Origin: Rhodohalobacter sp. SW132
GTDB lineage: Bacteria > Bacteroidota > Rhodothermia > Balneolales > Balneolaceae
Direction of reading: 5' to 3'
NCBI RefSeq assembly: GCF_003390325.1
Contig: NZ_QUOK01000003.1
Coordinates: 310,001 to 374,000 of the forward strand
DNA: 64,000 nt
The translations under genes were made by a program, and so were the position numbers. Below, in pieces: positions 1 through 64,000 of this stretch; the first letter of the stretch is position 1, and each line of letters opens with the position of its first letter. The notes below the pieces were generated by a model, which searched no databases, was not told where the DNA came from, and saw nothing but the letters and a program-made list of their open reading frames with translations.

Positions 1-6
1 AATTCA

Positions 7-97
7 CCACGAAGCCACGAGGGCTCGAAGATTCACGAAGTGGATTCAATGATTTTTAAACTTCGTGTACCCTCGTGGCTTTGCGTCTTCGTGGTAA
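7..97. repeat. Imperfect inverted repeat of the dispersed TTCGTG family
   Basis: The left arm (about 7-23, CCACGAAGCCACGAGGG) pairs imperfectly with the right arm (about 69-97, CCCTCGTGGCTTTGCGTC and following bases). The same TTCGTG-rich wording recurs near 52720-52755, 57190-57233 and 62757-62797. It lies downstream of the thiolase gene, contains no ORF, and is probably a degenerate dispersed repeat. Confidence 0.6.
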
Positions 98-171
98 AAA
101 TAAATGGCCGATATCTTTGATTAAGTTTTTGCTCACAGCCTCATAAGAGGGGGATTTTTAACGATTCAATA

Positions 172-1377
172 CTACATCCTCTCAAAAATTCCGGCTGCCC
201 CCATGCCTCCGCCCACGCACATCGTCACCATACCGTATTGTTTATCCAGACGCTTGAGGTCGTGCAGGATCTGCGTTGTGAGTTTCGCACCTGTGCAGCC
301 GAGCGGATGTCCCATCGCGATCGCACCGCCGTTGATATTTACTTTATCGGGATTCAGATCGGCCTGACGAATCACCGCAAGAGCCTGGGCGGAAAATGCC
401 TCATTCAGTTCAATCAGGTCGATATTTTCCAGATCCAACCCGGTCTGTTTTAACACTTTCGGGATCGCTTCTACCGGCCCGATTCCCATCAGTTCGGGAG
501 CCACTCCTGCGACGGAAAATCCATGGTATTTTGCAATCGGCTTCAATCCAAGGTCATTTGCTTTCGAGCGGGTCATCACCATCACCCCAGCTGCCGCATC
601 GTTCATTTGTGATGCGTTACCGGCCGTAACCGTGCCGCCCTGCTTAAACACTGCCCGAAGTCCGCTCAGCGCTTCAAAACTGGAATCCTTTCGCGGGCCT
701 TCGTCTTTGTTAAATGTAAATCTGTCATTCTCCATTTCACCGGAAGCGGTGACATATTTATGCTCCACCTCAACCGGTGTGATCTGCTCATCAAAATATC
801 CGTTTTCCCAAGCATTTACCGCTTTCTCGTGACTCTTCAAAGCAAACTGATCCTGATCATTGCGGCTCACATCATATTTTTCCGCAACATTTTCAGCCGT
901 CAGTCCCATGGTGATGTACACCTCTGGGCGATCTTCGGCAAGTTTTGGATTCGGTTGAAATGAGAGTCCTCCCATTGGAACCAGGCTCATACTTTCTGCA
1001 CCTCCCGCGATAATAATCTCCGCCCCTCCGGCAAGTATTCGTTCAGCCGCCATCGCGATCGTCTGGAGTCCGGATGAGCAGAATCGGTTGACGGTCATGC
1101 CGGGAACAGAATCCGGCAGCCCGCCCAGAAGCGCACTTTGCCGGGCCATATTCATCCCCTGCGAACCTTCGGGGAAGGCACATCCCACAATCACATCATC
1201 AATCATGTGCGGCTCCACCCCGGATGAGTGGTTCAGAAGATCTTTAATCACCTCCCCCATCAGGCTGTCGGGACGCGTAAACCGTAATGACCCTTTATTC
1301 GCTTTACCGCACGCTGTACGTTTAGCGGCAACAATTACAATCTCTTTCTCTGCACTGTTTTTGCTGTGATGATTCAT
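172..1377 (-). CDS. Acetyl-CoA acyltransferase (thiolase)
   Basis: Cytosolic thiolase of 401 aa, the usual family length. It should catalyse thiolytic cleavage of 3-ketoacyl-CoA or condensation of two acyl-CoAs. The active-site Cys is at residue 100 in NRFCSSGLQ. The C-terminal catalytic pair is His357 in GHPLGCTGAK and Cys387 in CVGGGMGAAG. The GGAESMS loop is also present. The protein resembles FadA/AtoB-type enzymes, but the sequence does not settle degradative versus biosynthetic use, so no symbol is given. No beta-oxidation multienzyme gene is adjacent; upstream on the same strand are a phosphodiesterase and an amidase, 168 bp or more away. Family assignment is firm, exact substrate is not. 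Confidence 0.93.
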   Translation of the reverse strand: MNHHSKNSAEKEIVIVAAKRTACGKANKGSLRFTRPDSLMGEVIKDLLNHSSGVEPHMIDDVIVGCAFPEGSQGMNMARQSALLGGLPDSVPGMTVNRFCSSGLQTIAMAAERILAGGAEIIIAGGAESMSLVPMGGLSFQPNPKLAEDRPEVYITMGLTAENVAEKYDVSRNDQDQFALKSHEKAVNAWENGYFDEQITPVEVEHKYVTASGEMENDRFTFNKDEGPRKDSSFEALSGLRAVFKQGGTVTAGNASQMNDAAAGVMVMTRSKANDLGLKPIAKYHGFSVAGVAPELMGIGPVEAIPKVLKQTGLDLENIDLIELNEAFSAQALAVIRQADLNPDKVNINGGAIAMGHPLGCTGAKLTTQILHDLKRLDKQYGMVTMCVGGGMGAAGIFERM

Positions 1378-1545
1378 GATGGATACGTTTTAAAGCTTAA
1401 AATTCAGGGTAGAATAATCGATGGAAACGCTTTTCCAGAATACTAAAAGAATATCAGAAATAGAAAGTCTCTTGGTTGTTGATTTGATTTACATCAAATT
1501 ATTCACAAAATGATGTGTAATTGTAAGTAAGGTATATACCCGGTT

Positions 1546-2424
1546 TCACGGCGCCCTATTCGGATAATCGGTGATGATACCATCCACTCCCAGTTCAAGC
1601 AGACGAATCATCTCCTCGGTTTCGTTGATGGTCCACGGAATGATGGTCATGCCCTTCTCATGAACTTCGGCCACCAGATCAGGGGTTACCAGTTCATAAT
1701 GCGGACTCCAGATTTCGGGCTGATACCCCAGGATCTCCACATACCGATCTATGGTCTGATCTTCCTCATACACCAGCATCGCCTGTACTACATCCGGATC
1801 GATCTCCCGCATAGCGATGAGTGTTGCCGGATCGAATGACTGGATAATCACCCGGTCAAGGATTTCAAGTTCCGCAAGTTCGTCATAAAGAAGACGGGAA
1901 AAATCTTGAGGCTGAGGCCCGTAAACGCCATACCATTCGGGACGGCTTTTTGTCTCGATATTGTAATAAACCGGTTCAAGTCCATTTTCCTCCACGTACT
2001 GTTCAATGGCAATTATAGCGTCCCTCATCAGCGGTTTTGTTGCTTCCATCGGTTCCTGCTCTGGGAATCCGGCATGTCCGCGTTTACCAACATCATATTC
2101 ACGCGTTTCTTCATACGTCATTTCATAAATATTTAACTCCATCTGTTCTTCTTCGGTTACCGATGTTCCATCTGGTTTAGTACTGATGTTGTGATCGAAC
2201 CAGGGCTCATGGGAGATTAGAATCCGGTTATCTCCTGTGACGACGAGATCGAACTCGATGGTGTCCACTCTATAATCGATCGCTTTCAGAAAACTGGGGA
2301 TGGTGTTTTCCGGAAGAAGTCCGCGAGCCCCGCGGTGCCCCTGTAAATCGTAATCGTATGTTATCTCTTCCATGGTGCAGGCAGAAAAAATCAGTAAAGC
2401 GAATAAGGTTAGGAATGCTCGCAT
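1546..2424 (-). CDS. Glycerophosphodiester phosphodiesterase lipoprotein
   Basis: A 292-aa GDPD-family TIM barrel, expected to hydrolyse glycerophosphodiesters to glycerol-3-phosphate and an alcohol. The N-terminus is a lipoprotein signal with lipobox FSAC (Cys16), so the mature protein is probably membrane-anchored. Catalytic and metal residues are visible: His30-Arg31 in GHRGARG, PENT at 39-41, Glu57 and Asp59 in IEFDL, and His72 in ISHEPW. The C-terminal GVDGIITDYP motif is typical. It lies 80 bp downstream of the Nit-type amidase and 168 bp upstream of the thiolase, on the same strand. The Cys16 lipobox confirms the start. Confidence 0.92.
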   Translation of the reverse strand: MRAFLTLFALLIFSACTMEEITYDYDLQGHRGARGLLPENTIPSFLKAIDYRVDTIEFDLVVTGDNRILISHEPWFDHNISTKPDGTSVTEEEQMELNIYEMTYEETREYDVGKRGHAGFPEQEPMEATKPLMRDAIIAIEQYVEENGLEPVYYNIETKSRPEWYGVYGPQPQDFSRLLYDELAELEILDRVIIQSFDPATLIAMREIDPDVVQAMLVYEEDQTIDRYVEILGYQPEIWSPHYELVTPDLVAEVHEKGMTIIPWTINETEEMIRLLELGVDGIITDYPNRAP

Positions 2425-2504
2425 GTTTTGAGTCTTTTGGATTTGGAGTCAACCCGAAAATAGATGATTCTATGTTAACACACGATTAATTTATCGATCA
2501 AAGA

Positions 2505-3314
2505 TCAAACCCTTCGATGCTGCAATGACGGGAGTTTACGCCGTACTTCCCGCAGATCGTCCATTCGTATTTCTGCAGTGATGAAACCCGGTTTTTCGTT
2601 CGCTTCAGCCATTACTCTCCCCCACGGGTCGATGATTATAGAGTGCCCCCAGGTGCACCTCGATTCTCCATGAAGTCCGGCCTGTGCCGGGGCGATCACG
2701 TAACAGGTATTTTCAATTGCACGGGCTCTCAAAAGCACCTCCCAGTGTGCATCGCCGGTGGGCCGGGTAAATGCAGCGGGGACTGTAAGGATTTCGGCAC
2801 CATTTTCTGTCAGTTTTCTGTAAAGTTCAGGAAAACGGATGTCATAACAGATCGAAAAGCCGATTGCCGGCAGATTTTGACTCTTGAACACCACCGGTTC
2901 ACTCTTCCCGGGGCGCACCGTATCCGACTCCCGGTAGATCTCATCTTTTGAAACTTCGACATCAAAAAGGTGGACCTTATCGTACCTGGCGGCTATAGAT
3001 CCATCCGGCAGAAAAAGGGCACTGCGGTTGTAAATTTTACCTCCTCCTGCAGAAGCGGGATATCCTCCGCCAAGGATGGCTACATTCAGGGATGATGACC
3101 ATTCCGGAAGCAAGGTTTCAACGGATTCGGCAATCTCTGCGGAACGTTTCAGTTTCATTTTTTCATCACCGAAAAAGGCAAAATTCTCAGGCAGGCAGAT
3201 GAAAGTTGCCCCCGCATCTGCGGCTTCCTTAACCAAAGATTCGGCCGCCTGCATACTGGCCGCAATATCGGGCTGACTATTAAGCTGAATGGCTGCTGCT
3301 GTTATCGTTTCCAT
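2505..3314 (-). CDS. Carbon-nitrogen hydrolase, Nit1/deaminated-glutathione-amidase type
   Basis: A nitrilase-superfamily amidase. The Glu-Lys-Cys triad is visible as Glu43 (LPENF), Lys113 (YDKVHLFD) and Cys156 (SICYDIRFPELY). The last motif is characteristic of the Nit1/Nit2 branch, which hydrolyses deaminated glutathione and similar omega-amides; this substrate is inferred. The frame is open to 3431, but I place the start at 3314 because METITAAAIQLNS is the usual family N-terminus and the 39 upstream residues look like untranslated sequence. The resulting length of 269 aa fits the family. It is divergent from the OsmC gene. Confidence 0.88.
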   Translation of the reverse strand: METITAAAIQLNSQPDIAASMQAAESLVKEAADAGATFICLPENFAFFGDEKMKLKRSAEIAESVETLLPEWSSSLNVAILGGGYPASAGGGKIYNRSALFLPDGSIAARYDKVHLFDVEVSKDEIYRESDTVRPGKSEPVVFKSQNLPAIGFSICYDIRFPELYRKLTENGAEILTVPAAFTRPTGDAHWEVLLRARAIENTCYVIAPAQAGLHGESRCTWGHSIIIDPWGRVMAEANEKPGFITAEIRMDDLREVRRKLPSLQHRRV

Positions 3315-3531
3315 GTTCTGTTTTGGATTATTTTCATTACTGATGAAGCTTTTTCCGTTTAATGATAACGAAATGTTTGGATGGATGATGAAGAGATGTA
3401 GTAATAAAAGCAGCTGATCATTTATGACCAAAAAAAATCATTCAATAAACAACCTTGTGCATTCCGATTTTCGGTTCATCCTCCCTACCTTTAGCGAAAC
3501 AGATTGAAATCATACAAACTTATCATAACCC

Positions 3532-4044
3532 ATGGATTCCAATAAACTTCGCGAACTTCAGGCTCCGCTAAAATCACAATATAAAGATTCTCCTGAATCT
3601 GCCATCATTACCCTTTCTTCAGAGGGGAAAATCGGAGATGGGATAACCTGCAAGGTCGACACAGGAAAAGCGATGGTAGAAGCGGGACTTCACCCGGCAA
3701 CCGGCGGTGATGGCCTTGCTGCCTGCTCCGGGGACATGCTTCTCGACGCACTTGTTGCGTGCGCGGGTGTGACGCTTAATGCAGTTGCAACAGCAATTGG
3801 GGTTTCGCTTGGCGAAAAAACACACGTTACGGCTGAAGGCGATCTCGATTTCCGGGGAACGCTTGGTGTCTCAAAAGAAGCACCGGTTGGGTTTAAAGAG
3901 ATCCGGCTAACTTTTCATCTCGATACCGACGCGGAACAGGATCAGATCGACTCTCTGATTAAGCTTACCGAACGATACTGCGTGGTTTTTCAGACACTGA
4001 ATGTGAAACCTGAGCTGGTTACGGCGAATAAAGTGATTGGGTGA
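3532..4044 (+). CDS. OsmC/Ohr family peroxiredoxin-like protein
   Basis: A 170-aa OsmC-like protein. Family members reduce organic hydroperoxides using two cysteines. Cys77 (DALVACAGVTLNAVA, start of the long central helix) and Cys150 (RYCVVFQTL) match the two conserved positions; Cys65 is extra. The middle stretch LTFHLDTDAEQDQIDSLIKL is the usual OsmC helix region. It is the only plus-strand gene in this part and is divergent from the Nit amidase. Its stop lies 6 bp before the first REP-like palindrome, a typical REP position at a gene 3' end. Confidence 0.85.
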   Translation: MDSNKLRELQAPLKSQYKDSPESAIITLSSEGKIGDGITCKVDTGKAMVEAGLHPATGGDGLAACSGDMLLDALVACAGVTLNAVATAIGVSLGEKTHVTAEGDLDFRGTLGVSKEAPVGFKEIRLTFHLDTDAEQDQIDSLIKLTERYCVVFQTLNVKPELVTANKVIG

Positions 4045-4050
4045 GCACTT

Positions 4051-4183
4051 AGCGACCTGCAAGACCGCGAACGGTAGTGAGCTGCTGGCAGAGTCGCGAT
4101 CAGATTATGAACGCCTCCACCGGAGATCCACCATTTCACAACTCTGCCAGGTACTCCGCGATGCTTCGTGCTCTTGCAGGTTG
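4051..4183. repeat. Upstream REP-like pair (BIME) of the RAYT locus
   Basis: Two REP-like units face each other. Unit 1 (4051-4098) begins with CCTGCAAGA and ends with CTGGCAGAGT. Unit 2 (4139-4183) begins with ACTCTGCCAG and ends with TCTTGCAGG, the exact reverse complements. The spacer is about 40 bp. The same paired element, with only a few differences, recurs at 4985-5120 on the other side of the transposase. Confidence 0.85.
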
Positions 4184-4194
4184 TTTATTCCATA

Positions 4195-4239
4195 CGACCT
4201 GCAGAGTGGCGAACGGCAGAGAGCCTCCTGGCAGAGTCT
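4195..4239 (+). repeat. Solo REP-like unit
   Basis: A diverged third copy of the direct-orientation unit. It shares GACCTGCA, GCGAACGG and CTGGCAGAGT with unit 1 (4051-4098). It lies about 100 bp before the transposase start and lacks a facing partner. Confidence 0.7.
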
Positions 4240-4336
4240 CAAGCAGTCTTAAAATATCTAAAATCCTCCCTAACTCATTTTTGATTTGAATTAACTTCAC
4301 CATCATTTTATTTTCACATCAACAAGAGAAAATAAA

Positions 4337-4981
4337 ATGGAGAGAAATGTGGAACCACTTGAAGAGGGGCACTTTTATCATATCTACAATCGGGGCGCTG
4401 GTAAAGCTTCAATCTTTTTTACTGACCAAGATTACAATCTGTTTATTGAAAAATATTTCTATTACCTGTATGTGCCAGCAGAGACATTTGCGTGGTGCTT
4501 ACTAAAAAACCATTTTCATTTACTCATTCGTGTTAGAACAACAGAGGAGCAATTTCAGACATTTAAAACACTAAAACCCCACTTTCCTGAGAAATCATTT
4601 TACGGAGATAAATTCAGTTCACCGAAACCTTACTTAGTCTCTCAGCAGCTCAGCCACTTGTTCAATAGCTACACCAAAACCATTAATTTGAAAACAAATA
4701 GAAGTGGAACATTAATAGAGGGAACATTCAAGAGAAAGAAAATTAAGGACGAAGATCATTTTCTTCACATTGCTTGCTATATCCACCGAAATCCAATTCA
4801 TCATGGTATCTCAGCTAACTTTTCAGATTATTCCCATTCATCATACCAACGTATACTTTCAGGTGACCATCCTTTTGTTGAAAGTAAGAATTTAACACAG
4901 CGTTTTGGTGGAATAAACAATTTCATTGAAGCCCACAGTGAGTTTAAACACAAGTTGGGTGATGAGTTTTATTTAGAGTAA
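4337..4981 (+). CDS. REP-associated tyrosine transposase (RAYT, Y1_Tnp / IS200-like domain)
   Basis: A 214-aa Y1 transposase of the HUH endonuclease superfamily, which cuts single-stranded palindromic DNA with a tyrosine nucleophile. The HUH motif is His59-Phe60-His61 in KNHFHLLIRV. The RAYT signatures FNSYTKTIN (candidate nucleophile Tyr112), GTLIEGTFKRK and CYIHRNPI (147-154) follow in order. The gene is intact. It is framed by matching REP-like pairs at 4051-4183 and 4985-5120, plus a solo unit at 4195-4239. That arrangement is the classical REPtron, in which the enzyme acts on its flanking REPs. It sits between the 3' ends of two convergent genes, osmC-like and an RND permease. Confidence 0.93.
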   Translation: MERNVEPLEEGHFYHIYNRGAGKASIFFTDQDYNLFIEKYFYYLYVPAETFAWCLLKNHFHLLIRVRTTEEQFQTFKTLKPHFPEKSFYGDKFSSPKPYLVSQQLSHLFNSYTKTINLKTNRSGTLIEGTFKRKKIKDEDHFLHIACYIHRNPIHHGISANFSDYSHSSYQRILSGDHPFVESKNLTQRFGGINNFIEAHSEFKHKLGDEFYLE

Positions 4982-4984
4982 ACC

Positions 4985-5120
4985 AGCGACCTGCAAGACC
5001 GCGAACGACAGTGAGCTGCTGGCAGAGTCGCGACTGGTTGCTAGGGCTTTATTGGGTTTCATTCCCCAAATCCACAACTCTGCCAGGTACTCCGCTTCGC
5101 TTCGTACTCTTGCAGGTTGT
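4985..5120. repeat. Downstream REP-like pair (BIME) of the RAYT locus
   Basis: The direct unit at 4985-5033 matches 4051-4098 with only two or three differences. The facing unit at 5075-5120 matches 4139-4183. The pair starts 4 bp after the transposase stop and ends 12 bp before the stop codon of the convergent RND permease. Confidence 0.85.
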
Positions 5121-5132
5121 TCGGTCTGCGGG

Positions 5133-8100
5133 TTACTTACTCATCTCATTAAGGCTTTTTTCCACCCATTCGCGGCGCTGTTTGGATATCCCGACAACAA
5201 TGGCGGGAACAACGAACAGGGTAAGTATAGTCGCAAATGTCAATCCGCCAATAACCGAACGGGCGAGCGGACTCCACGTTTCCGCGCCGGCACCGATTTC
5301 AAGAGCCAGGGGAATCATCGAAAAGATGGTGGTTAGTGCGGTGAGTATAATAGGACGCATCCTGCGCTTACACGCCTGCAGAAATGCAACCAGGTACCCT
5401 TTATCTGCGCGGGCAATTTTACCTGTATATTGATGAATGTAATCCACAAGTACAATCCCATTATTCACCACAATACCAACCAGGATGACAATTCCGATAT
5501 AAGCCGGGACACTGAGTGATGTGTTCGTAATAAACAGGAACAACAGCGATCCAAAAAAGGCCAGCGGAACGGTAAACATAATGATAAACGGATCTCGCAG
5601 ATTCTCAAAAAGCGATGCCATCACCATGTAGGTTAACAGCAGGGAAAACATAAATGCAATTAACATTTCACGAGAGCTTTCATCAGCACTTTGCGTAGAT
5701 CCCGTGAAATCGTACCGGTAGCCATCCGGCATAACAATATCATTCTGCAGAATTTCCTGAATTTCTGCCCGGTGCTCCATAAAATCACCCCTCACATTGA
5801 TAGTAAGATCGATATAAACTTCCCGGTCTCTTCGCGATATTCGACTCAAGCCTTGAGTAAGCTGAAAATCACCGACACCGAGAATTGGCACACGAACATC
5901 GTCGGTCTGAAGCACATCAAGCGCGAAAAGATCTTCCCTGTTTTGAAATCGGTCGCGGTCATTTCTAACCTGTATCGGGATTTCTCTCCCTTCCTCCCTG
6001 AAAAATCCGGCACGGGTTCCCCTGGCCTGCGTCCCGAAAGCATTCGCTATTTCGTTCGCACTAACCCCGCCAATCCGGTTGATCCGTTCCCTGTTCAGGG
6101 CATAGTGAAGTTCGGGAGTTGGACGATTTCGGTTGGTTGAAACAGATACCACATTGGGATTCTCTTTCAGTCGCTCTTCAATGCGAACTGAAAATTCCTG
6201 AAGCACATCTACATCAGGCCCGATCAGCGTCAACCGGACTCCCCGGCCACCCCATCCTCGTCCGGTTGGGATACCACCGCCGCCACTTTCCTGCACCTCC
6301 AGGTCTACATCAGGTGTTTCCAGCATCTCCTGAGTCTGCTCAATGATATCCTGAGTAGTGCGTGTTCGCTGCCTGTGGTCAACCAGGAGCACCTTCATTT
6401 CGCCGAGGTTCGACTCACTGCTCCAGCGCTGCCGCCCGATACTTGTAATTACAGTTCGGACCTCATCAAGCTCCAGCAGCTGATCCGTGTAATCCCGGAG
6501 TGATGTAGCCGTGTTATAGAGTTGATTTCCGGCAGGAAATGTTACCCGAACGGTATACTCCCCGCTGTCGCTTTCAGGAAAAAATTCACCCGGAATGGTT
6601 CTGAACAGAAATACAGACCCTATGATAATGCCCACCACAAATAGTGCGACCATATACTTCCGGTTCAAAATCCAGAACAGAATTCGGCCATAATTTTGCT
6701 CCACTGCATGAATTCCGCGAAACATAAAACTCTTGCGGTTAAATTCTTCCCGCTTAAGCATCAGAGATGCCAATACCGGGATAAGGATGATGGATGCCAG
6801 GTAGGAGCTTGTAATGGCAATGGAGATGGTTAAAGCCAAATCACGGGTGATGGTGCCCGTAACACCGCTAACGGCAAGAATTGGCACAAAAACTGCCAGG
6901 GTGGTGAGCGTGGAGCCCAGCAGTGCGCCCGCCACTTCATTGGTTCCTTCCAGGGCGGCCTGCATTCGTTTCTGACCGCTCTCCAGTTTGTTGGCGATAC
7001 TTTCTGATACCACAATGGAGTTATCCACCAGGAGACCGATGGCAAGCGCCAATCCTGTAATGGAGATGATATTCAGACTGATATCGAGAAAATACATCGC
7101 GGCAAAAGTGGCCGTCAGCGAAACGGGGATACTCATAGCTACAACAAACGCGATGCGCCATCCCCCCATAAAAATCAATAAAATTAAAATCACAACGATG
7201 AGAGCAATCAGTGCTGACTGAGCCAGATTGGATACTGAATCCTGGATGAATTGCCCCTCATTGCTCAGTACCTGCAGCGTTACGCTGCCAGGCAGGTTAT
7301 CCTGAAACGCACTGATTTGATAGAGCACTTCCTCGGCTACATCAAGAGTGTTGGCATCCGACTGTTTCTGAATCTCCACCTTCACGCTGTTTCTGCCGTT
7401 AACCTCTTCGAGCGAATTGATATCGGCATAGGTATTTTCAACCCGGGCCACATCGGATACCCGAACGGGGATCCCGTTTTCAGAGATCGTAACGATGGTG
7501 GCTGCAATCTCCTCTATCGATGAGTAGATAGCCTCAGCACGAATGCTATAGCTGACCCTGTCGGCCACAAGGTTTCCAATTGGCTGATTGACATTATTGC
7601 TTTGAATAGCACTGACAACCTGTGACGGAATGATCCTGTGCCGGGCCATAGCGTCGGGATCAAGTGTTACATAGAAATTTCGTTCCAATCCTCCTCTCGT
7701 ATCGGCCGCAGCAACCCCCGGAATTCGCTCCAGGCGTGGTTCAATAAAGTCGATAGAAAGCTGGCGCAGTTCGTCCAGACCCATGGCGCTGGATTCCACA
7801 CTAAGCTCCATGATGGGGGAACTATCCGGATCAAACTGAAAAATCACGGGATCATTCGCTTCTGAGGGAAGCTGGGGACGAATCCGGTCGATTGCCTCAC
7901 GGATTTTCATTTCCGCCTGCTGAATATTGGTGCGCGGATCCATCCTCAGAATGATAAACGCCCCGCCCTGGCGCACATTCGATTCCAGGCTATTGATTCC
8001 CTCAACCCCCATGATGGCGCCCTCAATGGGTTCCACAACCAGGCGCGACATATCATCTGGTGCCACATTCTGGTAATTTACCGATACGGCAAGCACCGGA

Positions 8101-8234
8101 ATATTGAAAGCCGGCATCAGGGTAACTTTCAGGTTAGCCAGTGAAAACAGCCCAAACCCAACAACGATAAGAGACATCATAAACACCGTTACCGGGCGCT
8201 TCAGAATTCGTTCTGTAATCGTAATTTTTTTCAT
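5133..8234 (-). CDS. RND efflux permease (HAE1-like), third gene of the adaptor-RND-RND operon
   Basis: A 1033-aa inner-membrane resistance-nodulation-division permease, full length for the family. TM1 is at about 15-33, followed by two periplasmic porter blocks and the TM2-6 and TM8-12 bundles. In TM4 the relay region reads LLVDNSIVV, with Asp404 followed by Asn405, where AcrB has two Asp. In TM10 it reads IVVNNGIVLVDY, with no Lys where AcrB has Lys940. It lies 111 bp downstream of a second permease, which follows an adaptor by 5 bp. The two permeases may form a heteromeric pump as MdtB and MdtC do; that is inference. Exported substrate is unknown. Confidence 0.92.
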   Translation of the reverse strand: MKKITITERILKRPVTVFMMSLIVVGFGLFSLANLKVTLMPAFNIPVLAVSVNYQNVAPDDMSRLVVEPIEGAIMGVEGINSLESNVRQGGAFIILRMDPRTNIQQAEMKIREAIDRIRPQLPSEANDPVIFQFDPDSSPIMELSVESSAMGLDELRQLSIDFIEPRLERIPGVAAADTRGGLERNFYVTLDPDAMARHRIIPSQVVSAIQSNNVNQPIGNLVADRVSYSIRAEAIYSSIEEIAATIVTISENGIPVRVSDVARVENTYADINSLEEVNGRNSVKVEIQKQSDANTLDVAEEVLYQISAFQDNLPGSVTLQVLSNEGQFIQDSVSNLAQSALIALIVVILILLIFMGGWRIAFVVAMSIPVSLTATFAAMYFLDISLNIISITGLALAIGLLVDNSIVVSESIANKLESGQKRMQAALEGTNEVAGALLGSTLTTLAVFVPILAVSGVTGTITRDLALTISIAITSSYLASIILIPVLASLMLKREEFNRKSFMFRGIHAVEQNYGRILFWILNRKYMVALFVVGIIIGSVFLFRTIPGEFFPESDSGEYTVRVTFPAGNQLYNTATSLRDYTDQLLELDEVRTVITSIGRQRWSSESNLGEMKVLLVDHRQRTRTTQDIIEQTQEMLETPDVDLEVQESGGGGIPTGRGWGGRGVRLTLIGPDVDVLQEFSVRIEERLKENPNVVSVSTNRNRPTPELHYALNRERINRIGGVSANEIANAFGTQARGTRAGFFREEGREIPIQVRNDRDRFQNREDLFALDVLQTDDVRVPILGVGDFQLTQGLSRISRRDREVYIDLTINVRGDFMEHRAEIQEILQNDIVMPDGYRYDFTGSTQSADESSREMLIAFMFSLLLTYMVMASLFENLRDPFIIMFTVPLAFFGSLLFLFITNTSLSVPAYIGIVILVGIVVNNGIVLVDYIHQYTGKIARADKGYLVAFLQACKRRMRPIILTALTTIFSMIPLALEIGAGAETWSPLARSVIGGLTFATILTLFVVPAIVVGISKQRREWVEKSLNEMSK

Positions 8235-8345
8235 ATCCTGTACCGGTTATGTCTATCAGAACTACTTGAGAAATCCACACCTGCCGGGTTTCGCAGGTGC
8301 GCATTTCCTGATATACCTATTGAAGTTGTTGATATTCCGCTGCTT

Positions 8346-11300
8346 TTAGTCATTCTCATCCACCAGCGGGTCTTCTTTGTGAACAGCATTAAATCCAGCT
8401 TTTTCTACCCAGCTATTCACAATGTTGTACATACAAGGCACGGCAAAAAGCATCAGCAGGGTTGACATCGCCAGCCCTCCGATCACGGTTCGTGCCATCG
8501 GGCTCCACGTTTCGGATCCGGCACCCAGCTGCAATGCTAACGGAACCATCGCCAGAATAGTAGTCAGTGCCGTCATCAATATCGGCCGCAGTCTTCGTGT
8601 GGCACCATTCGCAATCGCTTCGATTCGATCCTGCCCGCGGGCCTGCAGAATTTTAATATAATCAATCATTACAATACCGTTGTTCACCACAATACCGGTA
8701 AGCAGCACCAGCCCAACCATCGCCGTAACACTAACCGGCGTGGATGTTATCCACAGCATAAGCAGAACCCCGGTAAGCGCAAGCGGAATGGTTACAATAA
8801 TGATGAATGGTTCAACCAGGCTTTCAAATTGTGATGCCATCACCATGTAGGTGAGCACACCGGCAATGAGAAATGCGATGATCAAATACCTGAACGATCG
8901 CTGCTGGTCTTCCGCGGAACCGGCGACTTCATACCGGTACCCTTCCGGCCAGCTCATCTCGTTGAGCACGGTTCTGGCCCGGTCGGTTGCCGTCCTAAGA
9001 TCAATACCGGCCAGATCGGCTTCGATTTCCGCCATCCGCTCCTGGTTCACGCGTAAAATGCTCGAAGGTCCGGTGTATCTTTCAATACGGGCCAGATTTT
9101 TAAGAGGCATCCATGTGCCTCCTGCGGTTTGTATCTGAATTTCCTCAAGCGCTGTGGATTGTGCCCGATCGATCGCACTAAGCTGAACAAGAACCTCAAA
9201 CTCAACGCCCTGATCCACAAAAGTTGTGGCAACATCACCACGAACGGCATTACTTACAGCCGTTGCTACCTGGGATGTATTGAGCCCAACCCGGGAAATT
9301 CTCTCGCGGTCCATTTCAATGCGTAATTCGGGACGTCCCTGGTCGGCACTGCTGAATACACTTGCGATGCCTTCTGTTTCACGCAGTCCGCTCATGGCAA
9401 TGGCGGTAAGCTCGTTTCGCACTTCCGGATCAAACCCGTAAATCTGTACGATCAGGCCTGTTTCACCATCGGGACTCAGCGGATCTTCCCTTACTTCGCG
9501 AATATTGGTACCCGGAACATCTCTCAGGCGTTCAAGCAGACTGGCAGTAATTTCAAACTGGCTGCGCTGTCTTTCATCCACCGGTACCAGCTCAATCCGT
9601 ACCATACCCTGGTTCCCGCCGGGATTATCGGCACCTTCAATTCCGGTTTTATCCCCGTAATCGGAGACAACCAGGCGAGCTTCAGGTACTTCATTCCGGA
9701 TCATATCTTCCACCCGAACAATGGATCTCTCCAGTTCAAACAAGTTCACGCCCGGCTCACGCTGAATTTCAAGGACGATATTGTTCTCGTCCACTTCAGG
9801 GAAAAATTCCCCGCCAAGCTGGTAAAATATCGGGAGTGATGCGATCAAAAGAATAAATGCGCCCAGTACAACGAGTCCGCTTTTCTTCAGGGCGCCATTT
9901 ACCATTCGGTTATATCTTCGTTCGACCCGGTCTAAACCGGACGTAAGTACAGGAGCAACACGGTTTGAAAATAGATTACCGGTTCCTTCTTTCGATTTTC
10001 GAAAGAGGAATATGAATGGGTAGAGTGGAATCAAAATCAAAAACAGCGGCAGTGATAAAATCCTGTTCGTAACCGACTGCCGACTCCATTCTATCAGGCG
10101 ACGCAAAACCGTTTTATTCTCCCGTTTACCCTCCAGCTCTTTTTGAAAGAGCCGGGAACTCATCACAGGAATTAGTGTGAGCGCAACCAGCACAGAAACG
10201 ATCAGCGCAAATGAAATAGTGAGAGCAAGATCCCTGAAGAGCAGCCCCGCAATTCCCGGCACAAATAGAATGGGTAAAAACACTACAAGTGTAGTAAGAG
10301 TACTCATCACAACCGGTCCGGCCACTTCCTGCGCCCCGGCAACAGATGCTGATGCCCCGTCTTTACCCTCTTCTTTGAATCTGAATATATTTTCGAGCAC
10401 CACAACCGCATTATCCACCACAAGTCCCACAGCCAGTGTAAGACCCGAAAGTGAAATAATATTCAGGCTTACATCTGCCCAGTGCATGATGCTGAATGTA
10501 GTGATAATGGAAACCGGGATCGATACGGCTACAATCAGGGAAGAGCGGCCGCTTCTCAAAAACAGAAGCAGCATAATCATCACCAGGAAAATGGCCTGGA
10601 AAGCGGTTAGTACCAGGTTTCGGATGGAGAGCTCAATAAAATCTGCCCGGTTGGTCAACACATTCAATTCAACACCGGTGGGTAAAATTCCCCGAATTTC
10701 CTCGAGGGCCTCCATCACGCCGCCGGCTGCGGTAACAATATTGCTGTCGCTCGATTTATAGATATTCAAAATCACGCCGTCATTACCCTGAACGCGTACA
10801 TTTCCAATCGGTTGGGATATTCCGTCATCAACCGATGCAATATCCTGCAAGTAAACCGGATTGCCGTCACGCACTGCAACAATGCTGTTCCGTATCTCCT
10901 CCACATTCCGAAATTCACCGATGGTACGGAGTGAGTAGGATGTTTCGCCCTCAGAAAGCTCACCGGCCGGAACCTGTACATTTTCCTGCCGGAGCCGGTT
11001 GGCAACTTCCCCAACGTCAATATCATACGCCCTCATCTGGGCATTGCTGAGCTGAACGTTGATCTGCCGATCGAGCCCGCCCGCCGTAGCAGCTGAAGCA
11101 ACTCCGGAGATCCGTTCCAGGCGCTGTTCAAGCTGCTGAGTTGAAAATGTTCGGAGTTCACGAGAACTTCGGGTGTCTGATGTGAGCGTAAGAACCACAA
11201 TCGGCTCATCATTCGGATCGTAGGAGAATACAATCGGCTGATCGGCATCCTGGGGTAAGCCACGCCTGACCTGATCGAGCTGTTTACGAACTTCGGTCTC

Positions 11301-11615
11301 CGCAAAAAACAGATCGGTTCCCCAGCTGAAATTCAGCCGCACAACAGAGGCACCCTGGCTTGAGGTTGACCGAACGCGTTCAATACCGGACACACTACCG
11401 ACCGACTCCTCAATCGTTCGGGTGATCAGTGTCTCCATATCTTCAGGCGCAACACCTTCATAGGTGGTATAGACCGTGATCGTGGGAAAAGAAACATCAG
11501 GATAGAGATTCAGCCGTAAATTGGACAGGCCGAAAATTCCGAAACCGATCAAAATCAGACTGGTCATCAAAAATGTGATCGGTCGGGCAACAGCAAGTTT
11601 GGATAAATTCTTCAT
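8346..11615 (-). CDS. RND efflux permease, second gene of the adaptor-RND-RND operon
   Basis: A 1089-aa RND permease with the usual two-fold architecture. The TM4 relay reads LVVDNAVVVLEN (Asp401, Asn402) and TM10 reads IVVNNGIVMIDY. An extra stretch between TM6 and the second porter half (around 480-560, rich in Lys/Arg/Phe: LIPLYPFIFLFRKSKEGTG) makes it longer than its neighbour. The start lies 5 bp after the adaptor stop, so translation is probably coupled. Substrates cannot be read from sequence; hydrophobic and amphiphilic compounds are usual for the family. Confidence 0.92.
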   Translation of the reverse strand: MKNLSKLAVARPITFLMTSLILIGFGIFGLSNLRLNLYPDVSFPTITVYTTYEGVAPEDMETLITRTIEESVGSVSGIERVRSTSSQGASVVRLNFSWGTDLFFAETEVRKQLDQVRRGLPQDADQPIVFSYDPNDEPIVVLTLTSDTRSSRELRTFSTQQLEQRLERISGVASAATAGGLDRQINVQLSNAQMRAYDIDVGEVANRLRQENVQVPAGELSEGETSYSLRTIGEFRNVEEIRNSIVAVRDGNPVYLQDIASVDDGISQPIGNVRVQGNDGVILNIYKSSDSNIVTAAGGVMEALEEIRGILPTGVELNVLTNRADFIELSIRNLVLTAFQAIFLVMIMLLLFLRSGRSSLIVAVSIPVSIITTFSIMHWADVSLNIISLSGLTLAVGLVVDNAVVVLENIFRFKEEGKDGASASVAGAQEVAGPVVMSTLTTLVVFLPILFVPGIAGLLFRDLALTISFALIVSVLVALTLIPVMSSRLFQKELEGKRENKTVLRRLIEWSRQSVTNRILSLPLFLILIPLYPFIFLFRKSKEGTGNLFSNRVAPVLTSGLDRVERRYNRMVNGALKKSGLVVLGAFILLIASLPIFYQLGGEFFPEVDENNIVLEIQREPGVNLFELERSIVRVEDMIRNEVPEARLVVSDYGDKTGIEGADNPGGNQGMVRIELVPVDERQRSQFEITASLLERLRDVPGTNIREVREDPLSPDGETGLIVQIYGFDPEVRNELTAIAMSGLRETEGIASVFSSADQGRPELRIEMDRERISRVGLNTSQVATAVSNAVRGDVATTFVDQGVEFEVLVQLSAIDRAQSTALEEIQIQTAGGTWMPLKNLARIERYTGPSSILRVNQERMAEIEADLAGIDLRTATDRARTVLNEMSWPEGYRYEVAGSAEDQQRSFRYLIIAFLIAGVLTYMVMASQFESLVEPFIIIVTIPLALTGVLLMLWITSTPVSVTAMVGLVLLTGIVVNNGIVMIDYIKILQARGQDRIEAIANGATRRLRPILMTALTTILAMVPLALQLGAGSETWSPMARTVIGGLAMSTLLMLFAVPCMYNIVNSWVEKAGFNAVHKEDPLVDEND

Positions 11616-11620
11616 TTGCT

Positions 11621-12880
11621 TTAGTTGCTGTTTGAATCGCTGTTTGTCTGTCGCTGACCCTGACCGCGTTCACCGCCTTCAGCCTGCTCCATCATTTCGA
11701 TTTCTCCACTACGGTCTGGCCCGGATTGCTGCTGACCCGCAATTCGAACCCTTCCGCCCTCGCGCAATGCAGACTGGCCGGTAATGATCAGGCTTTCACC
11801 CTCTTCAAGTCCTGAAAGCACCTCAACACGCTCTCCTTGTTCCAGACCTAATATCAGCTCTTTCCGGGTTGCAACCGTATCGCCCTGGGCAACAAATACC
11901 GAGTAATTTCTGCGCAGTTCTACTGTGTTGGTTTCCGGTTCGATGTAGGTTTCAACATTTTCGATCATAGCTGATCGCGGAATGATGATGGTATTTTCCC
12001 GGGTCTCGAGTGTAATTCTGGATTCCGCTAAAACTCCCTGGCGGACAGATGATGAAGCATCTATAAGGCTGACAACCACCTCGCCGAGACCTGTTTCGGG
12101 GTTAAGCTGCGGACTGATTCTTGAAATAACTCCCTCAGCGATGGTCTGCTGCCGGTTGCTCATGCGAAGCTCAACGGGAAGGCCTACCGAAATATCTTCC
12201 CAATCCTGCATCGGGAGATGCAATCGTGTTTCATATCCAATTAAATTGGCAATTTCGAATGCTGTTTCCCCGGTGGATGCAATATCCCCTTCGGCAATTG
12301 ACCGGCTCAGCACTACACCGTTCACCGGGCTGCGAACTTCCGTATTAGCGAGGTCTTCACGAGAATTGGTGAGTGATGCTTCAGCGGCTTCAAGCTGAGA
12401 GCGGCTGGTACTTAATGTAGCCCGGGCTTCTTCAAATTCTGATGAGCTGATAGCCCCCGTTTCGAACAGACGCTCCTGACGTGAAAATTGTGTACTGTCC
12501 CTTTCAAAAGCAATTCTGCTCTGCCTGTACTGCGCCTGGGCCTGCTCGTATGCATCGCGGAAGGGAACATCATAAATTTTTGCGAGAAGATCGCCCTGTG
12601 AAACCGTATCCCCGAGATCAGCGTGGATGCGAAGTACCCGGTTACTCACCTGTGGGTTGATATTTACAACATCCTGGGCGCGAATGGTTCCAAACGATCG
12701 TATCTGATCACTGATGGATGATGTTTCAACGGGAATAACCTCAACGCTGGTCGCCTGTCCCCCGCCTCCCATCTGTGAAAAATCCGGCGGTCCGCCACCG
12801 TTTGATGAATCTGAACCGCAGCCGGCAAGCAGAAGTCCTGTGATGAGTAGCAGTACACCGTAAAATCTGTAGAGTTTCAA
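11621..12880 (-). CDS. RND periplasmic adaptor lipoprotein, first gene of the adaptor-RND-RND operon
   Basis: A 419-aa membrane-fusion protein that should bridge the permeases to an outer-membrane channel. It has a lipoprotein signal with LLLAGC (Cys21), then a Gly-rich linker, a barrel-sandwich half (NPQVSNRVLRIHADLGDTV, about 74-92), a coiled-coil hairpin (about 110-170) and the second lipoyl half (NTEVRSPVNGVVLSRSIAEG). The C-terminus ends in a low-complexity Gly/Gln/Ser tail. The downstream permease starts 5 bp after its stop. No TolC-like gene is in the window, so the channel must be encoded elsewhere. Confidence 0.92.
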   Translation of the reverse strand: MKLYRFYGVLLLITGLLLAGCGSDSSNGGGPPDFSQMGGGGQATSVEVIPVETSSISDQIRSFGTIRAQDVVNINPQVSNRVLRIHADLGDTVSQGDLLAKIYDVPFRDAYEQAQAQYRQSRIAFERDSTQFSRQERLFETGAISSSEFEEARATLSTSRSQLEAAEASLTNSREDLANTEVRSPVNGVVLSRSIAEGDIASTGETAFEIANLIGYETRLHLPMQDWEDISVGLPVELRMSNRQQTIAEGVISRISPQLNPETGLGEVVVSLIDASSSVRQGVLAESRITLETRENTIIIPRSAMIENVETYIEPETNTVELRRNYSVFVAQGDTVATRKELILGLEQGERVEVLSGLEEGESLIITGQSALREGGRVRIAGQQQSGPDRSGEIEMMEQAEGGERGQGQRQTNSDSNSN

Positions 12881-13590
12881 AGTCTTATTCTGTTTTAAGT
12901 TAATTACACTTCGGATGAAAGTAGGAACTTCTATCGAATCGTGAACGTCATTGTTACATCATTTAATTTCATCTTTCAAAAACACCCCCCATTTTAATAA
13001 CGTTTTACAATGGACAGCTTTGCATTCCCTTCGTTTACTCCCAATGAGATGCCAATTGTAAACTGTAAATGCAAAACGATTCGGATTCGTTAAAAGTTGA
13101 ACACATCGCAAAACGTTGACACTCTTTTACATTTCGCGCTCGACCTAAACGATTCAGCTCTTTAAACTTACATTGATTGCAAAGCCGTGGAGATCGGCTA
13201 ATTGAAGCGGTGAATCGTTGATTTCAATTCTCTGGGTAACCATCGGATTTTAGTTCAATTCTTTCACAAGATCTCGCCTGGTGGTGATTGATGTTTGCCT
13301 CAATCTACCGGGGGAATTCAACCCGCTGTCGGGGTTGAGGTTTAGGAGTCAGCGTTCTATTCCCCCAGCTTCGCTGAGGGTTATTCACGTTGCACTCCTT
13401 CGGAGTGGTATCGTTCGTTTTAAATTGGGAGCAGATGAAGGTAGTCGTTCATGCAAGATCTGATCGGCTTTCTTAATCCCTTTGAATAGGAGATAAGAGG
13501 CATATGAACTCGTCCGAAGAAGGTATTTTGAAAACACTGCCGTTGTTCAAGAAAGAATAACATACCGTTCATTTGACCACCGCGTAATAG
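12881..13590. other. 710-bp gene-free gap between two efflux gene groups
   Basis: I see no credible coding sequence here; the short ORF at 13281-13463 runs through a hairpin series and resembles nothing. The gap should hold the promoter of the adaptor gene at its left end. A cluster of three stem-loops (13319-13407) is the only clear structure. Confidence 0.6.
13319..13407. repeat. Run of three short perfect or near-perfect hairpins
   Basis: Hairpin 1 (13319-13337) pairs CAACCC with GGGTTG. Hairpin 2 (13363-13380) is CCCCAGC-TTC-GCTGAGGG. Hairpin 3 (13393-13407) is CACTCC-TTC-GGAGTG. Two have TTC loops of the stable UUCG kind. The layout resembles a dispersed structured repeat, not a single terminator, because no T-run follows. 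Confidence 0.6.
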
Positions 13591-16500
13591 TCAGGAATCG
13601 ATTGCCTCCGCTCTCTCACCTAAAATCTCTGACCTTTTCTCCTCCACCTTCTCCCACACCCCCATCAGCAGAATAATCAGCGTCAAACTCACACCAAGCC
13701 CCCAGATGACTACCGTGGCCAGGTCGTTCCAGAATTCGTTGGTGCCGATGACCACCAGCGGGATGAGTCCGCCGATCGTGGTAAGTGAGGTGATCATCAC
13801 CGTGCGCATTTTGTTTCGGTAGACCCGCACCCAGCTTCTCAGGCCGTGGATGTTCAGCGACCGGCAGCGTTGTTTTTCGTGTATCAGCAGAATGGAGTTA
13901 TTCACCACAACACCCACCGCAAGCAACGTTCCGGCGATCGCTCCCTGGTCAAAGTTGATATCGTGGTAGAGCGCCCCCATCATCACACCAATAAAACTGA
14001 GCGGAATGGCCAGGATCACCACCAGCGGATCACGCCAGCTCTCAAGCAGTGCCGATACAATCATCCATACGCTCAGGATGGTTAAAAACAGAAGAAGCAA
14101 ATAGTTGTGAAGCTGATCACTTTGTCCCCACGAGAAAAAACCACCTCCAAACTGGATCGATGCGCCTACGGGAACCGGCACTTCATCCAGTACTGATTCA
14201 ATGTAATTTGTAGCCAGGCGGGGCGGTCCGAGGAAATCGATAGAAAGCGTGCGCTGATACGATTGATCTTCCCTGATAATCTGCGACATCGTTCTTTCGC
14301 GGGTAAGAGATGCGATATCATCTACTGTGAAAAAGATCTGATCGCTCCGACGGGCACGGTTCAGAAAATCCTCCTCGTAGTTACTTTGCGCCTGGCTGAG
14401 CCCCATCAGGTAGAGCCTCTCACCATTCATATCCACGCGGCCGCGAATGTTTTCCGGGTTGGCATCAAGCTGAATGGCATCCATAACGGCACGGCGGTCA
14501 AGCTCTCTAAGAGTGAGTTTTTCATCATCAAAATCGAGCACATACTGGAACATCTCACTCCTTTGCCATCCCCCTGTAGCGTGGATATCCACCTCCTGAA
14601 CCCGGGGATTTCGCTTCATGCGCGCGGCGATATCTTCCGCCAGAAGCAGAAGTTCATCATACGAAAAACCTCTCAGGCTTACGCGTCTGCCCATGGATCC
14701 TCCACCAAAACCGGAACTATACCCATCGCCAAGTCCGCTCACTGAAATACCGGAATTTCCGGTCCGCGCTGCGAGAAACTGGGCAGCTCCGTAGAATTCG
14801 TACGGTTCACCCTGAAACAGGTACTCATCTTTGATATAGAATCGCATCTGCGCACCAGAGAATTCTGAGATATTGGTCTCAAAATACTCAAACGCGTGCG
14901 CATACGGTCGGGCGAGCGTCTCAAAATTTCGAGCCATCTTGTCGATCTCCTCCATCGGAGTCCCCTGCGGGGTGCGGATGTTGATGAAGATACTCTCGCC
15001 CTGGCTACGGCCCCAGGGTGTTCCAAAATAGGTTTCGTTGAAGAATTTATAGGTCAGGCCGCCGACTTTCGGGTCGATATCACTCCGGTTATCGAAATAG
15101 GCGCGGGTAAATTCCGGCCAGGATGTATCCTCCCAGTCAGGTTCATCAATCGTGAAAATCGGGATTCCAAAGACCGCAATCAGCAATATGTAGAAAATCC
15201 ATCGCGCTTTGTGGCGATAGTAGAACAGCCGAACCAGGAGCCGGTTGAGCGCACGGCTCATCTTTCTCTTAAGTGATCGCTCCTGTTTTTCCGCTGATGA
15301 TGGCACCAGCCAGATGAGTGAATAGGGAATCCAGGTAAGGGCAACGATTACGGATGAGATCAGCGTGGAGGTAAGCGCGATGGCCAGCGGGACCAGGAAA
15401 AGCTGCAGCTCCTCCATTGCGAAAAAGAGCGGGATGAATATTCCCACCGTAGTTAACGTACTGCCAAATACCGGAACGAGCGTGTAGGGAAGTTCCTCTC
15501 TTACATGCCGCAGCCGGTCCGATAGCGTGCGCGGCAGTTTTGGATTGAGCTGCTCAAAAACAACGACCGCATTATCGATGATCATTCCCAGGGCAACGGT
15601 GAGACCTGCCAGGGTGAGCACGTTCAGCGTGTAGTTCATGAAAAAGAGAAACCCGAGGCTCATCATCAGGGAAAAGATGATGCTGCCGAGAATTACAAAC
15701 GGGGCGCGGAACCGTCGAATGAATAGCAGCAGGATCAAAAAAACCGAAAGCAGGCTGAACATGGACTGAAACTGCAGGTCACCAAACTGACGGCGCAGAT
15801 CTTCGGTGGAATCCCGTTCGAGCTGCAGGGTTACGTCCGCCGGAAGAAGCGCCTGAATCTGTTCTACTTCCGACCGGATTCGTTCGGCAAGACGGATTGC
15901 ATCGGAGCCGCTTTCGCGTACGAAGGTCATGCTAAGCGCCGGGTTTCCGTTCAGCCGTTTGAGGCTTTTCACCGGGTAATCTTCGATATTTACATATGCC
16001 AGTGCGTCCAGGCTGACCTGCCGGTGACTGTTTGGAATCCGGATTTTCATCGCCCGTATATCCTCAACGGAGTTGAATTCAGGCGGAATGAGCATGCTCA
16101 TTCTCGACCCGCTCTGCTCAATGAAACCGCTGGAACGCCAGTTTAGCCGTTCGCTCACTTCCTGCATGATCTGTTCCGACCGCAACCCGTGTCGCTCAAG
16201 CATCGGTGAGTTAAAGCGGAGTGTCAGTGCCGGATCTTCTGCTCCCCGGATTTCTACATCCGCCAGGCCGGGATATCCCAGCAGCCGGAGGCGGATTTGT
16301 TCTTCAGCCAGCCTGTAAAGTTCCCTTTTACTGCGATCCCCGCTGATGGAGTAGGCCATAAAAGTCTCCTGCTCCTGCAGTTCCTGGGGGATCGACCGGT
16401 TGATGCGGGGCTGACGAACCTGCGGCGGCAGTTCATTAGATAATCCAAACAGGTATTCCTGAAGCTCAAGAATTCTGAATTCTACAGGCGTATCTTTCTC

Positions 16501-16776
16501 AAATGTGATGGTAACCTGTGAACGGCCTTCATTCGAGACTGAACGTATCTGATCCACATTTCTCAGCCGGGTAGCCACCGATTCCACTCGCCGGGTGATC
16601 TCCTGCTCCACCACTTCCGGACTTGTGGTACCCCAGTTATAGTTCACCGTCACCGAAGGAAGACGAAGATCAGGGGCCATCTCCAGCGGAATATTCATCC
16701 ACGCCACCACTCCCACAATGGCAATCGCCATGTAGCTGAGTGAAATGAGATATTTTCGGCGGAAGATTTCTTGCAT
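13591..16776 (-). CDS. RND family permease, divergent type
   Basis: A 1061-aa RND permease. TM4 reads GMIIDNAVVVFEQL (Asp401, Asn402) and TM10 reads VVVNNSILLIHE. It is the most divergent of the four permeases here: the N-terminal region starts MQEIFRRKYLISLSYMAIAI, and the middle contains an unusual acidic stretch (TIDEPDWEDTSWPEFTRAYF, just after TM7 at about 540-560). It is the last gene of a group with a permease, an adaptor and a TonB-C lipoprotein, and starts right after the inverted-repeat cassette carrying the four-helix-bundle gene. It has no adaptor of its own and may share the one at 18031-19137. Confidence 0.88.
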   Translation of the reverse strand: MQEIFRRKYLISLSYMAIAIVGVVAWMNIPLEMAPDLRLPSVTVNYNWGTTSPEVVEQEITRRVESVATRLRNVDQIRSVSNEGRSQVTITFEKDTPVEFRILELQEYLFGLSNELPPQVRQPRINRSIPQELQEQETFMAYSISGDRSKRELYRLAEEQIRLRLLGYPGLADVEIRGAEDPALTLRFNSPMLERHGLRSEQIMQEVSERLNWRSSGFIEQSGSRMSMLIPPEFNSVEDIRAMKIRIPNSHRQVSLDALAYVNIEDYPVKSLKRLNGNPALSMTFVRESGSDAIRLAERIRSEVEQIQALLPADVTLQLERDSTEDLRRQFGDLQFQSMFSLLSVFLILLLFIRRFRAPFVILGSIIFSLMMSLGFLFFMNYTLNVLTLAGLTVALGMIIDNAVVVFEQLNPKLPRTLSDRLRHVREELPYTLVPVFGSTLTTVGIFIPLFFAMEELQLFLVPLAIALTSTLISSVIVALTWIPYSLIWLVPSSAEKQERSLKRKMSRALNRLLVRLFYYRHKARWIFYILLIAVFGIPIFTIDEPDWEDTSWPEFTRAYFDNRSDIDPKVGGLTYKFFNETYFGTPWGRSQGESIFINIRTPQGTPMEEIDKMARNFETLARPYAHAFEYFETNISEFSGAQMRFYIKDEYLFQGEPYEFYGAAQFLAARTGNSGISVSGLGDGYSSGFGGGSMGRRVSLRGFSYDELLLLAEDIAARMKRNPRVQEVDIHATGGWQRSEMFQYVLDFDDEKLTLRELDRRAVMDAIQLDANPENIRGRVDMNGERLYLMGLSQAQSNYEEDFLNRARRSDQIFFTVDDIASLTRERTMSQIIREDQSYQRTLSIDFLGPPRLATNYIESVLDEVPVPVGASIQFGGGFFSWGQSDQLHNYLLLLFLTILSVWMIVSALLESWRDPLVVILAIPLSFIGVMMGALYHDINFDQGAIAGTLLAVGVVVNNSILLIHEKQRCRSLNIHGLRSWVRVYRNKMRTVMITSLTTIGGLIPLVVIGTNEFWNDLATVVIWGLGVSLTLIILLMGVWEKVEEKRSEILGERAEAIDS

Positions 16777-16809
16777 AGGAGTGAAAGGGGAAAAGTAAAA
16801 AGTGAAAAT

Positions 16810-17163
16810 TTATCTGGGCGATAGCATAGCGGATAACATGGCAAATATTTCGTTTGCCTGAAGGCCCAGCTTTTCTATATCCTTTTCATTCAGATAGTCC
16901 AGATCGAGACTGATTTCAATTTGTGTATCGATTTCAACCAGAGAAGATCTTGCGATTTCAAAAAATCTCTCCCGCTCAACTTTAGATTTACGTGCTGATC
17001 CTTCAGAAATATTCGATGGAACTGAAATAGCCGCTCTCCGAAGCTGACTCATAAGTACATATTTCTCTTCTATGGGAAACTTTCTTGTTAACAGATAAAT
17101 CTCTTTAACGAGTTCAAGACTCTTCTTCCAAACCGATAGTTTTTTATGATTCAATTTTAGCAT
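16810..17163 (-). CDS. Four-helix-bundle protein (23S rRNA intervening-sequence protein family)
   Basis: A 117-aa protein with the family hallmarks LSVWKKSLELVKEIYLLTRK, MSQLRRAAISVPSNISEGSA and RSSLVEIDTQIEISLDL. Homologues form a pentameric four-helix bundle and are encoded in intervening sequences of 23S rRNA or as stand-alone genes; their biochemical role is not established. Here it lies within an efflux operon, in the operon's direction, bracketed by inverted purine/pyrimidine-rich arms (16783-17317). It has no evident link to transport, which favours insertion as a cassette over a role in the pump. Confidence 0.88.
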   Translation of the reverse strand: MLKLNHKKLSVWKKSLELVKEIYLLTRKFPIEEKYVLMSQLRRAAISVPSNISEGSARKSKVERERFFEIARSSLVEIDTQIEISLDLDYLNEKDIEKLGLQANEIFAMLSAMLSPR

Positions 17164-17235
17164 AAGATCGTTTATTTTGTTGTTGGTTATACATATGAGC
17201 CTATTACAACCAACCCCTTACAAAACTTTTCAAAT

Positions 17236-17317
17236 TTTTCACTTCTCACTTTTCACTTCTCACTTCTCACTTCTCACTTCTCACTTCTCACTTCTCACTT
17301 CTCACTTTTCCCCTTTC
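17236..17317 (+). repeat. Heptanucleotide microsatellite TTCTCAC
   Basis: About nine tandem TTCTCAC/TTTTCAC heptamers end in ACTTTTCCCCTTTC. Related shorter tracts occur at 18001-18033 and 19261-19295, and an inverted one at 16778-16806. These are the gene junctions of this operon. Confidence 0.8.
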
Positions 17318-17321
17318 CACA

Positions 17322-17819
17322 CTAAGGCAAACTAAACTGAATAGGCATCGAATGACGAACCACAACCGGTTCGCCGTTTTTTCGTGCCGGGTTGAATCTT
17401 GTGGCTTTAATCATACGGATTGACTCTTCATCCAGCCCGTGCCCTACACTTTCACGTACGACCAGGTCCCTGGCATTTCCTTCGAGATCCACTATAAAAT
17501 CGATGATCACCGTCCCTTCTGCTCCTGCATTTCTGGCTTTTTCAGGGTAATCAATTCCTCCAAGCAAACCCATCCTTCCGCCTGCAACAACAGGTAAAGT
17601 GTCCACAGAGTCACGGTCAACTACCTGGCTGCGCAGAGCCTCCAATTCTTCTACTGTCAGTTCACTTTCAGGGACAAATCCATCCTCAGAATTGAACGAG
17701 CCGGAACTTCCGCAACCGGAAAAAATTCCGATCGAAATTACCATCAGACAGCAATAAAATCCCCCCTTTCGCCTCCACCATGATAAAAATGTATCAGTGT
17801 TGTTATAGTGATTGTTCAT
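17322..17819 (-). CDS. TonB C-terminal-domain lipoprotein
   Basis: A 165-aa protein with a lipoprotein-type signal (IFSGC, Cys36) and a C-terminal TonB_C fold. The domain runs from YPEKARNAGAEGTVIIDFIV through ESIRMIKATRFNPARKNGEP to HSMPIQFSLP, about 90-165. In classical TonB this domain contacts outer-membrane receptors, but here it is on a short lipid-anchored protein without the Pro-rich spanner. It may be an accessory factor coupled to the adjacent RND pump. The gene lies between the adaptor (211 bp upstream) and the four-helix cassette. Domain call is firm, function is open. Confidence 0.8.
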   Translation of the reverse strand: MNNHYNNTDTFLSWWRRKGGFYCCLMVISIGIFSGCGSSGSFNSEDGFVPESELTVEELEALRSQVVDRDSVDTLPVVAGGRMGLLGGIDYPEKARNAGAEGTVIIDFIVDLEGNARDLVVRESVGHGLDEESIRMIKATRFNPARKNGEPVVVRHSMPIQFSLP

Positions 17820-18000
17820 ATTTCATTCAGATTATATTCAGTACTCAATTCAAAAAATACTGAGGCAAAATACCCAATTTATTTGATGTCAGCCTACCTG
17901 TCTGATGACGGATTGTAATTTAAAATTTAATCTATTTCACCATACTTAAATCGTCGGTTTTAATCAGGCAAATGACTACCAACTCCATCCAAAACTGATT

Positions 18001-18033
18001 TTTTTTCACTTCTCACTTTTCACTTTTCCCTCA
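18001..18033 (+). repeat. TTTTCAC/TTCTCAC repeat tract at the adaptor 3' end
   Basis: A short copy of the heptamer tract seen at 17236-17317. It overlaps the last codon region of the adaptor gene and ends in CTTTTCCC. It probably shares an origin with the other junction tracts. Confidence 0.65.
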
Positions 18034-19137
18034 CTCCTCAACATCCTCCCTCACAATCTGCCCGGCCATGCGGGGACGAACTTTTTGCTGATGGCTCAGC
18101 GCAAAGTGCCGGTCTACGGCCAGGGTATCTCCGGGCGCTACGTCTTCATGATTCAAAATCGCCCAGTCGGATGTTGCGATGACCGGCTCCACATACACCC
18201 ATTCCACGGTTTCACCGTTTAGCTTGAAAAGCAAGGTTCTTCCGCCATCGCGCTCCAGTATGGCAGAACGCGGAACCCGGGCAATTCCGGAATGAGCTTC
18301 AATCTGAATACGCCCCTCGACCGTCATACCGGGACGCAGCGATCGGTCGTTATTCTCCACTTCCACCACTACTTTTCCGGTTTTACTTTCTGCATCCACT
18401 ACAGGTGATATCGCGCGGACTACCCCCTCTTTCCGAATACCGGCAGGTGAAACAAGTTCTGCTTCCATCCCTTCACTCAGGCGGTTCAGTTCCGATTCCA
18501 GCACATCGAGGCGGACCAGAACGGTGGAATCATCAATCAGCCGACCCAGTTCCGTACCGGCCTGTAGATAGGCTCCTTCAGTAATTCGCTCAGGAACCGA
18601 AATATGTCCCGAGAACGGGGCTTTCACGGTTGTGTAGGATAGATCCAGTTTGGCACGGTTCAGAGCCGATTCTGCATCTGCAAGTCCCGTACTGATACGA
18701 ACCATCCGGTCATCCCGTGGCTCCCCGCTGTTACCGCTCCGGGCCTGTCGCTGCCGGGATTCAATATCATAGGCCACCGTTGCGGTTTCAAATTCATTTT
18801 CGGCCTGCTGAAGCTGATACTGCCACTCCTCGTCATCAAACTGGAGCAAGGTACTTCCCTGTTGAATCCGCGCCCCATCTTCCAATAACGTCTGCTCCAC
18901 AAACCCGCTGATTCTCGGACGAATCACAATTTCCCGGCTCGCCTCCACTAAACCCTGACTTTCAATGTAGATATGCAGATCGCGATCATCCGCCACAGAG
19001 AAGATCACATCAGGCAAAATTTCAACACTATCATCCGCCTCGGGCCTCTCGGGATCATCATCGGGTGAGCACGCGGGGATTAAAAACAAACAGAAAAAAA
19101 GAATACCCCATGACCGTCGCATTCCGCTGTTAACCAT
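18031..19137 (-). CDS. RND periplasmic adaptor lipoprotein, second efflux group
   Basis: A membrane-fusion protein with lipobox LIPAC (Cys23 counting from the chosen start). The first barrel-sandwich half (VIRPRISGFVEQTLLEDGAR), a short hairpin, the second half (TTVKAPFSGHISVPERITEG) and a C-terminal PRMAGQ tail follow in order. The frame is open upstream to a GTG at 19275, but those 46 codons run through a repeat element (19152-19208) and precede the signal peptide, so I start at ATG 19137; ATG 19122 is also possible. It follows the RND permease ending at 19279 and should serve it. Confidence 0.88.
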   Translation of the reverse strand: MVNSGMRRSWGILFFCLFLIPACSPDDDPERPEADDSVEILPDVIFSVADDRDLHIYIESQGLVEASREIVIRPRISGFVEQTLLEDGARIQQGSTLLQFDDEEWQYQLQQAENEFETATVAYDIESRQRQARSGNSGEPRDDRMVRISTGLADAESALNRAKLDLSYTTVKAPFSGHISVPERITEGAYLQAGTELGRLIDDSTVLVRLDVLESELNRLSEGMEAELVSPAGIRKEGVVRAISPVVDAESKTGKVVVEVENNDRSLRPGMTVEGRIQIEAHSGIARVPRSAILERDGGRTLLFKLNGETVEWVYVEPVIATSDWAILNHEDVAPGDTLAVDRHFALSHQQKVRPRMAGQIVREDVEE

Positions 19138-19151
19138 CTTTTCTAACACAC

Positions 19152-19208
19152 CCTTTAATCCCCTCTCGGGCCACACTTGGTCCCGATTTTTTCGGGAAGG
19201 GGACTTTT
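19152..19208. repeat. Structured dispersed element, copy 2
   Basis: Outer arms of the TCCCCT/AGGGGA type enclose CCCGA and TCGGG around a T-run. The wording (CTCGGGACC-like segments, GGGGACTTTTTA at the end) resembles the element at 28132-28186 and the nearby 28240-28290 segment. It lies between the RND stop and the adaptor start codon. Confidence 0.5.
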
Positions 19209-19260
19209 TACAATTGATCATCAAAAATTTTAATCTCATAACAGCCTTCTTTTCTAAACT

Positions 19261-19295
19261 ATTTTCACGTTTCACTTCTCACTTTTCACTCCCCT
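19261..19295 (+). repeat. TTTCAC/TTCTCAC tract at the RND 3' end
   Basis: TTTTCACGTTTCACTTCTCA followed by CTTTTCACTCCCC. It matches the tracts at 17236 and 18001 and overlaps the 3' end of the permease gene. Confidence 0.6.
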
Positions 19296-22200
19296 TCACC
19301 TCAAACGTATGATTCCGCTCCACCCTTCCAAAAATCACCGGGATGATGTACAGCGTCAATATCGTACTGGTGATCATGCCGCCCATCAGGGCTAATGCGA
19401 GTGACTGACGGAAAGCGTACCCTTCGCCAAATGGTATCAGCATCGGGACCAGGCCGAGAATGGTGGTTACACTGGTCATCACAACGGGACGAAACCGGTG
19501 TTTTCCGGCCAGTTCGATCGCTTTTTTCAAATTTCCGGTATCGGTTAGATAGCGGCGCATAAAATCTACTTTTAGTATGGAGTCGTTCACGGCAATACCG
19601 GTCAGAATTAAAATCCCCATGAACGACATGGCGTTAAGGCCGGTGCCGGTGAGATACATCGCCAGCAGGGATCCCACCCAGGCGAACGGAACCGCCGCGA
19701 TAATGATCAGCGGATATTTCAGGTTTTCAAACTGTATGGCGAGAATGATGTAGATGAGCAGAATACTGAGTGCCAGCAGTTTGCCCATATCGGTCATCAG
19801 TTTCTGCACCATCAGCGCGTTGCCAGCGATCTGCACTTCTGTTCCCGTGCTTCTCATAAAATCGTTCACCGCATCCTCGGTTTTCGAGCGGTTCCACCAC
19901 CAGTCGGTCAGATCCCAGTCAGCCACGAAACTGAGTACCGGGGTCTGATCCACCCGTTCGAGCTGTTCCGGCTCTTTTGCCCGTTCAATGTCGGCGATGT
20001 AGCGCAGCGGCACCTCCCGGCTTGATAATCGAAGCATAATCTCTTCGGGATTATAAATTCTCTGCTGATCGCCCAAAAGCCGAATCCCAATTCGTTCATC
20101 CTGGCGGTTCCAGTCGGTTACAAAACTTCCGCGAGTGACCGATTCGAGATAGCGCATCACCTCCTGTTCGCTGATGCCAAGCTGCAGCATCCGGTCGGAT
20201 CTGAATCTCAGGTTCCAGGTATCCACCTCCTGCTCATACTGTTTTCGAAATTGCACCGGCATTCCAGCCTCGGAAATTTTTCGCTGTAACTCTGCAGACT
20301 GCCGGTCACTCAGCTCCCGGTCCATGCCTACCATCCGGAACAGTACGGGAGGCTGATCCGCCCCGATCAAAGCGCTCCAGCTTTGCGTATCGGAGACCGG
20401 CTCCACGGTCCAGTCAGGGAAATCATCATGAAACCGGTTCATCACCGATGCTGCTCTTTCTGCTTCGCCTGAACCATTTACGGGAATTGCGACGGAAAAT
20501 TTATTGAGTCCTTCGCGCGCAAGATTGGCCAGGTTGGTTTGATCGGTGAAACCACCCTCCATCTGAATATTACCTGCACCCAAACCGGCCGACTGAATGC
20601 GCATTTTCAGCGCGCCCGCCGCCTGTGACGTCGAATTCAGGGATGTATTTCCCGGAAGCTGAACCCTGTAATTCACAACTGACGGTTCATCCTCGGGAAG
20701 CATCGTTTTGGGCACCATCATAAAAGCGTATCCCGCAGCTGTGATCAGAAAAGTGGCGAATGTGAGCATCCAGACCGGGCGGCGAAGTACAGCCTGCAGG
20801 CTCGATTCGTAACGGGTGAGCATGTTATCAAAAAATTTACGCGTATTGAGCTGCCCCGTTTCACCCGATTCCGCTTTTTTCTTTCGCCGCTCCAGGATCT
20901 GCACCACCAGTACCGGCAAAATGATGAGCGCAACAAACAGAGAGGCGAGGAGACTAATGGAAAGCGTATAAGCCTGATCCTGGAAAAAAGCGCCTTCAAA
21001 TCCACCCAGGAAGATCAGCGGAAGGAATACGGAAATCGTTGTAAATGTGGATGCCGTCACCGCAAGAGCGATCTCTTTCGTCCCCACCGCGGCAGCCCGT
21101 TTTACCGATGGAGCGGCTGGCATATGACGGTTGATATTTTCCAGCACCACAATGGCGTTATCCAGCAGCAGGCCGATGCCAAGTGTGAGTCCGCTAAGCG
21201 ACACGATATTGAGCTGAATGCCGGACCCGTACATCGCAAAAAACGTAAGGAAGATCGAGACCGGAATCGCCACCCCGATGGTAAACGGTGTGCGGATGTC
21301 GTTCAGGAAAAGAAAGAGGACAAAAAAGGCGAGGATTCCGCCAATCAGCAGAGTCTGCAGCAGGTTGGATATTGCATTACGGATAAACGTGGCATCTTCG
21401 CGGAGAATTTCTATGCCGATGTTGGGGTGCAGCTCCCGCATCTGATCGAGCAGCGGCAGAAGCGTATCAAACACTTCTACTGTGTTACTGCCATACTCTT
21501 TTTTTACGAGTAAATTGAGCACCCTTTCGCCTTCAAGCATCGCAAATGATGTGGGGTCGGTTTCATCGAGGCGAACTTCTGCAACATCGCTCAGCAGCAG
21601 AACTTTACCATCACCCAGCCGTTTGAGCGGCACATTCTCCAGGTCATCCAGCTCATTTATCCGGCTCTGAATTTTCATGGAGTACCGGTACCAGCCATCC
21701 CGCAGTTCACCGCTGGTGGCAAAAAGATTGGCCTGCTGAATGAGAGACTGCACCTCGCCGAGCGTGAGCCCGAACCGGTCGACCTCCCTCGGCAGGTAAC
21801 GGATCTGCACTTCCGGCTCCACCGCGCCGACCGGCACAACCTGTGCAATGCCCTCGGCCTGCTCCAGCCGCCGGGAAAGCACCTGCTCCGCCCATCGTTT
21901 AAGGGAGAGGCGTGTATCAAATTCATCGTTCGGACGATCTTTGGAGGTGATGGCAAGAACGGCGATCGGTTCATCGGCCGTGGTGTTGAAGATGAGCTGC
22001 GGACGTGAGGCTTGCTCGGGCATGGCATACTGCGCCTGGTCCAGCTTTTCGCGCACATTCAGGAATGCCAGGTCCATGTTATGACCCCAGCGAAAGTTCA
22101 GGTAGATCACGCTTTGTCCCTGACGTGCAAACCCGTGCACCTCAGCAATTCCGGGGATTGTGCTCAGTACCGCCTCCAGCCGTTCGTTAATGCGCGTCTC

Positions 22201-22362
22201 CACCTCGCGCGGTGAGGCACCCTGCCAGTCGGTCCGCACCACCAGGTTGGGCGAGTCCACATCGGGCAGCAGATCCACAGAAAGCTCGTTCAGTGCGAGG
22301 CTCCCGAAAATAAACGCTGCCAGGATCAAAATAATAGCCGTAATGGGGCGATTCAGCAGCAT
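19279..22362 (-). CDS. RND efflux permease, first gene of the second efflux group
   Basis: A 1027-aa RND permease. The start MLLNRPITAIILILAAFIFG is TM1. TM4 reads LLLDNAIVVLEN (Asp401, Asn402) and TM10 reads IAVNDSILKVDF, so one acidic residue appears in TM10, unlike its three paralogues in this window. The adaptor at 18031-19137 follows on the same strand. A good promoter match (22440-22468, TTGCAG, 17 bp, TATAAT) lies 78 bp upstream and closely resembles the promoter of a propeller gene at 45281-45309. The substrate is unknown. Confidence 0.92.
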   Translation of the reverse strand: MLLNRPITAIILILAAFIFGSLALNELSVDLLPDVDSPNLVVRTDWQGASPREVETRINERLEAVLSTIPGIAEVHGFARQGQSVIYLNFRWGHNMDLAFLNVREKLDQAQYAMPEQASRPQLIFNTTADEPIAVLAITSKDRPNDEFDTRLSLKRWAEQVLSRRLEQAEGIAQVVPVGAVEPEVQIRYLPREVDRFGLTLGEVQSLIQQANLFATSGELRDGWYRYSMKIQSRINELDDLENVPLKRLGDGKVLLLSDVAEVRLDETDPTSFAMLEGERVLNLLVKKEYGSNTVEVFDTLLPLLDQMRELHPNIGIEILREDATFIRNAISNLLQTLLIGGILAFFVLFLFLNDIRTPFTIGVAIPVSIFLTFFAMYGSGIQLNIVSLSGLTLGIGLLLDNAIVVLENINRHMPAAPSVKRAAAVGTKEIALAVTASTFTTISVFLPLIFLGGFEGAFFQDQAYTLSISLLASLFVALIILPVLVVQILERRKKKAESGETGQLNTRKFFDNMLTRYESSLQAVLRRPVWMLTFATFLITAAGYAFMMVPKTMLPEDEPSVVNYRVQLPGNTSLNSTSQAAGALKMRIQSAGLGAGNIQMEGGFTDQTNLANLAREGLNKFSVAIPVNGSGEAERAASVMNRFHDDFPDWTVEPVSDTQSWSALIGADQPPVLFRMVGMDRELSDRQSAELQRKISEAGMPVQFRKQYEQEVDTWNLRFRSDRMLQLGISEQEVMRYLESVTRGSFVTDWNRQDERIGIRLLGDQQRIYNPEEIMLRLSSREVPLRYIADIERAKEPEQLERVDQTPVLSFVADWDLTDWWWNRSKTEDAVNDFMRSTGTEVQIAGNALMVQKLMTDMGKLLALSILLIYIILAIQFENLKYPLIIIAAVPFAWVGSLLAMYLTGTGLNAMSFMGILILTGIAVNDSILKVDFMRRYLTDTGNLKKAIELAGKHRFRPVVMTSVTTILGLVPMLIPFGEGYAFRQSLALALMGGMITSTILTLYIIPVIFGRVERNHTFEVKGSEK

Positions 22363-22439
22363 TAATGAACAGTTTTATTTATAAGTAACGTTGAATTCAA
22401 AGGAGATCTGACAAATCGTTTGTGTTCTGTCCCACGACC

Positions 22440-22468
22440 ATTATAGTTTAAGTTTTCGGGAACTGCAA
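22440..22468 (-). promoter_or_regulatory. Predicted promoter of the RND permease at 19279-22362
   Basis: Reading the minus strand: -35 TTGCAG (22463-22468), a 17-bp spacer, -10 TATAAT (22440-22445). The spacer TTCCCGAAAACTTAAAC agrees at 15 of 17 positions with that of the promoter at 45281-45309, including the small dyad TTCNCGAA. The 5' UTR would be about 70 nt. Confidence 0.6.
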
Positions 22469-22619
22469 GATCGTTTTACTGAAATTGGAATTTAAATTCT
22501 TACATAAAATAGAATGATGACGGGTATAATGGGAAGGGTCAGAACATGCCACATGAACAATATTTGCGGGTCCTGCAAGGCACCGTTTAAATGAAATGAG
22601 CTTAAAAAAAACACTCCCT

Positions 22620-23753
22620 CTACTTCAAAGAAATTACTGAGAGAACATAATTTTCATCTTCATTTTCAGGTTCATGGACACAAATCAGGCGTCCGTCATC
22701 GTCTGCATAAATAGGCCAGAACGTCAGGTCCGGATATTGATCAGAACTTAAACCTGTGGTTTTGGCCTGGTGAGCAATGATTTCCATTTCTTCTATATCA
22801 TAAATGGCATAATTAACGTCATTACCTTCCAGGTTATAAGCAATAAACCGGTATTTTTCGGTTTCAATAATCGGATGGGCACGAGCAAAATTCCGGGTCA
22901 AAATATCATAGCGATCTGATTCATATAATGCTCCTGCCGGCATGGTATAATCTCCAAAATTCAAACGGTATCGCAGCGTGATATTTTTATCCTGATCAAT
23001 AGCATACACATTATCCGAGTCCACCCAGGATAAGTAATGAATCTCCTGATTTTTGGGTTTGGTCAGGTATCCCATAAAAGCATACATCTTCCTGAACCTG
23101 TAAATGGAATCTGCATAGGTACTAAACAACGGGCTAACCTCACCATTCTCAAGATCAAAGTTCCACAGGGGACTGAAACCATCTTCGTAGTGGTTTTGTA
23201 CCCTGTCTTGTTCTATCAGTAAATTCTCACTATTTAAGAAAGCAATACTATTTGTTCTTGAAAATAAATGAGATGGCAATTCCAATCTCTCCAGATACTC
23301 CCCATCCAAGTCAAATAATTGAATGGATGCCCGGTCCGCAATTGCCATTTTATTTCCCTCTTTGTCCACGTCCCAGCCGAAAATCGTAATATATTCACCC
23401 GGTCCATGTCCTAAACTTTCAAATGTATTGACATAGTCGCCATTAAGGGTAAAATACTTGACGTTACTGTCTGTGTCGATCAAAATTAAAGAGTCCATAA
23501 CAGATATGTTTGATACACGACCGAACAGTGATTCATCATCGCTATCTAAAGATATAAGAGTGATTTCATCTGCAATATCATCGATACTCAGTGGTATTGT
23601 TTCTTCTACAGGAATATTGATCTCGGTGAATTGCGGATGAATGTCAAAATAGCTATCTGGCAGGGAAAGATTAGGCTCAAACTCGCCGGAGCCTGAACAC
23701 CCAAACATGACAAATAATAGCAGAGTATAAATCAGCGGAAATCTCAGTTTCAT
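22620..23753 (-). CDS. 6-bladed beta-propeller lipoprotein BP1
   Basis: A 377-aa member of the propeller family (PF17170-like), the last gene of the 17-copy array in transcription order. Lipobox FGC gives Cys19. The family signature appears as SLGHGPGEY at about 113-121. It lacks the constant C-terminal module (EWWVLEETGEL and following residues) shared by nine paralogues, so it belongs to the divergent subgroup. Blade-like repeats of the form xxNGDYVNTF and LDGEYLERLEL are visible. It is probably periplasmic or surface-exposed; ligand and function are unknown. Confidence 0.8.
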   Translation of the reverse strand: MKLRFPLIYTLLLFVMFGCSGSGEFEPNLSLPDSYFDIHPQFTEINIPVEETIPLSIDDIADEITLISLDSDDESLFGRVSNISVMDSLILIDTDSNVKYFTLNGDYVNTFESLGHGPGEYITIFGWDVDKEGNKMAIADRASIQLFDLDGEYLERLELPSHLFSRTNSIAFLNSENLLIEQDRVQNHYEDGFSPLWNFDLENGEVSPLFSTYADSIYRFRKMYAFMGYLTKPKNQEIHYLSWVDSDNVYAIDQDKNITLRYRLNFGDYTMPAGALYESDRYDILTRNFARAHPIIETEKYRFIAYNLEGNDVNYAIYDIEEMEIIAHQAKTTGLSSDQYPDLTFWPIYADDDGRLICVHEPENEDENYVLSVISLK

Positions 23754-24055
23754 GATGATGAATTTTAAACTTTATTATGAATAGAAGAATAGAAATCCCC
23801 GTCTGTAACTCTCTCTTTCGGCTGGTTTCTTTACAGCTCTTTGATAAGAATGTAAAAAATCACAAAAGAATCAACTGCAATACCTATAATTGATTCATAG
23901 TCAAATATTTAGTAGAATTTGAAGGCTCTCCCAGCGAAATTATATGTGAGGTTCTTGCTTTACTTACATCCAATTTGTTATGAATTCCAGTGAACAAGAA
24001 TGGCCTTAAATGTTCATTCTCGATGTTTCCTTGGGCAAAATATAATTTACAAATT
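23754..24055. other. Gene-free spacer in the propeller array
   Basis: 302 bp of AT-rich sequence between BP1 and broken BP2. A minus-strand ORF spans 23884-24216 but overlaps the BP2 3' end out of frame and resembles nothing. I see no clear motif. Confidence 0.5.
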
Positions 24056-25294
24056 CTACTCTTCTTCCATCTCAATCCTATACCGCACCACCTGCTGCAG
24101 ACCGGTTTCTTCGTCCTCTTCACGGGTGTAAAAATAATCACCTCGAATGTGTTTAAATGTACTTCCGGTGACATAAGGAGGGTTTTCCCGATCTCCCGGC
24201 CAGCGAAATTTGCCAATTAGTTCTCCATCAGGCTCAAGAACCCACCATTCGAGTTCATCTTCTTTTTCTGTAAAAGTCGAAATCCATAATCGCCCATTAT
24301 CATCAGGCCACATGAATTGCATCACTGCCCAGGATTCCGGTAATTCTACCTTTTCAGCTATATCTTTTGTCATTTCATTTGAAGAATTTCGCGCATCCTC
24401 TCTTGTTACAGGATTTTTTGAGACAGGATAATAAAACCCACCAATCACATTCCCCTCTTTATTCAGCTCACGGATTAAAAATTGATCCGAATCTGCAAAG
24501 AATATACGTCCGGACGGGGTAACGGTAATTAACGGTTTTTTCAGAAAAGGAAACTTTTTCATTATGCTGCCAACATTCGAATCTCCCCAGGTTTCCAACA
24601 TATCATCCTGTTTAAAAACTTCTTAACTCAACTCCTGATAAGCTGTATCTGCGGTGAAGTAGTGAATTGTTGCGGGAGTATCTTCAAAGGCTCGTTGTGG
24701 AGTTATATAAGCGAGAAGCCGTGTTTCGTCATCAAAAAAATAGTGTCCTAATAATCGTTTTCCTTCAATTTGTCCGCTACTGTTTAAATTATTCCGATCC
24801 ATGCTGACTGTTTCCAGTAAGTCCAATGAGTCCGTTGAGTATACCGTAATCCGTGCTAATGCTTTATCAACTACATACAACCGATTCGAACGTATGTTTA
24901 AACAACACAGACTGTTAAACTCACCTGGCCCGTTTCCCACTCTTCCAAGACTTGTTAAATACTCTCCATCAGGAGAAAACACATGGATTGTTAATATTCC
25001 CGGAGCAATATCTGTAATATAAACTCTGCCTGATTCATCCGTAATAAACCCTCTGACGCTGGCAAAGTATACATCTTCCGTATCTCTGAATTCCTGTTCT
25101 TTTATGAGCTTGATGGTATCTGCATTTTCATGATCCTCTTCAGAAAAGATCTTAATATGTTCCATTTCAAGTACATGACCCGGTACGGCAGCGTAATCAT
25201 CATTCTCATTTGTGCCGCAGCCCACTGCAACGAGGAATAGTACTACAAAAATATATTTTCTTTCTCTCCTCTCTTCGTTAAAATGATTTCTCAT
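24056..25294 (-). pseudogene. Propeller lipoprotein BP2, interrupted by one in-frame stop
   Basis: The first part (24623-25294, 223 codons) has a lipobox (AVGC, Cys26), the RVYITD blade motif and SLGRVGNGPGEF. A TAA at 24623-24625 ends it. The same frame then stays open through EVFKQDDMLETWGD to the constant C-terminal module (LEWWVLEPDGELIGKFRWPG, ETGLQQVVRYRIEME). Restoring one codon gives 413 codons, the length of intact paralogues. The most likely reading is a recent nonsense mutation. Alternatives are stop readthrough, a sequencing error, or two separately used polypeptides. A predicted promoter lies at 25362-25390. Confidence 0.85.
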
Positions 25295-25361
25295 ATTGAA
25301 TGATATTTATTGATCGTACCTTGATCCAATAATGGTTTTATTTGAGCCTTTCTTTACGAAA

Positions 25362-25390
25362 AGAGTAGTTTAAATTAACGAGAGGAGCAA
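25362..25390 (-). promoter_or_regulatory. Predicted promoter of propeller gene BP2
   Basis: Minus strand: TTGCTC (25385-25390), 17-bp spacer ending TTTAAAC, TACTCT (25362-25367). The -10 is weaker than in its three siblings, but the position of TTAAAC directly before the -10 is the same. It lies 68 bp upstream of the BP2 start. Confidence 0.4.
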
Positions 25391-25548
25391 ATTTTTCGGG
25401 GAAAATAATGTTGTGGAGTGGATACCATTTCAAAAAAACACCGAACCATAGGTTGAAACCTTGCATTTTCTGCCACACATCAAAACAGCAAGCAGCTAAA
25501 GAAAAATATCATAACCGTCATGTGACGGTATATTCGGAATTTACTCAT

Positions 25549-26847
25549 CTATCTTTCAATTCGTTGGATTTTATACTTAATAATCCGGTCGATACCCTGA
25601 CGGAATTCTCTTTGATGGGTATAAAAATATCCGTTTTTGATGATGATCAGAGGCTTAGACGGTACAAATCGTCTTGATCGTTCTCCCTCTTTTTGGAAGC
25701 GGGCGATCCATTCCCCCTTTTGATTAAGAACTTGCCAGGTGAAATGCGTTTTGCTATCTGTAATGGTGGCTATCCAAAGCCTCCCTTCATCATCCAGTTC
25801 CATGGTGTGTAAGGCGGGCCACGTGTCAGGAATCTCTTCTCCTCTGAGCATTCTTCGTTCATGATCTGCAATACTGATTTGATCCAAAGAAAGATCACTT
25901 TTTGTAATTGGGTAGTATAGTGATTGGATATAATCCCCATTCGTGTCATACTCTTTAATCAAAAAGTCCTCTGTCCACGCAGTAAAAAATGTTCCCGACT
26001 GTGTAATTGACACCAGAGAACTTCGGTTAAATGGCTTTGTAATCGGAATTGCCCAGCCTTCCCGTTCAGGGAGGAAATATCGTTTATGCCTGTCTACCTC
26101 CAAAAGCCTTTCCGGGTTTATAGTGCCATCCCGTTGAAGCTTATAATAGAAAATCTGGGTACCATCACTCTCTTCATTTAAAGAGGACATACCTACCTCC
26201 AAAACCATTCCGTCATTATTTAATAATTTTAAATCTGTCCCTTTTGCAATCGCTGGCATTTGATTTATACGGGTTGCTTCTGAAAGATTAATGATCTTCT
26301 CCTCAGTTTTTTCAAAGTCGTTCAGGGAGTAAACCGCAAATTTTTGAAGTCTTGGGTCAAAAAGGATCAGTTCATCTTCCAGAACATCTATGGCACCGAG
26401 GGCTTCAAATTCACCCGGACCCTGACCATATCTGCCAATCGTTGTCAGATAGGTTCCGTCAGAATTGAAAACATACACACCGAGATGACCCGGCACACTT
26501 GAAACGACAAAGACCCTGCCAGCGTCATCCACAGCAAAATTTGAAATGTTACCGCTCATAAAAACGTCCTCACTGCTTTCAAAAACCGTTTCCTGAATCA
26601 GTTCCATAGAATCCGGGACTGCCCCTTCAAATGGATCAATAAGTGTTACATTTTCGATATTTTGAATATGTTCGGGAAGCTCCGATTCTGTGACGGGTTG
26701 ATACTCCCGGTTGCAGGAGATTGCTGATATTACCAAAATGAGTACTGCCAGGAAAGCACCGTGGTGCAAGGAAATCTCAGTGACTTTTCGTGTTTCACTT
26801 CGCATCCAATAATGTACGGCAGCAAGTTTGTATCTGTTTGGATTCAT
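25549..26847 (-). CDS. 6-bladed beta-propeller lipoprotein BP3
   Basis: A 432-aa propeller protein. Its ATG overlaps the stop of BP4 (ATGA, 26844-26847), so the two are translationally coupled; this supports the long N-terminus (lipobox ISC, Cys45), although Met15 could also serve. The core shows NFAVDDAGRVFVVS, TIGRYGQGPGEF and PDTWPALHTMELDDEGRLWI. The C-terminal module is diverged (FTWQVLNQKGEWIARFQKEG) but still ends in a YTHQRE and IIKYKIQR version. It belongs to the constant-module subgroup at its edge. Confidence 0.8.
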   Translation of the reverse strand: MNPNRYKLAAVHYWMRSETRKVTEISLHHGAFLAVLILVISAISCNREYQPVTESELPEHIQNIENVTLIDPFEGAVPDSMELIQETVFESSEDVFMSGNISNFAVDDAGRVFVVSSVPGHLGVYVFNSDGTYLTTIGRYGQGPGEFEALGAIDVLEDELILFDPRLQKFAVYSLNDFEKTEEKIINLSEATRINQMPAIAKGTDLKLLNNDGMVLEVGMSSLNEESDGTQIFYYKLQRDGTINPERLLEVDRHKRYFLPEREGWAIPITKPFNRSSLVSITQSGTFFTAWTEDFLIKEYDTNGDYIQSLYYPITKSDLSLDQISIADHERRMLRGEEIPDTWPALHTMELDDEGRLWIATITDSKTHFTWQVLNQKGEWIARFQKEGERSRRFVPSKPLIIIKNGYFYTHQREFRQGIDRIIKYKIQRIER

Positions 26848-28076
26848 CGCGATTCCCCGGATTCTATCCGATATTGCACCACCTGCTGCACGCCGGTTTC
26901 TTCATCCATTTCACGGGTGTAGATGTAACCATTTCTCACTACTTCGATAGGTATGTCGCTCGGCCATTCAAACGTAGCAATTAATTCCCCTGATACATCC
27001 AGCACCCACCATTCGTTTACATCAAGATCTTCCACTATAGTGGAAACCCATATGCGATTTTCGTCGTCCAATTTTAAAGATTGAAAAGCCGGCCAGGCAT
27101 CAGATATATCATCCCGGATTAAGTTTTTCTCTTCGACTTCTACTTCATACATAGATTCATACATAGAAAAAAAATCTTCTACATCAATCTCTGCATTCAT
27201 GAAAGGATAATAGAATGCATGTTCATATCTTCCATTTTCATTGTAGACTTTAAACAACAAATGGTTCGACCAGCCATAAACTAAATTTTTACCATTATAG
27301 TCAATATGTGCCCTGGGCTTGTAGGGTACATCCGACAAAATCAAATAATCAGAATAAAGCGCTGTTCCATCTGCGCGTAATGAGAGTACATCATGCTCTG
27401 AAAAATTGCCGGTATCGAGGCTGAAAGAAGAAGCTTCCAATGTTCGGATTTCATTATTGTCAATAGCACCTACATTTAAATCGCCAAAAAATACCAGCAA
27501 ATTACCGTCTGGCTTCTCATACAGATGGGTGGGTCCATAAAAAAGGCCTTCATGCCGGGTCCAATTTATCCAGGAGGGTTTTTCTTCCTCTGTGTCAGAA
27601 ATGGATATATAAAAATCCTCTATATCATTCAAAACATCTAAAGCAAAGGTTGAAAATTTGTTTTGCATGTAATCCAGTACATAGAGACTTTTCTGCCCGG
27701 CATGCATGAACCACAACATTTGAAACTCTCCCGGCCCTTCACCCTGCCTTCCAATGCTTTGAAGGAATTGCCCGTCCGACTTATAAATATGAATTTTATT
27801 TTCAAACCTATCTGTAATATAGACTCTTCCCCTGGTATCCACTTCAATTTGGCTGATATATCCACCCCATAAAACCTCATCATTTTCACCGAATGTAATC
27901 TCTCGCACGAATGAAAATTTCTTATAAGGTTTTGGGTCACCTTCATAAATCAAAAGGTTTTCTATTTGATCTAAATTTTCCGGCACCTCTTCAAGAGGTT
28001 CGCCGCCTGAACATCCTAATGTTATAACAAATAGAATTAATATTATTTTGGGTACCTGATTTAAATTTATATTCAT
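26844..28076 (-). CDS. 6-bladed beta-propeller lipoprotein BP4
   Basis: 410 aa, lipobox TLGC (Cys22). QIEVDTRGRVYITD and SIGRQGEGPGEF mark the second and third blades, followed by a variable middle and then the constant end: NEWWVLDVSGELIATFEWPS, YTREMDEETGVQQVVQYRIE. It is cotranscribed with BP3 through a 4-bp overlap. The spacer upstream (28077-28407) carries a three-way-junction element and should contain its promoter, which I could not identify. Confidence 0.82.
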   Translation of the reverse strand: MNINLNQVPKIILILFVITLGCSGGEPLEEVPENLDQIENLLIYEGDPKPYKKFSFVREITFGENDEVLWGGYISQIEVDTRGRVYITDRFENKIHIYKSDGQFLQSIGRQGEGPGEFQMLWFMHAGQKSLYVLDYMQNKFSTFALDVLNDIEDFYISISDTEEEKPSWINWTRHEGLFYGPTHLYEKPDGNLLVFFGDLNVGAIDNNEIRTLEASSFSLDTGNFSEHDVLSLRADGTALYSDYLILSDVPYKPRAHIDYNGKNLVYGWSNHLLFKVYNENGRYEHAFYYPFMNAEIDVEDFFSMYESMYEVEVEEKNLIRDDISDAWPAFQSLKLDDENRIWVSTIVEDLDVNEWWVLDVSGELIATFEWPSDIPIEVVRNGYIYTREMDEETGVQQVVQYRIESGESR

Positions 28077-28407
28077 TATACCTAATAACCTGAGTTCTAT
28101 TAATAATCTATTTCATTTATTCAGTATCAAGTCTCCCCTTCCCGAGAAAATGCTCTCGGGACCAGAAAAACACTGGCAGGGGGAGATTTTCCCCAAGTAG
28201 GAATCCCTTCGGGAAAAGGGGTGTTCATCGGTTTATTCACAAATCTGATGGACATTCCCCTCAATCCACCTTTTCTAAGGAGGACTTTTTAATCCATAAT
28301 TCAACAACTCAGGTTATCAGGAATTTGTACTGTTTAATTCGCGGATAAAATCCTAAGCCTGGGAGATGAATCCAAAAAGTTCATTTGAACCTTTCCCATT
28401 CGCAAGA
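28077..28407. other. 331-bp spacer with structured repeats
   Basis: No coding sequence seen. It contains the three-stem element at 28132-28186, a further hairpin CCCTTCGGGAAAAGGG at about 28205-28220, and a TTTTCTAAGGAGGACTTTTT segment near 28270-28290 that resembles the end of the 19152-19208 element. Confidence 0.55.
28132..28186. repeat. Three-way-junction element, copy 1
   Basis: The outer stem pairs TCTCCCC (28132-28138) with GGGGAGA (28180-28186). Inside are a perfect 8-bp stem TCCCGAGA/TCTCGGGA (28140-28147, 28154-28161) and a small stem CCAG/CTGG (28162-28165, 28173-28176). The nested pairing is too regular for chance. A related element lies at 19152-19208. Confidence 0.6.
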
Positions 28408-29496
28408 TCAATCATTCCTTATTGAATTTATAATTTCCGACACATCATATTCATAGATATGATGAATGTCATGTGTTGAAAACCCATACAGTTTTCCATG
28501 TTCTTCAGACACGGTAAATGAATGGATGTGCCTGTCAAAATTTGCACGATAGAGTGGCTGCCCCTCCCAGTTCCATATTTCCAAAAAAGGTTTATATGTT
28601 GAATCCGGGTTTTCATCAAAAACGTCGCTTGTGGTGTAGATGCCCAAATAATACAGGTAAGAATCGGATGCCCAGCCCTTCGTTCGATAAAGAATATCAC
28701 CTTCACCATTATTAGGATCCTCATCAATGAAAGAATCCTGGACGTTGATCGCTATTAATGTTTCACCTGTACTATTGAATATTTTCAAAATATTGTAACG
28801 AAAATACGATGCTGCAAATTTTGATCCGTCCGGTTTTACCATGTTGCTCTTATTGAAACTAAAATATCGATCTGGATCTTCTAAGTCTGTTTCCGGGTAG
28901 TAACCAAAAGTAAAAACCGGATTACTTCTACCGGGTTGTAATGCAACAAACTCGTTCGTGACATTCTCATCAGGTAATTCATAATGTGCAGTATAGAGAC
29001 TGTCATTTAACCTAAGAACTCCATTCAACGGGCTCCCCATTTGACCATCATAGAAAAGGGAATTCTCTTTCAGATTTACCAGTGTTGAATCACCGATCCC
29101 AAAAATCCTCATTTGCTGCAGCATTGCATCGTAGAAGTGCAGTTCTTTCTCATTTTGATTGATGAAGCGGGGGAAAAACATAAACTCATCGGGGCCCCGC
29201 CCGTGTTGCCCCCAGGAGTATTGAAACTGAAGGTCAGGCAGGGTGAATACGTGCAAAAAATCATCCTCCCTCACTTCTGTAATGACAAGATATTGATCAT
29301 CCATATTCAGAATATGAAATGGATTCAAAAGTTCAATCCCTCCTTCAACAGAAACCAGATTTGCAGTGAGTTCTTCTTGAAACGCTATTGCCGATACAGT
29401 CTCATAGCCATCGGCGTCAGCGTGCTGGCATGCGCTGATAAGAAAAACCAAGCATAAAGAGATTTTAAAAAATAGAACAGGTGATTTGTTAGTCAT
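28408..29496 (-). CDS. TolB-like 6-bladed beta-propeller lipoprotein BP5 (BF3164-like)
   Basis: 362 aa, lipobox ISAC (Cys23). The signature is SWGQHGRGPDEF, with Asp replacing the usual Gly, and the start LLNPFHILNMDDQYLVITEV resembles the BF3164-type TolB-like family of Bacteroidota lipoproteins. It lacks the constant C-terminal module. It is separated from BP6 by 176 bp holding a ghost of a lost paralogue (29592-29655). Role unknown; an extracytoplasmic binding function is only inferred from the fold. Confidence 0.75.
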   Translation of the reverse strand: MTNKSPVLFFKISLCLVFLISACQHADADGYETVSAIAFQEELTANLVSVEGGIELLNPFHILNMDDQYLVITEVREDDFLHVFTLPDLQFQYSWGQHGRGPDEFMFFPRFINQNEKELHFYDAMLQQMRIFGIGDSTLVNLKENSLFYDGQMGSPLNGVLRLNDSLYTAHYELPDENVTNEFVALQPGRSNPVFTFGYYPETDLEDPDRYFSFNKSNMVKPDGSKFAASYFRYNILKIFNSTGETLIAINVQDSFIDEDPNNGEGDILYRTKGWASDSYLYYLGIYTTSDVFDENPDSTYKPFLEIWNWEGQPLYRANFDRHIHSFTVSEEHGKLYGFSTHDIHHIYEYDVSEIINSIRND

Positions 29497-29591
29497 GTAG
29501 TCTTAATCGTTTAAAAAGGATTTACGCCGCTCAATTTTAATGGAAGTCGTACGAATCTTTAAATCTTTGGGAGGCATTTAAATCTGTTAAT

Positions 29592-29655
29592 AAGTTCTCC
29601 GGTGTCATCTATAATTCACCATTCATAGATTTCAAATCTTCAACCAATGTGGTAC
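29592..29655 (-). pseudogene. Ghost of a propeller gene 3' module
   Basis: On the minus strand the 64 bp read as a decayed version of the constant module coding TIVEDFDIYEWWVLEETGEL. It keeps, for example, CCGGAGAACTT and TATGAATGGTG, and has several substitutions and an in-frame stop. No other part of the gene remains. It indicates that a further array member was deleted here. Confidence 0.6.
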
Positions 29656-29672
29656 TCGAGCTTTTTCAAAAA

Positions 29673-30869
29673 TCATATGCCTCGTATCATACCAACCCTC
29701 AACACCGGGGCATCTTCTGAATGATCCAGGAAATAAAAGCGATCATTTTGATCTTTCCAAAACGGACCGATTCCGGGGCCCCGATCATCTCCATCAAACG
29801 TGAACTCATCCAACCTCCCAAGTCCCTCCAATTCATCCTCTTCATTGAAAACTTCTACAATTGTTTGTCGTTCGTCATCACGATATTGGGAACTGATATG
29901 CAGCACACGTCCGTCATTTAATCTGAAAACCCCTAAACTCTTACTCAACACTTTTCCTGAAAAAGATTCCTCTCTTGGGGCATAGACAACAATGGATATT
30001 TGACCGGCTTCATTACTTCCTTCCAGAATGGCTTCATCAGAAAGAAGGTGTCCTTCGATCTGATCTGCCTTTTTCCATTCACCATCGGTTAACGCATACT
30101 TGAAAATCCGGCCGCTGTATGTGCCGGGTACAAACCATAGAGTATCATCCTCCATCCATACCCTGCCTGTGTTCATCCCGCTGATATACATATCTGTGAA
30201 TGCAGAGTTTGCATCTATTAAGGTATCAACATGGCCAAATGAATGGCGAGGACTTGAAAACCGTCGGTCGAAAATGTGAAAAAACGAGGATTGTCTACTC
30301 TTTTCTCCATTCTCTACAGGTATACGGCTGGAAGCTTTATGTAAAAACAGATATTGCTCATTAGTTAATCTATGCATTGAAACCGCAGGAATCATTTGAC
30401 TCCCATCCGTTACAATTGTGCGAAGATATTCTCCCGATGTTAAAAACTGAACAATCCGGTTATTCCCTCTGTCAAATACCGACAGTTCATCATCAAACAG
30501 ATCTAATGACAATATATTTGTAAACTCTCCCGGTCCGTTGCCTTGTCTGCCAATGTTATAGAGATAGTTTCCATTTTCATCAAATACCCTGATCGTCATT
30601 GCTGAACGATCCGGCAGGTAAATATTCCCCTGATCATCCGTTCGGATTTGTCCTTTACCATCTTCCCGAACCCTTGAATCCGGCAGAATCAAAAAATCAT
30701 TATACTCTATTGCTTTTTCTGATATCGTATACGACTCTTCAAAGGTCAATTCCAGATTGAATTCCGGGTTCTGATCAAATGGCATCTCATTTCCGCTACA
30801 CCCTGCAATAGCTATAATAATAACTACATACAATATTGATGCGTATACATTATGAGATCTATCCATCAT
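29673..30869 (-). CDS. 6-bladed beta-propeller lipoprotein BP6
   Basis: 398 aa from the chosen start. The frame extends upstream to 31091, but that part overlaps the BP7 tail. I chose the ATG at 30869 because a good Shine-Dalgarno (AGGGG, 5 nt before) precedes it and MMDRSHNVYASILYVV leads straight into lipobox IAGC (Cys24); ATG 30902 is the alternative. It carries LPDRSAMTIRVF, NIGRQGNGPGEF and a C-terminus unlike the constant module (FYFLDHSEDAPVLRVGMIRG). It follows BP7 by 34 bp and is probably cotranscribed. Confidence 0.78.
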   Translation of the reverse strand: MMDRSHNVYASILYVVIIIAIAGCSGNEMPFDQNPEFNLELTFEESYTISEKAIEYNDFLILPDSRVREDGKGQIRTDDQGNIYLPDRSAMTIRVFDENGNYLYNIGRQGNGPGEFTNILSLDLFDDELSVFDRGNNRIVQFLTSGEYLRTIVTDGSQMIPAVSMHRLTNEQYLFLHKASSRIPVENGEKSRQSSFFHIFDRRFSSPRHSFGHVDTLIDANSAFTDMYISGMNTGRVWMEDDTLWFVPGTYSGRIFKYALTDGEWKKADQIEGHLLSDEAILEGSNEAGQISIVVYAPREESFSGKVLSKSLGVFRLNDGRVLHISSQYRDDERQTIVEVFNEEDELEGLGRLDEFTFDGDDRGPGIGPFWKDQNDRFYFLDHSEDAPVLRVGMIRGI

Positions 30870-30903
30870 AACTACCCCTAACTCAATTTCTGAATTTTTC
30901 ATT

Positions 30904-32137
30904 TTAATTAGCTTCCATCTCCACCCGGTATCGCACCACCTGCTCCAAACCTGTTTCTTCATCGGTTTCGTGGGTGTACATGTAGCCGTTTCGGACAACC
31001 TCAATCGGTTCATTCCGAGGCCATTCGAATTTGGTGATGAGTTCTCCGGTTTCTTCCAAAACCCACCATTCGTAGACGTCAAAATCCTCAACTATAGTCG
31101 AGATCCACAGGCGGTTTTCGTCGTCTGCAAGCAGGTCGTTTAGTGCAGGCCAGGTATCAGGAATATCTGCATTTCGAACAAATCGCAGGTCCGGCGTCTC
31201 ATAGCCGATGTCATGCTCTTTAATTAAATCCTCTCTGCGCAAAGTGATTTTTTCGTAAGGATAAAAAAAAAGCTTCTGAATAATCGCCTCCAGGGCTGTA
31301 TTTTTTTATGAAAAACAGATGAGAATTAGCAGAAAAAATAGATCCTTCATGTGATAGTTCAATTAAAGGTTCTCCCATATATGGTAATGTAACCGAAAAG
31401 CGGTTGTTTTGAAATGAAATAAACTCATGAGGCCTGCCTTCCTGATTTAATATCAAATCAGAAATAATCTCACCTCTTTGATTAACCAGGTAATATGAAA
31501 ATGAGTTGTTTTCACCTTTTGAGCTCTCTATTTCCAAAATTGAGTTGGCAAACTTTATCAAAAAATTACCGCCATTTACTGGATAGTAATCAGTTGGCCC
31601 TTTGGTTCTCAGCTCTTCAATGTGACGCCAATTTTGTGGATTCAAATCAACACTCTGAGTATGAGAAAGTGATTCTAATGAGAATATGATAATTCGTAGC
31701 TGTAAAGAATCGTATACATAGATATTTTTTGAATCGATTTTCAAATTACCCATACTGAGAAATTCCCCCGGCCCTCTGCCTCTTCTTCCGATTGATGTTA
31801 TATAACCGCCATCTGATTGAAAAGCGTGAACTGAAAAACTTTCTCGATCTGCAATGAATACTCTTCCCTCATTATCTACCCCAATTGCTCCGTTGCCACT
31901 CACCGTTACATGAACCTCTGTGGAGCTGCCAAAGTACCCATGTTCAATAAATCGCAATGAGAAGGAAGGTTTGGAATCAGGTGACCAGATTTTCAAATTT
32001 TCCAAACCCTGTAAATGTTCGGGGATCTCTCCATTATTTATCATTTCCTGAAATTCAGAAAGTTGAGTTCTTTCTACTTCATTACAACTTGATATAAAAA
32101 CAATAAGTAAGAAAAAACATGCAATGTAAATCTTCAT
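30904..32137 (-). pseudogene. Propeller lipoprotein BP7, frameshifted at an A9 tract
   Basis: From ATG 32137 (lipobox ISSC, Cys18; an upstream extension to 32236 is less likely) the frame encodes GRVFIADRESFSVHAF and SIGRRGRGPGEF, then reaches nine T's on the coding strand (A9 at 31263-31271) and derails after GGDYSEAFF, stopping at 31220. One base fewer gives AFFYPYEKITLRREDLIKEH and continues into the intact constant module (VYEWWVLEETGELITKFEWP) ending at 30904. The restored gene is about 410 codons. It may be a real frameshift, a slippage-corrected gene, or an assembly error. Confidence 0.85.
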
Positions 32138-32237
32138 TTCTTTAGTTCTATAGTAAATATATGTAGCTAATCGCTTATTGAAAGCAGACGTTGAAAAAAA
32201 AGAGATACACTTATTTTTTCTAACCAAAAAAGTCAAT

Positions 32238-33491
32238 TCAATCTATCTCCACCCGATACCGCACCACTTGCTCCAAACCGGTCTCTTCATCAATTTGGCG
32301 GGTGTACATCTTGCCGTTCTTTACCACTTCTATAGGTTCATTCCGCGGCCATTCGAATTTGGTGATGAGTTCTCCGGTTTCTTCCAAAACCCACCATTCG
32401 TAGATGTCAAAATCCTCAACTATGGCAGACACCCAAAGCTGGTCCTCATCATCCATAAACATCCCCGAAAGAGCCGGCCAGGTCTCTGGTAAATCGGTAT
32501 TTTCAATCATATTTTCAAACGTTTCTCTGTCAAATCGATTTTCGGGATGGTCTAATGCTTCATTACTTGTAAGCCTGGTTTTCTGAAACGGGTGATAAAA
32601 TGCCTGCAAATAATTTCCTTCCGAGTCATGTGTTTGAATTAAAAACTCATCCGTACGTGCTGAAAAAATGTGGTCGTCCCCCGAAACGGCTACCAAAGGT
32701 TTCCCATGAAATGGTGAAGCCATTCCGATGGTTGGCTGACCCGGTCCTTCACTGATTAGGTACCTGCTATCTTCTAATTCAAAAATTTTATCCGTTATGA
32801 AACGTCCTTCACTGTCTATATTAAAAAAGGGAATTTTTTTACCTGTTGGTTTATCCAGTCTGAACGGCTGACCAAAACTCATCAGAAAGGTGCCGTCTTG
32901 CCTTACAAAGAAATGCCTGAGAAATGAATCTTTCATTTCCTCGATATCGGGTTTCTCATCCTGCCTGAGTAGAATGGTCCGGTTGAGAGCAAGTGAATCA
33001 AGTGAAAAAACAGTAATTCGTTGCAAATTGGCATCACTTGCATATAGCATGTTTGAAAAGGTTTTCAGGCTGGAAATATTTCGAAATTCACCAGGCCCTT
33101 CCCCTTCTCTTCCAATACTTTTCAAGTAATGCCCATCATCTCGAAACACATGAATACGATTCTGTTTTAAGTCACTGAGGTATACCTTGTTCTGTCCGTC
33201 AACCACAAATCTTCCGGGTTGTCCTATTAATACATCTTCAGAATCTCCAAATTTCAACGTCTGTTGAAAGTTAATATCGAATTCCGGCTCAGGTTCTGAA
33301 TCGTATACAATAAGGTTTTCAAGATCTCTTGCATGTTCGGGAAGGTTATCAGCCTGATTCTGATGCGAACAGGAACCGCTGAAAAGAAGTAATACGAGAA
33401 GAACCCCGCAACTGATGATTTGAAACAAACGAAGGTTGGCGGGACCGTAGTCCATTAGGTTGTACTGTTCATAAAAAGGAAGTTTTTTCAT
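32238..33491 (-). CDS. 6-bladed beta-propeller lipoprotein BP8
   Basis: 417 aa with a long N-region and lipobox SGSC (Cys41); Met13 is a possible alternative start. It shows KVYLSDLKQNRIHVF, SIGREGEGPGEF and DLPETWPALSGMFMDDEDQL, then the constant module IYEWWVLEETGELITKFEWP and ETGLEQVVRYRVE. It starts 14 bp after the BP9 stop, so BP9-BP8 form an operon. Its module DNA is nearly identical to that of BP7 and BP14 over about 58 bp. Confidence 0.83.
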   Translation of the reverse strand: MKKLPFYEQYNLMDYGPANLRLFQIISCGVLLVLLLFSGSCSHQNQADNLPEHARDLENLIVYDSEPEPEFDINFQQTLKFGDSEDVLIGQPGRFVVDGQNKVYLSDLKQNRIHVFRDDGHYLKSIGREGEGPGEFRNISSLKTFSNMLYASDANLQRITVFSLDSLALNRTILLRQDEKPDIEEMKDSFLRHFFVRQDGTFLMSFGQPFRLDKPTGKKIPFFNIDSEGRFITDKIFELEDSRYLISEGPGQPTIGMASPFHGKPLVAVSGDDHIFSARTDEFLIQTHDSEGNYLQAFYHPFQKTRLTSNEALDHPENRFDRETFENMIENTDLPETWPALSGMFMDDEDQLWVSAIVEDFDIYEWWVLEETGELITKFEWPRNEPIEVVKNGKMYTRQIDEETGLEQVVRYRVEID

Positions 33492-33505
33492 AGGGTGAAC
33501 ACGTT

Positions 33506-34684
33506 CTACATTTCTTCCATCTCTATCTGATACCTCACCACCTGCTGCAAACCGGTTTCCTCATCCGTTTCGCGGGTGTACATCATCCCGTTTCTCACAA
33601 CCTCAATCGGTTCATCCCGCGGCCATTCGAATGTGGTGATGAGTTCTCCGGTCTCTTCTAAAACCCACCATTCGTAGACGTCAAAATCCTCCACAATAGT
33701 CGAGATCCACAGTCGGTTTTCGTCGTCAATGTGCATTTCATCCAATACCGGTGCAGTTTCAGGGATCTCTGCAGATCGAGCGGCTTCCCTAATGAGCTCC
33801 GGACCCGCTTCCGGGAATGCGTTCTCCGGATCCAGTGAAACACGGGGTACATTATAATAAAATGCGTCCATATACTCTCCGGCCGGACTATATTTTTTGA
33901 TCAGAAAATCCTCAGACCAGGCCAGATAGATATGATCATCATCTGACTGATCCGTCAGCAAAGCTCCGTAAAACTTCACAGGCATTCCCACACTTCGTCC
34001 TCCTAATGGCAGGATAACCTGGTAGGATGATGTACGCTCGAACAGTTTTTCTGAATCAACATTCCCGCTCTCATCTAATAGATACGACAAAGTCCGGGTT
34101 TCAATTTTATCCCAGTCATTGACCCCTTCTGCTGTATTCGAGGCTAAAAACAGCATCAGGAACGAACCGTCATTCCTGGGGTAGAACTTGTTCAAATAAG
34201 ATCCCCGCAGTTCCTGTATTTCGTTTCTATTTCCGGCAAGTGAAATCATCTGGTTGTAAGAGAGAGTTTCAGTATCAAAAACAACAGCCCGCTGCTGATT
34301 ACGATCAAAAGTAAACAGGCGGTTTTGAGATGTTTGAATACCAGATAATTCAATAAACTCACCAGGCCCTTCACCACGGCGCCCCAAACGGGTTAAAAAC
34401 TGTCCATCTGGCGCATATACCTTGATTTTTAACTGATCTGAATCAGCGATGTAAACCCGGCCATTCTCATTAACAGCCACTTCTCCCATTCGCCCAATCA
34501 ATACCTCGCCGGTATCACCGTATTCGACATCCTTTTGAAAGGATATGATTTCGTTAGGTTTCCTATCCGCCGAGTAGACGGTGAGATTTTCCAATTCCTG
34601 AAGATAATCCGGTAGGGGTTCTGTTTCTTGCTGAGAACATCCATAAAAAACGATGGGTAAGAGAAGAAAAATGAATTTATGCAT
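33506..34684 (-). CDS. 6-bladed beta-propeller lipoprotein BP9
   Basis: 392 aa, lipobox VFYGC (Cys16). The conserved start is LPDYLQELENLTVYSADRKP, followed by GEVAVNENGRVYIADSDQ and RLGRRGEGPGEF. The constant end reads VYEWWVLEETGELITTFEWP, YTRETDEETGLQQVVRYQIE. It is the first gene of a two-gene unit with BP8. A ghost of another paralogue tail lies 51-101 bp upstream of its start. Confidence 0.85.
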   Translation of the reverse strand: MHKFIFLLLPIVFYGCSQQETEPLPDYLQELENLTVYSADRKPNEIISFQKDVEYGDTGEVLIGRMGEVAVNENGRVYIADSDQLKIKVYAPDGQFLTRLGRRGEGPGEFIELSGIQTSQNRLFTFDRNQQRAVVFDTETLSYNQMISLAGNRNEIQELRGSYLNKFYPRNDGSFLMLFLASNTAEGVNDWDKIETRTLSYLLDESGNVDSEKLFERTSSYQVILPLGGRSVGMPVKFYGALLTDQSDDDHIYLAWSEDFLIKKYSPAGEYMDAFYYNVPRVSLDPENAFPEAGPELIREAARSAEIPETAPVLDEMHIDDENRLWISTIVEDFDVYEWWVLEETGELITTFEWPRDEPIEVVRNGMMYTRETDEETGLQQVVRYQIEMEEM

Positions 34685-34734
34685 GAAAAGTCAGATTCGG
34701 TATTGATTGAAATTTTTATCGTTCAACATGTTCA

Positions 34735-34785
34735 CTCATCTCCCATATTGATCCGGGATCTCACCACCTGCTGCAGCCCGGTTTG
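34735..34785 (-). pseudogene. Ghost of a propeller gene tail
   Basis: On the minus strand the 51 bp encode GLQQVVRSRINMGDE, matching the very end of the constant module (GLQQVVRYRIEME in paralogues). The rest of the gene is missing. It suggests deletion of a paralogue between BP9 and BP10. Confidence 0.7.
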
Positions 34786-34835
34786 GCATAGATAAACAAC
34801 AATAAATAAAAATGAAACGTATGTTTTGTCATCTA

Positions 34836-35939
34836 TCAATCAGGCAATTCAACCCGAAAAAGATATTCCCAGCTTCCAATAGTTATCCTATCCTTACGAT
34901 CTGTTTGAAAAATATCTGATATCCATAATGGTTCATCCTGCATGTAGTGGTGAAACCTGTATCTTCCGGCTACTTGATAGTCCCCATTTTGTAATGGAGT
35001 AAGGCGTATTAACTCCCTGCGCACGGATATGAAAATGTCCCCATTATCCATCAACTTGTATTCCGTAATTGGCCTGACTCCACCAAAACCTTCGTTAGTC
35101 AGATGTTTGAAAAAGTCCATCGGTGGAATATCCATCTCTTCAAATTTAGAATATTCTACAATTATGGTAGATGAGTGATTAAAATCTTTATCAAACAAGA
35201 TTAACCACGGCAGGAAGTAGTAATTTGCAACAGTACTATTATTCTGATTAATCACCACCCGCGGGGTATTATATAGCTGCGGCTGATAACCGGAGGGAAC
35301 AATTCGGGGCAAAATCGTTGTGAGTGTATCAGTCAACGAATCCATGGAAAGTACTGCAATTCGTCCCTGATCAGGCTTTACAGGGGATATACCGCTGCTT
35401 TTGTTATTTTCCAGAAACACAAACTCATCATTCAAATCCAAAAAGCTGGAAATCTCAACAGGAAAGTCAACCGAAACTAAATCATGCGTGTAGCGATTAA
35501 TACGGGCATTTATTGCATCGGAAACCCAGATGTATTGATCATTGGCTTTTATATTTCTGACCAAACCGAGTTCCCCGGGCCCACGTCCTTCCCTGGTTAA
35601 CGGGCCTTCAATGGTTCCGTTCTTATCAATCTTAAAAATTGCATTAGTCACAGCATCATAGACATAGAACTGTTCATCATTATACGTGAATATTGTAAGA
35701 TGACCGAGTAATGGTTCCTCTTCTTTTACTTCACGATGGAGGTGATAAATAATATCTTCCTCACTTAAAACAATTTCCTGCAGCTCAACTTCATCAAGAT
35801 TTATATACTGATACGGGGCAGAACTGACGAACTCATTCAGTACAACGGAGACAGTTTCCGGTGGTTCTCTATCATCGACCTCCTGACAACCGATAAAAAT
35901 CAGGTAAATTACGATGAATCCGACAGGATAGTGTTTCAT
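34836..35939 (-). CDS. 6-bladed beta-propeller lipoprotein BP10
   Basis: 367 aa, lipobox FIGC (Cys18). It has FYVYDAVTNAIFKIDKNGTI and the signature TREGRGPGEL, then INRYTHDLVSVDFPVEI. It lacks the constant C-terminal module and ends in the variable RKDRITIGSWEYLFRVELPD, so it belongs to the divergent subgroup. Spacers of about 150 bp on both sides suggest its own transcription unit. Confidence 0.78.
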   Translation of the reverse strand: MKHYPVGFIVIYLIFIGCQEVDDREPPETVSVVLNEFVSSAPYQYINLDEVELQEIVLSEEDIIYHLHREVKEEEPLLGHLTIFTYNDEQFYVYDAVTNAIFKIDKNGTIEGPLTREGRGPGELGLVRNIKANDQYIWVSDAINARINRYTHDLVSVDFPVEISSFLDLNDEFVFLENNKSSGISPVKPDQGRIAVLSMDSLTDTLTTILPRIVPSGYQPQLYNTPRVVINQNNSTVANYYFLPWLILFDKDFNHSSTIIVEYSKFEEMDIPPMDFFKHLTNEGFGGVRPITEYKLMDNGDIFISVRRELIRLTPLQNGDYQVAGRYRFHHYMQDEPLWISDIFQTDRKDRITIGSWEYLFRVELPD

Positions 35940-36087
35940 GAGAAGTTCTTTATTAATCGATTAAACAGTTAAGAGGTTAGATAAATTGGAATCGCGACAT
36001 GAGGCTATGTTCTGATTAATTTTTAAGGTAATTGCCTATCACAAAAATAATTTTCCGGTTTACATCCGTTTTAACCAGATCTTATAA

Positions 36088-37170
36088 TCATTCATCAATT
36101 TGATAAAGACCCGCTTTCCACAGATCAGGATCATCGGACCGGTATTTAAACAGAATTTGGTCACCGGAAATAAATTCGACGGATTCCGCTTCTTCCGGGA
36201 TCTCAAGAGATCCTATGTATTCCGCATTCGGCGAAAAGATGTCGAATCGCAACTGTTCATTCTGCGGCACATTCACCAGGGCCCACAAACGTCCGGCATG
36301 ATCGGAAAAATAATCTACAAATCGCCGCTTGTGAGTTGGCGGCTCTTCATCTAAAGCTACCCCAGTCATTTCTGATGCCCGAACCCTTTCATCCCGCCAT
36401 TCTTCTTGTTCAGATTCAGTCAGACGCACCGCAGGCACTCCGGGTCGGGTGAACAATGTCGTTTCCTGAGTTGAGGGGTCCATCTTGTAAATTCTGTAGC
36501 TTGTATCCGGAGGCGATGTGAAAAAAGTAAAATCATCCATAAACCGAAATTCGCAAAACGTACATGAGATCTGATCCGGCGGCAAATCTTGTAATTCCAG
36601 TTCAAGGTGAAAAAATTGCTCTTTTGATCCTGATACAGGATCGTATCTCCTCATTATAATATCACCTGGAATGCTGTCACCGCGACTTTCAGCACCGACC
36701 CGAAAAGGATTATTCGTAATAATCAAACCTTCCGATATCCAGCTGAGCCTTGTGTGCCAGCCGTTATCCAAATCAAAAGAGACGACAGTATCCTCAACCA
36801 CATCCTGGATCGTAATGCGTGCATTCGTCACATCTGCCACAGCTACCCTTCCGTCTGGATTTACGGCCGCATAAGTAATCGTGGAGTATTCGCCGGGACC
36901 GCGACCCATACCGCCAAATGTTTGGATCAGATCACCATTTGCATCGAAATGGTTGATGGTATTCAGCGATCTATCAATGACGATCAGGCTTCCGTCAGCG
37001 AGTACACCAGGGTAAGACGGGTTCGGAATGGCCTCCGGGCTGTTGATCTCCCACGATGTAACTTCTCTCAATGAAAGCGGAGCTTCTGAATCTTGGGCCC
37101 TTTCTCCTTCACTTTTTGCACAAGCTGCAACAAACGACAACAGTAATATTAACCTAAAGATTTTGAACAT
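36088..37170 (-). CDS. 6-bladed beta-propeller lipoprotein BP11
   Basis: 360 aa, lipobox FVAAC (Cys17). Blade motifs are LIVIDRSLNTINHFDANGDL and TFGGMGRGPGEY, then RVAVADVTNARITIQ. A CTFCEF Cys pair in the middle is unusual for the array, whose members are otherwise nearly Cys-free after the lipobox; it could form a disulfide. It lacks the constant C-terminal module. Spacers of about 150-170 bp on both sides suggest independent transcription. Confidence 0.78.
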   Translation of the reverse strand: MFKIFRLILLLSFVAACAKSEGERAQDSEAPLSLREVTSWEINSPEAIPNPSYPGVLADGSLIVIDRSLNTINHFDANGDLIQTFGGMGRGPGEYSTITYAAVNPDGRVAVADVTNARITIQDVVEDTVVSFDLDNGWHTRLSWISEGLIITNNPFRVGAESRGDSIPGDIIMRRYDPVSGSKEQFFHLELELQDLPPDQISCTFCEFRFMDDFTFFTSPPDTSYRIYKMDPSTQETTLFTRPGVPAVRLTESEQEEWRDERVRASEMTGVALDEEPPTHKRRFVDYFSDHAGRLWALVNVPQNEQLRFDIFSPNAEYIGSLEIPEEAESVEFISGDQILFKYRSDDPDLWKAGLYQIDE

Positions 37171-37340
37171 GTTAGTAATTGATAATCAATTTTTAATGAT
37201 AATTAAGAAGAAAGTAAAATAATTTGATCACACCATTCTTAATTCTCAATTTCTTTTATGGCATGTACAATGTGGAAAAACGATACACTCACAACATGCC
37301 TCTCTACAACCCATCCGCATCGAGGTCCCATGGAGATTTT

Positions 37341-38390
37341 TTATTGAAGATTATTTTCATAAATCACTAAATGTGTATCATCATCAATCATATGAAGCAA
37401 GTAGATGAATTGGTCATCCACGGCCATGCTACCTGTTGCACGATATGGGATTTCATACGTATAGAGATAATCACCTGTCTCCTGACTGTAGATATCCAAT
37501 TTGGGATATTCATGTTCATCTCCCGAAACTCCGCCTTGTAGTATCAGCCAATAATCGTTGTGCAGGGCAGATCCGATAGCAGAGAAATATCCATGTTCTG
37601 AATATCTAAAAACCCGGTTTTCTCCGCTTTCGAACGTTATATAATTCAAGTCGGCTGGAAAATCGTCAATCGACGTAACTGAAAAAACTTGACGATAGTC
37701 CGAATCCCATTTTCTAAGGATATGTTCAGCAAAACCGGCGTAATAAAAATTGTCATTTTTATCGATTTCGATACTTCCGGGATACATGAGGGTATGAAAA
37801 TGATCCCGGTCAATCTTGCCAAATTCAGAAAGAACCTCTCCCTCTTGATTCATTTCATGAAACATATAATTCTTCCCGGTGCTGAAAGGGTCAGACAACG
37901 TGATGATGTTTCCATTGCTTAAAAAACGAATTCTGCTTGGTTGAAGCTCTTCGGATATAAATTCATGGATGAGCGTCCCTTTTATATCTCTAAACTGAAA
38001 TTTTGATAAACTGCGGTCATAAAAAACAAATGTCTCGTTTGAGACGGATCCAAGAGATAAACTTGTCAGTTCTTCCGGGCCTTCTCCTTCTGGAATGGAA
38101 AAAGACAGTTCGATCTCAAAAGAACCAGTATTGATTCCAATAACTTTAAATTGTGAGCGGTCTGCAATAAATAGTGTATTTCCATACACTATGAGACCGG
38201 ACGCGTTGTATAATTTAAATTGATCGTATAATGAGATTTGTTCTGCAATTTCCAGTACTCCTCTGATTTCCCGCTCTGATGACTCTTGTGGATCTTTATC
38301 TTCAAAAAAATGTTCTTTATCACTTTCAGAACAATGATTTAAGCAAGTTGCTAAAATCAGCAGGCAAAATATTTTCAACGAATTATTCAT
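37341..38390 (-). CDS. 6-bladed beta-propeller lipoprotein BP12
   Basis: 349 aa. I chose ATG 38390 over the upstream alternative at 38420 because MNNSLKIFCLLILATCLNHC is a complete lipoprotein signal (Cys20). It has LFIADRSQFKVIGINTGSFE and a diverged signature PEGEGPEEL. It has no constant module; the C-terminus is MAVDDQFIYLLHMIDDDTHL-like. It is the most diverged member by eye, closest to the BF3164-like type. Confidence 0.72.
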   Translation of the reverse strand: MNNSLKIFCLLILATCLNHCSESDKEHFFEDKDPQESSEREIRGVLEIAEQISLYDQFKLYNASGLIVYGNTLFIADRSQFKVIGINTGSFEIELSFSIPEGEGPEELTSLSLGSVSNETFVFYDRSLSKFQFRDIKGTLIHEFISEELQPSRIRFLSNGNIITLSDPFSTGKNYMFHEMNQEGEVLSEFGKIDRDHFHTLMYPGSIEIDKNDNFYYAGFAEHILRKWDSDYRQVFSVTSIDDFPADLNYITFESGENRVFRYSEHGYFSAIGSALHNDYWLILQGGVSGDEHEYPKLDIYSQETGDYLYTYEIPYRATGSMAVDDQFIYLLHMIDDDTHLVIYENNLQ

Positions 38391-38524
38391 AATATTTTCC
38401 TTTATAAAATATAAAAACATGGAACTATACCATTCCTACCCAACAAATCTCCGACTACCTTTAAATTTACAGAATCACCTGTCGGTGAGGGTTTTCAAAG
38501 TCACGAAATAGGACATAGTACATT

Positions 38525-39751
38525 CTACTCCATCTCCACCCGATACCTCACCACCTGAACCAGACCGGTTTCTTCATCGGTTTCGCGGGTGTAGATCTTC
38601 CCGTCTCTCACAACTTCAATCGGTTCATCCCGTGGCCCCTGAAATGTGGTAATGAGTTCTCCGGACTCTTCTAAAATCCACCATTCATAGACATCGAAAT
38701 TTTCAACGATTGTGGCAATCCATATTCGCCCTTCATCGTCCACCAGCATGCGATCCATTGCCGGCCAGGTTTCCGGAATTTCATTTTGGCTGACTAAATC
38801 AGCAAGGTATGGAGTCACCTGAGAGCTGATTGCATCCTCCCGGCTCATCTCAAGATTTTCAAACGGTTGGTATATCGCACTTTGATAATCACCGTCAGTA
38901 GAGTACTTCCTGATCAGTATGTGATCTGACATTGCAAAGTAAATACTCCCATCATCCGATGCCCCAAAAATTGGTTTAGTGAATATCTGGGGACTCGGTG
39001 CCGCCCGTGTATACTGCCCTGTAAATCGGGACTGCTCGGGCGAAGATTTTCCGGTAATTTCGTAGAGTGGTACCGGATCTATGAGCGGCCTGGTAAGTCT
39101 GGCATCATCTCTCATCAAATAGAAATAGTATTGTTTGTCCTCCTTCAACTCACCGGCGTCTTCCGGAATCGTTGGAATATGATTTAACAGGATTACAAGA
39201 AACGTCTCTTCACCCAGGATTTGGATTTGGTGAATATGGGTATCAAATATTCCATCAAAACTGCCTTTATTCGTTGGATATACATTAATTGTACGAACCA
39301 GCTCAAGATCTGCTATTGAATATTGGGTCACTCTTGACAACCTTATATCTAATAAGAAGAGTTGATCCATTTTAATCACGGGAAAAGGACCGGCTGCATA
39401 TTCTCCGGGCCCTTCACCACTTCTCCCTACCGATGTGAAATATTCCCCACCGGGTTCAAAAATATGTAATGTATTCTGTTGAACATCACTCATATAAATC
39501 CGTCCCAAATCATCGACTGCAAACCCGCCCATGCGTCCAATCGGTTGTTCAGGGCTGTCGCCTATTGAGATTTCACGTTCAAAGTTGATCTCAGCATTAG
39601 GAGAATCTGCTCCTGAGAATATGGTAAGATTTTCGATCTCATCGAGATGATCAGGAACGGTCGCTTGCCGGGATTCTTTATTGCAGGCAAATGCAAAAGC
39701 TGCAAGTGCTACAATTAACATCCGGTACAAGGATTTACATGATATTGTCAT
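38525..39751 (-). CDS. 6-bladed beta-propeller lipoprotein BP13
   Basis: 408 aa, lipobox AFAC (Cys23). Its N-terminus VPDHLDEIENLTIFSGADSP and blade GFAVDDLGRIYMSDVQQN are family-typical, followed by SVGRSGEGPGEY. The constant module is present: VYEWWILEESGELITTFQGP, YTRETDEETGLVQVVRYRVE. Its start is 22 bp after the BP14 stop, so BP14-BP13 are an operon. Confidence 0.85.
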   Translation of the reverse strand: MTISCKSLYRMLIVALAAFAFACNKESRQATVPDHLDEIENLTIFSGADSPNAEINFEREISIGDSPEQPIGRMGGFAVDDLGRIYMSDVQQNTLHIFEPGGEYFTSVGRSGEGPGEYAAGPFPVIKMDQLFLLDIRLSRVTQYSIADLELVRTINVYPTNKGSFDGIFDTHIHQIQILGEETFLVILLNHIPTIPEDAGELKEDKQYYFYLMRDDARLTRPLIDPVPLYEITGKSSPEQSRFTGQYTRAAPSPQIFTKPIFGASDDGSIYFAMSDHILIRKYSTDGDYQSAIYQPFENLEMSREDAISSQVTPYLADLVSQNEIPETWPAMDRMLVDDEGRIWIATIVENFDVYEWWILEESGELITTFQGPRDEPIEVVRDGKIYTRETDEETGLVQVVRYRVEME

Positions 39752-39773
39752 GGTTCAAGTAGTTTTGCTCTGA

Positions 39774-40922
39774 TTATTCCATCTCAATCCTGTACCGCAC
39801 CACCTGTTGCAGTCCTGTTTCTTCATCGGTTTCGCGGGTGTACATCTTGCCGTTTCGGACAACCTCAATCGGTTCATTCCGGGGCCATTCGAATTTGGTG
39901 ATGAGTTCTCCGGTTTCTTCTAAAACCCACCATTCGTAGATATCAAAATCCTCAACAATAGTTGAGATCCACAGGCGATTTTTATCGTCAATGAGCATCT
40001 CATCCAGCGCCGGCCAGGTTTCAGGAAAATCGGCATTTTGTATGCCCCGCCGATAGCGTTCGTTGTACCTGCCAAGTACCTCGCTGCGAATCAGTTCCTC
40101 ATTTTCAAAAGGATAATAAAATGCCCGTCTATACTCACCATTGTAATTATATTTTTTTACAAAAAAATCATCATTCCATGCCAAATACATTCCGCTCGTA
40201 TTTGATACCGCCACGAGTGGTTTCCGGGTAAATGGCAGCACCATTGCGAAGGCAAACCCATCTGTATTATCTGAAAAAATATCAGCATCCCGGTGCTCCA
40301 GGATTTTAGAAGCAGTAATTTCACCGGTATGATCCAGCAAAGAATAGTGACTGATCCGCTCACTCCGGCTAATCATTCTGCTGAACTGTAAAAGCATGGA
40401 TTGATCGTTTCTTATAAAAATATCAGCCACTCTTGCCGCTTCCATATCATCCACACCCGGCTCCATCAGTTTCGAATCCAGCAGATCAAAACTATCCGCA
40501 GAAAACCATTGAATCAGTTGCCGGTTTGCATCCAGGACTACAACCTGGTCAGAAATGGTTCTTAATGACTTAATGTTGCGGAACTCCCCGGGGCCTTCTC
40601 CATCTTCGCCTATATTTCCCAGGTAATTTCCATTCGGTTCGTATACTTTGACATCCAATTCTTCTCCATCGGCTATATATACCCGGCCGGTATGATCTAC
40701 AGTTACAGCGTTTAACCACCCAATGAAAACTTCGTCGGTGTCGCCAAAATTTTGCTCTCTCTTCAGTTGTATACTGTAGGCTGGTTCAGCATCCGCAGAA
40801 TATACGGTCAGATTCTCAAGTTCCCCGAGATGTTCCGGTATTTCTGAAGAATCCGGGTTTGAACAACCGGAGATCAGGAATTGAAGGAGAATTAAGACAA
40901 CTATTTTGAGAAAGAAGTTCAT
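39774..40922 (-). CDS. 6-bladed beta-propeller lipoprotein BP14
   Basis: 382 aa, lipobox ISGC (Cys20). It shows AVTVDHTGRVYIADGEELDV, NIGEDGEGPGEF and the full constant end IYEWWVLEETGELITKFEWP, YTRETDEETGLQQVVRYRIE. Its module DNA matches that of BP7 with only 2 differences over about 78 bp, although the rest of the two genes is highly diverged. It is the first gene of the BP14-BP13 unit. Confidence 0.85.
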   Translation of the reverse strand: MNFFLKIVVLILLQFLISGCSNPDSSEIPEHLGELENLTVYSADAEPAYSIQLKREQNFGDTDEVFIGWLNAVTVDHTGRVYIADGEELDVKVYEPNGNYLGNIGEDGEGPGEFRNIKSLRTISDQVVVLDANRQLIQWFSADSFDLLDSKLMEPGVDDMEAARVADIFIRNDQSMLLQFSRMISRSERISHYSLLDHTGEITASKILEHRDADIFSDNTDGFAFAMVLPFTRKPLVAVSNTSGMYLAWNDDFFVKKYNYNGEYRRAFYYPFENEELIRSEVLGRYNERYRRGIQNADFPETWPALDEMLIDDKNRLWISTIVEDFDIYEWWVLEETGELITKFEWPRNEPIEVVRNGKMYTRETDEETGLQQVVRYRIEME

Positions 40923-41067
40923 TCTAATAACATTATAGAGTACTATTCAGATATACATGGTTTGATCAACCTCATTCCATGTAAATATATTCTTCTACAT
41001 AGGTTCTTATTCGAAGTTGTGACACCTACACTTTTCAGCCGGTAGAATACACTTCAAATTATCTCCG

Positions 41068-42321
41068 CTATTCCATCTCAATCCGGTATCGCACCACCCG
41101 CTGCTGACCTGTTGTTTCCATTGTTTCACGTGCATATACATAGTCATTTTTTATTTTTTCTATAGATCGGTTTCCCGGCCACTTGAATGTTGCAATGAGT
41201 TCTCCGGTATCTTGCAATACCCACCATTCATGTATCAACTCTTCACTTTTAGGAATTGTAGCTACCCACAGCCGGTTTTCATCATCAGTCACTATATCAC
41301 TCAATGCAGGCCATTTTTCGGGGAGCTCTGCATGTAGCAATAAATTTGTATTTATTTCATCATCTTGTGCAATCAAGTCGATAATCTCTTCCCGGTCTAT
41401 TGACTTTTTTTCCATTGGGATATAAAAAGCCCTGATATAATCCCCATTCTTATTATGCAATTTAACTAATGGATCTTCGCTATTGGCTGTAAAAATAGTT
41501 CCTTCATTAGAAATAGAGATCATAGGCTGTTGCAGAAACGGAACAGGACTAAGGTTGAATAAGTGGTTGCCATCAACAACGGCTGTTATATTTTCCATAT
41601 CTTTCAATTCATCTATCATTTCGGATCTGATTTTCCCCTCCCGATCCACAACGTAGTACCTGACAAGTAACTCTTGATCTAAATTATAATGTTCTGTCCC
41701 GTAGTTGGCATTTTTCATCTCATCCTTATATCTCACTATGAATAAATCATCTGAAATCAGGGAAACAGGACGAGATGGCAACCCCCTTAACTCTTCACGA
41801 TCAGGCGCACGATTTGTATATACATTCCGGACATCAATTACATCGAGGGAATCAAGAGAAAAAAAAGTAGATCGAAATTGAAAATAGTCGAATGCGAAGA
41901 GTTGATCGGAATGTATTTTAATATCAAAAATACCCTCAAATTCACCCGGCCCACGGCCTTCACCACCTAATCTTCGCAGATATGCACCGGTAGAATCAAA
42001 AACATGGATCACTTTTTCGTAGTTATCCCCAACATATATTTTGCCGGTATCATCAACCTCAAGCCCTGCGAAAAAATCGGACCCTCCAAATGCAAATCCG
42101 CCACTCGTGCTATGGTACCAGGAACCAGTAGCATCACTGTCATCTATCACTAAGTCACGAATGAATGTGATGGTTGACTCCGGTGAACTGTTTTTTTCTA
42201 TAACAATTACATTTTGAAGATCTGGTGGAGCACCGTCCACAGCGGGATCATTTTCCGGCTCTGAAGAGCACGAAATGAATAGAACCAGTAACGCAAAAAG
42301 TATATATCTGCAGTACATCAT
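41068..42321 (-). CDS. 6-bladed beta-propeller lipoprotein BP15
   Basis: 417 aa from ATG 42321. The frame is open to a TTG at 42354, but MMYCRYILFALLVLFISC forms a clean lipoprotein signal (Cys18). It contains GLEVDDTGKIYVGDNYEKVI, RLGGEGRGPGEF and a diverged constant module (HEWWVLQDTGELIATFKWPG, YARETMETTGQQRVVRYRIE). It is separated from BP16 by the 42.4-43.8 kb toxin-antitoxin island, which appears to have inserted into the array. Confidence 0.82.
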   Translation of the reverse strand: MMYCRYILFALLVLFISCSSEPENDPAVDGAPPDLQNVIVIEKNSSPESTITFIRDLVIDDSDATGSWYHSTSGGFAFGGSDFFAGLEVDDTGKIYVGDNYEKVIHVFDSTGAYLRRLGGEGRGPGEFEGIFDIKIHSDQLFAFDYFQFRSTFFSLDSLDVIDVRNVYTNRAPDREELRGLPSRPVSLISDDLFIVRYKDEMKNANYGTEHYNLDQELLVRYYVVDREGKIRSEMIDELKDMENITAVVDGNHLFNLSPVPFLQQPMISISNEGTIFTANSEDPLVKLHNKNGDYIRAFYIPMEKKSIDREEIIDLIAQDDEINTNLLLHAELPEKWPALSDIVTDDENRLWVATIPKSEELIHEWWVLQDTGELIATFKWPGNRSIEKIKNDYVYARETMETTGQQRVVRYRIEME

Positions 42322-42838
42322 CTGAGATAGATTGTTTGTGGGTTTTTGATGCAATTCATTAAGTTTTAACTACGGAGATCGCAGGGGGACACGGAGGGAG
42401 TGGTTTTCGAAATTAGTCTACAGCAATTTTAGCCAGACCTATTAAGGAGCCCCCAAAATGCGGGCACGCGTGTAGGTCTATGTTTTTCTCTTTGTTCGCT
42501 GTGCAATCGATGTGACGCTGAGGTCATACCGAGGCAGCGCATTAATAATGATACGCCCGAACTTCCCCTTCTTCAGTAAAAACAAAAATTCTTTTCTCGT
42601 TTCAATTCCTTCAATCTTGCCAAGTTTTTTCAGCTTACTTACTATTTCAGGCGTCTGTTAATCAAAATTGTATCAAACCTCAATAGTACGACTATAATAG
42701 TTTATTATTAGAGGATGGGCAAATTTTAATTTTCACGGATATAGTTTCATATAAACTTTAAGTCATGAAATAACTCTGGCAGATTTCAATGATATAAAGC
42801 TATTTATAAATTCCTTACTCCTATGATACATTCTCAGT
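42322..42838. other. Degraded non-coding stretch at the edge of the TA island
   Basis: About 500 bp without an intact gene. It contains an ATG-less frame (42478-42657, minus) and AT-rich sequence. I see no promoter I would defend. Confidence 0.5.
42478..42657 (-). pseudogene. C-terminal fragment of an unrecognised protein
   Basis: 59 codons open between two stops without a start codon, reading TPEIVSKLKKLGKIEGIETR and ending in YDLSVTSIAQRTKRKT before TAG. The composition is protein-like (many charged residues, GKFGRIIINALPRYD), so it is probably the remnant of a real gene. I do not recognise the family. It lies in a decayed island with toxin-antitoxin genes. Confidence 0.4.
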
Positions 42839-43009
42839 ATGAAACGAGTTGTCAACATCTCCAAAAATGCCGAAGAAGCCCAACAGTGGGACATCAAACA
42901 ACACCTCAGTATGGGTGTTGAAGAACGACAAGCCGCTGCCCGTGTATTAAAAGAGAGGGTATATGGCAAAAACTCCCTGGATGCAAGAAAAGCTGAACGT
43001 AATAAATGA
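42839..43009 (+). CDS. Small unrecognised protein, possible antitoxin
   Basis: A 56-codon ORF starting MKRVVNISKNAEEAQQWDIK and continuing with SMGVEERQAAARVLKERVYG and a basic tail. The pattern of E/W-D-I-x-Q-x-L-S-M-x-x-E-E-R resembles small proteins that precede nucleotidyltransferase-type toxins in other bacteria; that is from memory and tentative. No toxin partner follows; the next 200 bp are decayed. It may be an orphan antitoxin or a relic. Confidence 0.55.
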   Translation: MKRVVNISKNAEEAQQWDIKQHLSMGVEERQAAARVLKERVYGKNSLDARKAERNK

Positions 43010-43017
43010 GGCTGAAG

Positions 43018-43200
43018 TAGATGATCTTTAAATCTCTCAAGCACCTGAATGGCTTGTTTCCTGGTTACAGATGGAAAATCATCCAGAAATTGGCTTAAGT
43101 ATTGGTCAGCCTTAATGTATTCAAAAAAAGAGCTGCCTCGTAATTTTCAAATGCGATTATATTAGGTTCAGAGTCAAGTTCGTCTAATTTAGTGTTATCT
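43018..43200 (-). pseudogene. Frameshifted remnant of a DUF433-like antitoxin
   Basis: On the minus strand one frame reads LDELDSEPNIIAFENYEAAL and another continues EYIKADQYLSQFLDDFPSVT then RKQAIQVLERFKDHLL. They join at a T7 run that would need one more T. The FLDDFPSVTRKQAIQVLE segment resembles the end of DUF433 proteins, which accompany PIN or DUF5615 toxins. No toxin gene remains. Identification is tentative. Confidence 0.35.
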
Positions 43201-43253
43201 CAATGATCTAGAGAGTTGCCAAGATTTTAAAAAAGTAGTACTTTAGTATCACT

Positions 43254-43511
43254 ATGAAAACAGAACTTGTTACAACACTTAAACGTCAGGCAACAAAGCT
43301 CTTAAAAGAACTCCGAGAGGAAAAAGAACCGGTACTCATCACAGAGCACGGAAAACCTTCTGCTTACCTGGTTGACGTAGAACATTTTGAACACATTCAA
43401 AAGAGATTAAAACTGCTGGAAGGCCTGGCCCGGGGTGAAAAAGCCATTCTTGAAGATCGGGTTGTATCGCACGCTGATGCCAAAAAGCGCATGGCGCGAT
43501 GGCTCGAATAG
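43254..43511 (+). CDS. Phd/YefM-type antitoxin
   Basis: An 85-aa antitoxin. The N-terminal part LKELREEKEPVLITEHGKPS is the classic Phd/YefM DNA-binding fold, followed by AYLVDVEHFEHIQKRLKLLE and a C-terminal helix that would wrap the toxin. The last 13 bp overlap the start of the downstream toxin, typical of coupled pairs. The complex should autorepress its promoter, expected just upstream of 43254. Confidence 0.88.
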   Translation: MKTELVTTLKRQATKLLKELREEKEPVLITEHGKPSAYLVDVEHFEHIQKRLKLLEGLARGEKAILEDRVVSHADAKKRMARWLE

Positions 43512-43801
43512 TCTGGACCGAACCTGCTTTACAGGAGCTGGATGAAATTGCCGATTATATTTCATTAGATAATTCAATTGCAGCAAAAAAGTTGGTTCGC
43601 GAAGTTTTCAAACGGGTTGATCATTTAGCTCATCATCCCAAAAGCGGTAAGCTTGTGGAAGAATTTGAAGCAACGATTTATAGAGAAATCGTAAACCCAC
43701 CTTGCAGAATTTTTTATCGGCTGGCAGGTAAAATTGTCTACATTATCCATGTGATCAGGGAAGAACAGTTTCTTCACATAGATATTTTAAAGTCGCGATA
43801 A
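43499..43801 (+). CDS. RelE/ParE-family toxin
   Basis: A 100-aa toxin of the RelE/ParE superfamily: MARIVWTEPALQELDEIADY, then HHPKSGKLVEEF, NPPCRIFYRLAGKIVYIIHV and a C-terminal LHIDILKSR. It pairs with the Phd-type antitoxin with a 13-bp overlap. RelE members cleave ribosome-bound mRNA and ParE members inhibit gyrase; the sequence alone does not separate the two here. The pair interrupts the propeller array between BP15 and BP16. Confidence 0.87.
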   Translation: MARIVWTEPALQELDEIADYISLDNSIAAKKLVREVFKRVDHLAHHPKSGKLVEEFEATIYREIVNPPCRIFYRLAGKIVYIIHVIREEQFLHIDILKSR

Positions 43802-44052
43802 ACCTGGGTTTATTGATATAATCAGCGTTCCCACTATCTGTTCATAAGCTGAGTCACTGTACCTTTTCAGGTTTTTAGCTGGATTCTTGATTTTGTAGCC
43901 CGTGCCGCAGATAAAGAGTATGCTGATAAAACAAATAAATATTCGCCTTACGGAAAAAATTTTCACAGTTTTCACAAATTTCTACAGCATCAACTTTATC
44001 ATTTCTTCCCAACCTATCACGTGATTTGATCTTTCAATCATCAAATGGGATT

Positions 44053-45180
44053 TCAAAAATGATAGGATCTTATCTCAGCATCATTAATTGTTGCGGTCAA
44101 TATTCTACTTCTTTTAAAATCAATTCCCGCGAAATTAGTGAATAATTCGCCGTTGGAAGCAATTTTATACCGATTAATGAGCCCACCTTCTGAATCAAAT
44201 TGGTGTATCCACATTGGTCTTTGAAAATTTAGTGCATTCTGATTCATAAACGTAAAAAGATATAAATCGCCGTTGGGACTGTTTCTTCCCGTTATATATT
44301 TCCGTACCGGCTCAAGATAATCAGGTCGGTTGTCCACAATATTACTGAGATCGATCATTAGTGAGTCGATTTCCGGCGTACGAGCAATTGTTTGTTCCCA
44401 TATTTTTCTACCGGAAAGGCTGTATTTGGCAATTTTGGGAATAGCACTATATACTATATATAATTCGTCAGGTTCAGAGTGATCGTTTACCGGAAAAGCC
44501 AGGCATAAATCTCGTCGAGGAACGTTCCTGCTTTCAAGTGCTGACCTGATTATATCGTTATCTTCCGTAGCTGTACAATCTGTTGGTAATTCTCCAATAT
44601 TGGCGATTTCATCTCCATTCCAATTTATAGCCTGATAGAGAAACTTGCCGTCGACCTGGGATGGAAGTAATATCGTTTCATTCAATGTTACAAACGGCCT
44701 GTTATTCATGTCTGTATTTGGTAGTAGTGGAGAAATTATTTGGTTTAAGAGTTCTCCATAATCCAGCGAAGAAATATGTTGCCCATCCAGCCGACTGTAC
44801 TTATTTATTAAAAACTGTTCTCCATCTACGATAAAAAGATGCTCTTTGGATAAAAAAAAGTTTTCAATATGTAATACTTCCCCAGGGCCGCGTCCCTTGC
44901 TTCCAAAGACATTAACAACATTACTACTTTCATCTATCTCAATAATTGCCGATCTGGCTAAATCCTGGATAAATAAATGCTGGGTTTCATCATCATACTT
45001 TAATCCTGCCAGCATACCTAAAAACAAATCCTTATTCTCCGGCAGATTTTCATAAAACTTGAGTTCATGGACTTTTACCCCGGTAAATTCAGAATTATCC
45101 GCGCCTTTTTTCTGACAGCCCGTTGTCAGAAAGCCTAATAATAATGAACTAATCAATATGCTTAAATAGTAAGCTCTCAT
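44053..45180 (-). CDS. 6-bladed beta-propeller lipoprotein BP16
   Basis: 375 aa, lipobox TTGC (Cys22). It resembles the BF3164-like branch: KYDDETQHLFIQDLARSAII, signature FGSKGRGPGEV, and a C-terminus GIDFKRSRILTATINDAEIR without the constant module. Its predicted promoter (45281-45309) is strikingly like that of the RND permease at 19279-22362. It is separated from BP15 by the TA island. Confidence 0.78.
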   Translation of the reverse strand: MRAYYLSILISSLLLGFLTTGCQKKGADNSEFTGVKVHELKFYENLPENKDLFLGMLAGLKYDDETQHLFIQDLARSAIIEIDESSNVVNVFGSKGRGPGEVLHIENFFLSKEHLFIVDGEQFLINKYSRLDGQHISSLDYGELLNQIISPLLPNTDMNNRPFVTLNETILLPSQVDGKFLYQAINWNGDEIANIGELPTDCTATEDNDIIRSALESRNVPRRDLCLAFPVNDHSEPDELYIVYSAIPKIAKYSLSGRKIWEQTIARTPEIDSLMIDLSNIVDNRPDYLEPVRKYITGRNSPNGDLYLFTFMNQNALNFQRPMWIHQFDSEGGLINRYKIASNGELFTNFAGIDFKRSRILTATINDAEIRSYHF

Positions 45181-45280
45181 AATATTAAAGGTAAATCCTG
45201 GCGCTACTTAACTGGAAATTATAGTTATGAAGTAAAACAGATGAGGTCAGCCGAATCGTTATACCCCCTACCCTACGATC

Positions 45281-45309
45281 AGTTTAGTTTAAGTGTTCGA
45301 GAAATGCAA
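45281..45309 (-). promoter_or_regulatory. Predicted promoter of propeller gene BP16
   Basis: Minus strand: TTGCAT (45304-45309), 17-bp spacer TTCTCGAACACTTAAAC, -10 TAAACT (45281-45286). The start codon is 100 bp downstream. The spacer shares 15 of 17 bases with the RND promoter at 22440-22468. Confidence 0.5.
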
Positions 45310-45363
45310 ACCTATAATTTAAAAATGGATTTTCGGGACATCCCATTTAATCTGATAATGAAT

Positions 45364-46578
45364 TTAATTCAGAGCAAATCCTGAAATATGATACTCATCA
45401 CTCTTTTTTGTAATGATGTGATGATTTGTAAAGTGAATATTATTTTCTTCTGAAATGTTATTTAAGCTCCCTAAATAAAAAGTGTCTTCTGAGGTGAAAT
45501 TGTTGAGATAAAAATCTTTAATAAATTCAACCCTGAAATTATCTTCACCTCCACGAACAGGAAATTCACGCCGGTGGAGAATAGAGAGGATATAATAATC
45601 CTCATCAATAAAAACTAAATTTTCAATACGGCTGAAATTACCCTCAGGTACTCTAAGTCTGGACAATTTTGGCCAATACTCTTGTTGGACCATATCAAAA
45701 TCATCCACCTGGATTATTCTATCAAGTTGTCTTTCTTCATCATAATGATAGATAAATGGGAAATATTCGAAAAAATGTACCAACCCCGATGAATTTTCCC
45801 GGGCCAGAGTTTTACCTCTCGAAAAGGGTTCCAATAGCATCCAATGCCCCTTTGTATCATAGATTTCACCCCATGAATGAATTAAACTTCCAGATCTGTC
45901 AAACTCAAACATACTATTTATATTAATATCTGATGTATTCTCGGATCTGGAAGTAACTTTATTACCCATAACAATAAATCGATCGGTATTCGCAATAATA
46001 GAAACAGGTTGAACATTGCTATCCAAATTGACTACGTGTGAATATTCACATGGAAAATCATTGCACGAGAATAATGTGATTCGGGAATCCTGTGAGGCAA
46101 CATATAAAGTGTCATTTTCGAAGACGATATCATTTGCAAAAGAAAGCTCACCAGGGCCAGGACCACTGCCTGCCAACTCTAACCAGGAATCAGAATCTAT
46201 TTGATATTCAAATAGCACCTGGCGCATTACATCAAAAATTATAATTCTGTTTTCATCAACACTTTCGAATAGCATCAACTGATCACTCATGAATGGCAAC
46301 TCCATAAGCCTGGATTGAGATATATCCAATTTTTGCGTGAAAGTCGGTTGTGATAATAAGTATTCCCCGGAAATAATAATCTCGACCATTCCGCTTGAAT
46401 TTCCGGTTATATTTTTTTCGATCAGATGCTTTTGAACAGGATGATCTGCATAAGGGATCCGATCTTCTATTGGATGCAATTCAATATTTTCTTCCTGTTC
46501 ATTAGATCCGCAACCCACTAAAATAAAAACGGATATAAAAACTTTTAGAAAAGAGGTAATTTTAATTTTGTTTAGCAT
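45364..46578 (-). CDS. 6-bladed beta-propeller lipoprotein BP17
   Basis: 404 aa, lipobox LVGC (Cys23), the first gene of the array in transcription order. Its signature is LAGSGPGPGEL; blades such as NRIIIFDVMRQVLFEYQIDS are visible. It lacks the constant module and ends HHIITKKSDEYHISGFALN. The strong promoter at 46679-46707 lies about 100 bp upstream. It is divergent from the MacA-like gene across a 268-bp spacer. Confidence 0.76.
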   Translation of the reverse strand: MLNKIKITSFLKVFISVFILVGCGSNEQEENIELHPIEDRIPYADHPVQKHLIEKNITGNSSGMVEIIISGEYLLSQPTFTQKLDISQSRLMELPFMSDQLMLFESVDENRIIIFDVMRQVLFEYQIDSDSWLELAGSGPGPGELSFANDIVFENDTLYVASQDSRITLFSCNDFPCEYSHVVNLDSNVQPVSIIANTDRFIVMGNKVTSRSENTSDININSMFEFDRSGSLIHSWGEIYDTKGHWMLLEPFSRGKTLARENSSGLVHFFEYFPFIYHYDEERQLDRIIQVDDFDMVQQEYWPKLSRLRVPEGNFSRIENLVFIDEDYYILSILHRREFPVRGGEDNFRVEFIKDFYLNNFTSEDTFYLGSLNNISEENNIHFTNHHIITKKSDEYHISGFALN

Positions 46579-46678
46579 AACGATTATGTCGGGTTAAATG
46601 ATCCTCTATAATTGATGTAGTATTGTAAAACCAAGAAAGCTCTCTCCTCTTGAGCTTGAAACATGATAAATCACTACT

Positions 46679-46707
46679 ATTATAGTTTAAATCATTAAAC
46701 TATGCAA
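46679..46707 (-). promoter_or_regulatory. Predicted promoter of propeller gene BP17
   Basis: Minus strand: TTGCAT (46702-46707), 17-bp spacer, TATAAT (46679-46684). It overlaps a palindrome, ATAGTTTAA-ATCA-TTAAACTAT (46682-46703), which could be an operator. The BP17 start is about 100 bp downstream. Confidence 0.6.
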
Positions 46708-46770
46708 CGGATAGTTTAACACCACTTCTAATTACATATTTTTTAAATTCACCCTCTTCTCTTAACATTT

Positions 46771-46799
46771 TTTACACTGCTGCGTTATTCATCTATCCT
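46771..46799 (+). promoter_or_regulatory. Possible promoter of the MacAB-like operon
   Basis: Plus strand: TTTACA (46771-46776), 17-bp spacer, TATCCT (46794-46799), 47 bp before the adaptor start. The -10 is weak and the region is AT-rich, so this is a candidate only. Confidence 0.3.
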
Positions 46800-46846
46800 T
46801 CTCTTTCGTTAGTTTATAAGACTGCCAATTCTAAATTCACTTTGAT

Positions 46847-47998
46847 ATGACAAAAGGAAAAGTTGCGGTTATTCTTCTTTTACTGGCCGGCGCTGCCACC
46901 TGGTGGGCTGCCAACTACTACTCATCTTCCGGGGAGGTCCTTCCTCCGCTTCACACCGAACAGGTTGGCCACGGGGACGTTTCCCAGCGTGTGGTAGCCT
47001 ACGGACGGCTGGAGCCGGTGCAGAAAGTCACTGTGGGAAGCCAGGTTTCCGGCATCGTGGATCAAATTTTTGTGGATTTTAACAGCGTGGTAGAGCGCGG
47101 ACAGGTGATCGCCCAGATCGATCCCTCTACCTTTGAGGCGGAAGTAAGTTCGGCTCAGGCTGAACTGGAATCGGCTGAAGCGGGACTCGACCTGGCACGG
47201 ACACGCTGGGAGCGGGTTCAGGAACTCCGTGAACGTCAGTTTATCTCCCCATCTGAGGTGGAGGAAGCCAGCTCCACCCTTCGCCAGGCGGAAGCTCAGG
47301 TAGAAGTCCGGCGCCACGCCCTGCAGCGCGCCCAGCGGGAACTGGATCGATGTACCATCAAATCTCCCACTGACGGAATTGTCATCTCCCGCGAAGTGGA
47401 TGTGGGTCAAACCGTAGCCGCAAGCCTCAGTGCCCCGATTCTGTTTGAACTGGCCGCAAGCCTGGACCGGATGCTCATTCACGCAAGCGTTTCTGAAGCT
47501 GACATCGGGAACGTCCTGGAAGGCCAGCGGGCTACTTTTCGGGTAGATGCACACAGAGATCGAAATTTTGAGGGTGAAGTGATCCAGGTGCGAAACTCTC
47601 CGATGATGGAAGATAATGTGGTCCATTACGAAACAATCATCGCCGTGGATAACAGCGAGCAGCTCCTGAAGCCCGGTATGACGACCGAAGTGGAGATCAT
47701 TACCGAAGAAAAACAGGATGTGATGAGAGTCCGAAACACAGCACTGCGCGCACGTTTGCCGGATAATCTACGTCCCGCTGATCCTGATGAAGCCTTTGAT
47801 GATGGCCGAACAGTCTACAGGCTTCAGAACGGAGAACTGGTGGCTCATTCCGTACGAACCGGGCTGACAGATGGCGTCTACACCGAAATTCTTGAAGGGG
47901 TCTCCCCCGGCGATACCCTCGCCGTCGGACTCTCCCTGCGAAGCGAGCAGAATGGCAACGACCGAAGTTTCATGACCGGCAGCCAGGCTCAATATTGA
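46847..47998 (+). CDS. MacA-like periplasmic adaptor
   Basis: A 383-aa membrane-fusion protein with an uncleaved N-terminal TM anchor (about 5-23). The barrel-sandwich halves are VGSQVSGIVDQIFVDFNSVV and CTIKSPTDGIVISREVDVGQ, joined by a coiled-coil hairpin rich in Glu/Ala/Arg (about 100-165). The C-terminal beta domain ends LSLRSEQNGNDRSFM. It precedes a MacB-type ATPase and permease on the same strand, so it should couple a tripartite ABC exporter (macrolides, peptides, lipids or virulence factors in relatives) to an outer-membrane channel not seen here. A 253-bp spacer with a dispersed repeat separates it from the ATPase. Confidence 0.9.
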   Translation: MTKGKVAVILLLLAGAATWWAANYYSSSGEVLPPLHTEQVGHGDVSQRVVAYGRLEPVQKVTVGSQVSGIVDQIFVDFNSVVERGQVIAQIDPSTFEAEVSSAQAELESAEAGLDLARTRWERVQELRERQFISPSEVEEASSTLRQAEAQVEVRRHALQRAQRELDRCTIKSPTDGIVISREVDVGQTVAASLSAPILFELAASLDRMLIHASVSEADIGNVLEGQRATFRVDAHRDRNFEGEVIQVRNSPMMEDNVVHYETIIAVDNSEQLLKPGMTTEVEIITEEKQDVMRVRNTALRARLPDNLRPADPDEAFDDGRTVYRLQNGELVAHSVRTGLTDGVYTEILEGVSPGDTLAVGLSLRSEQNGNDRSFMTGSQAQY

Positions 47999-48062
47999 AA
48001 TGAACTACCCCAAGGCGGAGTTGTTCGAGGTTTAACCATGCCTTATTTAAATATGATTTTTT

Positions 48063-48126
48063 ATTGAGCCCCCCTCCATATGGAGTGTTTTTGCGACATA
48101 GGGAGGGGACGGGGGTGGGTCAAAAA
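48063..48126 (+). repeat. Dispersed ~64-bp repeat, copy 1
   Basis: ATTGAGCCCCCCTCCAT, then TGGAGTGTTTTTGCGACATA, then GGGAGGGG and GGGGGTGGGTCAAAAA. Copy 2 lies at 55084-55148 with few differences. The CCCCTCC and GGAGGGG segments can pair around a loop of roughly 25 nt. Both copies sit 100-125 bp before a plus-strand gene. Confidence 0.75.
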
Positions 48127-48251
48127 GGCGTCATCCCTCTTGGAGGAGTCTGGCATGACGGTCTTAGTGATGAATTGTCTTCTACACTTTTTTGAACAAC
48201 TTCAAAGGGGTACCAATAAAACCCAAACCGTATACTCAACCAAACTGAATA

Positions 48252-49016
48252 ATGGCCATTGTAGAACTCAGTAACATCCGGCGCGTGTACAAAACCGGCG
48301 CAGTGGCCGTTGAAGCGCTGCGCGGCATTGATCTCAGTATTGAGAAGGGGGAATTTGTCTCCATCATGGGTTCCAGCGGATCGGGTAAATCCACGCTGAT
48401 GAACATCCTGGGATGCCTGGACAAACCTACCGATGGCACCTACCTGCTTGATGGACGGGATGTATCAACCTACGCAAAATCGGATCTTGCCAAACTGAGG
48501 AACCAAACCCTTGGATTTGTCTTTCAGGCGTTTCATCTGCTGCCGCGGACTTCTGCACTTGAAAATGTGGAGCTTCCCCTGCTCTATAAAGAGGATGAAC
48601 TGAGCTGGAAAGAGATCCATAACCGGTCAAAAAAAGCGCTGGAATCTGTCGGTTTGGGGGATCGGCTGGATCACACCCCAAATGAGCTCTCCGGCGGACA
48701 AAAGCAGCGTGTGGCAATTGCCAGGGCGCTGGTCACCGAGCCGAACATTCTACTGGCCGATGAGCCGACCGGTAACCTCGACAGCCGCACCAGCCTGGAA
48801 ATCATCAACACCATGCAGCGGCTCAACAAGGAAGGCCTCACGATTCTGATGGTGACTCACGAACCGGACATCGCTAAGTTTACGAGGCGTATTGTTACAT
48901 TGCGGGACGGAGTAATCCTGAACGACCGTCCGAACGAACCGAGCGATGCCGCAACGGCAATTGAAAACTGGCAGGATGAAAAAGAGATTGAAACCATAAC
49001 GGAGCAAATGTCATGA
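48252..49016 (+). CDS. MacB-type ABC transporter ATP-binding protein
   Basis: A 254-aa ATPase of the LolD/MacB branch. Walker A is GSSGSGKST (40-48), the Q-loop is in [10 protein letters not shown], the signature [15 protein letters not shown] is at 146-160, Walker B ILLADEP is at 166-172 and the H-loop is in [11 protein letters not shown]. The start [16 protein letters not shown] is typical. ATPase and permease overlap by 4 bp (ATGA), so subunits are probably made in step. In canonical MacB the two domains are fused; here they are separate, as is common in Bacteroidota. Confidence 0.94.
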
Positions 49017-50230
49017 AATGGACAGCCGTACCCTATGTTGCCGGAAAGGCACTGAAACGCAACCTGATGCGCACCCTTCTTACCGCTCTCGGTATTGTGA
49101 TCGGTGTGGCAGCGGTGATTACCATGGTCGGACTGGGACAGGGCGCCAAATCGGAAGTTGAGGAGCAGGTTAACCGTCTGGGCCAGAATGTGGTGCTGGT
49201 CTTTCCCGGTGCGCGTCAGCTTGGCGGTGTAAGCATCGGCGGGGGAAGTGCAAACACGCTCACTACTGAGGATGCCCGTGCCCTCCGTGAAGAGATCCCT
49301 GAAGTGGTTGCGGCAAGTCCGGAAGTTCGATCTCAGAGAGTTCTTGTTTACGGAAACCAAAACTGGCACACCCGGATTTACGGACAGACGGCCGATTATC
49401 TGCAGATCCGGCAGTGGCCGATTGAAAGCGGACGGATGTTTACCGAAGAAGAAGTGGAACGCGCCTCACTGGTCGCCGTTGTAGGACAAACCGTGGTTGA
49501 TGAACTTTTTGAAGGTGCCGATCCTATTGGTGAAACGGTTCGTGTCCGCGGCCTTCCGATCACCATTGTGGGTGTACTTTCGCAGAAAGGGATGTCGCTG
49601 ATGGGTTCCGTACAGGATGATATCATGATTATACCCTACACCACCGCGTTTCAGCGAGTTTCAGGCCGTTCTCACGCCATGGTGATTAATGTGCAGGTAT
49701 ACGATGACGACTCGATGGATATTGCACGGGCCAAAATTGAAGACCTGCTGCGTGAACGCCATAACCTGGCTCCGTACCAGGAGAACGACTTCACCATTCA
49801 AACCCAGGAAGAAGTGGCCGAAGCGGCTACCGAAACCTCACGGGTGATGACCTGGCTGCTCGCCTCCATCGCCGGAATTTCCCTGTTTGTTGGCGGAATT
49901 GGCATTATGAACGTGATGCTGGTGAGCGTTACCGAACGAACGCGTGAAGTGGGCTTGCGGCTGGCCGTTGGCGCCCGGGCACCCGATGTAATGCTCCAGT
50001 TTTTAATTGAATCGATCATCCTTTGTTTGCTTGGCGGAATTGGCGGGATCATACTTGGCCTGATTTCAACAGAAGTGATTGCAAACTATGCCGGCTGGCC
50101 CGCATTCTTTTCCACACAGGCGATGATTATTGCCGTGAGCGTTTCGGCGGCAGTTGGACTCTTTTTCGGATTCTACCCCGCCTGGAAAGCCTCACGCCTG
50201 GATCCGATTGTGGCCTTGAGATCTGAGTAG
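49013..50230 (+). CDS. MacB/FtsX-type ABC transporter permease
   Basis: A 405-aa permease. TM1 (RTLLTALGIVIGVAAVITMV, about 21-40) is followed by a large periplasmic MacB_PCD domain (about 42-275) and an FtsX domain with three TM segments (IAGISLFVGGIGIMNVMLVS and following). It ends PAWKASRLDPIVALRSE, the family C-terminus. It is translationally coupled to the ATPase. The last 45 bp of the gene form the first part of a 202-bp tandem repeat that continues downstream, so its 3' end has been duplicated repeatedly. Confidence 0.93.
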   Translation: MKWTAVPYVAGKALKRNLMRTLLTALGIVIGVAAVITMVGLGQGAKSEVEEQVNRLGQNVVLVFPGARQLGGVSIGGGSANTLTTEDARALREEIPEVVAASPEVRSQRVLVYGNQNWHTRIYGQTADYLQIRQWPIESGRMFTEEEVERASLVAVVGQTVVDELFEGADPIGETVRVRGLPITIVGVLSQKGMSLMGSVQDDIMIIPYTTAFQRVSGRSHAMVINVQVYDDDSMDIARAKIEDLLRERHNLAPYQENDFTIQTQEEVAEAATETSRVMTWLLASIAGISLFVGGIGIMNVMLVSVTERTREVGLRLAVGARAPDVMLQFLIESIILCLLGGIGGIILGLISTEVIANYAGWPAFFSTQAMIIAVSVSAAVGLFFGFYPAWKASRLDPIVALRSE

Positions 50231-51198
50231 AATCCGGCGCACACTTTTTGATTTCTGAACACCTGAATGGAGTGAACTCTTGATCACCTCCTTTTCCTCC
50301 TCAACGTAATTTTACGTGACAATTTTAAAGGACTTATTCACAATTCAGCGCAACTCAGCATGATACATTGCGAAACTCTGCGAGTATAAAACCTCCCGAC
50401 TCGACCCGATTGTGCCCTCGAGATCTGAGTAGAATCTGGTGCACACTTTTTGATTTCTGAACACCTGAATGAAGTGAACTCTTGATCACCTCCTTTTCCT
50501 TCTCAACGTAATTTTACGTGATAATTTTTAAGGTCTAATTCACAATTCAGCGCAACTCAGCGTGCTACTTTGCAAAACTCTGCGAGTATAAAGCCTCACG
50601 CCTCGATCCGATTGTGGCCTCGAGATCCGAGTAGAATCCGGCGCATACTTTTTGATTTCTGAACACCTGAATGGAGTGAACTCTTGATCACCTCCATTTC
50701 CTTCTCAACGTAATTTTACGTGATAATTTTTAAGGCCTGATTCACAATTCAGCGCAACTCAGCGTGATACTTTGCGAAACTCTGCGAGTATAAAGCTTCC
50801 CGACTCGATCCCATTGTAGCCTTGAAATCTGTGTAGAATCCGGTGCACACTTTTTGATTTCTGAAACATCTGAATCGATTGAACTCTTGATCCCCTCCTT
50901 TTCCTTCTCAACGTAATTTTACGTGATAATTTTCAAGGTCTAATTCACAATTCAGCGCAACTCAGCGTGCTACTTTGCGAAACTCTGCGAGTATAAAGCC
51001 TCACGCCTCGATCCGATTGTGGCCTAGAGATCCGAGTAGAATCCGGCACACACTTTTTGATATCTGAACACCTGAATGGAGTGAACTCTTGATCACCTCC
51101 TTTTCCTTCTCAACATAATTTTACGTGATAATTTTTAAGGTTTAATTCACAATTCAGCGCAACTCAGCGTACTACTTTGCGAAACTCTGCGAGTGTAA
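50186..51198 (+). repeat. Five ~202-bp tandem repeats carrying the permease gene's 3' end
   Basis: Units start at 50186, 50388, 50590, 50792 and 50995 (periods 202, 202, 202, 203). Each begins with a copy of the codons KASRLDPIVALRSE plus stop and continues with about 155 bp of spacer, including the dyad ACGTAA-TT-TTACGT. Unit 1 is the real gene end. Units 2 and 4 share variants (CTCCCGACTCGA or CTTCCCGACTCGA, GGTGCAC) that differ from units 1, 3 and 5, giving an alternating ABABA pattern. No gene lies within. Confidence 0.9.
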
Positions 51199-51303
51199 AT
51201 CTCAAACAATCTGTTGGAAAACCCGGGAACTACATCTGCATTATTGAGTATGTGTAGTGGGATGACAACACTGCAAAAACATAATTGGGGTCTGATTTAA
51301 AAA

Positions 51304-52578
51304 ATGGATTATTATGCCAACGAGAGGTGGGGGCTTGGCAAGAAAATTCTGTTCCGGTTCGCTTGTCTGTATGTTCTTCTTTATACACTGCCTGAACCCT
51401 ATTCCGCAGTACCCGGCATTTCTGCCCTTGGTGATTATTTCAATAATTTCTGGAATATGGTCACCGTCTGGTTTGGAACAACTATCTTATCTCTCGATGG
51501 AGAGATCAACACTCAATTCATGGGGAGTAGTGACAGGCTAATTGATTATCTCAGAGTGGTCGTCTGTCTTTTAATAACTGCAGCAGGAACCCTCATCTGG
51601 TCAATATTGGACCATCGCCGGCTGAACTATAGAAAACTTATCTATTGGTTTCGTCTGCATTTGAGATTCTTTCTTTTCGCAACACTTTTTGTCTACGGTA
51701 TATCAAAAGTCATTGATTCTCAGTTTTTATATCCGAATTTATGGCGGTTCATGCAACCACTGGGAGAGGCTTCTCCAATGGGACATGCATGGTCGTTTAC
51801 GGGATTCTCCGGATCCTATACGTTCTTTATCGGTATGATGGAAATCATCGCTGCATTGCTATTACTTTTCCGAAAAACCACTACTCTCGGAGCTTTTATC
51901 GCAGTAATTGTTCTGACCAACGTTGTAGCGTTGAATTTCAGCTACGACATTCCGGTTAAGCAATTTTCAATACATCTTCTGCTGTTTGCCGTGCTTTTAT
52001 TTTCAAATGACGCCAGAAGGCTCATGCATATTCTGATTCTAAACAAGCCTGTCACTCCTGTACGTTATCGAAAAGTATTTACGGATCGATGGGATCGAAT
52101 TGGGTTCTCAGCGATTAAAATATTTTTTGCCGGCTTCATCATGTTTAGTTCTGCAATGCATGCCTGGCAAATGAACCAACAAACAGGGTCGGAACAGGAA
52201 AAACCATACCTGTATGGCATTTGGAATGTAGAGTCCAATGGGTCTAACGGCTCAGATATTCCAGCTTATGATAATAATCCGGAAAGATGGCGTTATCTGA
52301 TTATTGATAACAATGGAGACGCTCATATCATCACCATGAACGATAACAGAATTAGGTTTTCCGCCGAAACTGACTCCGTGGAAGCTATAATGGAATTAAA
52401 CAACGGATCAGAACAGTACTCTTTTAATCTCAATCATGAAGGTACTTCACTCATGCTAACCGACGAAATGGATGAGAACTCTCTTACCATTTCAATGAAC
52501 AGGTACGATCTGCACGAATTTCTGCTACACAGCCGGGACTTCAACTGGATACAGGAATTTCCATTTGACAAACAGTAA
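51304..52578 (+). CDS. DoxX-like integral membrane protein
   Basis: A 424-aa protein with about seven or eight predicted TM segments, for example YLRVVVCLLITAAGTLIWSI, FFLFATLFVYGISKVIDSQF, IIAALLLLFRKTTTLGAFIA and IHLLLFAVLLFSNDARRL. The GSYTFFIGMMEIIAALLLLF pattern resembles DoxX/MauE-type membrane proteins. The C-terminal third (about 300-424) is a soluble, lipocalin-like beta-rich part (LYGIWNVESNGS, LTDEMDENSLTISMNRYDL). Function unknown. It stands alone between the tandem repeat and a 544-bp spacer. Confidence 0.6.
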   Translation: MDYYANERWGLGKKILFRFACLYVLLYTLPEPYSAVPGISALGDYFNNFWNMVTVWFGTTILSLDGEINTQFMGSSDRLIDYLRVVVCLLITAAGTLIWSILDHRRLNYRKLIYWFRLHLRFFLFATLFVYGISKVIDSQFLYPNLWRFMQPLGEASPMGHAWSFTGFSGSYTFFIGMMEIIAALLLLFRKTTTLGAFIAVIVLTNVVALNFSYDIPVKQFSIHLLLFAVLLFSNDARRLMHILILNKPVTPVRYRKVFTDRWDRIGFSAIKIFFAGFIMFSSAMHAWQMNQQTGSEQEKPYLYGIWNVESNGSNGSDIPAYDNNPERWRYLIIDNNGDAHIITMNDNRIRFSAETDSVEAIMELNNGSEQYSFNLNHEGTSLMLTDEMDENSLTISMNRYDLHEFLLHSRDFNWIQEFPFDKQ

Positions 52579-53122
52579 GACTGTGGGACATCTGGTTTGC
52601 TGACTGACAATATCATCAGCATTATTATGTTCTTGATAAGGCGTAAAAATTTGGATTTAACAAACAAATGAATCTTAAATTTAATGGACACAAGAACAGT
52701 ATCTGAATGTAAGAAACTTCGTGATTTCTTCGTGTTTTCGTGCCTTCGTGGTTTAAAACGATTTTTTTTAGGATAAAACGTTTTTAATAATCTGTCAATC
52801 GCCACAAACTCCGGTGACCACGTTTGATCAGATCTACACCGTTTATCCGGTCAATCGATAAATAATATCTTCTCTGAACTTCTTCAGGATCGTTATTCAC
52901 AACTTACCATCCAAAATCTGCGCGATTCTTCTTACCTTTAAGTCTTGAGGTTATTTCAGATAAATTTAAAAAGAATATATACCGGTACCCGTTACAGAGC
53001 TGGATATCGTTTATAGGATAGAAAACCAGATCCATATCATCCGGTATTTTGTACGGAGAACAAAATTTCAGATATCAAAAATCAATCCTGAACCAATTTT
53101 AAACCCGTTTCCACGGAATTTC
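52579..53122. other. 544-bp spacer before the DsbD-type gene
   Basis: No credible coding sequence. A TTCGTG-rich segment (52720-52755: CTTCGTG, TTCTTCGTG, TTTTCGTG, CTTCGTGG) belongs to the dispersed repeat family also seen at the window start. The promoter of the DsbD gene should lie here but was not identified. Confidence 0.5.
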
Positions 53123-54964
53123 ATGAACCAAAGGATATCATCATTCCTGTTTCTCTTGCTGTTTTTGCTGCCACTTCATCTGTCGGCACAGCAGTCCGGT
53201 GCATCCAGTGCCGATAAGGTAGATCCTGAAGTGAAACACTCACAAAACGTTATCCCGGCCGGGAGTTCAGCCGAGGTTGCCGTGCTGCTGAATCTCGAAG
53301 AAACCTGGCACGTCAACTCCAATCAGCCGTCTCAGGATTTCCTGATTGGCACCCAGCTGATGATTACCGATACGGAGCATCTCACCGCCACCGCGTTCCG
53401 CTATCCGCCATCCAAAGAGTATACGTTCGATTTTTCACCGGAACCGGTGGATGTATATGAAGGTGAAGCCCCGATTCTGTTTACGGTTTATGCATCAGAA
53501 GATATTGAACCGGGCAGCTATGAGCTGGAAGGCACACTTCGCGTTCAGGCGTGTGATAATGAAGTCTGCCTGGCCCCCATCACGCTTGATATCACTATTC
53601 CGATTGAAATTTCAGCGGCAGGGACAGGCTATCAGCCGCTGAATGCAGAATTTTTTGATGGAGTAGAATCCGCGCGCGGTTCAATCACCGATGCCCTCAC
53701 CGCACGAGGCGGCAGTGAAATAGCCGCACTCTTTGACTCTCTGGGTCTGTTCTGGGCGTTCGCCGGGATTTTTCTGATCGGACTCGCGCTCAATCTCACG
53801 CCGTGTGTCTACCCGATGCTCTCCGTTACGGTATCCCTTTTCGGTAGCCGAAAAGAGGAAGAGAGCAAACTGGGCAGCTCCTTTTTTATGGCGTTTGTTT
53901 ATGTGATGGGAATCGTGTTCATGTACAGCGTTCTCGGAGTTGCCGCGGCGTTTACCGGAGCTCTTTTTGGTAGCTGGCTGCAAAGCCCGATCGTTCTGGC
54001 AGGAATCGGTATTTTGATTTTTGCCCTTGCTCTCAGCATGTTCGGATTATATGAACTTCAGCCTCCCTCCTCCTGGATGCAGTCGCTCAGCGGAACCCAG
54101 CGTAAAACAGGTGGTGTAGTAGGCCACTTTTTCTCCGGTCTGGTCGTAGGTGTTTTTGCAGCTCCCTGTATCGGGCCTCCGATTATCGCACTCCTTGCTT
54201 TTGTGGGCTCACAGGGCGATCCGCTTTTTGGATTTACCATCTTTTTTGTGATGGCGTTCGGGCTCGGTTTCCCCTACCTGATCCTGGGAACATTCAGCGG
54301 CCTGCTTTCCAAAATGCCGAAATCGGGAACCTGGATGGTCTGGGTCAAAAAAGTATTCGGTGTGGTTCTGGTTGGAGTGGCACTCTTCTATCTTGCACTC
54401 GCCTTTTTCCCCGCCTACTCATTCCACGTAATTGTAGCAACAGTACTTATCGGCGGAATTTACCTCGGTTTTCTGGAATCTTCCGGGCGCGGTGTCAAAA
54501 CCTTTACCCGCATCAAGTGGGGATTCGGCGCGGCATCCCTCATTCTGGGGGCTATGCTCTTTTTAAATCTGCAGAAAGACGGAATTGAGTGGGAGCCATA
54601 CAGTGATGAGGCGTTTAACGATGCGATAGAGAACAATCAGCCCATTATGATGGATTTTTACGCTGATTGGTGCATCCCCTGCCTGGAACTGGAGCGATCC
54701 ACCTTCACGGATGGCGAGGTGATTGAAGCTACAGAAGAGTTCAGACGCTTTAAAGTAGATATGACCCAGTACGAATCGGAAGAATCCCGTGAACTTCGCG
54801 ATCGATTTGAAGTTGCCGGAGTTCCAACCATTGTGTTCATCGGCCCGGATGGCGAAGAGATTACCGATGCCCGGGTGGTTGGCTTTCTGCGCGCTGACCG
54901 ATTCATGGAGCGTGTAGATATGCTTCGTGCCGTTTCGGATGATGAGATGGCGGTTGCAGAGTAG
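53123..54964 (+). CDS. dsbD: Thiol:disulfide interchange protein DsbD
   Basis: A 613-aa three-domain protein that passes electrons from cytosolic thioredoxin to the periplasm. It has a signal peptide (1-23), a DsbD-alpha domain (about 30-165) with Cys144 and Cys149 (ACDNEVC), a CcdA-like eight-TM domain (about 205-485) with Cys228 (LTPCVYP) and Cys349 (APCIGPP), and a C-terminal thioredoxin fold with Cys517 and Cys520 (ADWCIPC). All six functional cysteines of E. coli DsbD are present. It is monocistronic by appearance. Clients would be periplasmic thiol proteins or cytochrome maturation factors. Confidence 0.93.
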   Translation: MNQRISSFLFLLLFLLPLHLSAQQSGASSADKVDPEVKHSQNVIPAGSSAEVAVLLNLEETWHVNSNQPSQDFLIGTQLMITDTEHLTATAFRYPPSKEYTFDFSPEPVDVYEGEAPILFTVYASEDIEPGSYELEGTLRVQACDNEVCLAPITLDITIPIEISAAGTGYQPLNAEFFDGVESARGSITDALTARGGSEIAALFDSLGLFWAFAGIFLIGLALNLTPCVYPMLSVTVSLFGSRKEEESKLGSSFFMAFVYVMGIVFMYSVLGVAAAFTGALFGSWLQSPIVLAGIGILIFALALSMFGLYELQPPSSWMQSLSGTQRKTGGVVGHFFSGLVVGVFAAPCIGPPIIALLAFVGSQGDPLFGFTIFFVMAFGLGFPYLILGTFSGLLSKMPKSGTWMVWVKKVFGVVLVGVALFYLALAFFPAYSFHVIVATVLIGGIYLGFLESSGRGVKTFTRIKWGFGAASLILGAMLFLNLQKDGIEWEPYSDEAFNDAIENNQPIMMDFYADWCIPCLELERSTFTDGEVIEATEEFRRFKVDMTQYESEESRELRDRFEVAGVPTIVFIGPDGEEITDARVVGFLRADRFMERVDMLRAVSDDEMAVAE

Positions 54965-55083
54965 ATTTTGTGTTATATAATATTGTAAGATAACGGGTTA
55001 GGATATATCCTCATCAGGCTGTCCAAATAGTATTAACTGAATTCTCAGAACCTAAATACTTTAAGCAGGCTATGAATGGTTAA

Positions 55084-55148
55084 TTGAGCTCCCCTCCATG
55101 TGGAGTGTATTTGCGACATAGGGAGGGGCTTGGGGGTGGGTCAAAAAA
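55084..55148 (+). repeat. Dispersed ~64-bp repeat, copy 2
   Basis: Nearly the same as 48063-48126: TTGAGCTCCCCTCCATG, TGGAGTGTATTTGCGACAT, then AGGGAGGGG and TGGGGGTGGGTCAAAAA. It lies about 105 bp before the flavin monooxygenase gene. Confidence 0.75.
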
Positions 55149-55253
55149 ACCGGGCAATTCACCGGATGAAGCGAATTCATCCGGTGAAGATCCACACCCA
55201 ACAGACGCGGCACTGCATCAATAGCACAACAATAGAATGAATCAAATATACCC

Positions 55254-56282
55254 ATGAAATCACCGAAATTCCCCATCCCGTTTTCTCTGCTTGATTTAGC
55301 CGTCGTAACCGAAGGCAGTACAATTGCAGAAGTGATTGAACGCAGCCGCGATCTGGCCATTCAGACCGAGTCTTTCGGCTATAACCGCTTCTGGATGGCT
55401 GAACATCATAATATGGAGAATATCGCCAGTTCGGCTACTTCAATTTTGCTGGGTCATGTTGCCGAAGCAACTCAATCCATTCGCGTGGGGTCGGGCGGAA
55501 TCATGCTGCCCAATCATTCACCGCTCATCATAGCCGAACAATTCGGCACACTTGCCACGATGTATCCCGGGCGGATTGATCTCGGGCTGGGCCGTGCTCC
55601 AGGTACCGATCAGGTTACAGCGGCGGCTATCCGGGAAGACCGGATGCAACGGGTTCATAAGTTCCCCGAGCATATAAAGCAGCTTCAAAACTATTTGTCA
55701 GCGGAAAACAGTGAATCTGCGGTCCGTGCCATTCCAGGCGAAGGAACCGATGTGCCGATCTGGATTCTCGGATCAAGTACCGACAGCGCCTTTCTTGCTG
55801 CTGAGCTGGGATTACCTTACGCTTTTGCAAGTCATTTTGCACCGCATCAGCTTCTGCCCGCGACCCGAATTTATCGTGAGCGGTTCAAACCCTCTGCACA
55901 GCTCGACCGGCCCTATCTTATGCCGGGCATCAATGTTGTAGTTGCTGAAACGGACGAGCAGGCGGAATACCTGGCTACCTCCATGCTCCAGATGTTCATG
56001 GGCGTGGTTACGGGTGACCGAAAACCGATGCCGCCCCCTGTGGATGACATGAACAGGATTTGGAATATGCATCAAAAAGCCGCCGTGGAACAGATGCTCA
56101 CCTACACGTTTACCGGCAGTATAGAAACCGTGCAGCGAAAGGTTGAGCAATTCATTGAAATTACCGATGCCGATGAACTGATGATCGCATCTTATCTGTA
56201 CGATTACAGAGAACGAGTGAATTCTCATAAACGATTTTCAGAGCTGATGCAATCGATCTCGACATCCGCGGAAAGTGTTTGA
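55254..56282 (+). CDS. Luciferase-like flavin monooxygenase (LLM class, MsnO8-like)
   Basis: A 342-aa TIM-barrel flavin-dependent oxidoreductase. The order of motifs is typical of the LLM group related to bacterial luciferase alpha: FSLLDLAVVTEGSTI, NRFWMAEHHNM, SIRVGSGGIMLPNHSPLIIA, YPGRIDLGLGRAPGT and IWILGSSTDSAFLAAELGLP. It should use FMNH2 and oxygen; the substrate is unknown. It is not linked to an operon partner. Confidence 0.88.
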   Translation: MKSPKFPIPFSLLDLAVVTEGSTIAEVIERSRDLAIQTESFGYNRFWMAEHHNMENIASSATSILLGHVAEATQSIRVGSGGIMLPNHSPLIIAEQFGTLATMYPGRIDLGLGRAPGTDQVTAAAIREDRMQRVHKFPEHIKQLQNYLSAENSESAVRAIPGEGTDVPIWILGSSTDSAFLAAELGLPYAFASHFAPHQLLPATRIYRERFKPSAQLDRPYLMPGINVVVAETDEQAEYLATSMLQMFMGVVTGDRKPMPPPVDDMNRIWNMHQKAAVEQMLTYTFTGSIETVQRKVEQFIEITDADELMIASYLYDYRERVNSHKRFSELMQSISTSAESV

Positions 56283-56517
56283 ATGATCTGCCTGAAATCT
56301 TCTTTTAGTTACTATTTTTATAAAATAAAGGTTCAAAAACCTTGGAATTTCGGAATGTGAGTGATTTTTTAAGGCTAAAAAAATAGGCTATAATAAATTT
56401 GTAAAAACAGAAAGTCTAAAAATGGGAAAGTTTTTTTCAATTCTACGAAGTTTAAAAATAACGGCTGAGCACTCAATCAAAACTTTCCGAATCAAGACCA
56501 AATTTGTACATTAAAAC

Positions 56518-56730
56518 ATGGAAACAATAAAAGTAGACATATTAAATCCAAAAGCCAGAAAACTACTCAAAGACCTGGCTGATTTAGATCTAATTGCTAT
56601 TCGTAAATCAACAAAGAGTGAATTTTCTGAAGTATTGAAAAGAATCCGGTCCAATTCTAAAACTGCGCCAAGCCTTGAAGATATCGCCAGAGAAGTGGAT
56701 GTCGTCCGTTCCAGGCGAACAAATAAGTAA
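56518..56730 (+). CDS. Putative antitoxin of the PIN pair
   Basis: A 70-aa protein starting METIKVDILNPKARKLLKDL, with a C-terminal basic tail (SRRTNK). It lies 2 bp before the PIN toxin gene, the usual order for antitoxin-toxin pairs. The DLIAIRKSTKSEFSEVLKRI segment fits short antitoxins that accompany COG1569-type PIN proteins. It is not a VapB of the AbrB or RHH type by eye. Assignment rests mainly on context. Confidence 0.65.
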   Translation: METIKVDILNPKARKLLKDLADLDLIAIRKSTKSEFSEVLKRIRSNSKTAPSLEDIAREVDVVRSRRTNK

Positions 56731-56732
56731 CA

Positions 56733-57137
56733 ATGCGCCTTATCCTTGATACCAATCTTTGGATCAGTTTTTTGATTAGCAGTAAATATGAGAAACTAGA
56801 TGAATTACTGTTTATTCAGGAATGTAAACTTCTTTTTAGCGAGGAACTTCTTGAGGAATTTGTAACTGTTGTTAATCGCCCAAAACTCAGAAAATATATT
56901 TCAAAGGACGAATTAGAAGATCTTTTGGAGGCGATTGATGAAGTTGCTGAATTTGTGAATGTAACTTCCGAGATATCCGTATGCCGGGATCCAAAAGATA
57001 ACTTTTTGCTCTCGCTGGCAGTTGACGGGAAAGCTGATTACTTGCTGACCGGAGACAAAGATCTATTAGTGTTAAAGAAAATTGGGAATACAGAAATCAA
57101 AACCATATCTGATTTCTTTGATGTAATTGAATTCTAG
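56733..57137 (+). CDS. PIN-domain toxin (COG1569-type)
   Basis: A 134-aa PIN-domain ribonuclease. The acidic metal-binding residues are visible: Asp6 in LILDTNLWISFL, Glu in ELLEEFVTV, Asp in VCRDPKDNFLLSLAVDG and Asp in YLLTGDKDLLVLKKIG. PIN toxins cleave RNA, often tRNA or rRNA. The gene follows a 70-aa partner by 2 bp. Confidence 0.87.
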   Translation: MRLILDTNLWISFLISSKYEKLDELLFIQECKLLFSEELLEEFVTVVNRPKLRKYISKDELEDLLEAIDEVAEFVNVTSEISVCRDPKDNFLLSLAVDGKADYLLTGDKDLLVLKKIGNTEIKTISDFFDVIEF

Positions 57138-57446
57138 ATTCTTCTTTGACCTCAGTATCGTTGCATGACAATGAACAAGTTATTAACCTTCTTGAAACCT
57201 ACGTGTTTTCGTGATTTTCGCCGGAGTCCCATTGGGATTGGCCGGAACATTTGATGATTTTTTGCCCATCATTCTATCATTTTTCTACAGATTTTTCTAT
57301 TGTGGATTGCAATGCAATGATTTTTATTAACCCGTAAGAATTCGTGTATAACCAGAAAAATTATCCACTCCGGCCCGTATCATATCCGTTGATTTATCTG
57401 TAATTTCACCCAAAATAAACTGCTGATTATCAAACCGGGGTTATTC
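57138..57446. other. 309-bp spacer with a dispersed element
   Basis: No coding sequence. 57190-57355 matches 62757-62926 in order: GAAACCT, TTTTCGTGA, CGGAG, then GATTG(C/T)AATGC(A/T)ATGATTTT and AAGAATT. The promoter of the outer-membrane protein gene may follow it. Confidence 0.5.
57190..57355 (+). repeat. Dispersed ~170-bp element, copy A
   Basis: It aligns in pieces with 62757-62926: a TTTTCGTGA-rich head, an AT-rich middle and a GATTGCAATGCAATGATTTT tail. Both copies end 30-90 bp before a plus-strand gene. Similarity is judged by eye. Confidence 0.5.
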
Positions 57447-58163
57447 ATGAAGATTCTTTTTTTACTGATTTTTTTCCTTTCAATCGGGTTGCATTCGCTC
57501 TCTGCACAAGAACTTACGGTCGGTTTAAACGGTCAGCTCGCCATTCCACAAAATGAGTTCAGCGAAAGTATCAATACCCTTGGGGGTGGTTTAAATCTAA
57601 ACGGACACTACCGGTTCGCCAACTCCCCGGTAGGTCTTGGTCTTGATTTCAACTTCATCAATTTCGGCAGCGATTCACGTGATGAAGCGTTCAGCACGAC
57701 CATACCGGACCTCAGAGTTCGTGTGGAAAACCAGTACAACCTGATTCAGCTCATGATGCAGGCCAAAGTCCAGAGGCAAGATGGCATCTTCAGGCCGTTT
57801 GCCGAAGGCCTGGCCGGGTTCAACTATTTCTTTACCGAAACAAGCATCCGGGACCGCAGAGATTCCGGGGCTGATCCGATCGCATCGGACACTAACTTCG
57901 AGGATTTTGCTTTTGCCTGGGGCGGCGGTGCCGGGCTTAAAATCCGGGTGTTCGACCTCCGCGATCAGCAGGCGGATGAACGCTGGTTTGAAAACATAAG
58001 TGCCGGATATATCAACATCGGGGTACGGTATCTTAACGGTTCACAGGCGGAATATCTTAAAGAGGGTTCCATCACCATAGAAAACGGTTCCGTCTCTTTT
58101 GACACCCTGCAATCACGTACAGATATGATTATGGTTCAGCTCGGATTTGTGATTCGGTTTTAG
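57447..58163 (+). CDS. Outer-membrane beta-barrel-like protein
   Basis: A 238-aa protein with a signal peptide (KILFLLIFFLSIGLHSLSAQ) and alternating hydrophobic strands. It starts ELTVGLNGQLAIPQNEFSES, continues LNLNGHYRFANSPVGLGLDF, and ends MIMVQLGFVIRF with a C-terminal aromatic residue, as in outer-membrane barrels. A GGGAGLKIRVF turn is typical. It has no operon partner of known function, although two other barrel-like genes follow. Specific role unknown. Confidence 0.75.
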   Translation: MKILFLLIFFLSIGLHSLSAQELTVGLNGQLAIPQNEFSESINTLGGGLNLNGHYRFANSPVGLGLDFNFINFGSDSRDEAFSTTIPDLRVRVENQYNLIQLMMQAKVQRQDGIFRPFAEGLAGFNYFFTETSIRDRRDSGADPIASDTNFEDFAFAWGGGAGLKIRVFDLRDQQADERWFENISAGYINIGVRYLNGSQAEYLKEGSITIENGSVSFDTLQSRTDMIMVQLGFVIRF

Positions 58164-58222
58164 TTTTTGTGTAACCTGCGAAGTTGGTTTGCGTATACAA
58201 AACAAGATACTCTCAACTTCTC

Positions 58223-58852
58223 ATGCACTCAACCATGGCCCGAATACTCACCTACCTCACAGTCCCGCTGCTAACGATTTTTCTCTTCTTCATACAGCCC
58301 TCATCAATTCTGGGGCAGCAGACAGAAACTCTGTTTGACGGCTCGGTATCGCACGGAGGTTTTGGTGGCCCTGTCGTCAAAATTGGTGAAACAGCCGGAG
58401 ATACAGGTGTTTGGGTGGGCGGTCGAGGCGGCTGGATTATGAATCTGAATTCCGGTCACGCAATCTCCCTTGGCGGCGGTGGATACGGTCTTGTAACGGA
58501 TCACACCTCTCCTGAAGATCCCGACCTCTATGCCCTGAATGGTTACGGAGGGTTTATCATCGAATACACCAACCGATCCCACAAACTCGCACACTTCACC
58601 GTCACAAGCCTGATCGGAGGCGGCGGACTGATGTTGCGCGATCGCGATTATGATGAGGTGAATGATGATCCCGACACCTATTTCGTATTTGAACCGGGTC
58701 TGCACGCAGAATTGAACGTTACCTCCTTTTTCCGGATTTCAGCCGGCGCTGAATACCGGTTTACAAGCGGCATCAGCAGGTTTGGATTCAGTGATAGCGA
58801 TTTCTCCGGCTGGAACGGCACCATCACCTTAAAATTCGGAAAGTTCTTATGA
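58223..58852 (+). CDS. Outer-membrane-barrel-like protein, paralogue 1
   Basis: A 209-aa secreted protein from ATG 58223; the frame is open to a TTG at 58184, and ATG 58235 is another candidate. The signal peptide LTVPLLTIFLFFIQPSSILG precedes QQTETLFDGSVSHGGFGGPV and Gly-rich strands (GGRGGWIMNLNSGHAISLGG). It ends WNGTITLKFGKFL. It overlaps paralogue 2 by 4 bp and shares its layout throughout, so a tandem duplication is clear. The function is unknown; the family is widespread in Bacteroidota. Confidence 0.72.
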   Translation: MHSTMARILTYLTVPLLTIFLFFIQPSSILGQQTETLFDGSVSHGGFGGPVVKIGETAGDTGVWVGGRGGWIMNLNSGHAISLGGGGYGLVTDHTSPEDPDLYALNGYGGFIIEYTNRSHKLAHFTVTSLIGGGGLMLRDRDYDEVNDDPDTYFVFEPGLHAELNVTSFFRISAGAEYRFTSGISRFGFSDSDFSGWNGTITLKFGKFL

Positions 58853-59463
58853 AAAATTATCTCCCAGTATTCCTGATTTTTATCGCATCTCTATCACTCC
58901 CGATATCACTCCACGGACAGCAGGCGGAAACTTTGTTTAACGGAAATGTAGATCATGGCGGATATGGCGCCCTGATTTTCGGAGTTACATCCGTCAACGG
59001 AGAGGCGGCATATTTGCGGGGAACGCGGGGAGCCTGGCTTCTGAAATTTCGCGAAGGGCACACCGTCGGTTTGGGCCTGGGAAATTATCGCACCAACAGC
59101 CCGTTTGACGCGGTAAACTGGCAGGAAACCGCAATTCCGACACCGGAACTTCGCACGAATTACGGTGGCTTCGAAATTGAATATTTCAACCGGTCGTACA
59201 AGCTCGTTCATTTTGGGGGTCAGCTATTAATCGGAGGAGGAACGGTTCGGTTCAGCGACCGCGATATTGATTTGAACAACACATCAGACGCCTATTTTGT
59301 GCTTCAGCCGGGCGCTAATATACATGTGAACATCACCCGGTGGTTCAGGGTCAGCGGGGGAGTTTTGTACAGACTTACGGATGGTGTCAGCCTGGCCGGC
59401 ACCTCCAACTCAGACCTCTCCGGGTTTTCCGCTATGGCCGGACTTCGCTTTGGGAAGTTTTGA
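58849..59463 (+). CDS. Outer-membrane-barrel-like protein, paralogue 2
   Basis: 204 aa. The signal LPVFLIFIASLSLPISLHG is followed by QQAETLFNGNVDHGGYGALI, TRGAWLLKFREGHTVGLGLG and LSGFSAMAGLRFGKF, each aligning with paralogue 1. Its ATG overlaps the paralogue 1 stop (ATGA), so the pair is translationally coupled and may act together. Confidence 0.72.
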   Translation: MKNYLPVFLIFIASLSLPISLHGQQAETLFNGNVDHGGYGALIFGVTSVNGEAAYLRGTRGAWLLKFREGHTVGLGLGNYRTNSPFDAVNWQETAIPTPELRTNYGGFEIEYFNRSYKLVHFGGQLLIGGGTVRFSDRDIDLNNTSDAYFVLQPGANIHVNITRWFRVSGGVLYRLTDGVSLAGTSNSDLSGFSAMAGLRFGKF

Positions 59464-59497
59464 TGGGAATGATTGCTGGTTTGATAAAACCATGAGC

Positions 59498-60184
59498 TCA
59501 TGAAATCGAATCACCATACAAAATGGATGAAAATAATGCCCTGATGTATTTCACTTCATCCTCCACTATCACATGTCCTTTTCCCGGATAAATCTGCTTG
59601 CTTACATCTGCATTCAGTGTATCAAAAAGCGCTGCGGATTCATCAACACGTTTGAGCTCCAGGTACGGATCCTGGTCCCCGGATCCAATCAGCACCGGGG
59701 TATTCTCCAGATCGCCCGAATATTCCGATGCCCGGATCTCTTCGCCAATCAGACCACCGCTCAAGCCGATGACGCCACCATACCGCCTCGGATGCCGCGC
59801 GGCATATTCCAGTGCAAGGCACGCGCCCTGTGAAAACCCAAGCAATACGATCTTTCCCGTGCCGATTCCCTGCCCGTTCAGCTGTTGTATCAAATCATCC
59901 ACCCGCTGCAGCGCACTGTTCAGCCAGGGTTCATTTTTCTTTAACGGTTCTGTAAACGGATGGGGATACCAGGTCCGGCCGGCCGCCTGCGGAGCGATAT
60001 AATGAATATCCGGCTGGGCAAAATCATCGCTTAAACTCAGAATCCCTTTTGCCTCTGCACCGCGCCCATGAATCATAATCATCGCTGCCTTTGCACGGGA
60101 AACGGGTGCACCGCTCTCCACAAAGTTCTCCTCCTGGTGTGGTCCTGAAACTGGCTGATTTGGTTTGATGCGAAAGAGTGGCAT
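59498..60184 (-). CDS. Alpha/beta hydrolase, phospholipase/carboxylesterase family (MhqD-like)
   Basis: A 228-aa serine hydrolase with nucleophile Ser118 in LLGFSQGACLALEYA, acid Asp170 or Asp172 in GSGDQDPYL and His204 in GKGHVIVEDE; the oxyanion region is MIHGRGAEAKG. It is the last gene after an FMN reductase and a ring-cleaving dioxygenase, the order of genes in bacterial hydroquinone detoxification loci (MhqN/O/D in Bacillus). In that setting it would hydrolyse a ring-cleavage product; this is inferred from context. A strong hairpin (60206-60238) lies between it and the dioxygenase gene. Confidence 0.83.
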   Translation of the reverse strand: MPLFRIKPNQPVSGPHQEENFVESGAPVSRAKAAMIMIHGRGAEAKGILSLSDDFAQPDIHYIAPQAAGRTWYPHPFTEPLKKNEPWLNSALQRVDDLIQQLNGQGIGTGKIVLLGFSQGACLALEYAARHPRRYGGVIGLSGGLIGEEIRASEYSGDLENTPVLIGSGDQDPYLELKRVDESAALFDTLNADVSKQIYPGKGHVIVEDEVKYIRALFSSILYGDSIS

Positions 60185-60205
60185 AGAAAATTGTCGTCGT
60201 TTGAA

Positions 60206-60238
60206 AAACCTCCAAGGTTTCTAAAACCTTGGAGGTTT
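60206..60238. repeat. Perfect 15-bp inverted repeat within the quinone-detoxification operon
   Basis: AAACCTCCAAGGTTT (60206-60220) and AAACCTTGGAGGTTT (60224-60238) are exact reverse complements around a 3-nt loop. It sits between the dioxygenase stop and the hydrolase start. A half-copy (AAAACCTTGGA) appears near 56335-56346. It can form a stable hairpin in either strand and may attenuate the last gene. Confidence 0.8.
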
Positions 60239-60262
60239 ATGGATTTATAATTCAAAAAAATT

Positions 60263-61195
60263 TTAAACCGTAATCTCCGGCAGCCGCTTCTCAATCATCT
60301 CCCGGCGGCTTTCAAACCGTTCGGGCAGGTAAAGTTTCCGGCCGAGATCTTCTTCATTCTGCGCCGATTCATACCCAGGGCCATCGGTTGCGATTTCAAA
60401 CAACACGCCGCCCGGTGACTGAAAATAGACTGACTTAAAGAAACGGCGGTCGATCACTCCTGTTGGATTGAAACCACGCTCCAGAACCATCTCCCGCATC
60501 TCCTCGTGCTCTTCATCGTCTTTTGCCCGGAACGCAACATGATGGACGATACCGCGACCGTTTTGCCCCTGTTTCGGCTCCACTTTTTCCAGGATAACAG
60601 ACCCGCCAACCCGATTACCGGTCTGCAGCAGCGTCTGATTTCCATCAGTTACTATTTTCTCAAACCCAAAAACTTCCTCAAGCAGAGCTGCCGTCGGCTC
60701 CGTTTCGGTAATCTTCATCGTTGTGCTCCAGAATCCGCGGATACCGTATTCTGCCGGAACAGTTCCTTTATCCCACGCATCCACAGAGTTGACCGAATCA
60801 TCAAAAACCAGCTCCAGTTTCAGTCGATCGGGATCCATAAATGAGACCACCTGCTTTTCGAACCTCTCAAACGGACCGTCAAAATCGATGTCCTGCTCAC
60901 CAAACCGTTCCGCCCAGTACCCAATCGAGCCGGATGGTACGGCAAATGAAACGACCGCAGACTCTCCGCTTCCCGGTTTGCCCTGCACCGCCATCGGCCA
61001 TGGAAAGAACGTCATGCTCGATCCCGGCTGAGATGTACCGTTCACATAAAACAGGTGATATGTCGATGGATCGTCCTGGTTTACCGTTTTCATGATCATC
61101 CGCAATCCCAGCGTTTTTACATAAAAATCCGTCGTACGCTGACCATCACCGCCAAGTACGGTAATGTGATGAATTCCTTTATTTGATGGTTTCAT
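60263..61195 (-). CDS. Ring-cleaving dioxygenase, VOC family (MhqO-like)
   Basis: A 310-aa two-module vicinal-oxygen-chelate protein. Likely metal ligands are His10 (GIHHITVLGGD), His218 or His219 (GIVHHVAFRAKDDEEHEEM) and Glu267 (GGVLFEIATDGPG). The length and the SVYFQSPGGVLFEIATDGPGYE ending match the MhqO/MhqA type of hydroquinone ring-cleaving dioxygenase. It follows an FMN reductase by 40 bp, consistent with quinone reduction before ring cleavage. Confidence 0.87.
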   Translation of the reverse strand: MKPSNKGIHHITVLGGDGQRTTDFYVKTLGLRMIMKTVNQDDPSTYHLFYVNGTSQPGSSMTFFPWPMAVQGKPGSGESAVVSFAVPSGSIGYWAERFGEQDIDFDGPFERFEKQVVSFMDPDRLKLELVFDDSVNSVDAWDKGTVPAEYGIRGFWSTTMKITETEPTAALLEEVFGFEKIVTDGNQTLLQTGNRVGGSVILEKVEPKQGQNGRGIVHHVAFRAKDDEEHEEMREMVLERGFNPTGVIDRRFFKSVYFQSPGGVLFEIATDGPGYESAQNEEDLGRKLYLPERFESRREMIEKRLPEITV

Positions 61196-61235
61196 ACTAT
61201 TTCTCCTTTTCTTTCTCAGTTATTCGATAAAATTT

Positions 61236-61781
61236 TCAGGTAAACGGTTTGATCCACTCTTCAAACGCTTTCAAATATTTCCCAAGAAATCGTCTTGTGG
61301 AATCGTCTGTCAGATTTCCCTGGTTGTCAAATTTTTCATGGGCTCTGAAAAGCAGCAGTTCCGGTTTCGGCATGCAGTGCGCCCCAACCGACTTGAGCGA
61401 CTGACGGAGCTGATCCTGGCTTCTGGCTGTTCCCGTAATTCCGGGTGAGGCGCCTAAAATCCCAACCGGTTTTCCGCCGATCGGCATATCATTTCCCGGC
61501 CGTGATGCCCAGTCAATGGCATTTTTCGTGACGCCGGTCATCCCGTGATTGTACTCCGGTGAGGCAATCAAAATTCCATCAGCGCTCCGAATCGCATCCT
61601 TAAATTCAGAAACCCGTTTCGGATCACCTTCCGTCTCAATGTCTGCATTGAACAGTGGAATTCCATCAAGGTCAAAAATCTCAATTTCCAAACTGTCTGA
61701 CGCTTCTTCTATCGCGGCTTTCAGCAGCGATTTGTTAAATGATCCAGACCTGAGACTTCCTGCAAATGCTATGATTTTCAT
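61236..61781 (-). CDS. NADPH-dependent FMN reductase (quinone reductase-like)
   Basis: A 181-aa flavodoxin-fold reductase with the FMN phosphate loop GSLRSGSFN (8-16) and the SPEYNHG motif (74-80). It belongs to the ChrR/azoreductase-like NADPH:FMN group that reduces quinones, chromate or azo dyes. It is first in the operon with dioxygenase and hydrolase. A dyad (61806-61825) immediately upstream could be a regulatory site. Confidence 0.88.
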   Translation of the reverse strand: MKIIAFAGSLRSGSFNKSLLKAAIEEASDSLEIEIFDLDGIPLFNADIETEGDPKRVSEFKDAIRSADGILIASPEYNHGMTGVTKNAIDWASRPGNDMPIGGKPVGILGASPGITGTARSQDQLRQSLKSVGAHCMPKPELLLFRAHEKFDNQGNLTDDSTRRFLGKYLKAFEEWIKPFT

Positions 61782-61805
61782 TGATTTGGGCTTTTATTTA
61801 ATCAT

Positions 61806-61825
61806 TTAGTTTAATGTTGAACTAA
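61806..61825. promoter_or_regulatory. Possible operator of the quinone-detoxification operon
   Basis: TTAGTT-N8-AACTAA, 6-bp perfect arms, 25 bp before the start codon of the FMN reductase. Redox regulators of similar loci bind short dyads of this spacing. No regulator gene is adjacent; the WYL regulator at 62959 is 1 kb away. Confidence 0.35.
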
Positions 61826-62012
61826 TTTACGACTTTCTTTGCCGATAAACAAACTATCAACTTTCTATTACTTTTGGTTCTACAGGAATTTGGATTGAAT
61901 ACCTGCCGCCTGCCCCGATATGTTAAGTGGTTTCATATAACTTCTCTTCTTTCGTTGAAATGTAAGTACATTGTAATTATATTGAAAAATCAATCTAATA
62001 ACGATCAAAGCC

Positions 62013-62270
62013 ATGAAAACAAAAATAATACGTATTGGGAATTCTCAGGGGGTTCGAATTCCAAAACCACTGATTGAAGAAAGCGGATTAACCGAAGAAA
62101 TTGAGATGATTCTCAGAGACGACGAAATTATTATTCGCTCTGCTGAAACAACAAGAAAGGATTGGGAAGCATCTTTCAAAAAAATGGAAGAACAAGGTGA
62201 TGATTCTTTATTTGATAAGGAAGAGGTTGAACAGCCATCCGATTGGGATAAAACTGAGTGGACATGGTAG
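62013..62270 (+). CDS. MazE/AbrB-type antitoxin
   Basis: An 85-aa protein: MKTKIIRIGNSQGVRIPKPL is the swapped-hairpin AbrB/MazE DNA-binding start, followed by IEMILRDDEIIIRSAETTRK and an acidic C-terminus (EEVEQPSDWDKTEWTW) that should bind the toxin. Its stop overlaps the MazF gene start by 7 bp. Confidence 0.88.
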   Translation: MKTKIIRIGNSQGVRIPKPLIEESGLTEEIEMILRDDEIIIRSAETTRKDWEASFKKMEEQGDDSLFDKEEVEQPSDWDKTEWTW

Positions 62271-62599
62271 ATAAACATCAGGTACGAAGGTTTGAGGTTC
62301 ATCTGATTTCGCTTGATCCGGCAAAGGGATCTGAAATCAGAAAAACCCGTCCCTGCATAATCATTTCACCCGATGAAATGAATAAGCATATCAGAACCGT
62401 AATCATCGCACCGATGACTTCTGCAATCAAAAATTACCCTACACGGGTCACTACTACATTTCAGGGCAAAAAGGGGCAGATAGTTTTAGATCAAATTCGT
62501 ACAGTAGATAAAAGCCGTTTGATCAAAAATCTTGGCACTATTAGTTCAACAGCTGAAGAGAAAGTATTGAAAACCTTGCAGGAGATGTTTGCCCCGTAG
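62264..62599 (+). CDS. MazF/PemK-family endoribonuclease toxin
   Basis: A 111-aa toxin from ATG 62264; the frame is open to GTG 62258. The order is KHQVRRFEVHLISLDPAKGS, EIRKTRPCIIISPDEMNKHI, VIIAPMTSAIKNYPTRV, GQIVLDQIRTVDKSRLIKNL. The RKTRPCIIISP motif and the APMTS/ LDQIRTVDKSR segments define MazF, an RNase that cuts mRNA at specific sequences. It is paired with the upstream MazE by overlap. In relatives the pair autorepresses. Confidence 0.9.
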   Translation: MVDKHQVRRFEVHLISLDPAKGSEIRKTRPCIIISPDEMNKHIRTVIIAPMTSAIKNYPTRVTTTFQGKKGQIVLDQIRTVDKSRLIKNLGTISSTAEEKVLKTLQEMFAP

Positions 62600-62958
62600 A
62601 TTCGCCAACTTCACCAGGGGTTCGGGCATTGGTATTCTCGCTCCGTTGAACAATGTTGGATAGAAATTAAGAATCTTAAAATATATGATTTTTTTACCAG
62701 GAGTCCGCTGGCTGGCGGATCGAAGTACCACGGAGTGTATAAATATCAAATTACTAATCTTCGTGAAACCTTTGCGTTTTCGTGACTTTCCCCGGAGGGA
62801 TCTCCTTGAGAGTGGACGAAACGCCGGATGGTTTATCATCCTCAAAATTTATCATTTACTTAGAAATTTTTTCACCAAGATTGTAATGCTATGATTTTCG
62901 TTTACCCACAAGAATTACTGTAGAACCTTATTATATTTTATTCTTACACTGATTTCCC
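62600..62958. other. 359-bp spacer with dispersed element copy B
   Basis: No coding sequence seen. It contains a short hairpin TCCGC/GCGGA near 62705-62720, then 62757-62926, which matches the element at 57190-57355 in pieces. The WYL regulator starts 33 bp later. Confidence 0.5.
62757..62926 (+). repeat. Dispersed ~170-bp element, copy B
   Basis: The head CTTCGTGAAACCTTTGCGTT, a TTTTCGTGACTTTCCCCGGA stretch and the tail GATTGTAATGCTATGATTTT, then CAAGAATTACTG, align with copy A at 57190-57355. It precedes a plus-strand gene by about 30 bp. Confidence 0.5.
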
Positions 62959-63912
62959 ATGAACCGAATCGACCGTCTTACCGGAATAATCATCTACCTC
63001 CAGGGACGCAAAGGAGTTGCTGTGGAGGAGCTTGCTGAGAGATACGGAATCAGCAGCCGCACGGTATATCGCGACCTGAAAGCGCTGGGTGAAGCCGGAG
63101 TTCCGCTAACAAACGATCCCAAAAAAGGGTGGCAAATCATTCACGGTTTTCACCTTCCCCCTGTGATGTTCAGCCGGGATGAAGCCTCCGCCCTGATCGC
63201 CGGTGAGCGCTTAATGCAAAAATGGTCGGAGACACGTCTGGGAAAATCGTACGTTTCAGCTCTCGACAAAATCCGTTCAACTCTCCCATCTGAATCAAAA
63301 GAGTATGTTGAAGTGCTGGATCATCATACACGGATTATTCCCCACTCTAACGGCCGGCAGCATCCGCCAGACAATGATATTTTCTCATTTCTGCAGAAAG
63401 CAATTTACGCCAAAGAGTTAATAGAAATCACCTATCACTCTCCCTATTCTGACAAGAAAACCACACGCGAAGTGGAGCCGCTCGGAATCCTTCTCATGAC
63501 AAACCACTGGTATCTTGCCGGTTGGTGCAGGCTGAGAAAAGATTACCGGATGTTTCGCACCGACCGTTTTGAAAAGTGGAAAGGCACATCTAAAAAGCTT
63601 ATCGACCCGCCTTCGCACACCCTGCAGGAGTATTACGACCGTGAACTTAAAAATGAGGATAACTTTATTGAGATTGTAATCCATTTCGATTCTGCAGTCA
63701 CCCGCTACATTGGTGATCAAAAGTACTGGCACGGCTGGATTTCAGAGAAAAAAACGGATACCGGTATTGAAATGACCTTTCTCACTTCCGGGTGTGATTA
63801 TTTTTGCCGATGGCTGCTGATCTGGGGTGATGGAGCTACCATTATCCGGCCGGCATCGATCAGGAACAGGGTGAAGGGTTTGGTTGAAGAGCTTGTCATG
63901 CACTATAAATAA
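62959..63912 (+). CDS. WYL-domain transcriptional regulator (YafY-like, HTH_11)
   Basis: A 317-aa regulator. The N-terminal winged helix-turn-helix reads RLTGIIIYLQGRKGVAVEEL, AERYGISSRTVYRDLKALGE and NDPKKGWQIIHGFHLPPVMF. The WYL domain follows at about 140-220 with the HWYLAGWCRLRKDYRMFRTD motif. The C-terminal WCX extension ends GLVEELVMHYK. WYL proteins sense nucleic-acid-like or other ligands, often in DNA-damage or defence responses; no clear target gene is adjacent. It could regulate itself or the MazEF pair upstream. Confidence 0.9.
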   Translation: MNRIDRLTGIIIYLQGRKGVAVEELAERYGISSRTVYRDLKALGEAGVPLTNDPKKGWQIIHGFHLPPVMFSRDEASALIAGERLMQKWSETRLGKSYVSALDKIRSTLPSESKEYVEVLDHHTRIIPHSNGRQHPPDNDIFSFLQKAIYAKELIEITYHSPYSDKKTTREVEPLGILLMTNHWYLAGWCRLRKDYRMFRTDRFEKWKGTSKKLIDPPSHTLQEYYDRELKNEDNFIEIVIHFDSAVTRYIGDQKYWHGWISEKKTDTGIEMTFLTSGCDYFCRWLLIWGDGATIIRPASIRNRVKGLVEELVMHYK

Positions 63913-63913
63913 A

Positions 63914-63938
63914 CTACCTCGGGGCAGAGCCCGCTAGG
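63914..63938. terminator. Possible terminator-like hairpin after the WYL gene
   Basis: TACCTCGGGGC and GCCCGCTAGGTA pair with a small bulge around AGA. No clear T-run follows, so it may be a dispersed hairpin and not a functional terminator. Confidence 0.35.
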
Positions 63939-64000
63939 TATCAAATTGGGTCCCATACCTTTTTGGTCGATATGGAGTTTATTCTGGAGTGCCCCCTTTT

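Follow-up and report, generated by a model that had tools for sequence, protein, structure and literature searches.

Shared gene ends in an array of diverged propeller lipoprotein genes of Balneolaceae point to ectopic recombination among paralogues

Segmental gene conversion and the concerted evolution of bacterial paralogues are described as rare in prokaryotes (PMC6053082) and as acting at antigen loci of Mycobacterium tuberculosis (PMC13061034, PMC12046097). The gene array analysed here resembles these systems in that paralogues of one genome share segments that are more alike than the divergence of the whole genes would permit, and the boundaries of these segments are mosaic. It differs from them in two ways: the homogenised segments are confined to the two ends of very diverged genes (mostly 30–65% identical in amino acids), and body-less stumps of the gene tail have been left behind.

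A second point of comparison is cassette antigenic variation, as in vlsE, pilE and msp2 (reviewed in PMC4534519), which likewise combines constant ends, a variable centre and recombination among copies; the vlsE product is, moreover, a surface lipoprotein, as the array products are predicted to be. However, we did not find in the array the single expression locus with silent, incomplete donors that characterises such systems – most members are complete open reading frames (ORFs), each having a start and a lipobox of its own – and the array is not known to have a host-immunity context or to switch within a strain. By domain content, its closest relatives are the PF17170/DUF5128 and TolB_like propeller lipoproteins, with which it shares matches above the Pfam cut-off (in most members tested) and a predicted propeller fold. 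Our literature search returned no paper on DUF5128 and none on the topic for propellers of Balneola or Balneolaceae. To our knowledge, environmental bacteria have yielded few documented examples of segment-limited concerted evolution. The present one, found repeatedly within a single bacterial family and in a large family of lipoproteins, provides a testable case of ordinary homologous recombination reshuffling modular surface repertoires.

The window – the whole stretch of 64,000 nucleotides that was analysed – corresponds to positions 310001–374000 of contig C3 in a 5.08 Mb genome (G000). Between 22.6 and 46.6 kb it contains an island of low GC content (approximately 0.36–0.42, vs 0.44–0.54 in most flanking bins) with some 17 minus-strand genes, mostly propeller lipoproteins by Pfam or alignment. 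PF17170 or TolB_like matched eight of the ten array genes scanned: PF17170 scored above its gathering cut-off of 22.9 in genes 39774 (31 bits), 38525 (39.2), 29673 (54.6) and 22620 (90.3), genes being named here by their first coordinate, and TolB_like matched 28408 and 44053, while the profile scan of 37341 and 45364 returned no PF17170 match. A lipobox cysteine, C20, is invariant in an alignment of 11 sequences read by eye, indicating a lipoprotein signal. The array is one of six-bladed β-propeller lipoproteins of the PF17170/DUF5128-like kind. No orthologous array was found in the three genomes of the same genus that were searched, and the named relatives that we did find are metagenome assemblies of Balneolaceae. 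No TonB-dependent transporter adjoining the array was recognised in the ORF translations. Beside the array lies a small gene pair (43254–43801) that by eye resembles a toxin–antitoxin system, in which a ParE/RelE-like protein comes after a Phd/YefM-like antitoxin, and four genes for RND-type efflux pumps (5133–22362), which served as negative controls, adjoin it as well. The features on which the argument draws are the following.

22620–46578, minus strand: AT-rich island with the propeller lipoprotein array, from GC content and PF17170/TolB_like matches
24056–24286, minus strand: tail of BP2 (gene 24056–25294), matching at protein level, with a weak DNA excess
25549–25794, minus strand: loosely related tail of BP3 (gene 25549–26847)
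26844–27068, minus strand: tail of BP4 (gene 26844–28076), similar mostly at protein level
29573–29652, minus strand: orphan stump from the module's 5' half (nhmmer E=5.5e-11; 55% identical by tblastn)
30904–31174, minus strand: tail of BP7, with a tract common to 39774, 32238 and 33506
32238–32502, minus strand: tail of BP8 (gene 32238–33491), from blastn and tract tests
33506–33769, minus strand: tail of BP9 (gene 33506–34684), a mosaic with a BP7/BP14-like 5' half and a BP13-like 3' half
34735–34785, minus strand: orphan stump from the module's 3' end (nhmmer E=5e-6; 71% identical by tblastn)
38525–38782, minus strand: tail of BP13 (gene 38525–39751), sharing a tract with BP9
39774–40038, minus strand: tail of BP14 (gene 39774–40922), from tract tests, blastn and predicted fold
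41068–41333, minus strand: loosely related tail of BP15 (gene 41068–42354), which has near-orthologues in genomes G077 and G085

A constant C-terminal module, proposed for nine genes in a sequence-only reading of this DNA, is indeed present at the minus-strand 3' ends of 24056, 25549 (loosely), 26844, 30904, 32238, 33506, 38525, 39774 and 41068. That the module is shared at the level of DNA, as the same reading held, stands firmly for five of them (30904, 32238, 33506, 38525 and 39774, the core genes below). The genes 24056, 25549, 26844 and 41068 show little or no DNA excess (tail z between -0.6 and about 2.9), so that their similarity is mostly one of protein. The near-identity of the BP7 and BP14 tails in otherwise diverged genes was also correctly seen: only two of 90 bp differ from TAC GAA TGG TGG to CGA AAC GGC, and blastn aligns 30913–31174 with 39777–40038 at 87% over 262 bp, whereas the two bodies are just 31% identical in amino acids. 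The BP8 tail aligns with 39778–40039 at 80% over 262 bp. Its sequence tracks those of BP7 and BP14 up to the codons CGG-AAT-GAA and then diverges – one mosaic boundary within the tail – and another is found in BP9, which matches BP13 over the 3' half.

An AlphaFold2 model of the BP14 protein (mean pLDDT 86, pTM 0.83) is all-beta, with six sheets that are mostly four-stranded by strand order, and its best Foldseek matches are NHL propellers (E down to 8e-13); other neighbours include the exported Bacteroides protein BF0058 (4raa) and BtuG-like cobalamin-binding lipoproteins (8bmz, 8bai), which for a ligand-binding role of the propellers offer a lead only. In this model, going by the list of strands rather than by contacts, the tail would form the outer strands of blade 5 and the ring-closing blade 6, probably completed by the N-terminal strand 51–59.

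The central test concerns synonymous sites, whose divergence in tail and body we compared along the lines that the sequence-only reading had suggested. At positions of a codon alignment where both genes have the same amino acid, the share of identical codons in the five core genes is 61–87% in tails and 34–48% in bodies, with approximately 40% expected from codon usage. Tail counts such as 32/43, 31/42, 39/45 and 32/41 compare with an expectation of about 16–18 and exceed it by z 2.9–6.7 under the codon usage of the bodies and 2.7–6.5 under native codon usage, which rules out codon bias as the cause in either form. Across seven pairs of window genes, tract dS is 0.07–0.34, estimated from only 15–33 synonymous sites per tract, and body dS ranges from 2.6 to saturation; the module is thus far from being as diverged at synonymous sites as the rest of the genes.

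In a maximum-segment test with matches permuted strictly within amino-acid classes, the strongest pair is BP7/BP14 (39/45 tail codons identical, tract dS 0.12, p=5e-5), followed by BP8/BP14 (p=2.5e-4) and BP9/BP13 (32/39 synonymous codons identical, tract dS 0.34, p=7.5e-4), with three further pairs at around 0.0017; for BP8, the tracts with BP7, BP14 and BP9 gave p=0.0018, 0.00025 and 0.0016, respectively, at dS 0.07–0.23. After Bonferroni correction over all pairs, single-pair values other than that of the strongest pair are marginal, and triplet tests of the 3SEQ kind on tails, which carry no weight in the argument, are likewise borderline after correction (best p=3e-4 among 167). In the aggregate, p fell below 0.005 in 16 of 390 within-genome pairs vs three of 1200 between-genome pairs, although within-genome pairs are not mutually independent, so that the count by genome weighs more than the count by pair. 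The four RND pump paralogues of the window gave no significant pair in the same test. As judged from these codon alignments, the synonymous sites in the last 40–60 codons of the five genes trace back to a far more recent common ancestor than body sites do.

The pattern extends beyond the window. When arrays from about 30 related genomes were compared, the 16 significant tracts fell into seven genomes, nine of them in tails (G000, G069, G066, G041 and G085), seven in heads (G069, G066, G004 and G080) and none in gene middles. Ascertainment from conserved ends was considered as a source of this distribution and rejected: a converted middle would stand out as near-identical, and none was found. 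In G069, a repeated block common to gene pairs (260 bp, 86.5%) spans the tail, the spacer and the head of the next gene, and a tail relic fused to the same head lies upstream of the array's first gene. In G077, a tail block that extends into non-coding DNA beyond the stop codon is present in three copies (85–88% over 287–345 bp), two of them without a body. These three copies, with their non-coding 3' flank, lie at L078:1-4808 (G077:C252), on a contig of only 6.3 kb. In the G077 and G069 blocks, similarity therefore reaches beyond protein-coding constraint; the tracts in the window itself stop at the stop codon or a few bases from it.

Of the two stumps in the window, the one at 29573–29652 lies 21 nt past the stop codon of propeller gene 29673–30878, and the one at 34735–34785 follows that of propeller gene 34836–35939 at a distance of 51 nt; neither gene has this tail itself. 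Orphan tails were also checked in G085, G077, G041, G046 and G069, and several, in the window and in relatives together, follow at a distance of 21–125 nt a propeller gene that lacks this tail; in G066, a shorter fragment (L069:1723-1788) is a less secure case.

Tracts restricted to gene ends throughout the family, together with body-less stumps, suggest that ectopic recombination has occurred repeatedly, its breakpoints lying in conserved ends. We therefore regard the array, with good though not complete confidence, as part of a birth-and-death family whose members appear to recombine ectopically, the breakpoints concentrating in the conserved ends of the genes; ectopic recombination at gene ends as such is well supported. 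It also agrees with trees of 96 genes of the tail type: the tree of tail DNA requires 64 changes of genome label vs 76–81 in the five shuffles listed, and the body tree 76 vs 78–81, so that bodies scarcely group by genome, and the tails nearest to those of 32238, 33506 and 39774 belong to the same genome. On the other side, a clade of the five bodies is not rejected with significance in an approximately unbiased (AU) test (p=0.09). The proposal of conversion or recombination at the 3' ends holds insofar as tract dS is low and the tails are mosaics, but the exchange may be one-way conversion or just as well body replacement or unequal crossing-over, these with breakpoints in the tail, and the 3' end is not the only site, as in relatives the heads of genes are affected too.

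Mechanistically, array members would recombine ectopically with each other and probably also with imported homologous DNA, RecA-type homologous recombination presumably using the tail – or, in some genomes, the tail–spacer–head junction – as the homologous stretch. Tails might thereby be copied in one direction, the bodies upstream of them might be replaced or lost, or both might happen. Selection on the protein would keep the tail constant by virtue of its forming the ring-closing end of the propeller, and the bodies may remain different either through a divergence that already prevents recombination or through an advantage of being different. A diversifying function, as the selected role of the exchange, is a hypothesis.

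A variant that overlaps with recombination at gene ends is body replacement, in which horizontally acquired, AT-rich bodies recombine at resident tails of native GC content. It is a serious candidate, to which we assign somewhat less than an even chance, and it draws on composition, nearest neighbours and signs of transfer. There is a break in composition at the tail, which likewise fits ectopic recombination at gene ends in general: GC3 of the five core tails is 0.53–0.62, as in twelve other window genes (0.51–0.63), and that of their bodies is 0.31–0.44, tail GC3 exceeding body GC3 throughout the family. The nearest neighbours of bodies in the trees are mostly genes of other genomes. Whole genes probably move between genera, as suggested by the high codon identity of bodies to relatives in other genera – 0.82–0.83 for 41068 (G077, G085) and 0.69 for 25549 (G066), whose relative in another genus is 80% identical, vs 0.37–0.49 in orthologue controls from two other genes – and the transfer of 41068–42354 and 25549–26847 seems to have been recent. 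The position of orphan tails closely downstream of propeller genes without this tail would also follow. Body replacement alone, however, cannot make the tails of two loci alike, for which tail copying or duplication is still needed. The rise in GC3, for its part, could also reflect GC-biased repair during conversion. Genes whose tail is strongly matched by another in their own genome show the larger amino-acid-adjusted GC3 excess (0.114 vs 0.040, p=2e-4), a result compatible with such repair and just as much with foreign bodies on resident tails. Whole-gene trees of this propeller family mix two histories and should be read with caution.

Much less probable is a constraint on the DNA itself – such as an RNA structure, a site that regulates the following gene or a strong local codon preference – that slows synonymous change without any exchange. 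Such a constraint would account for the raised GC3 of tails across the family and for the finding that tails from different genomes and genera are also above chance in codon identity (0.53–0.62 at >70% amino-acid identity), from which it follows that part of the excess could stem from DNA constraint or from old transfer between genera. Yet at equal protein identity the tails of one genome are more alike than those of different genomes (0.73 vs 0.62 at >80% amino-acid identity), the excess is confined to particular pairs and changes partner from one sub-segment to the next in a mosaic, and in some genomes it is the heads and not the tails that are affected.

Purifying selection on the protein alone, with the tail as a conserved interface and the likeness of DNA as a by-product, is very improbable as a general account. 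The tail is conserved as protein in other genera, and four of the nine tail genes have a weak synonymous excess or none, but tract dS far below the saturated body dS is more than such selection can produce and rules it out for the five core genes; codon identity above the expectation from codon usage and the continuation of similarity past the stop codon in G077 argue in the same direction. Assembly chimaerism among repeats, the least credible reading, could cite two broken genes – BP7, split by a frameshift into ORFs 31220–32236 and 30904–31242, and BP2 (24056–25294), interrupted by an in-frame TAA at 24623–24625, each either a broken gene or a sequencing or assembly error – but the tail differences lie at scattered sites, the contig measures 534 kb and the pattern recurs in other assemblies.

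Beyond ectopic recombination at gene ends, one may speculate – and we consider this rather unlikely – that Balneolaceae diversify their surface propeller lipoproteins by means of junction blocks (tail, spacer and next head) through which variable bodies would be exchanged among array members and brought in from other genera, with neither a dedicated recombinase nor a single expression site.

As a separate observation in the related arrays, perfect palindromes of 36 and 34 bp occur closely upstream of propeller genes at L086:4313-4348 and L082:4162-4195 (genomes G041 and G103).
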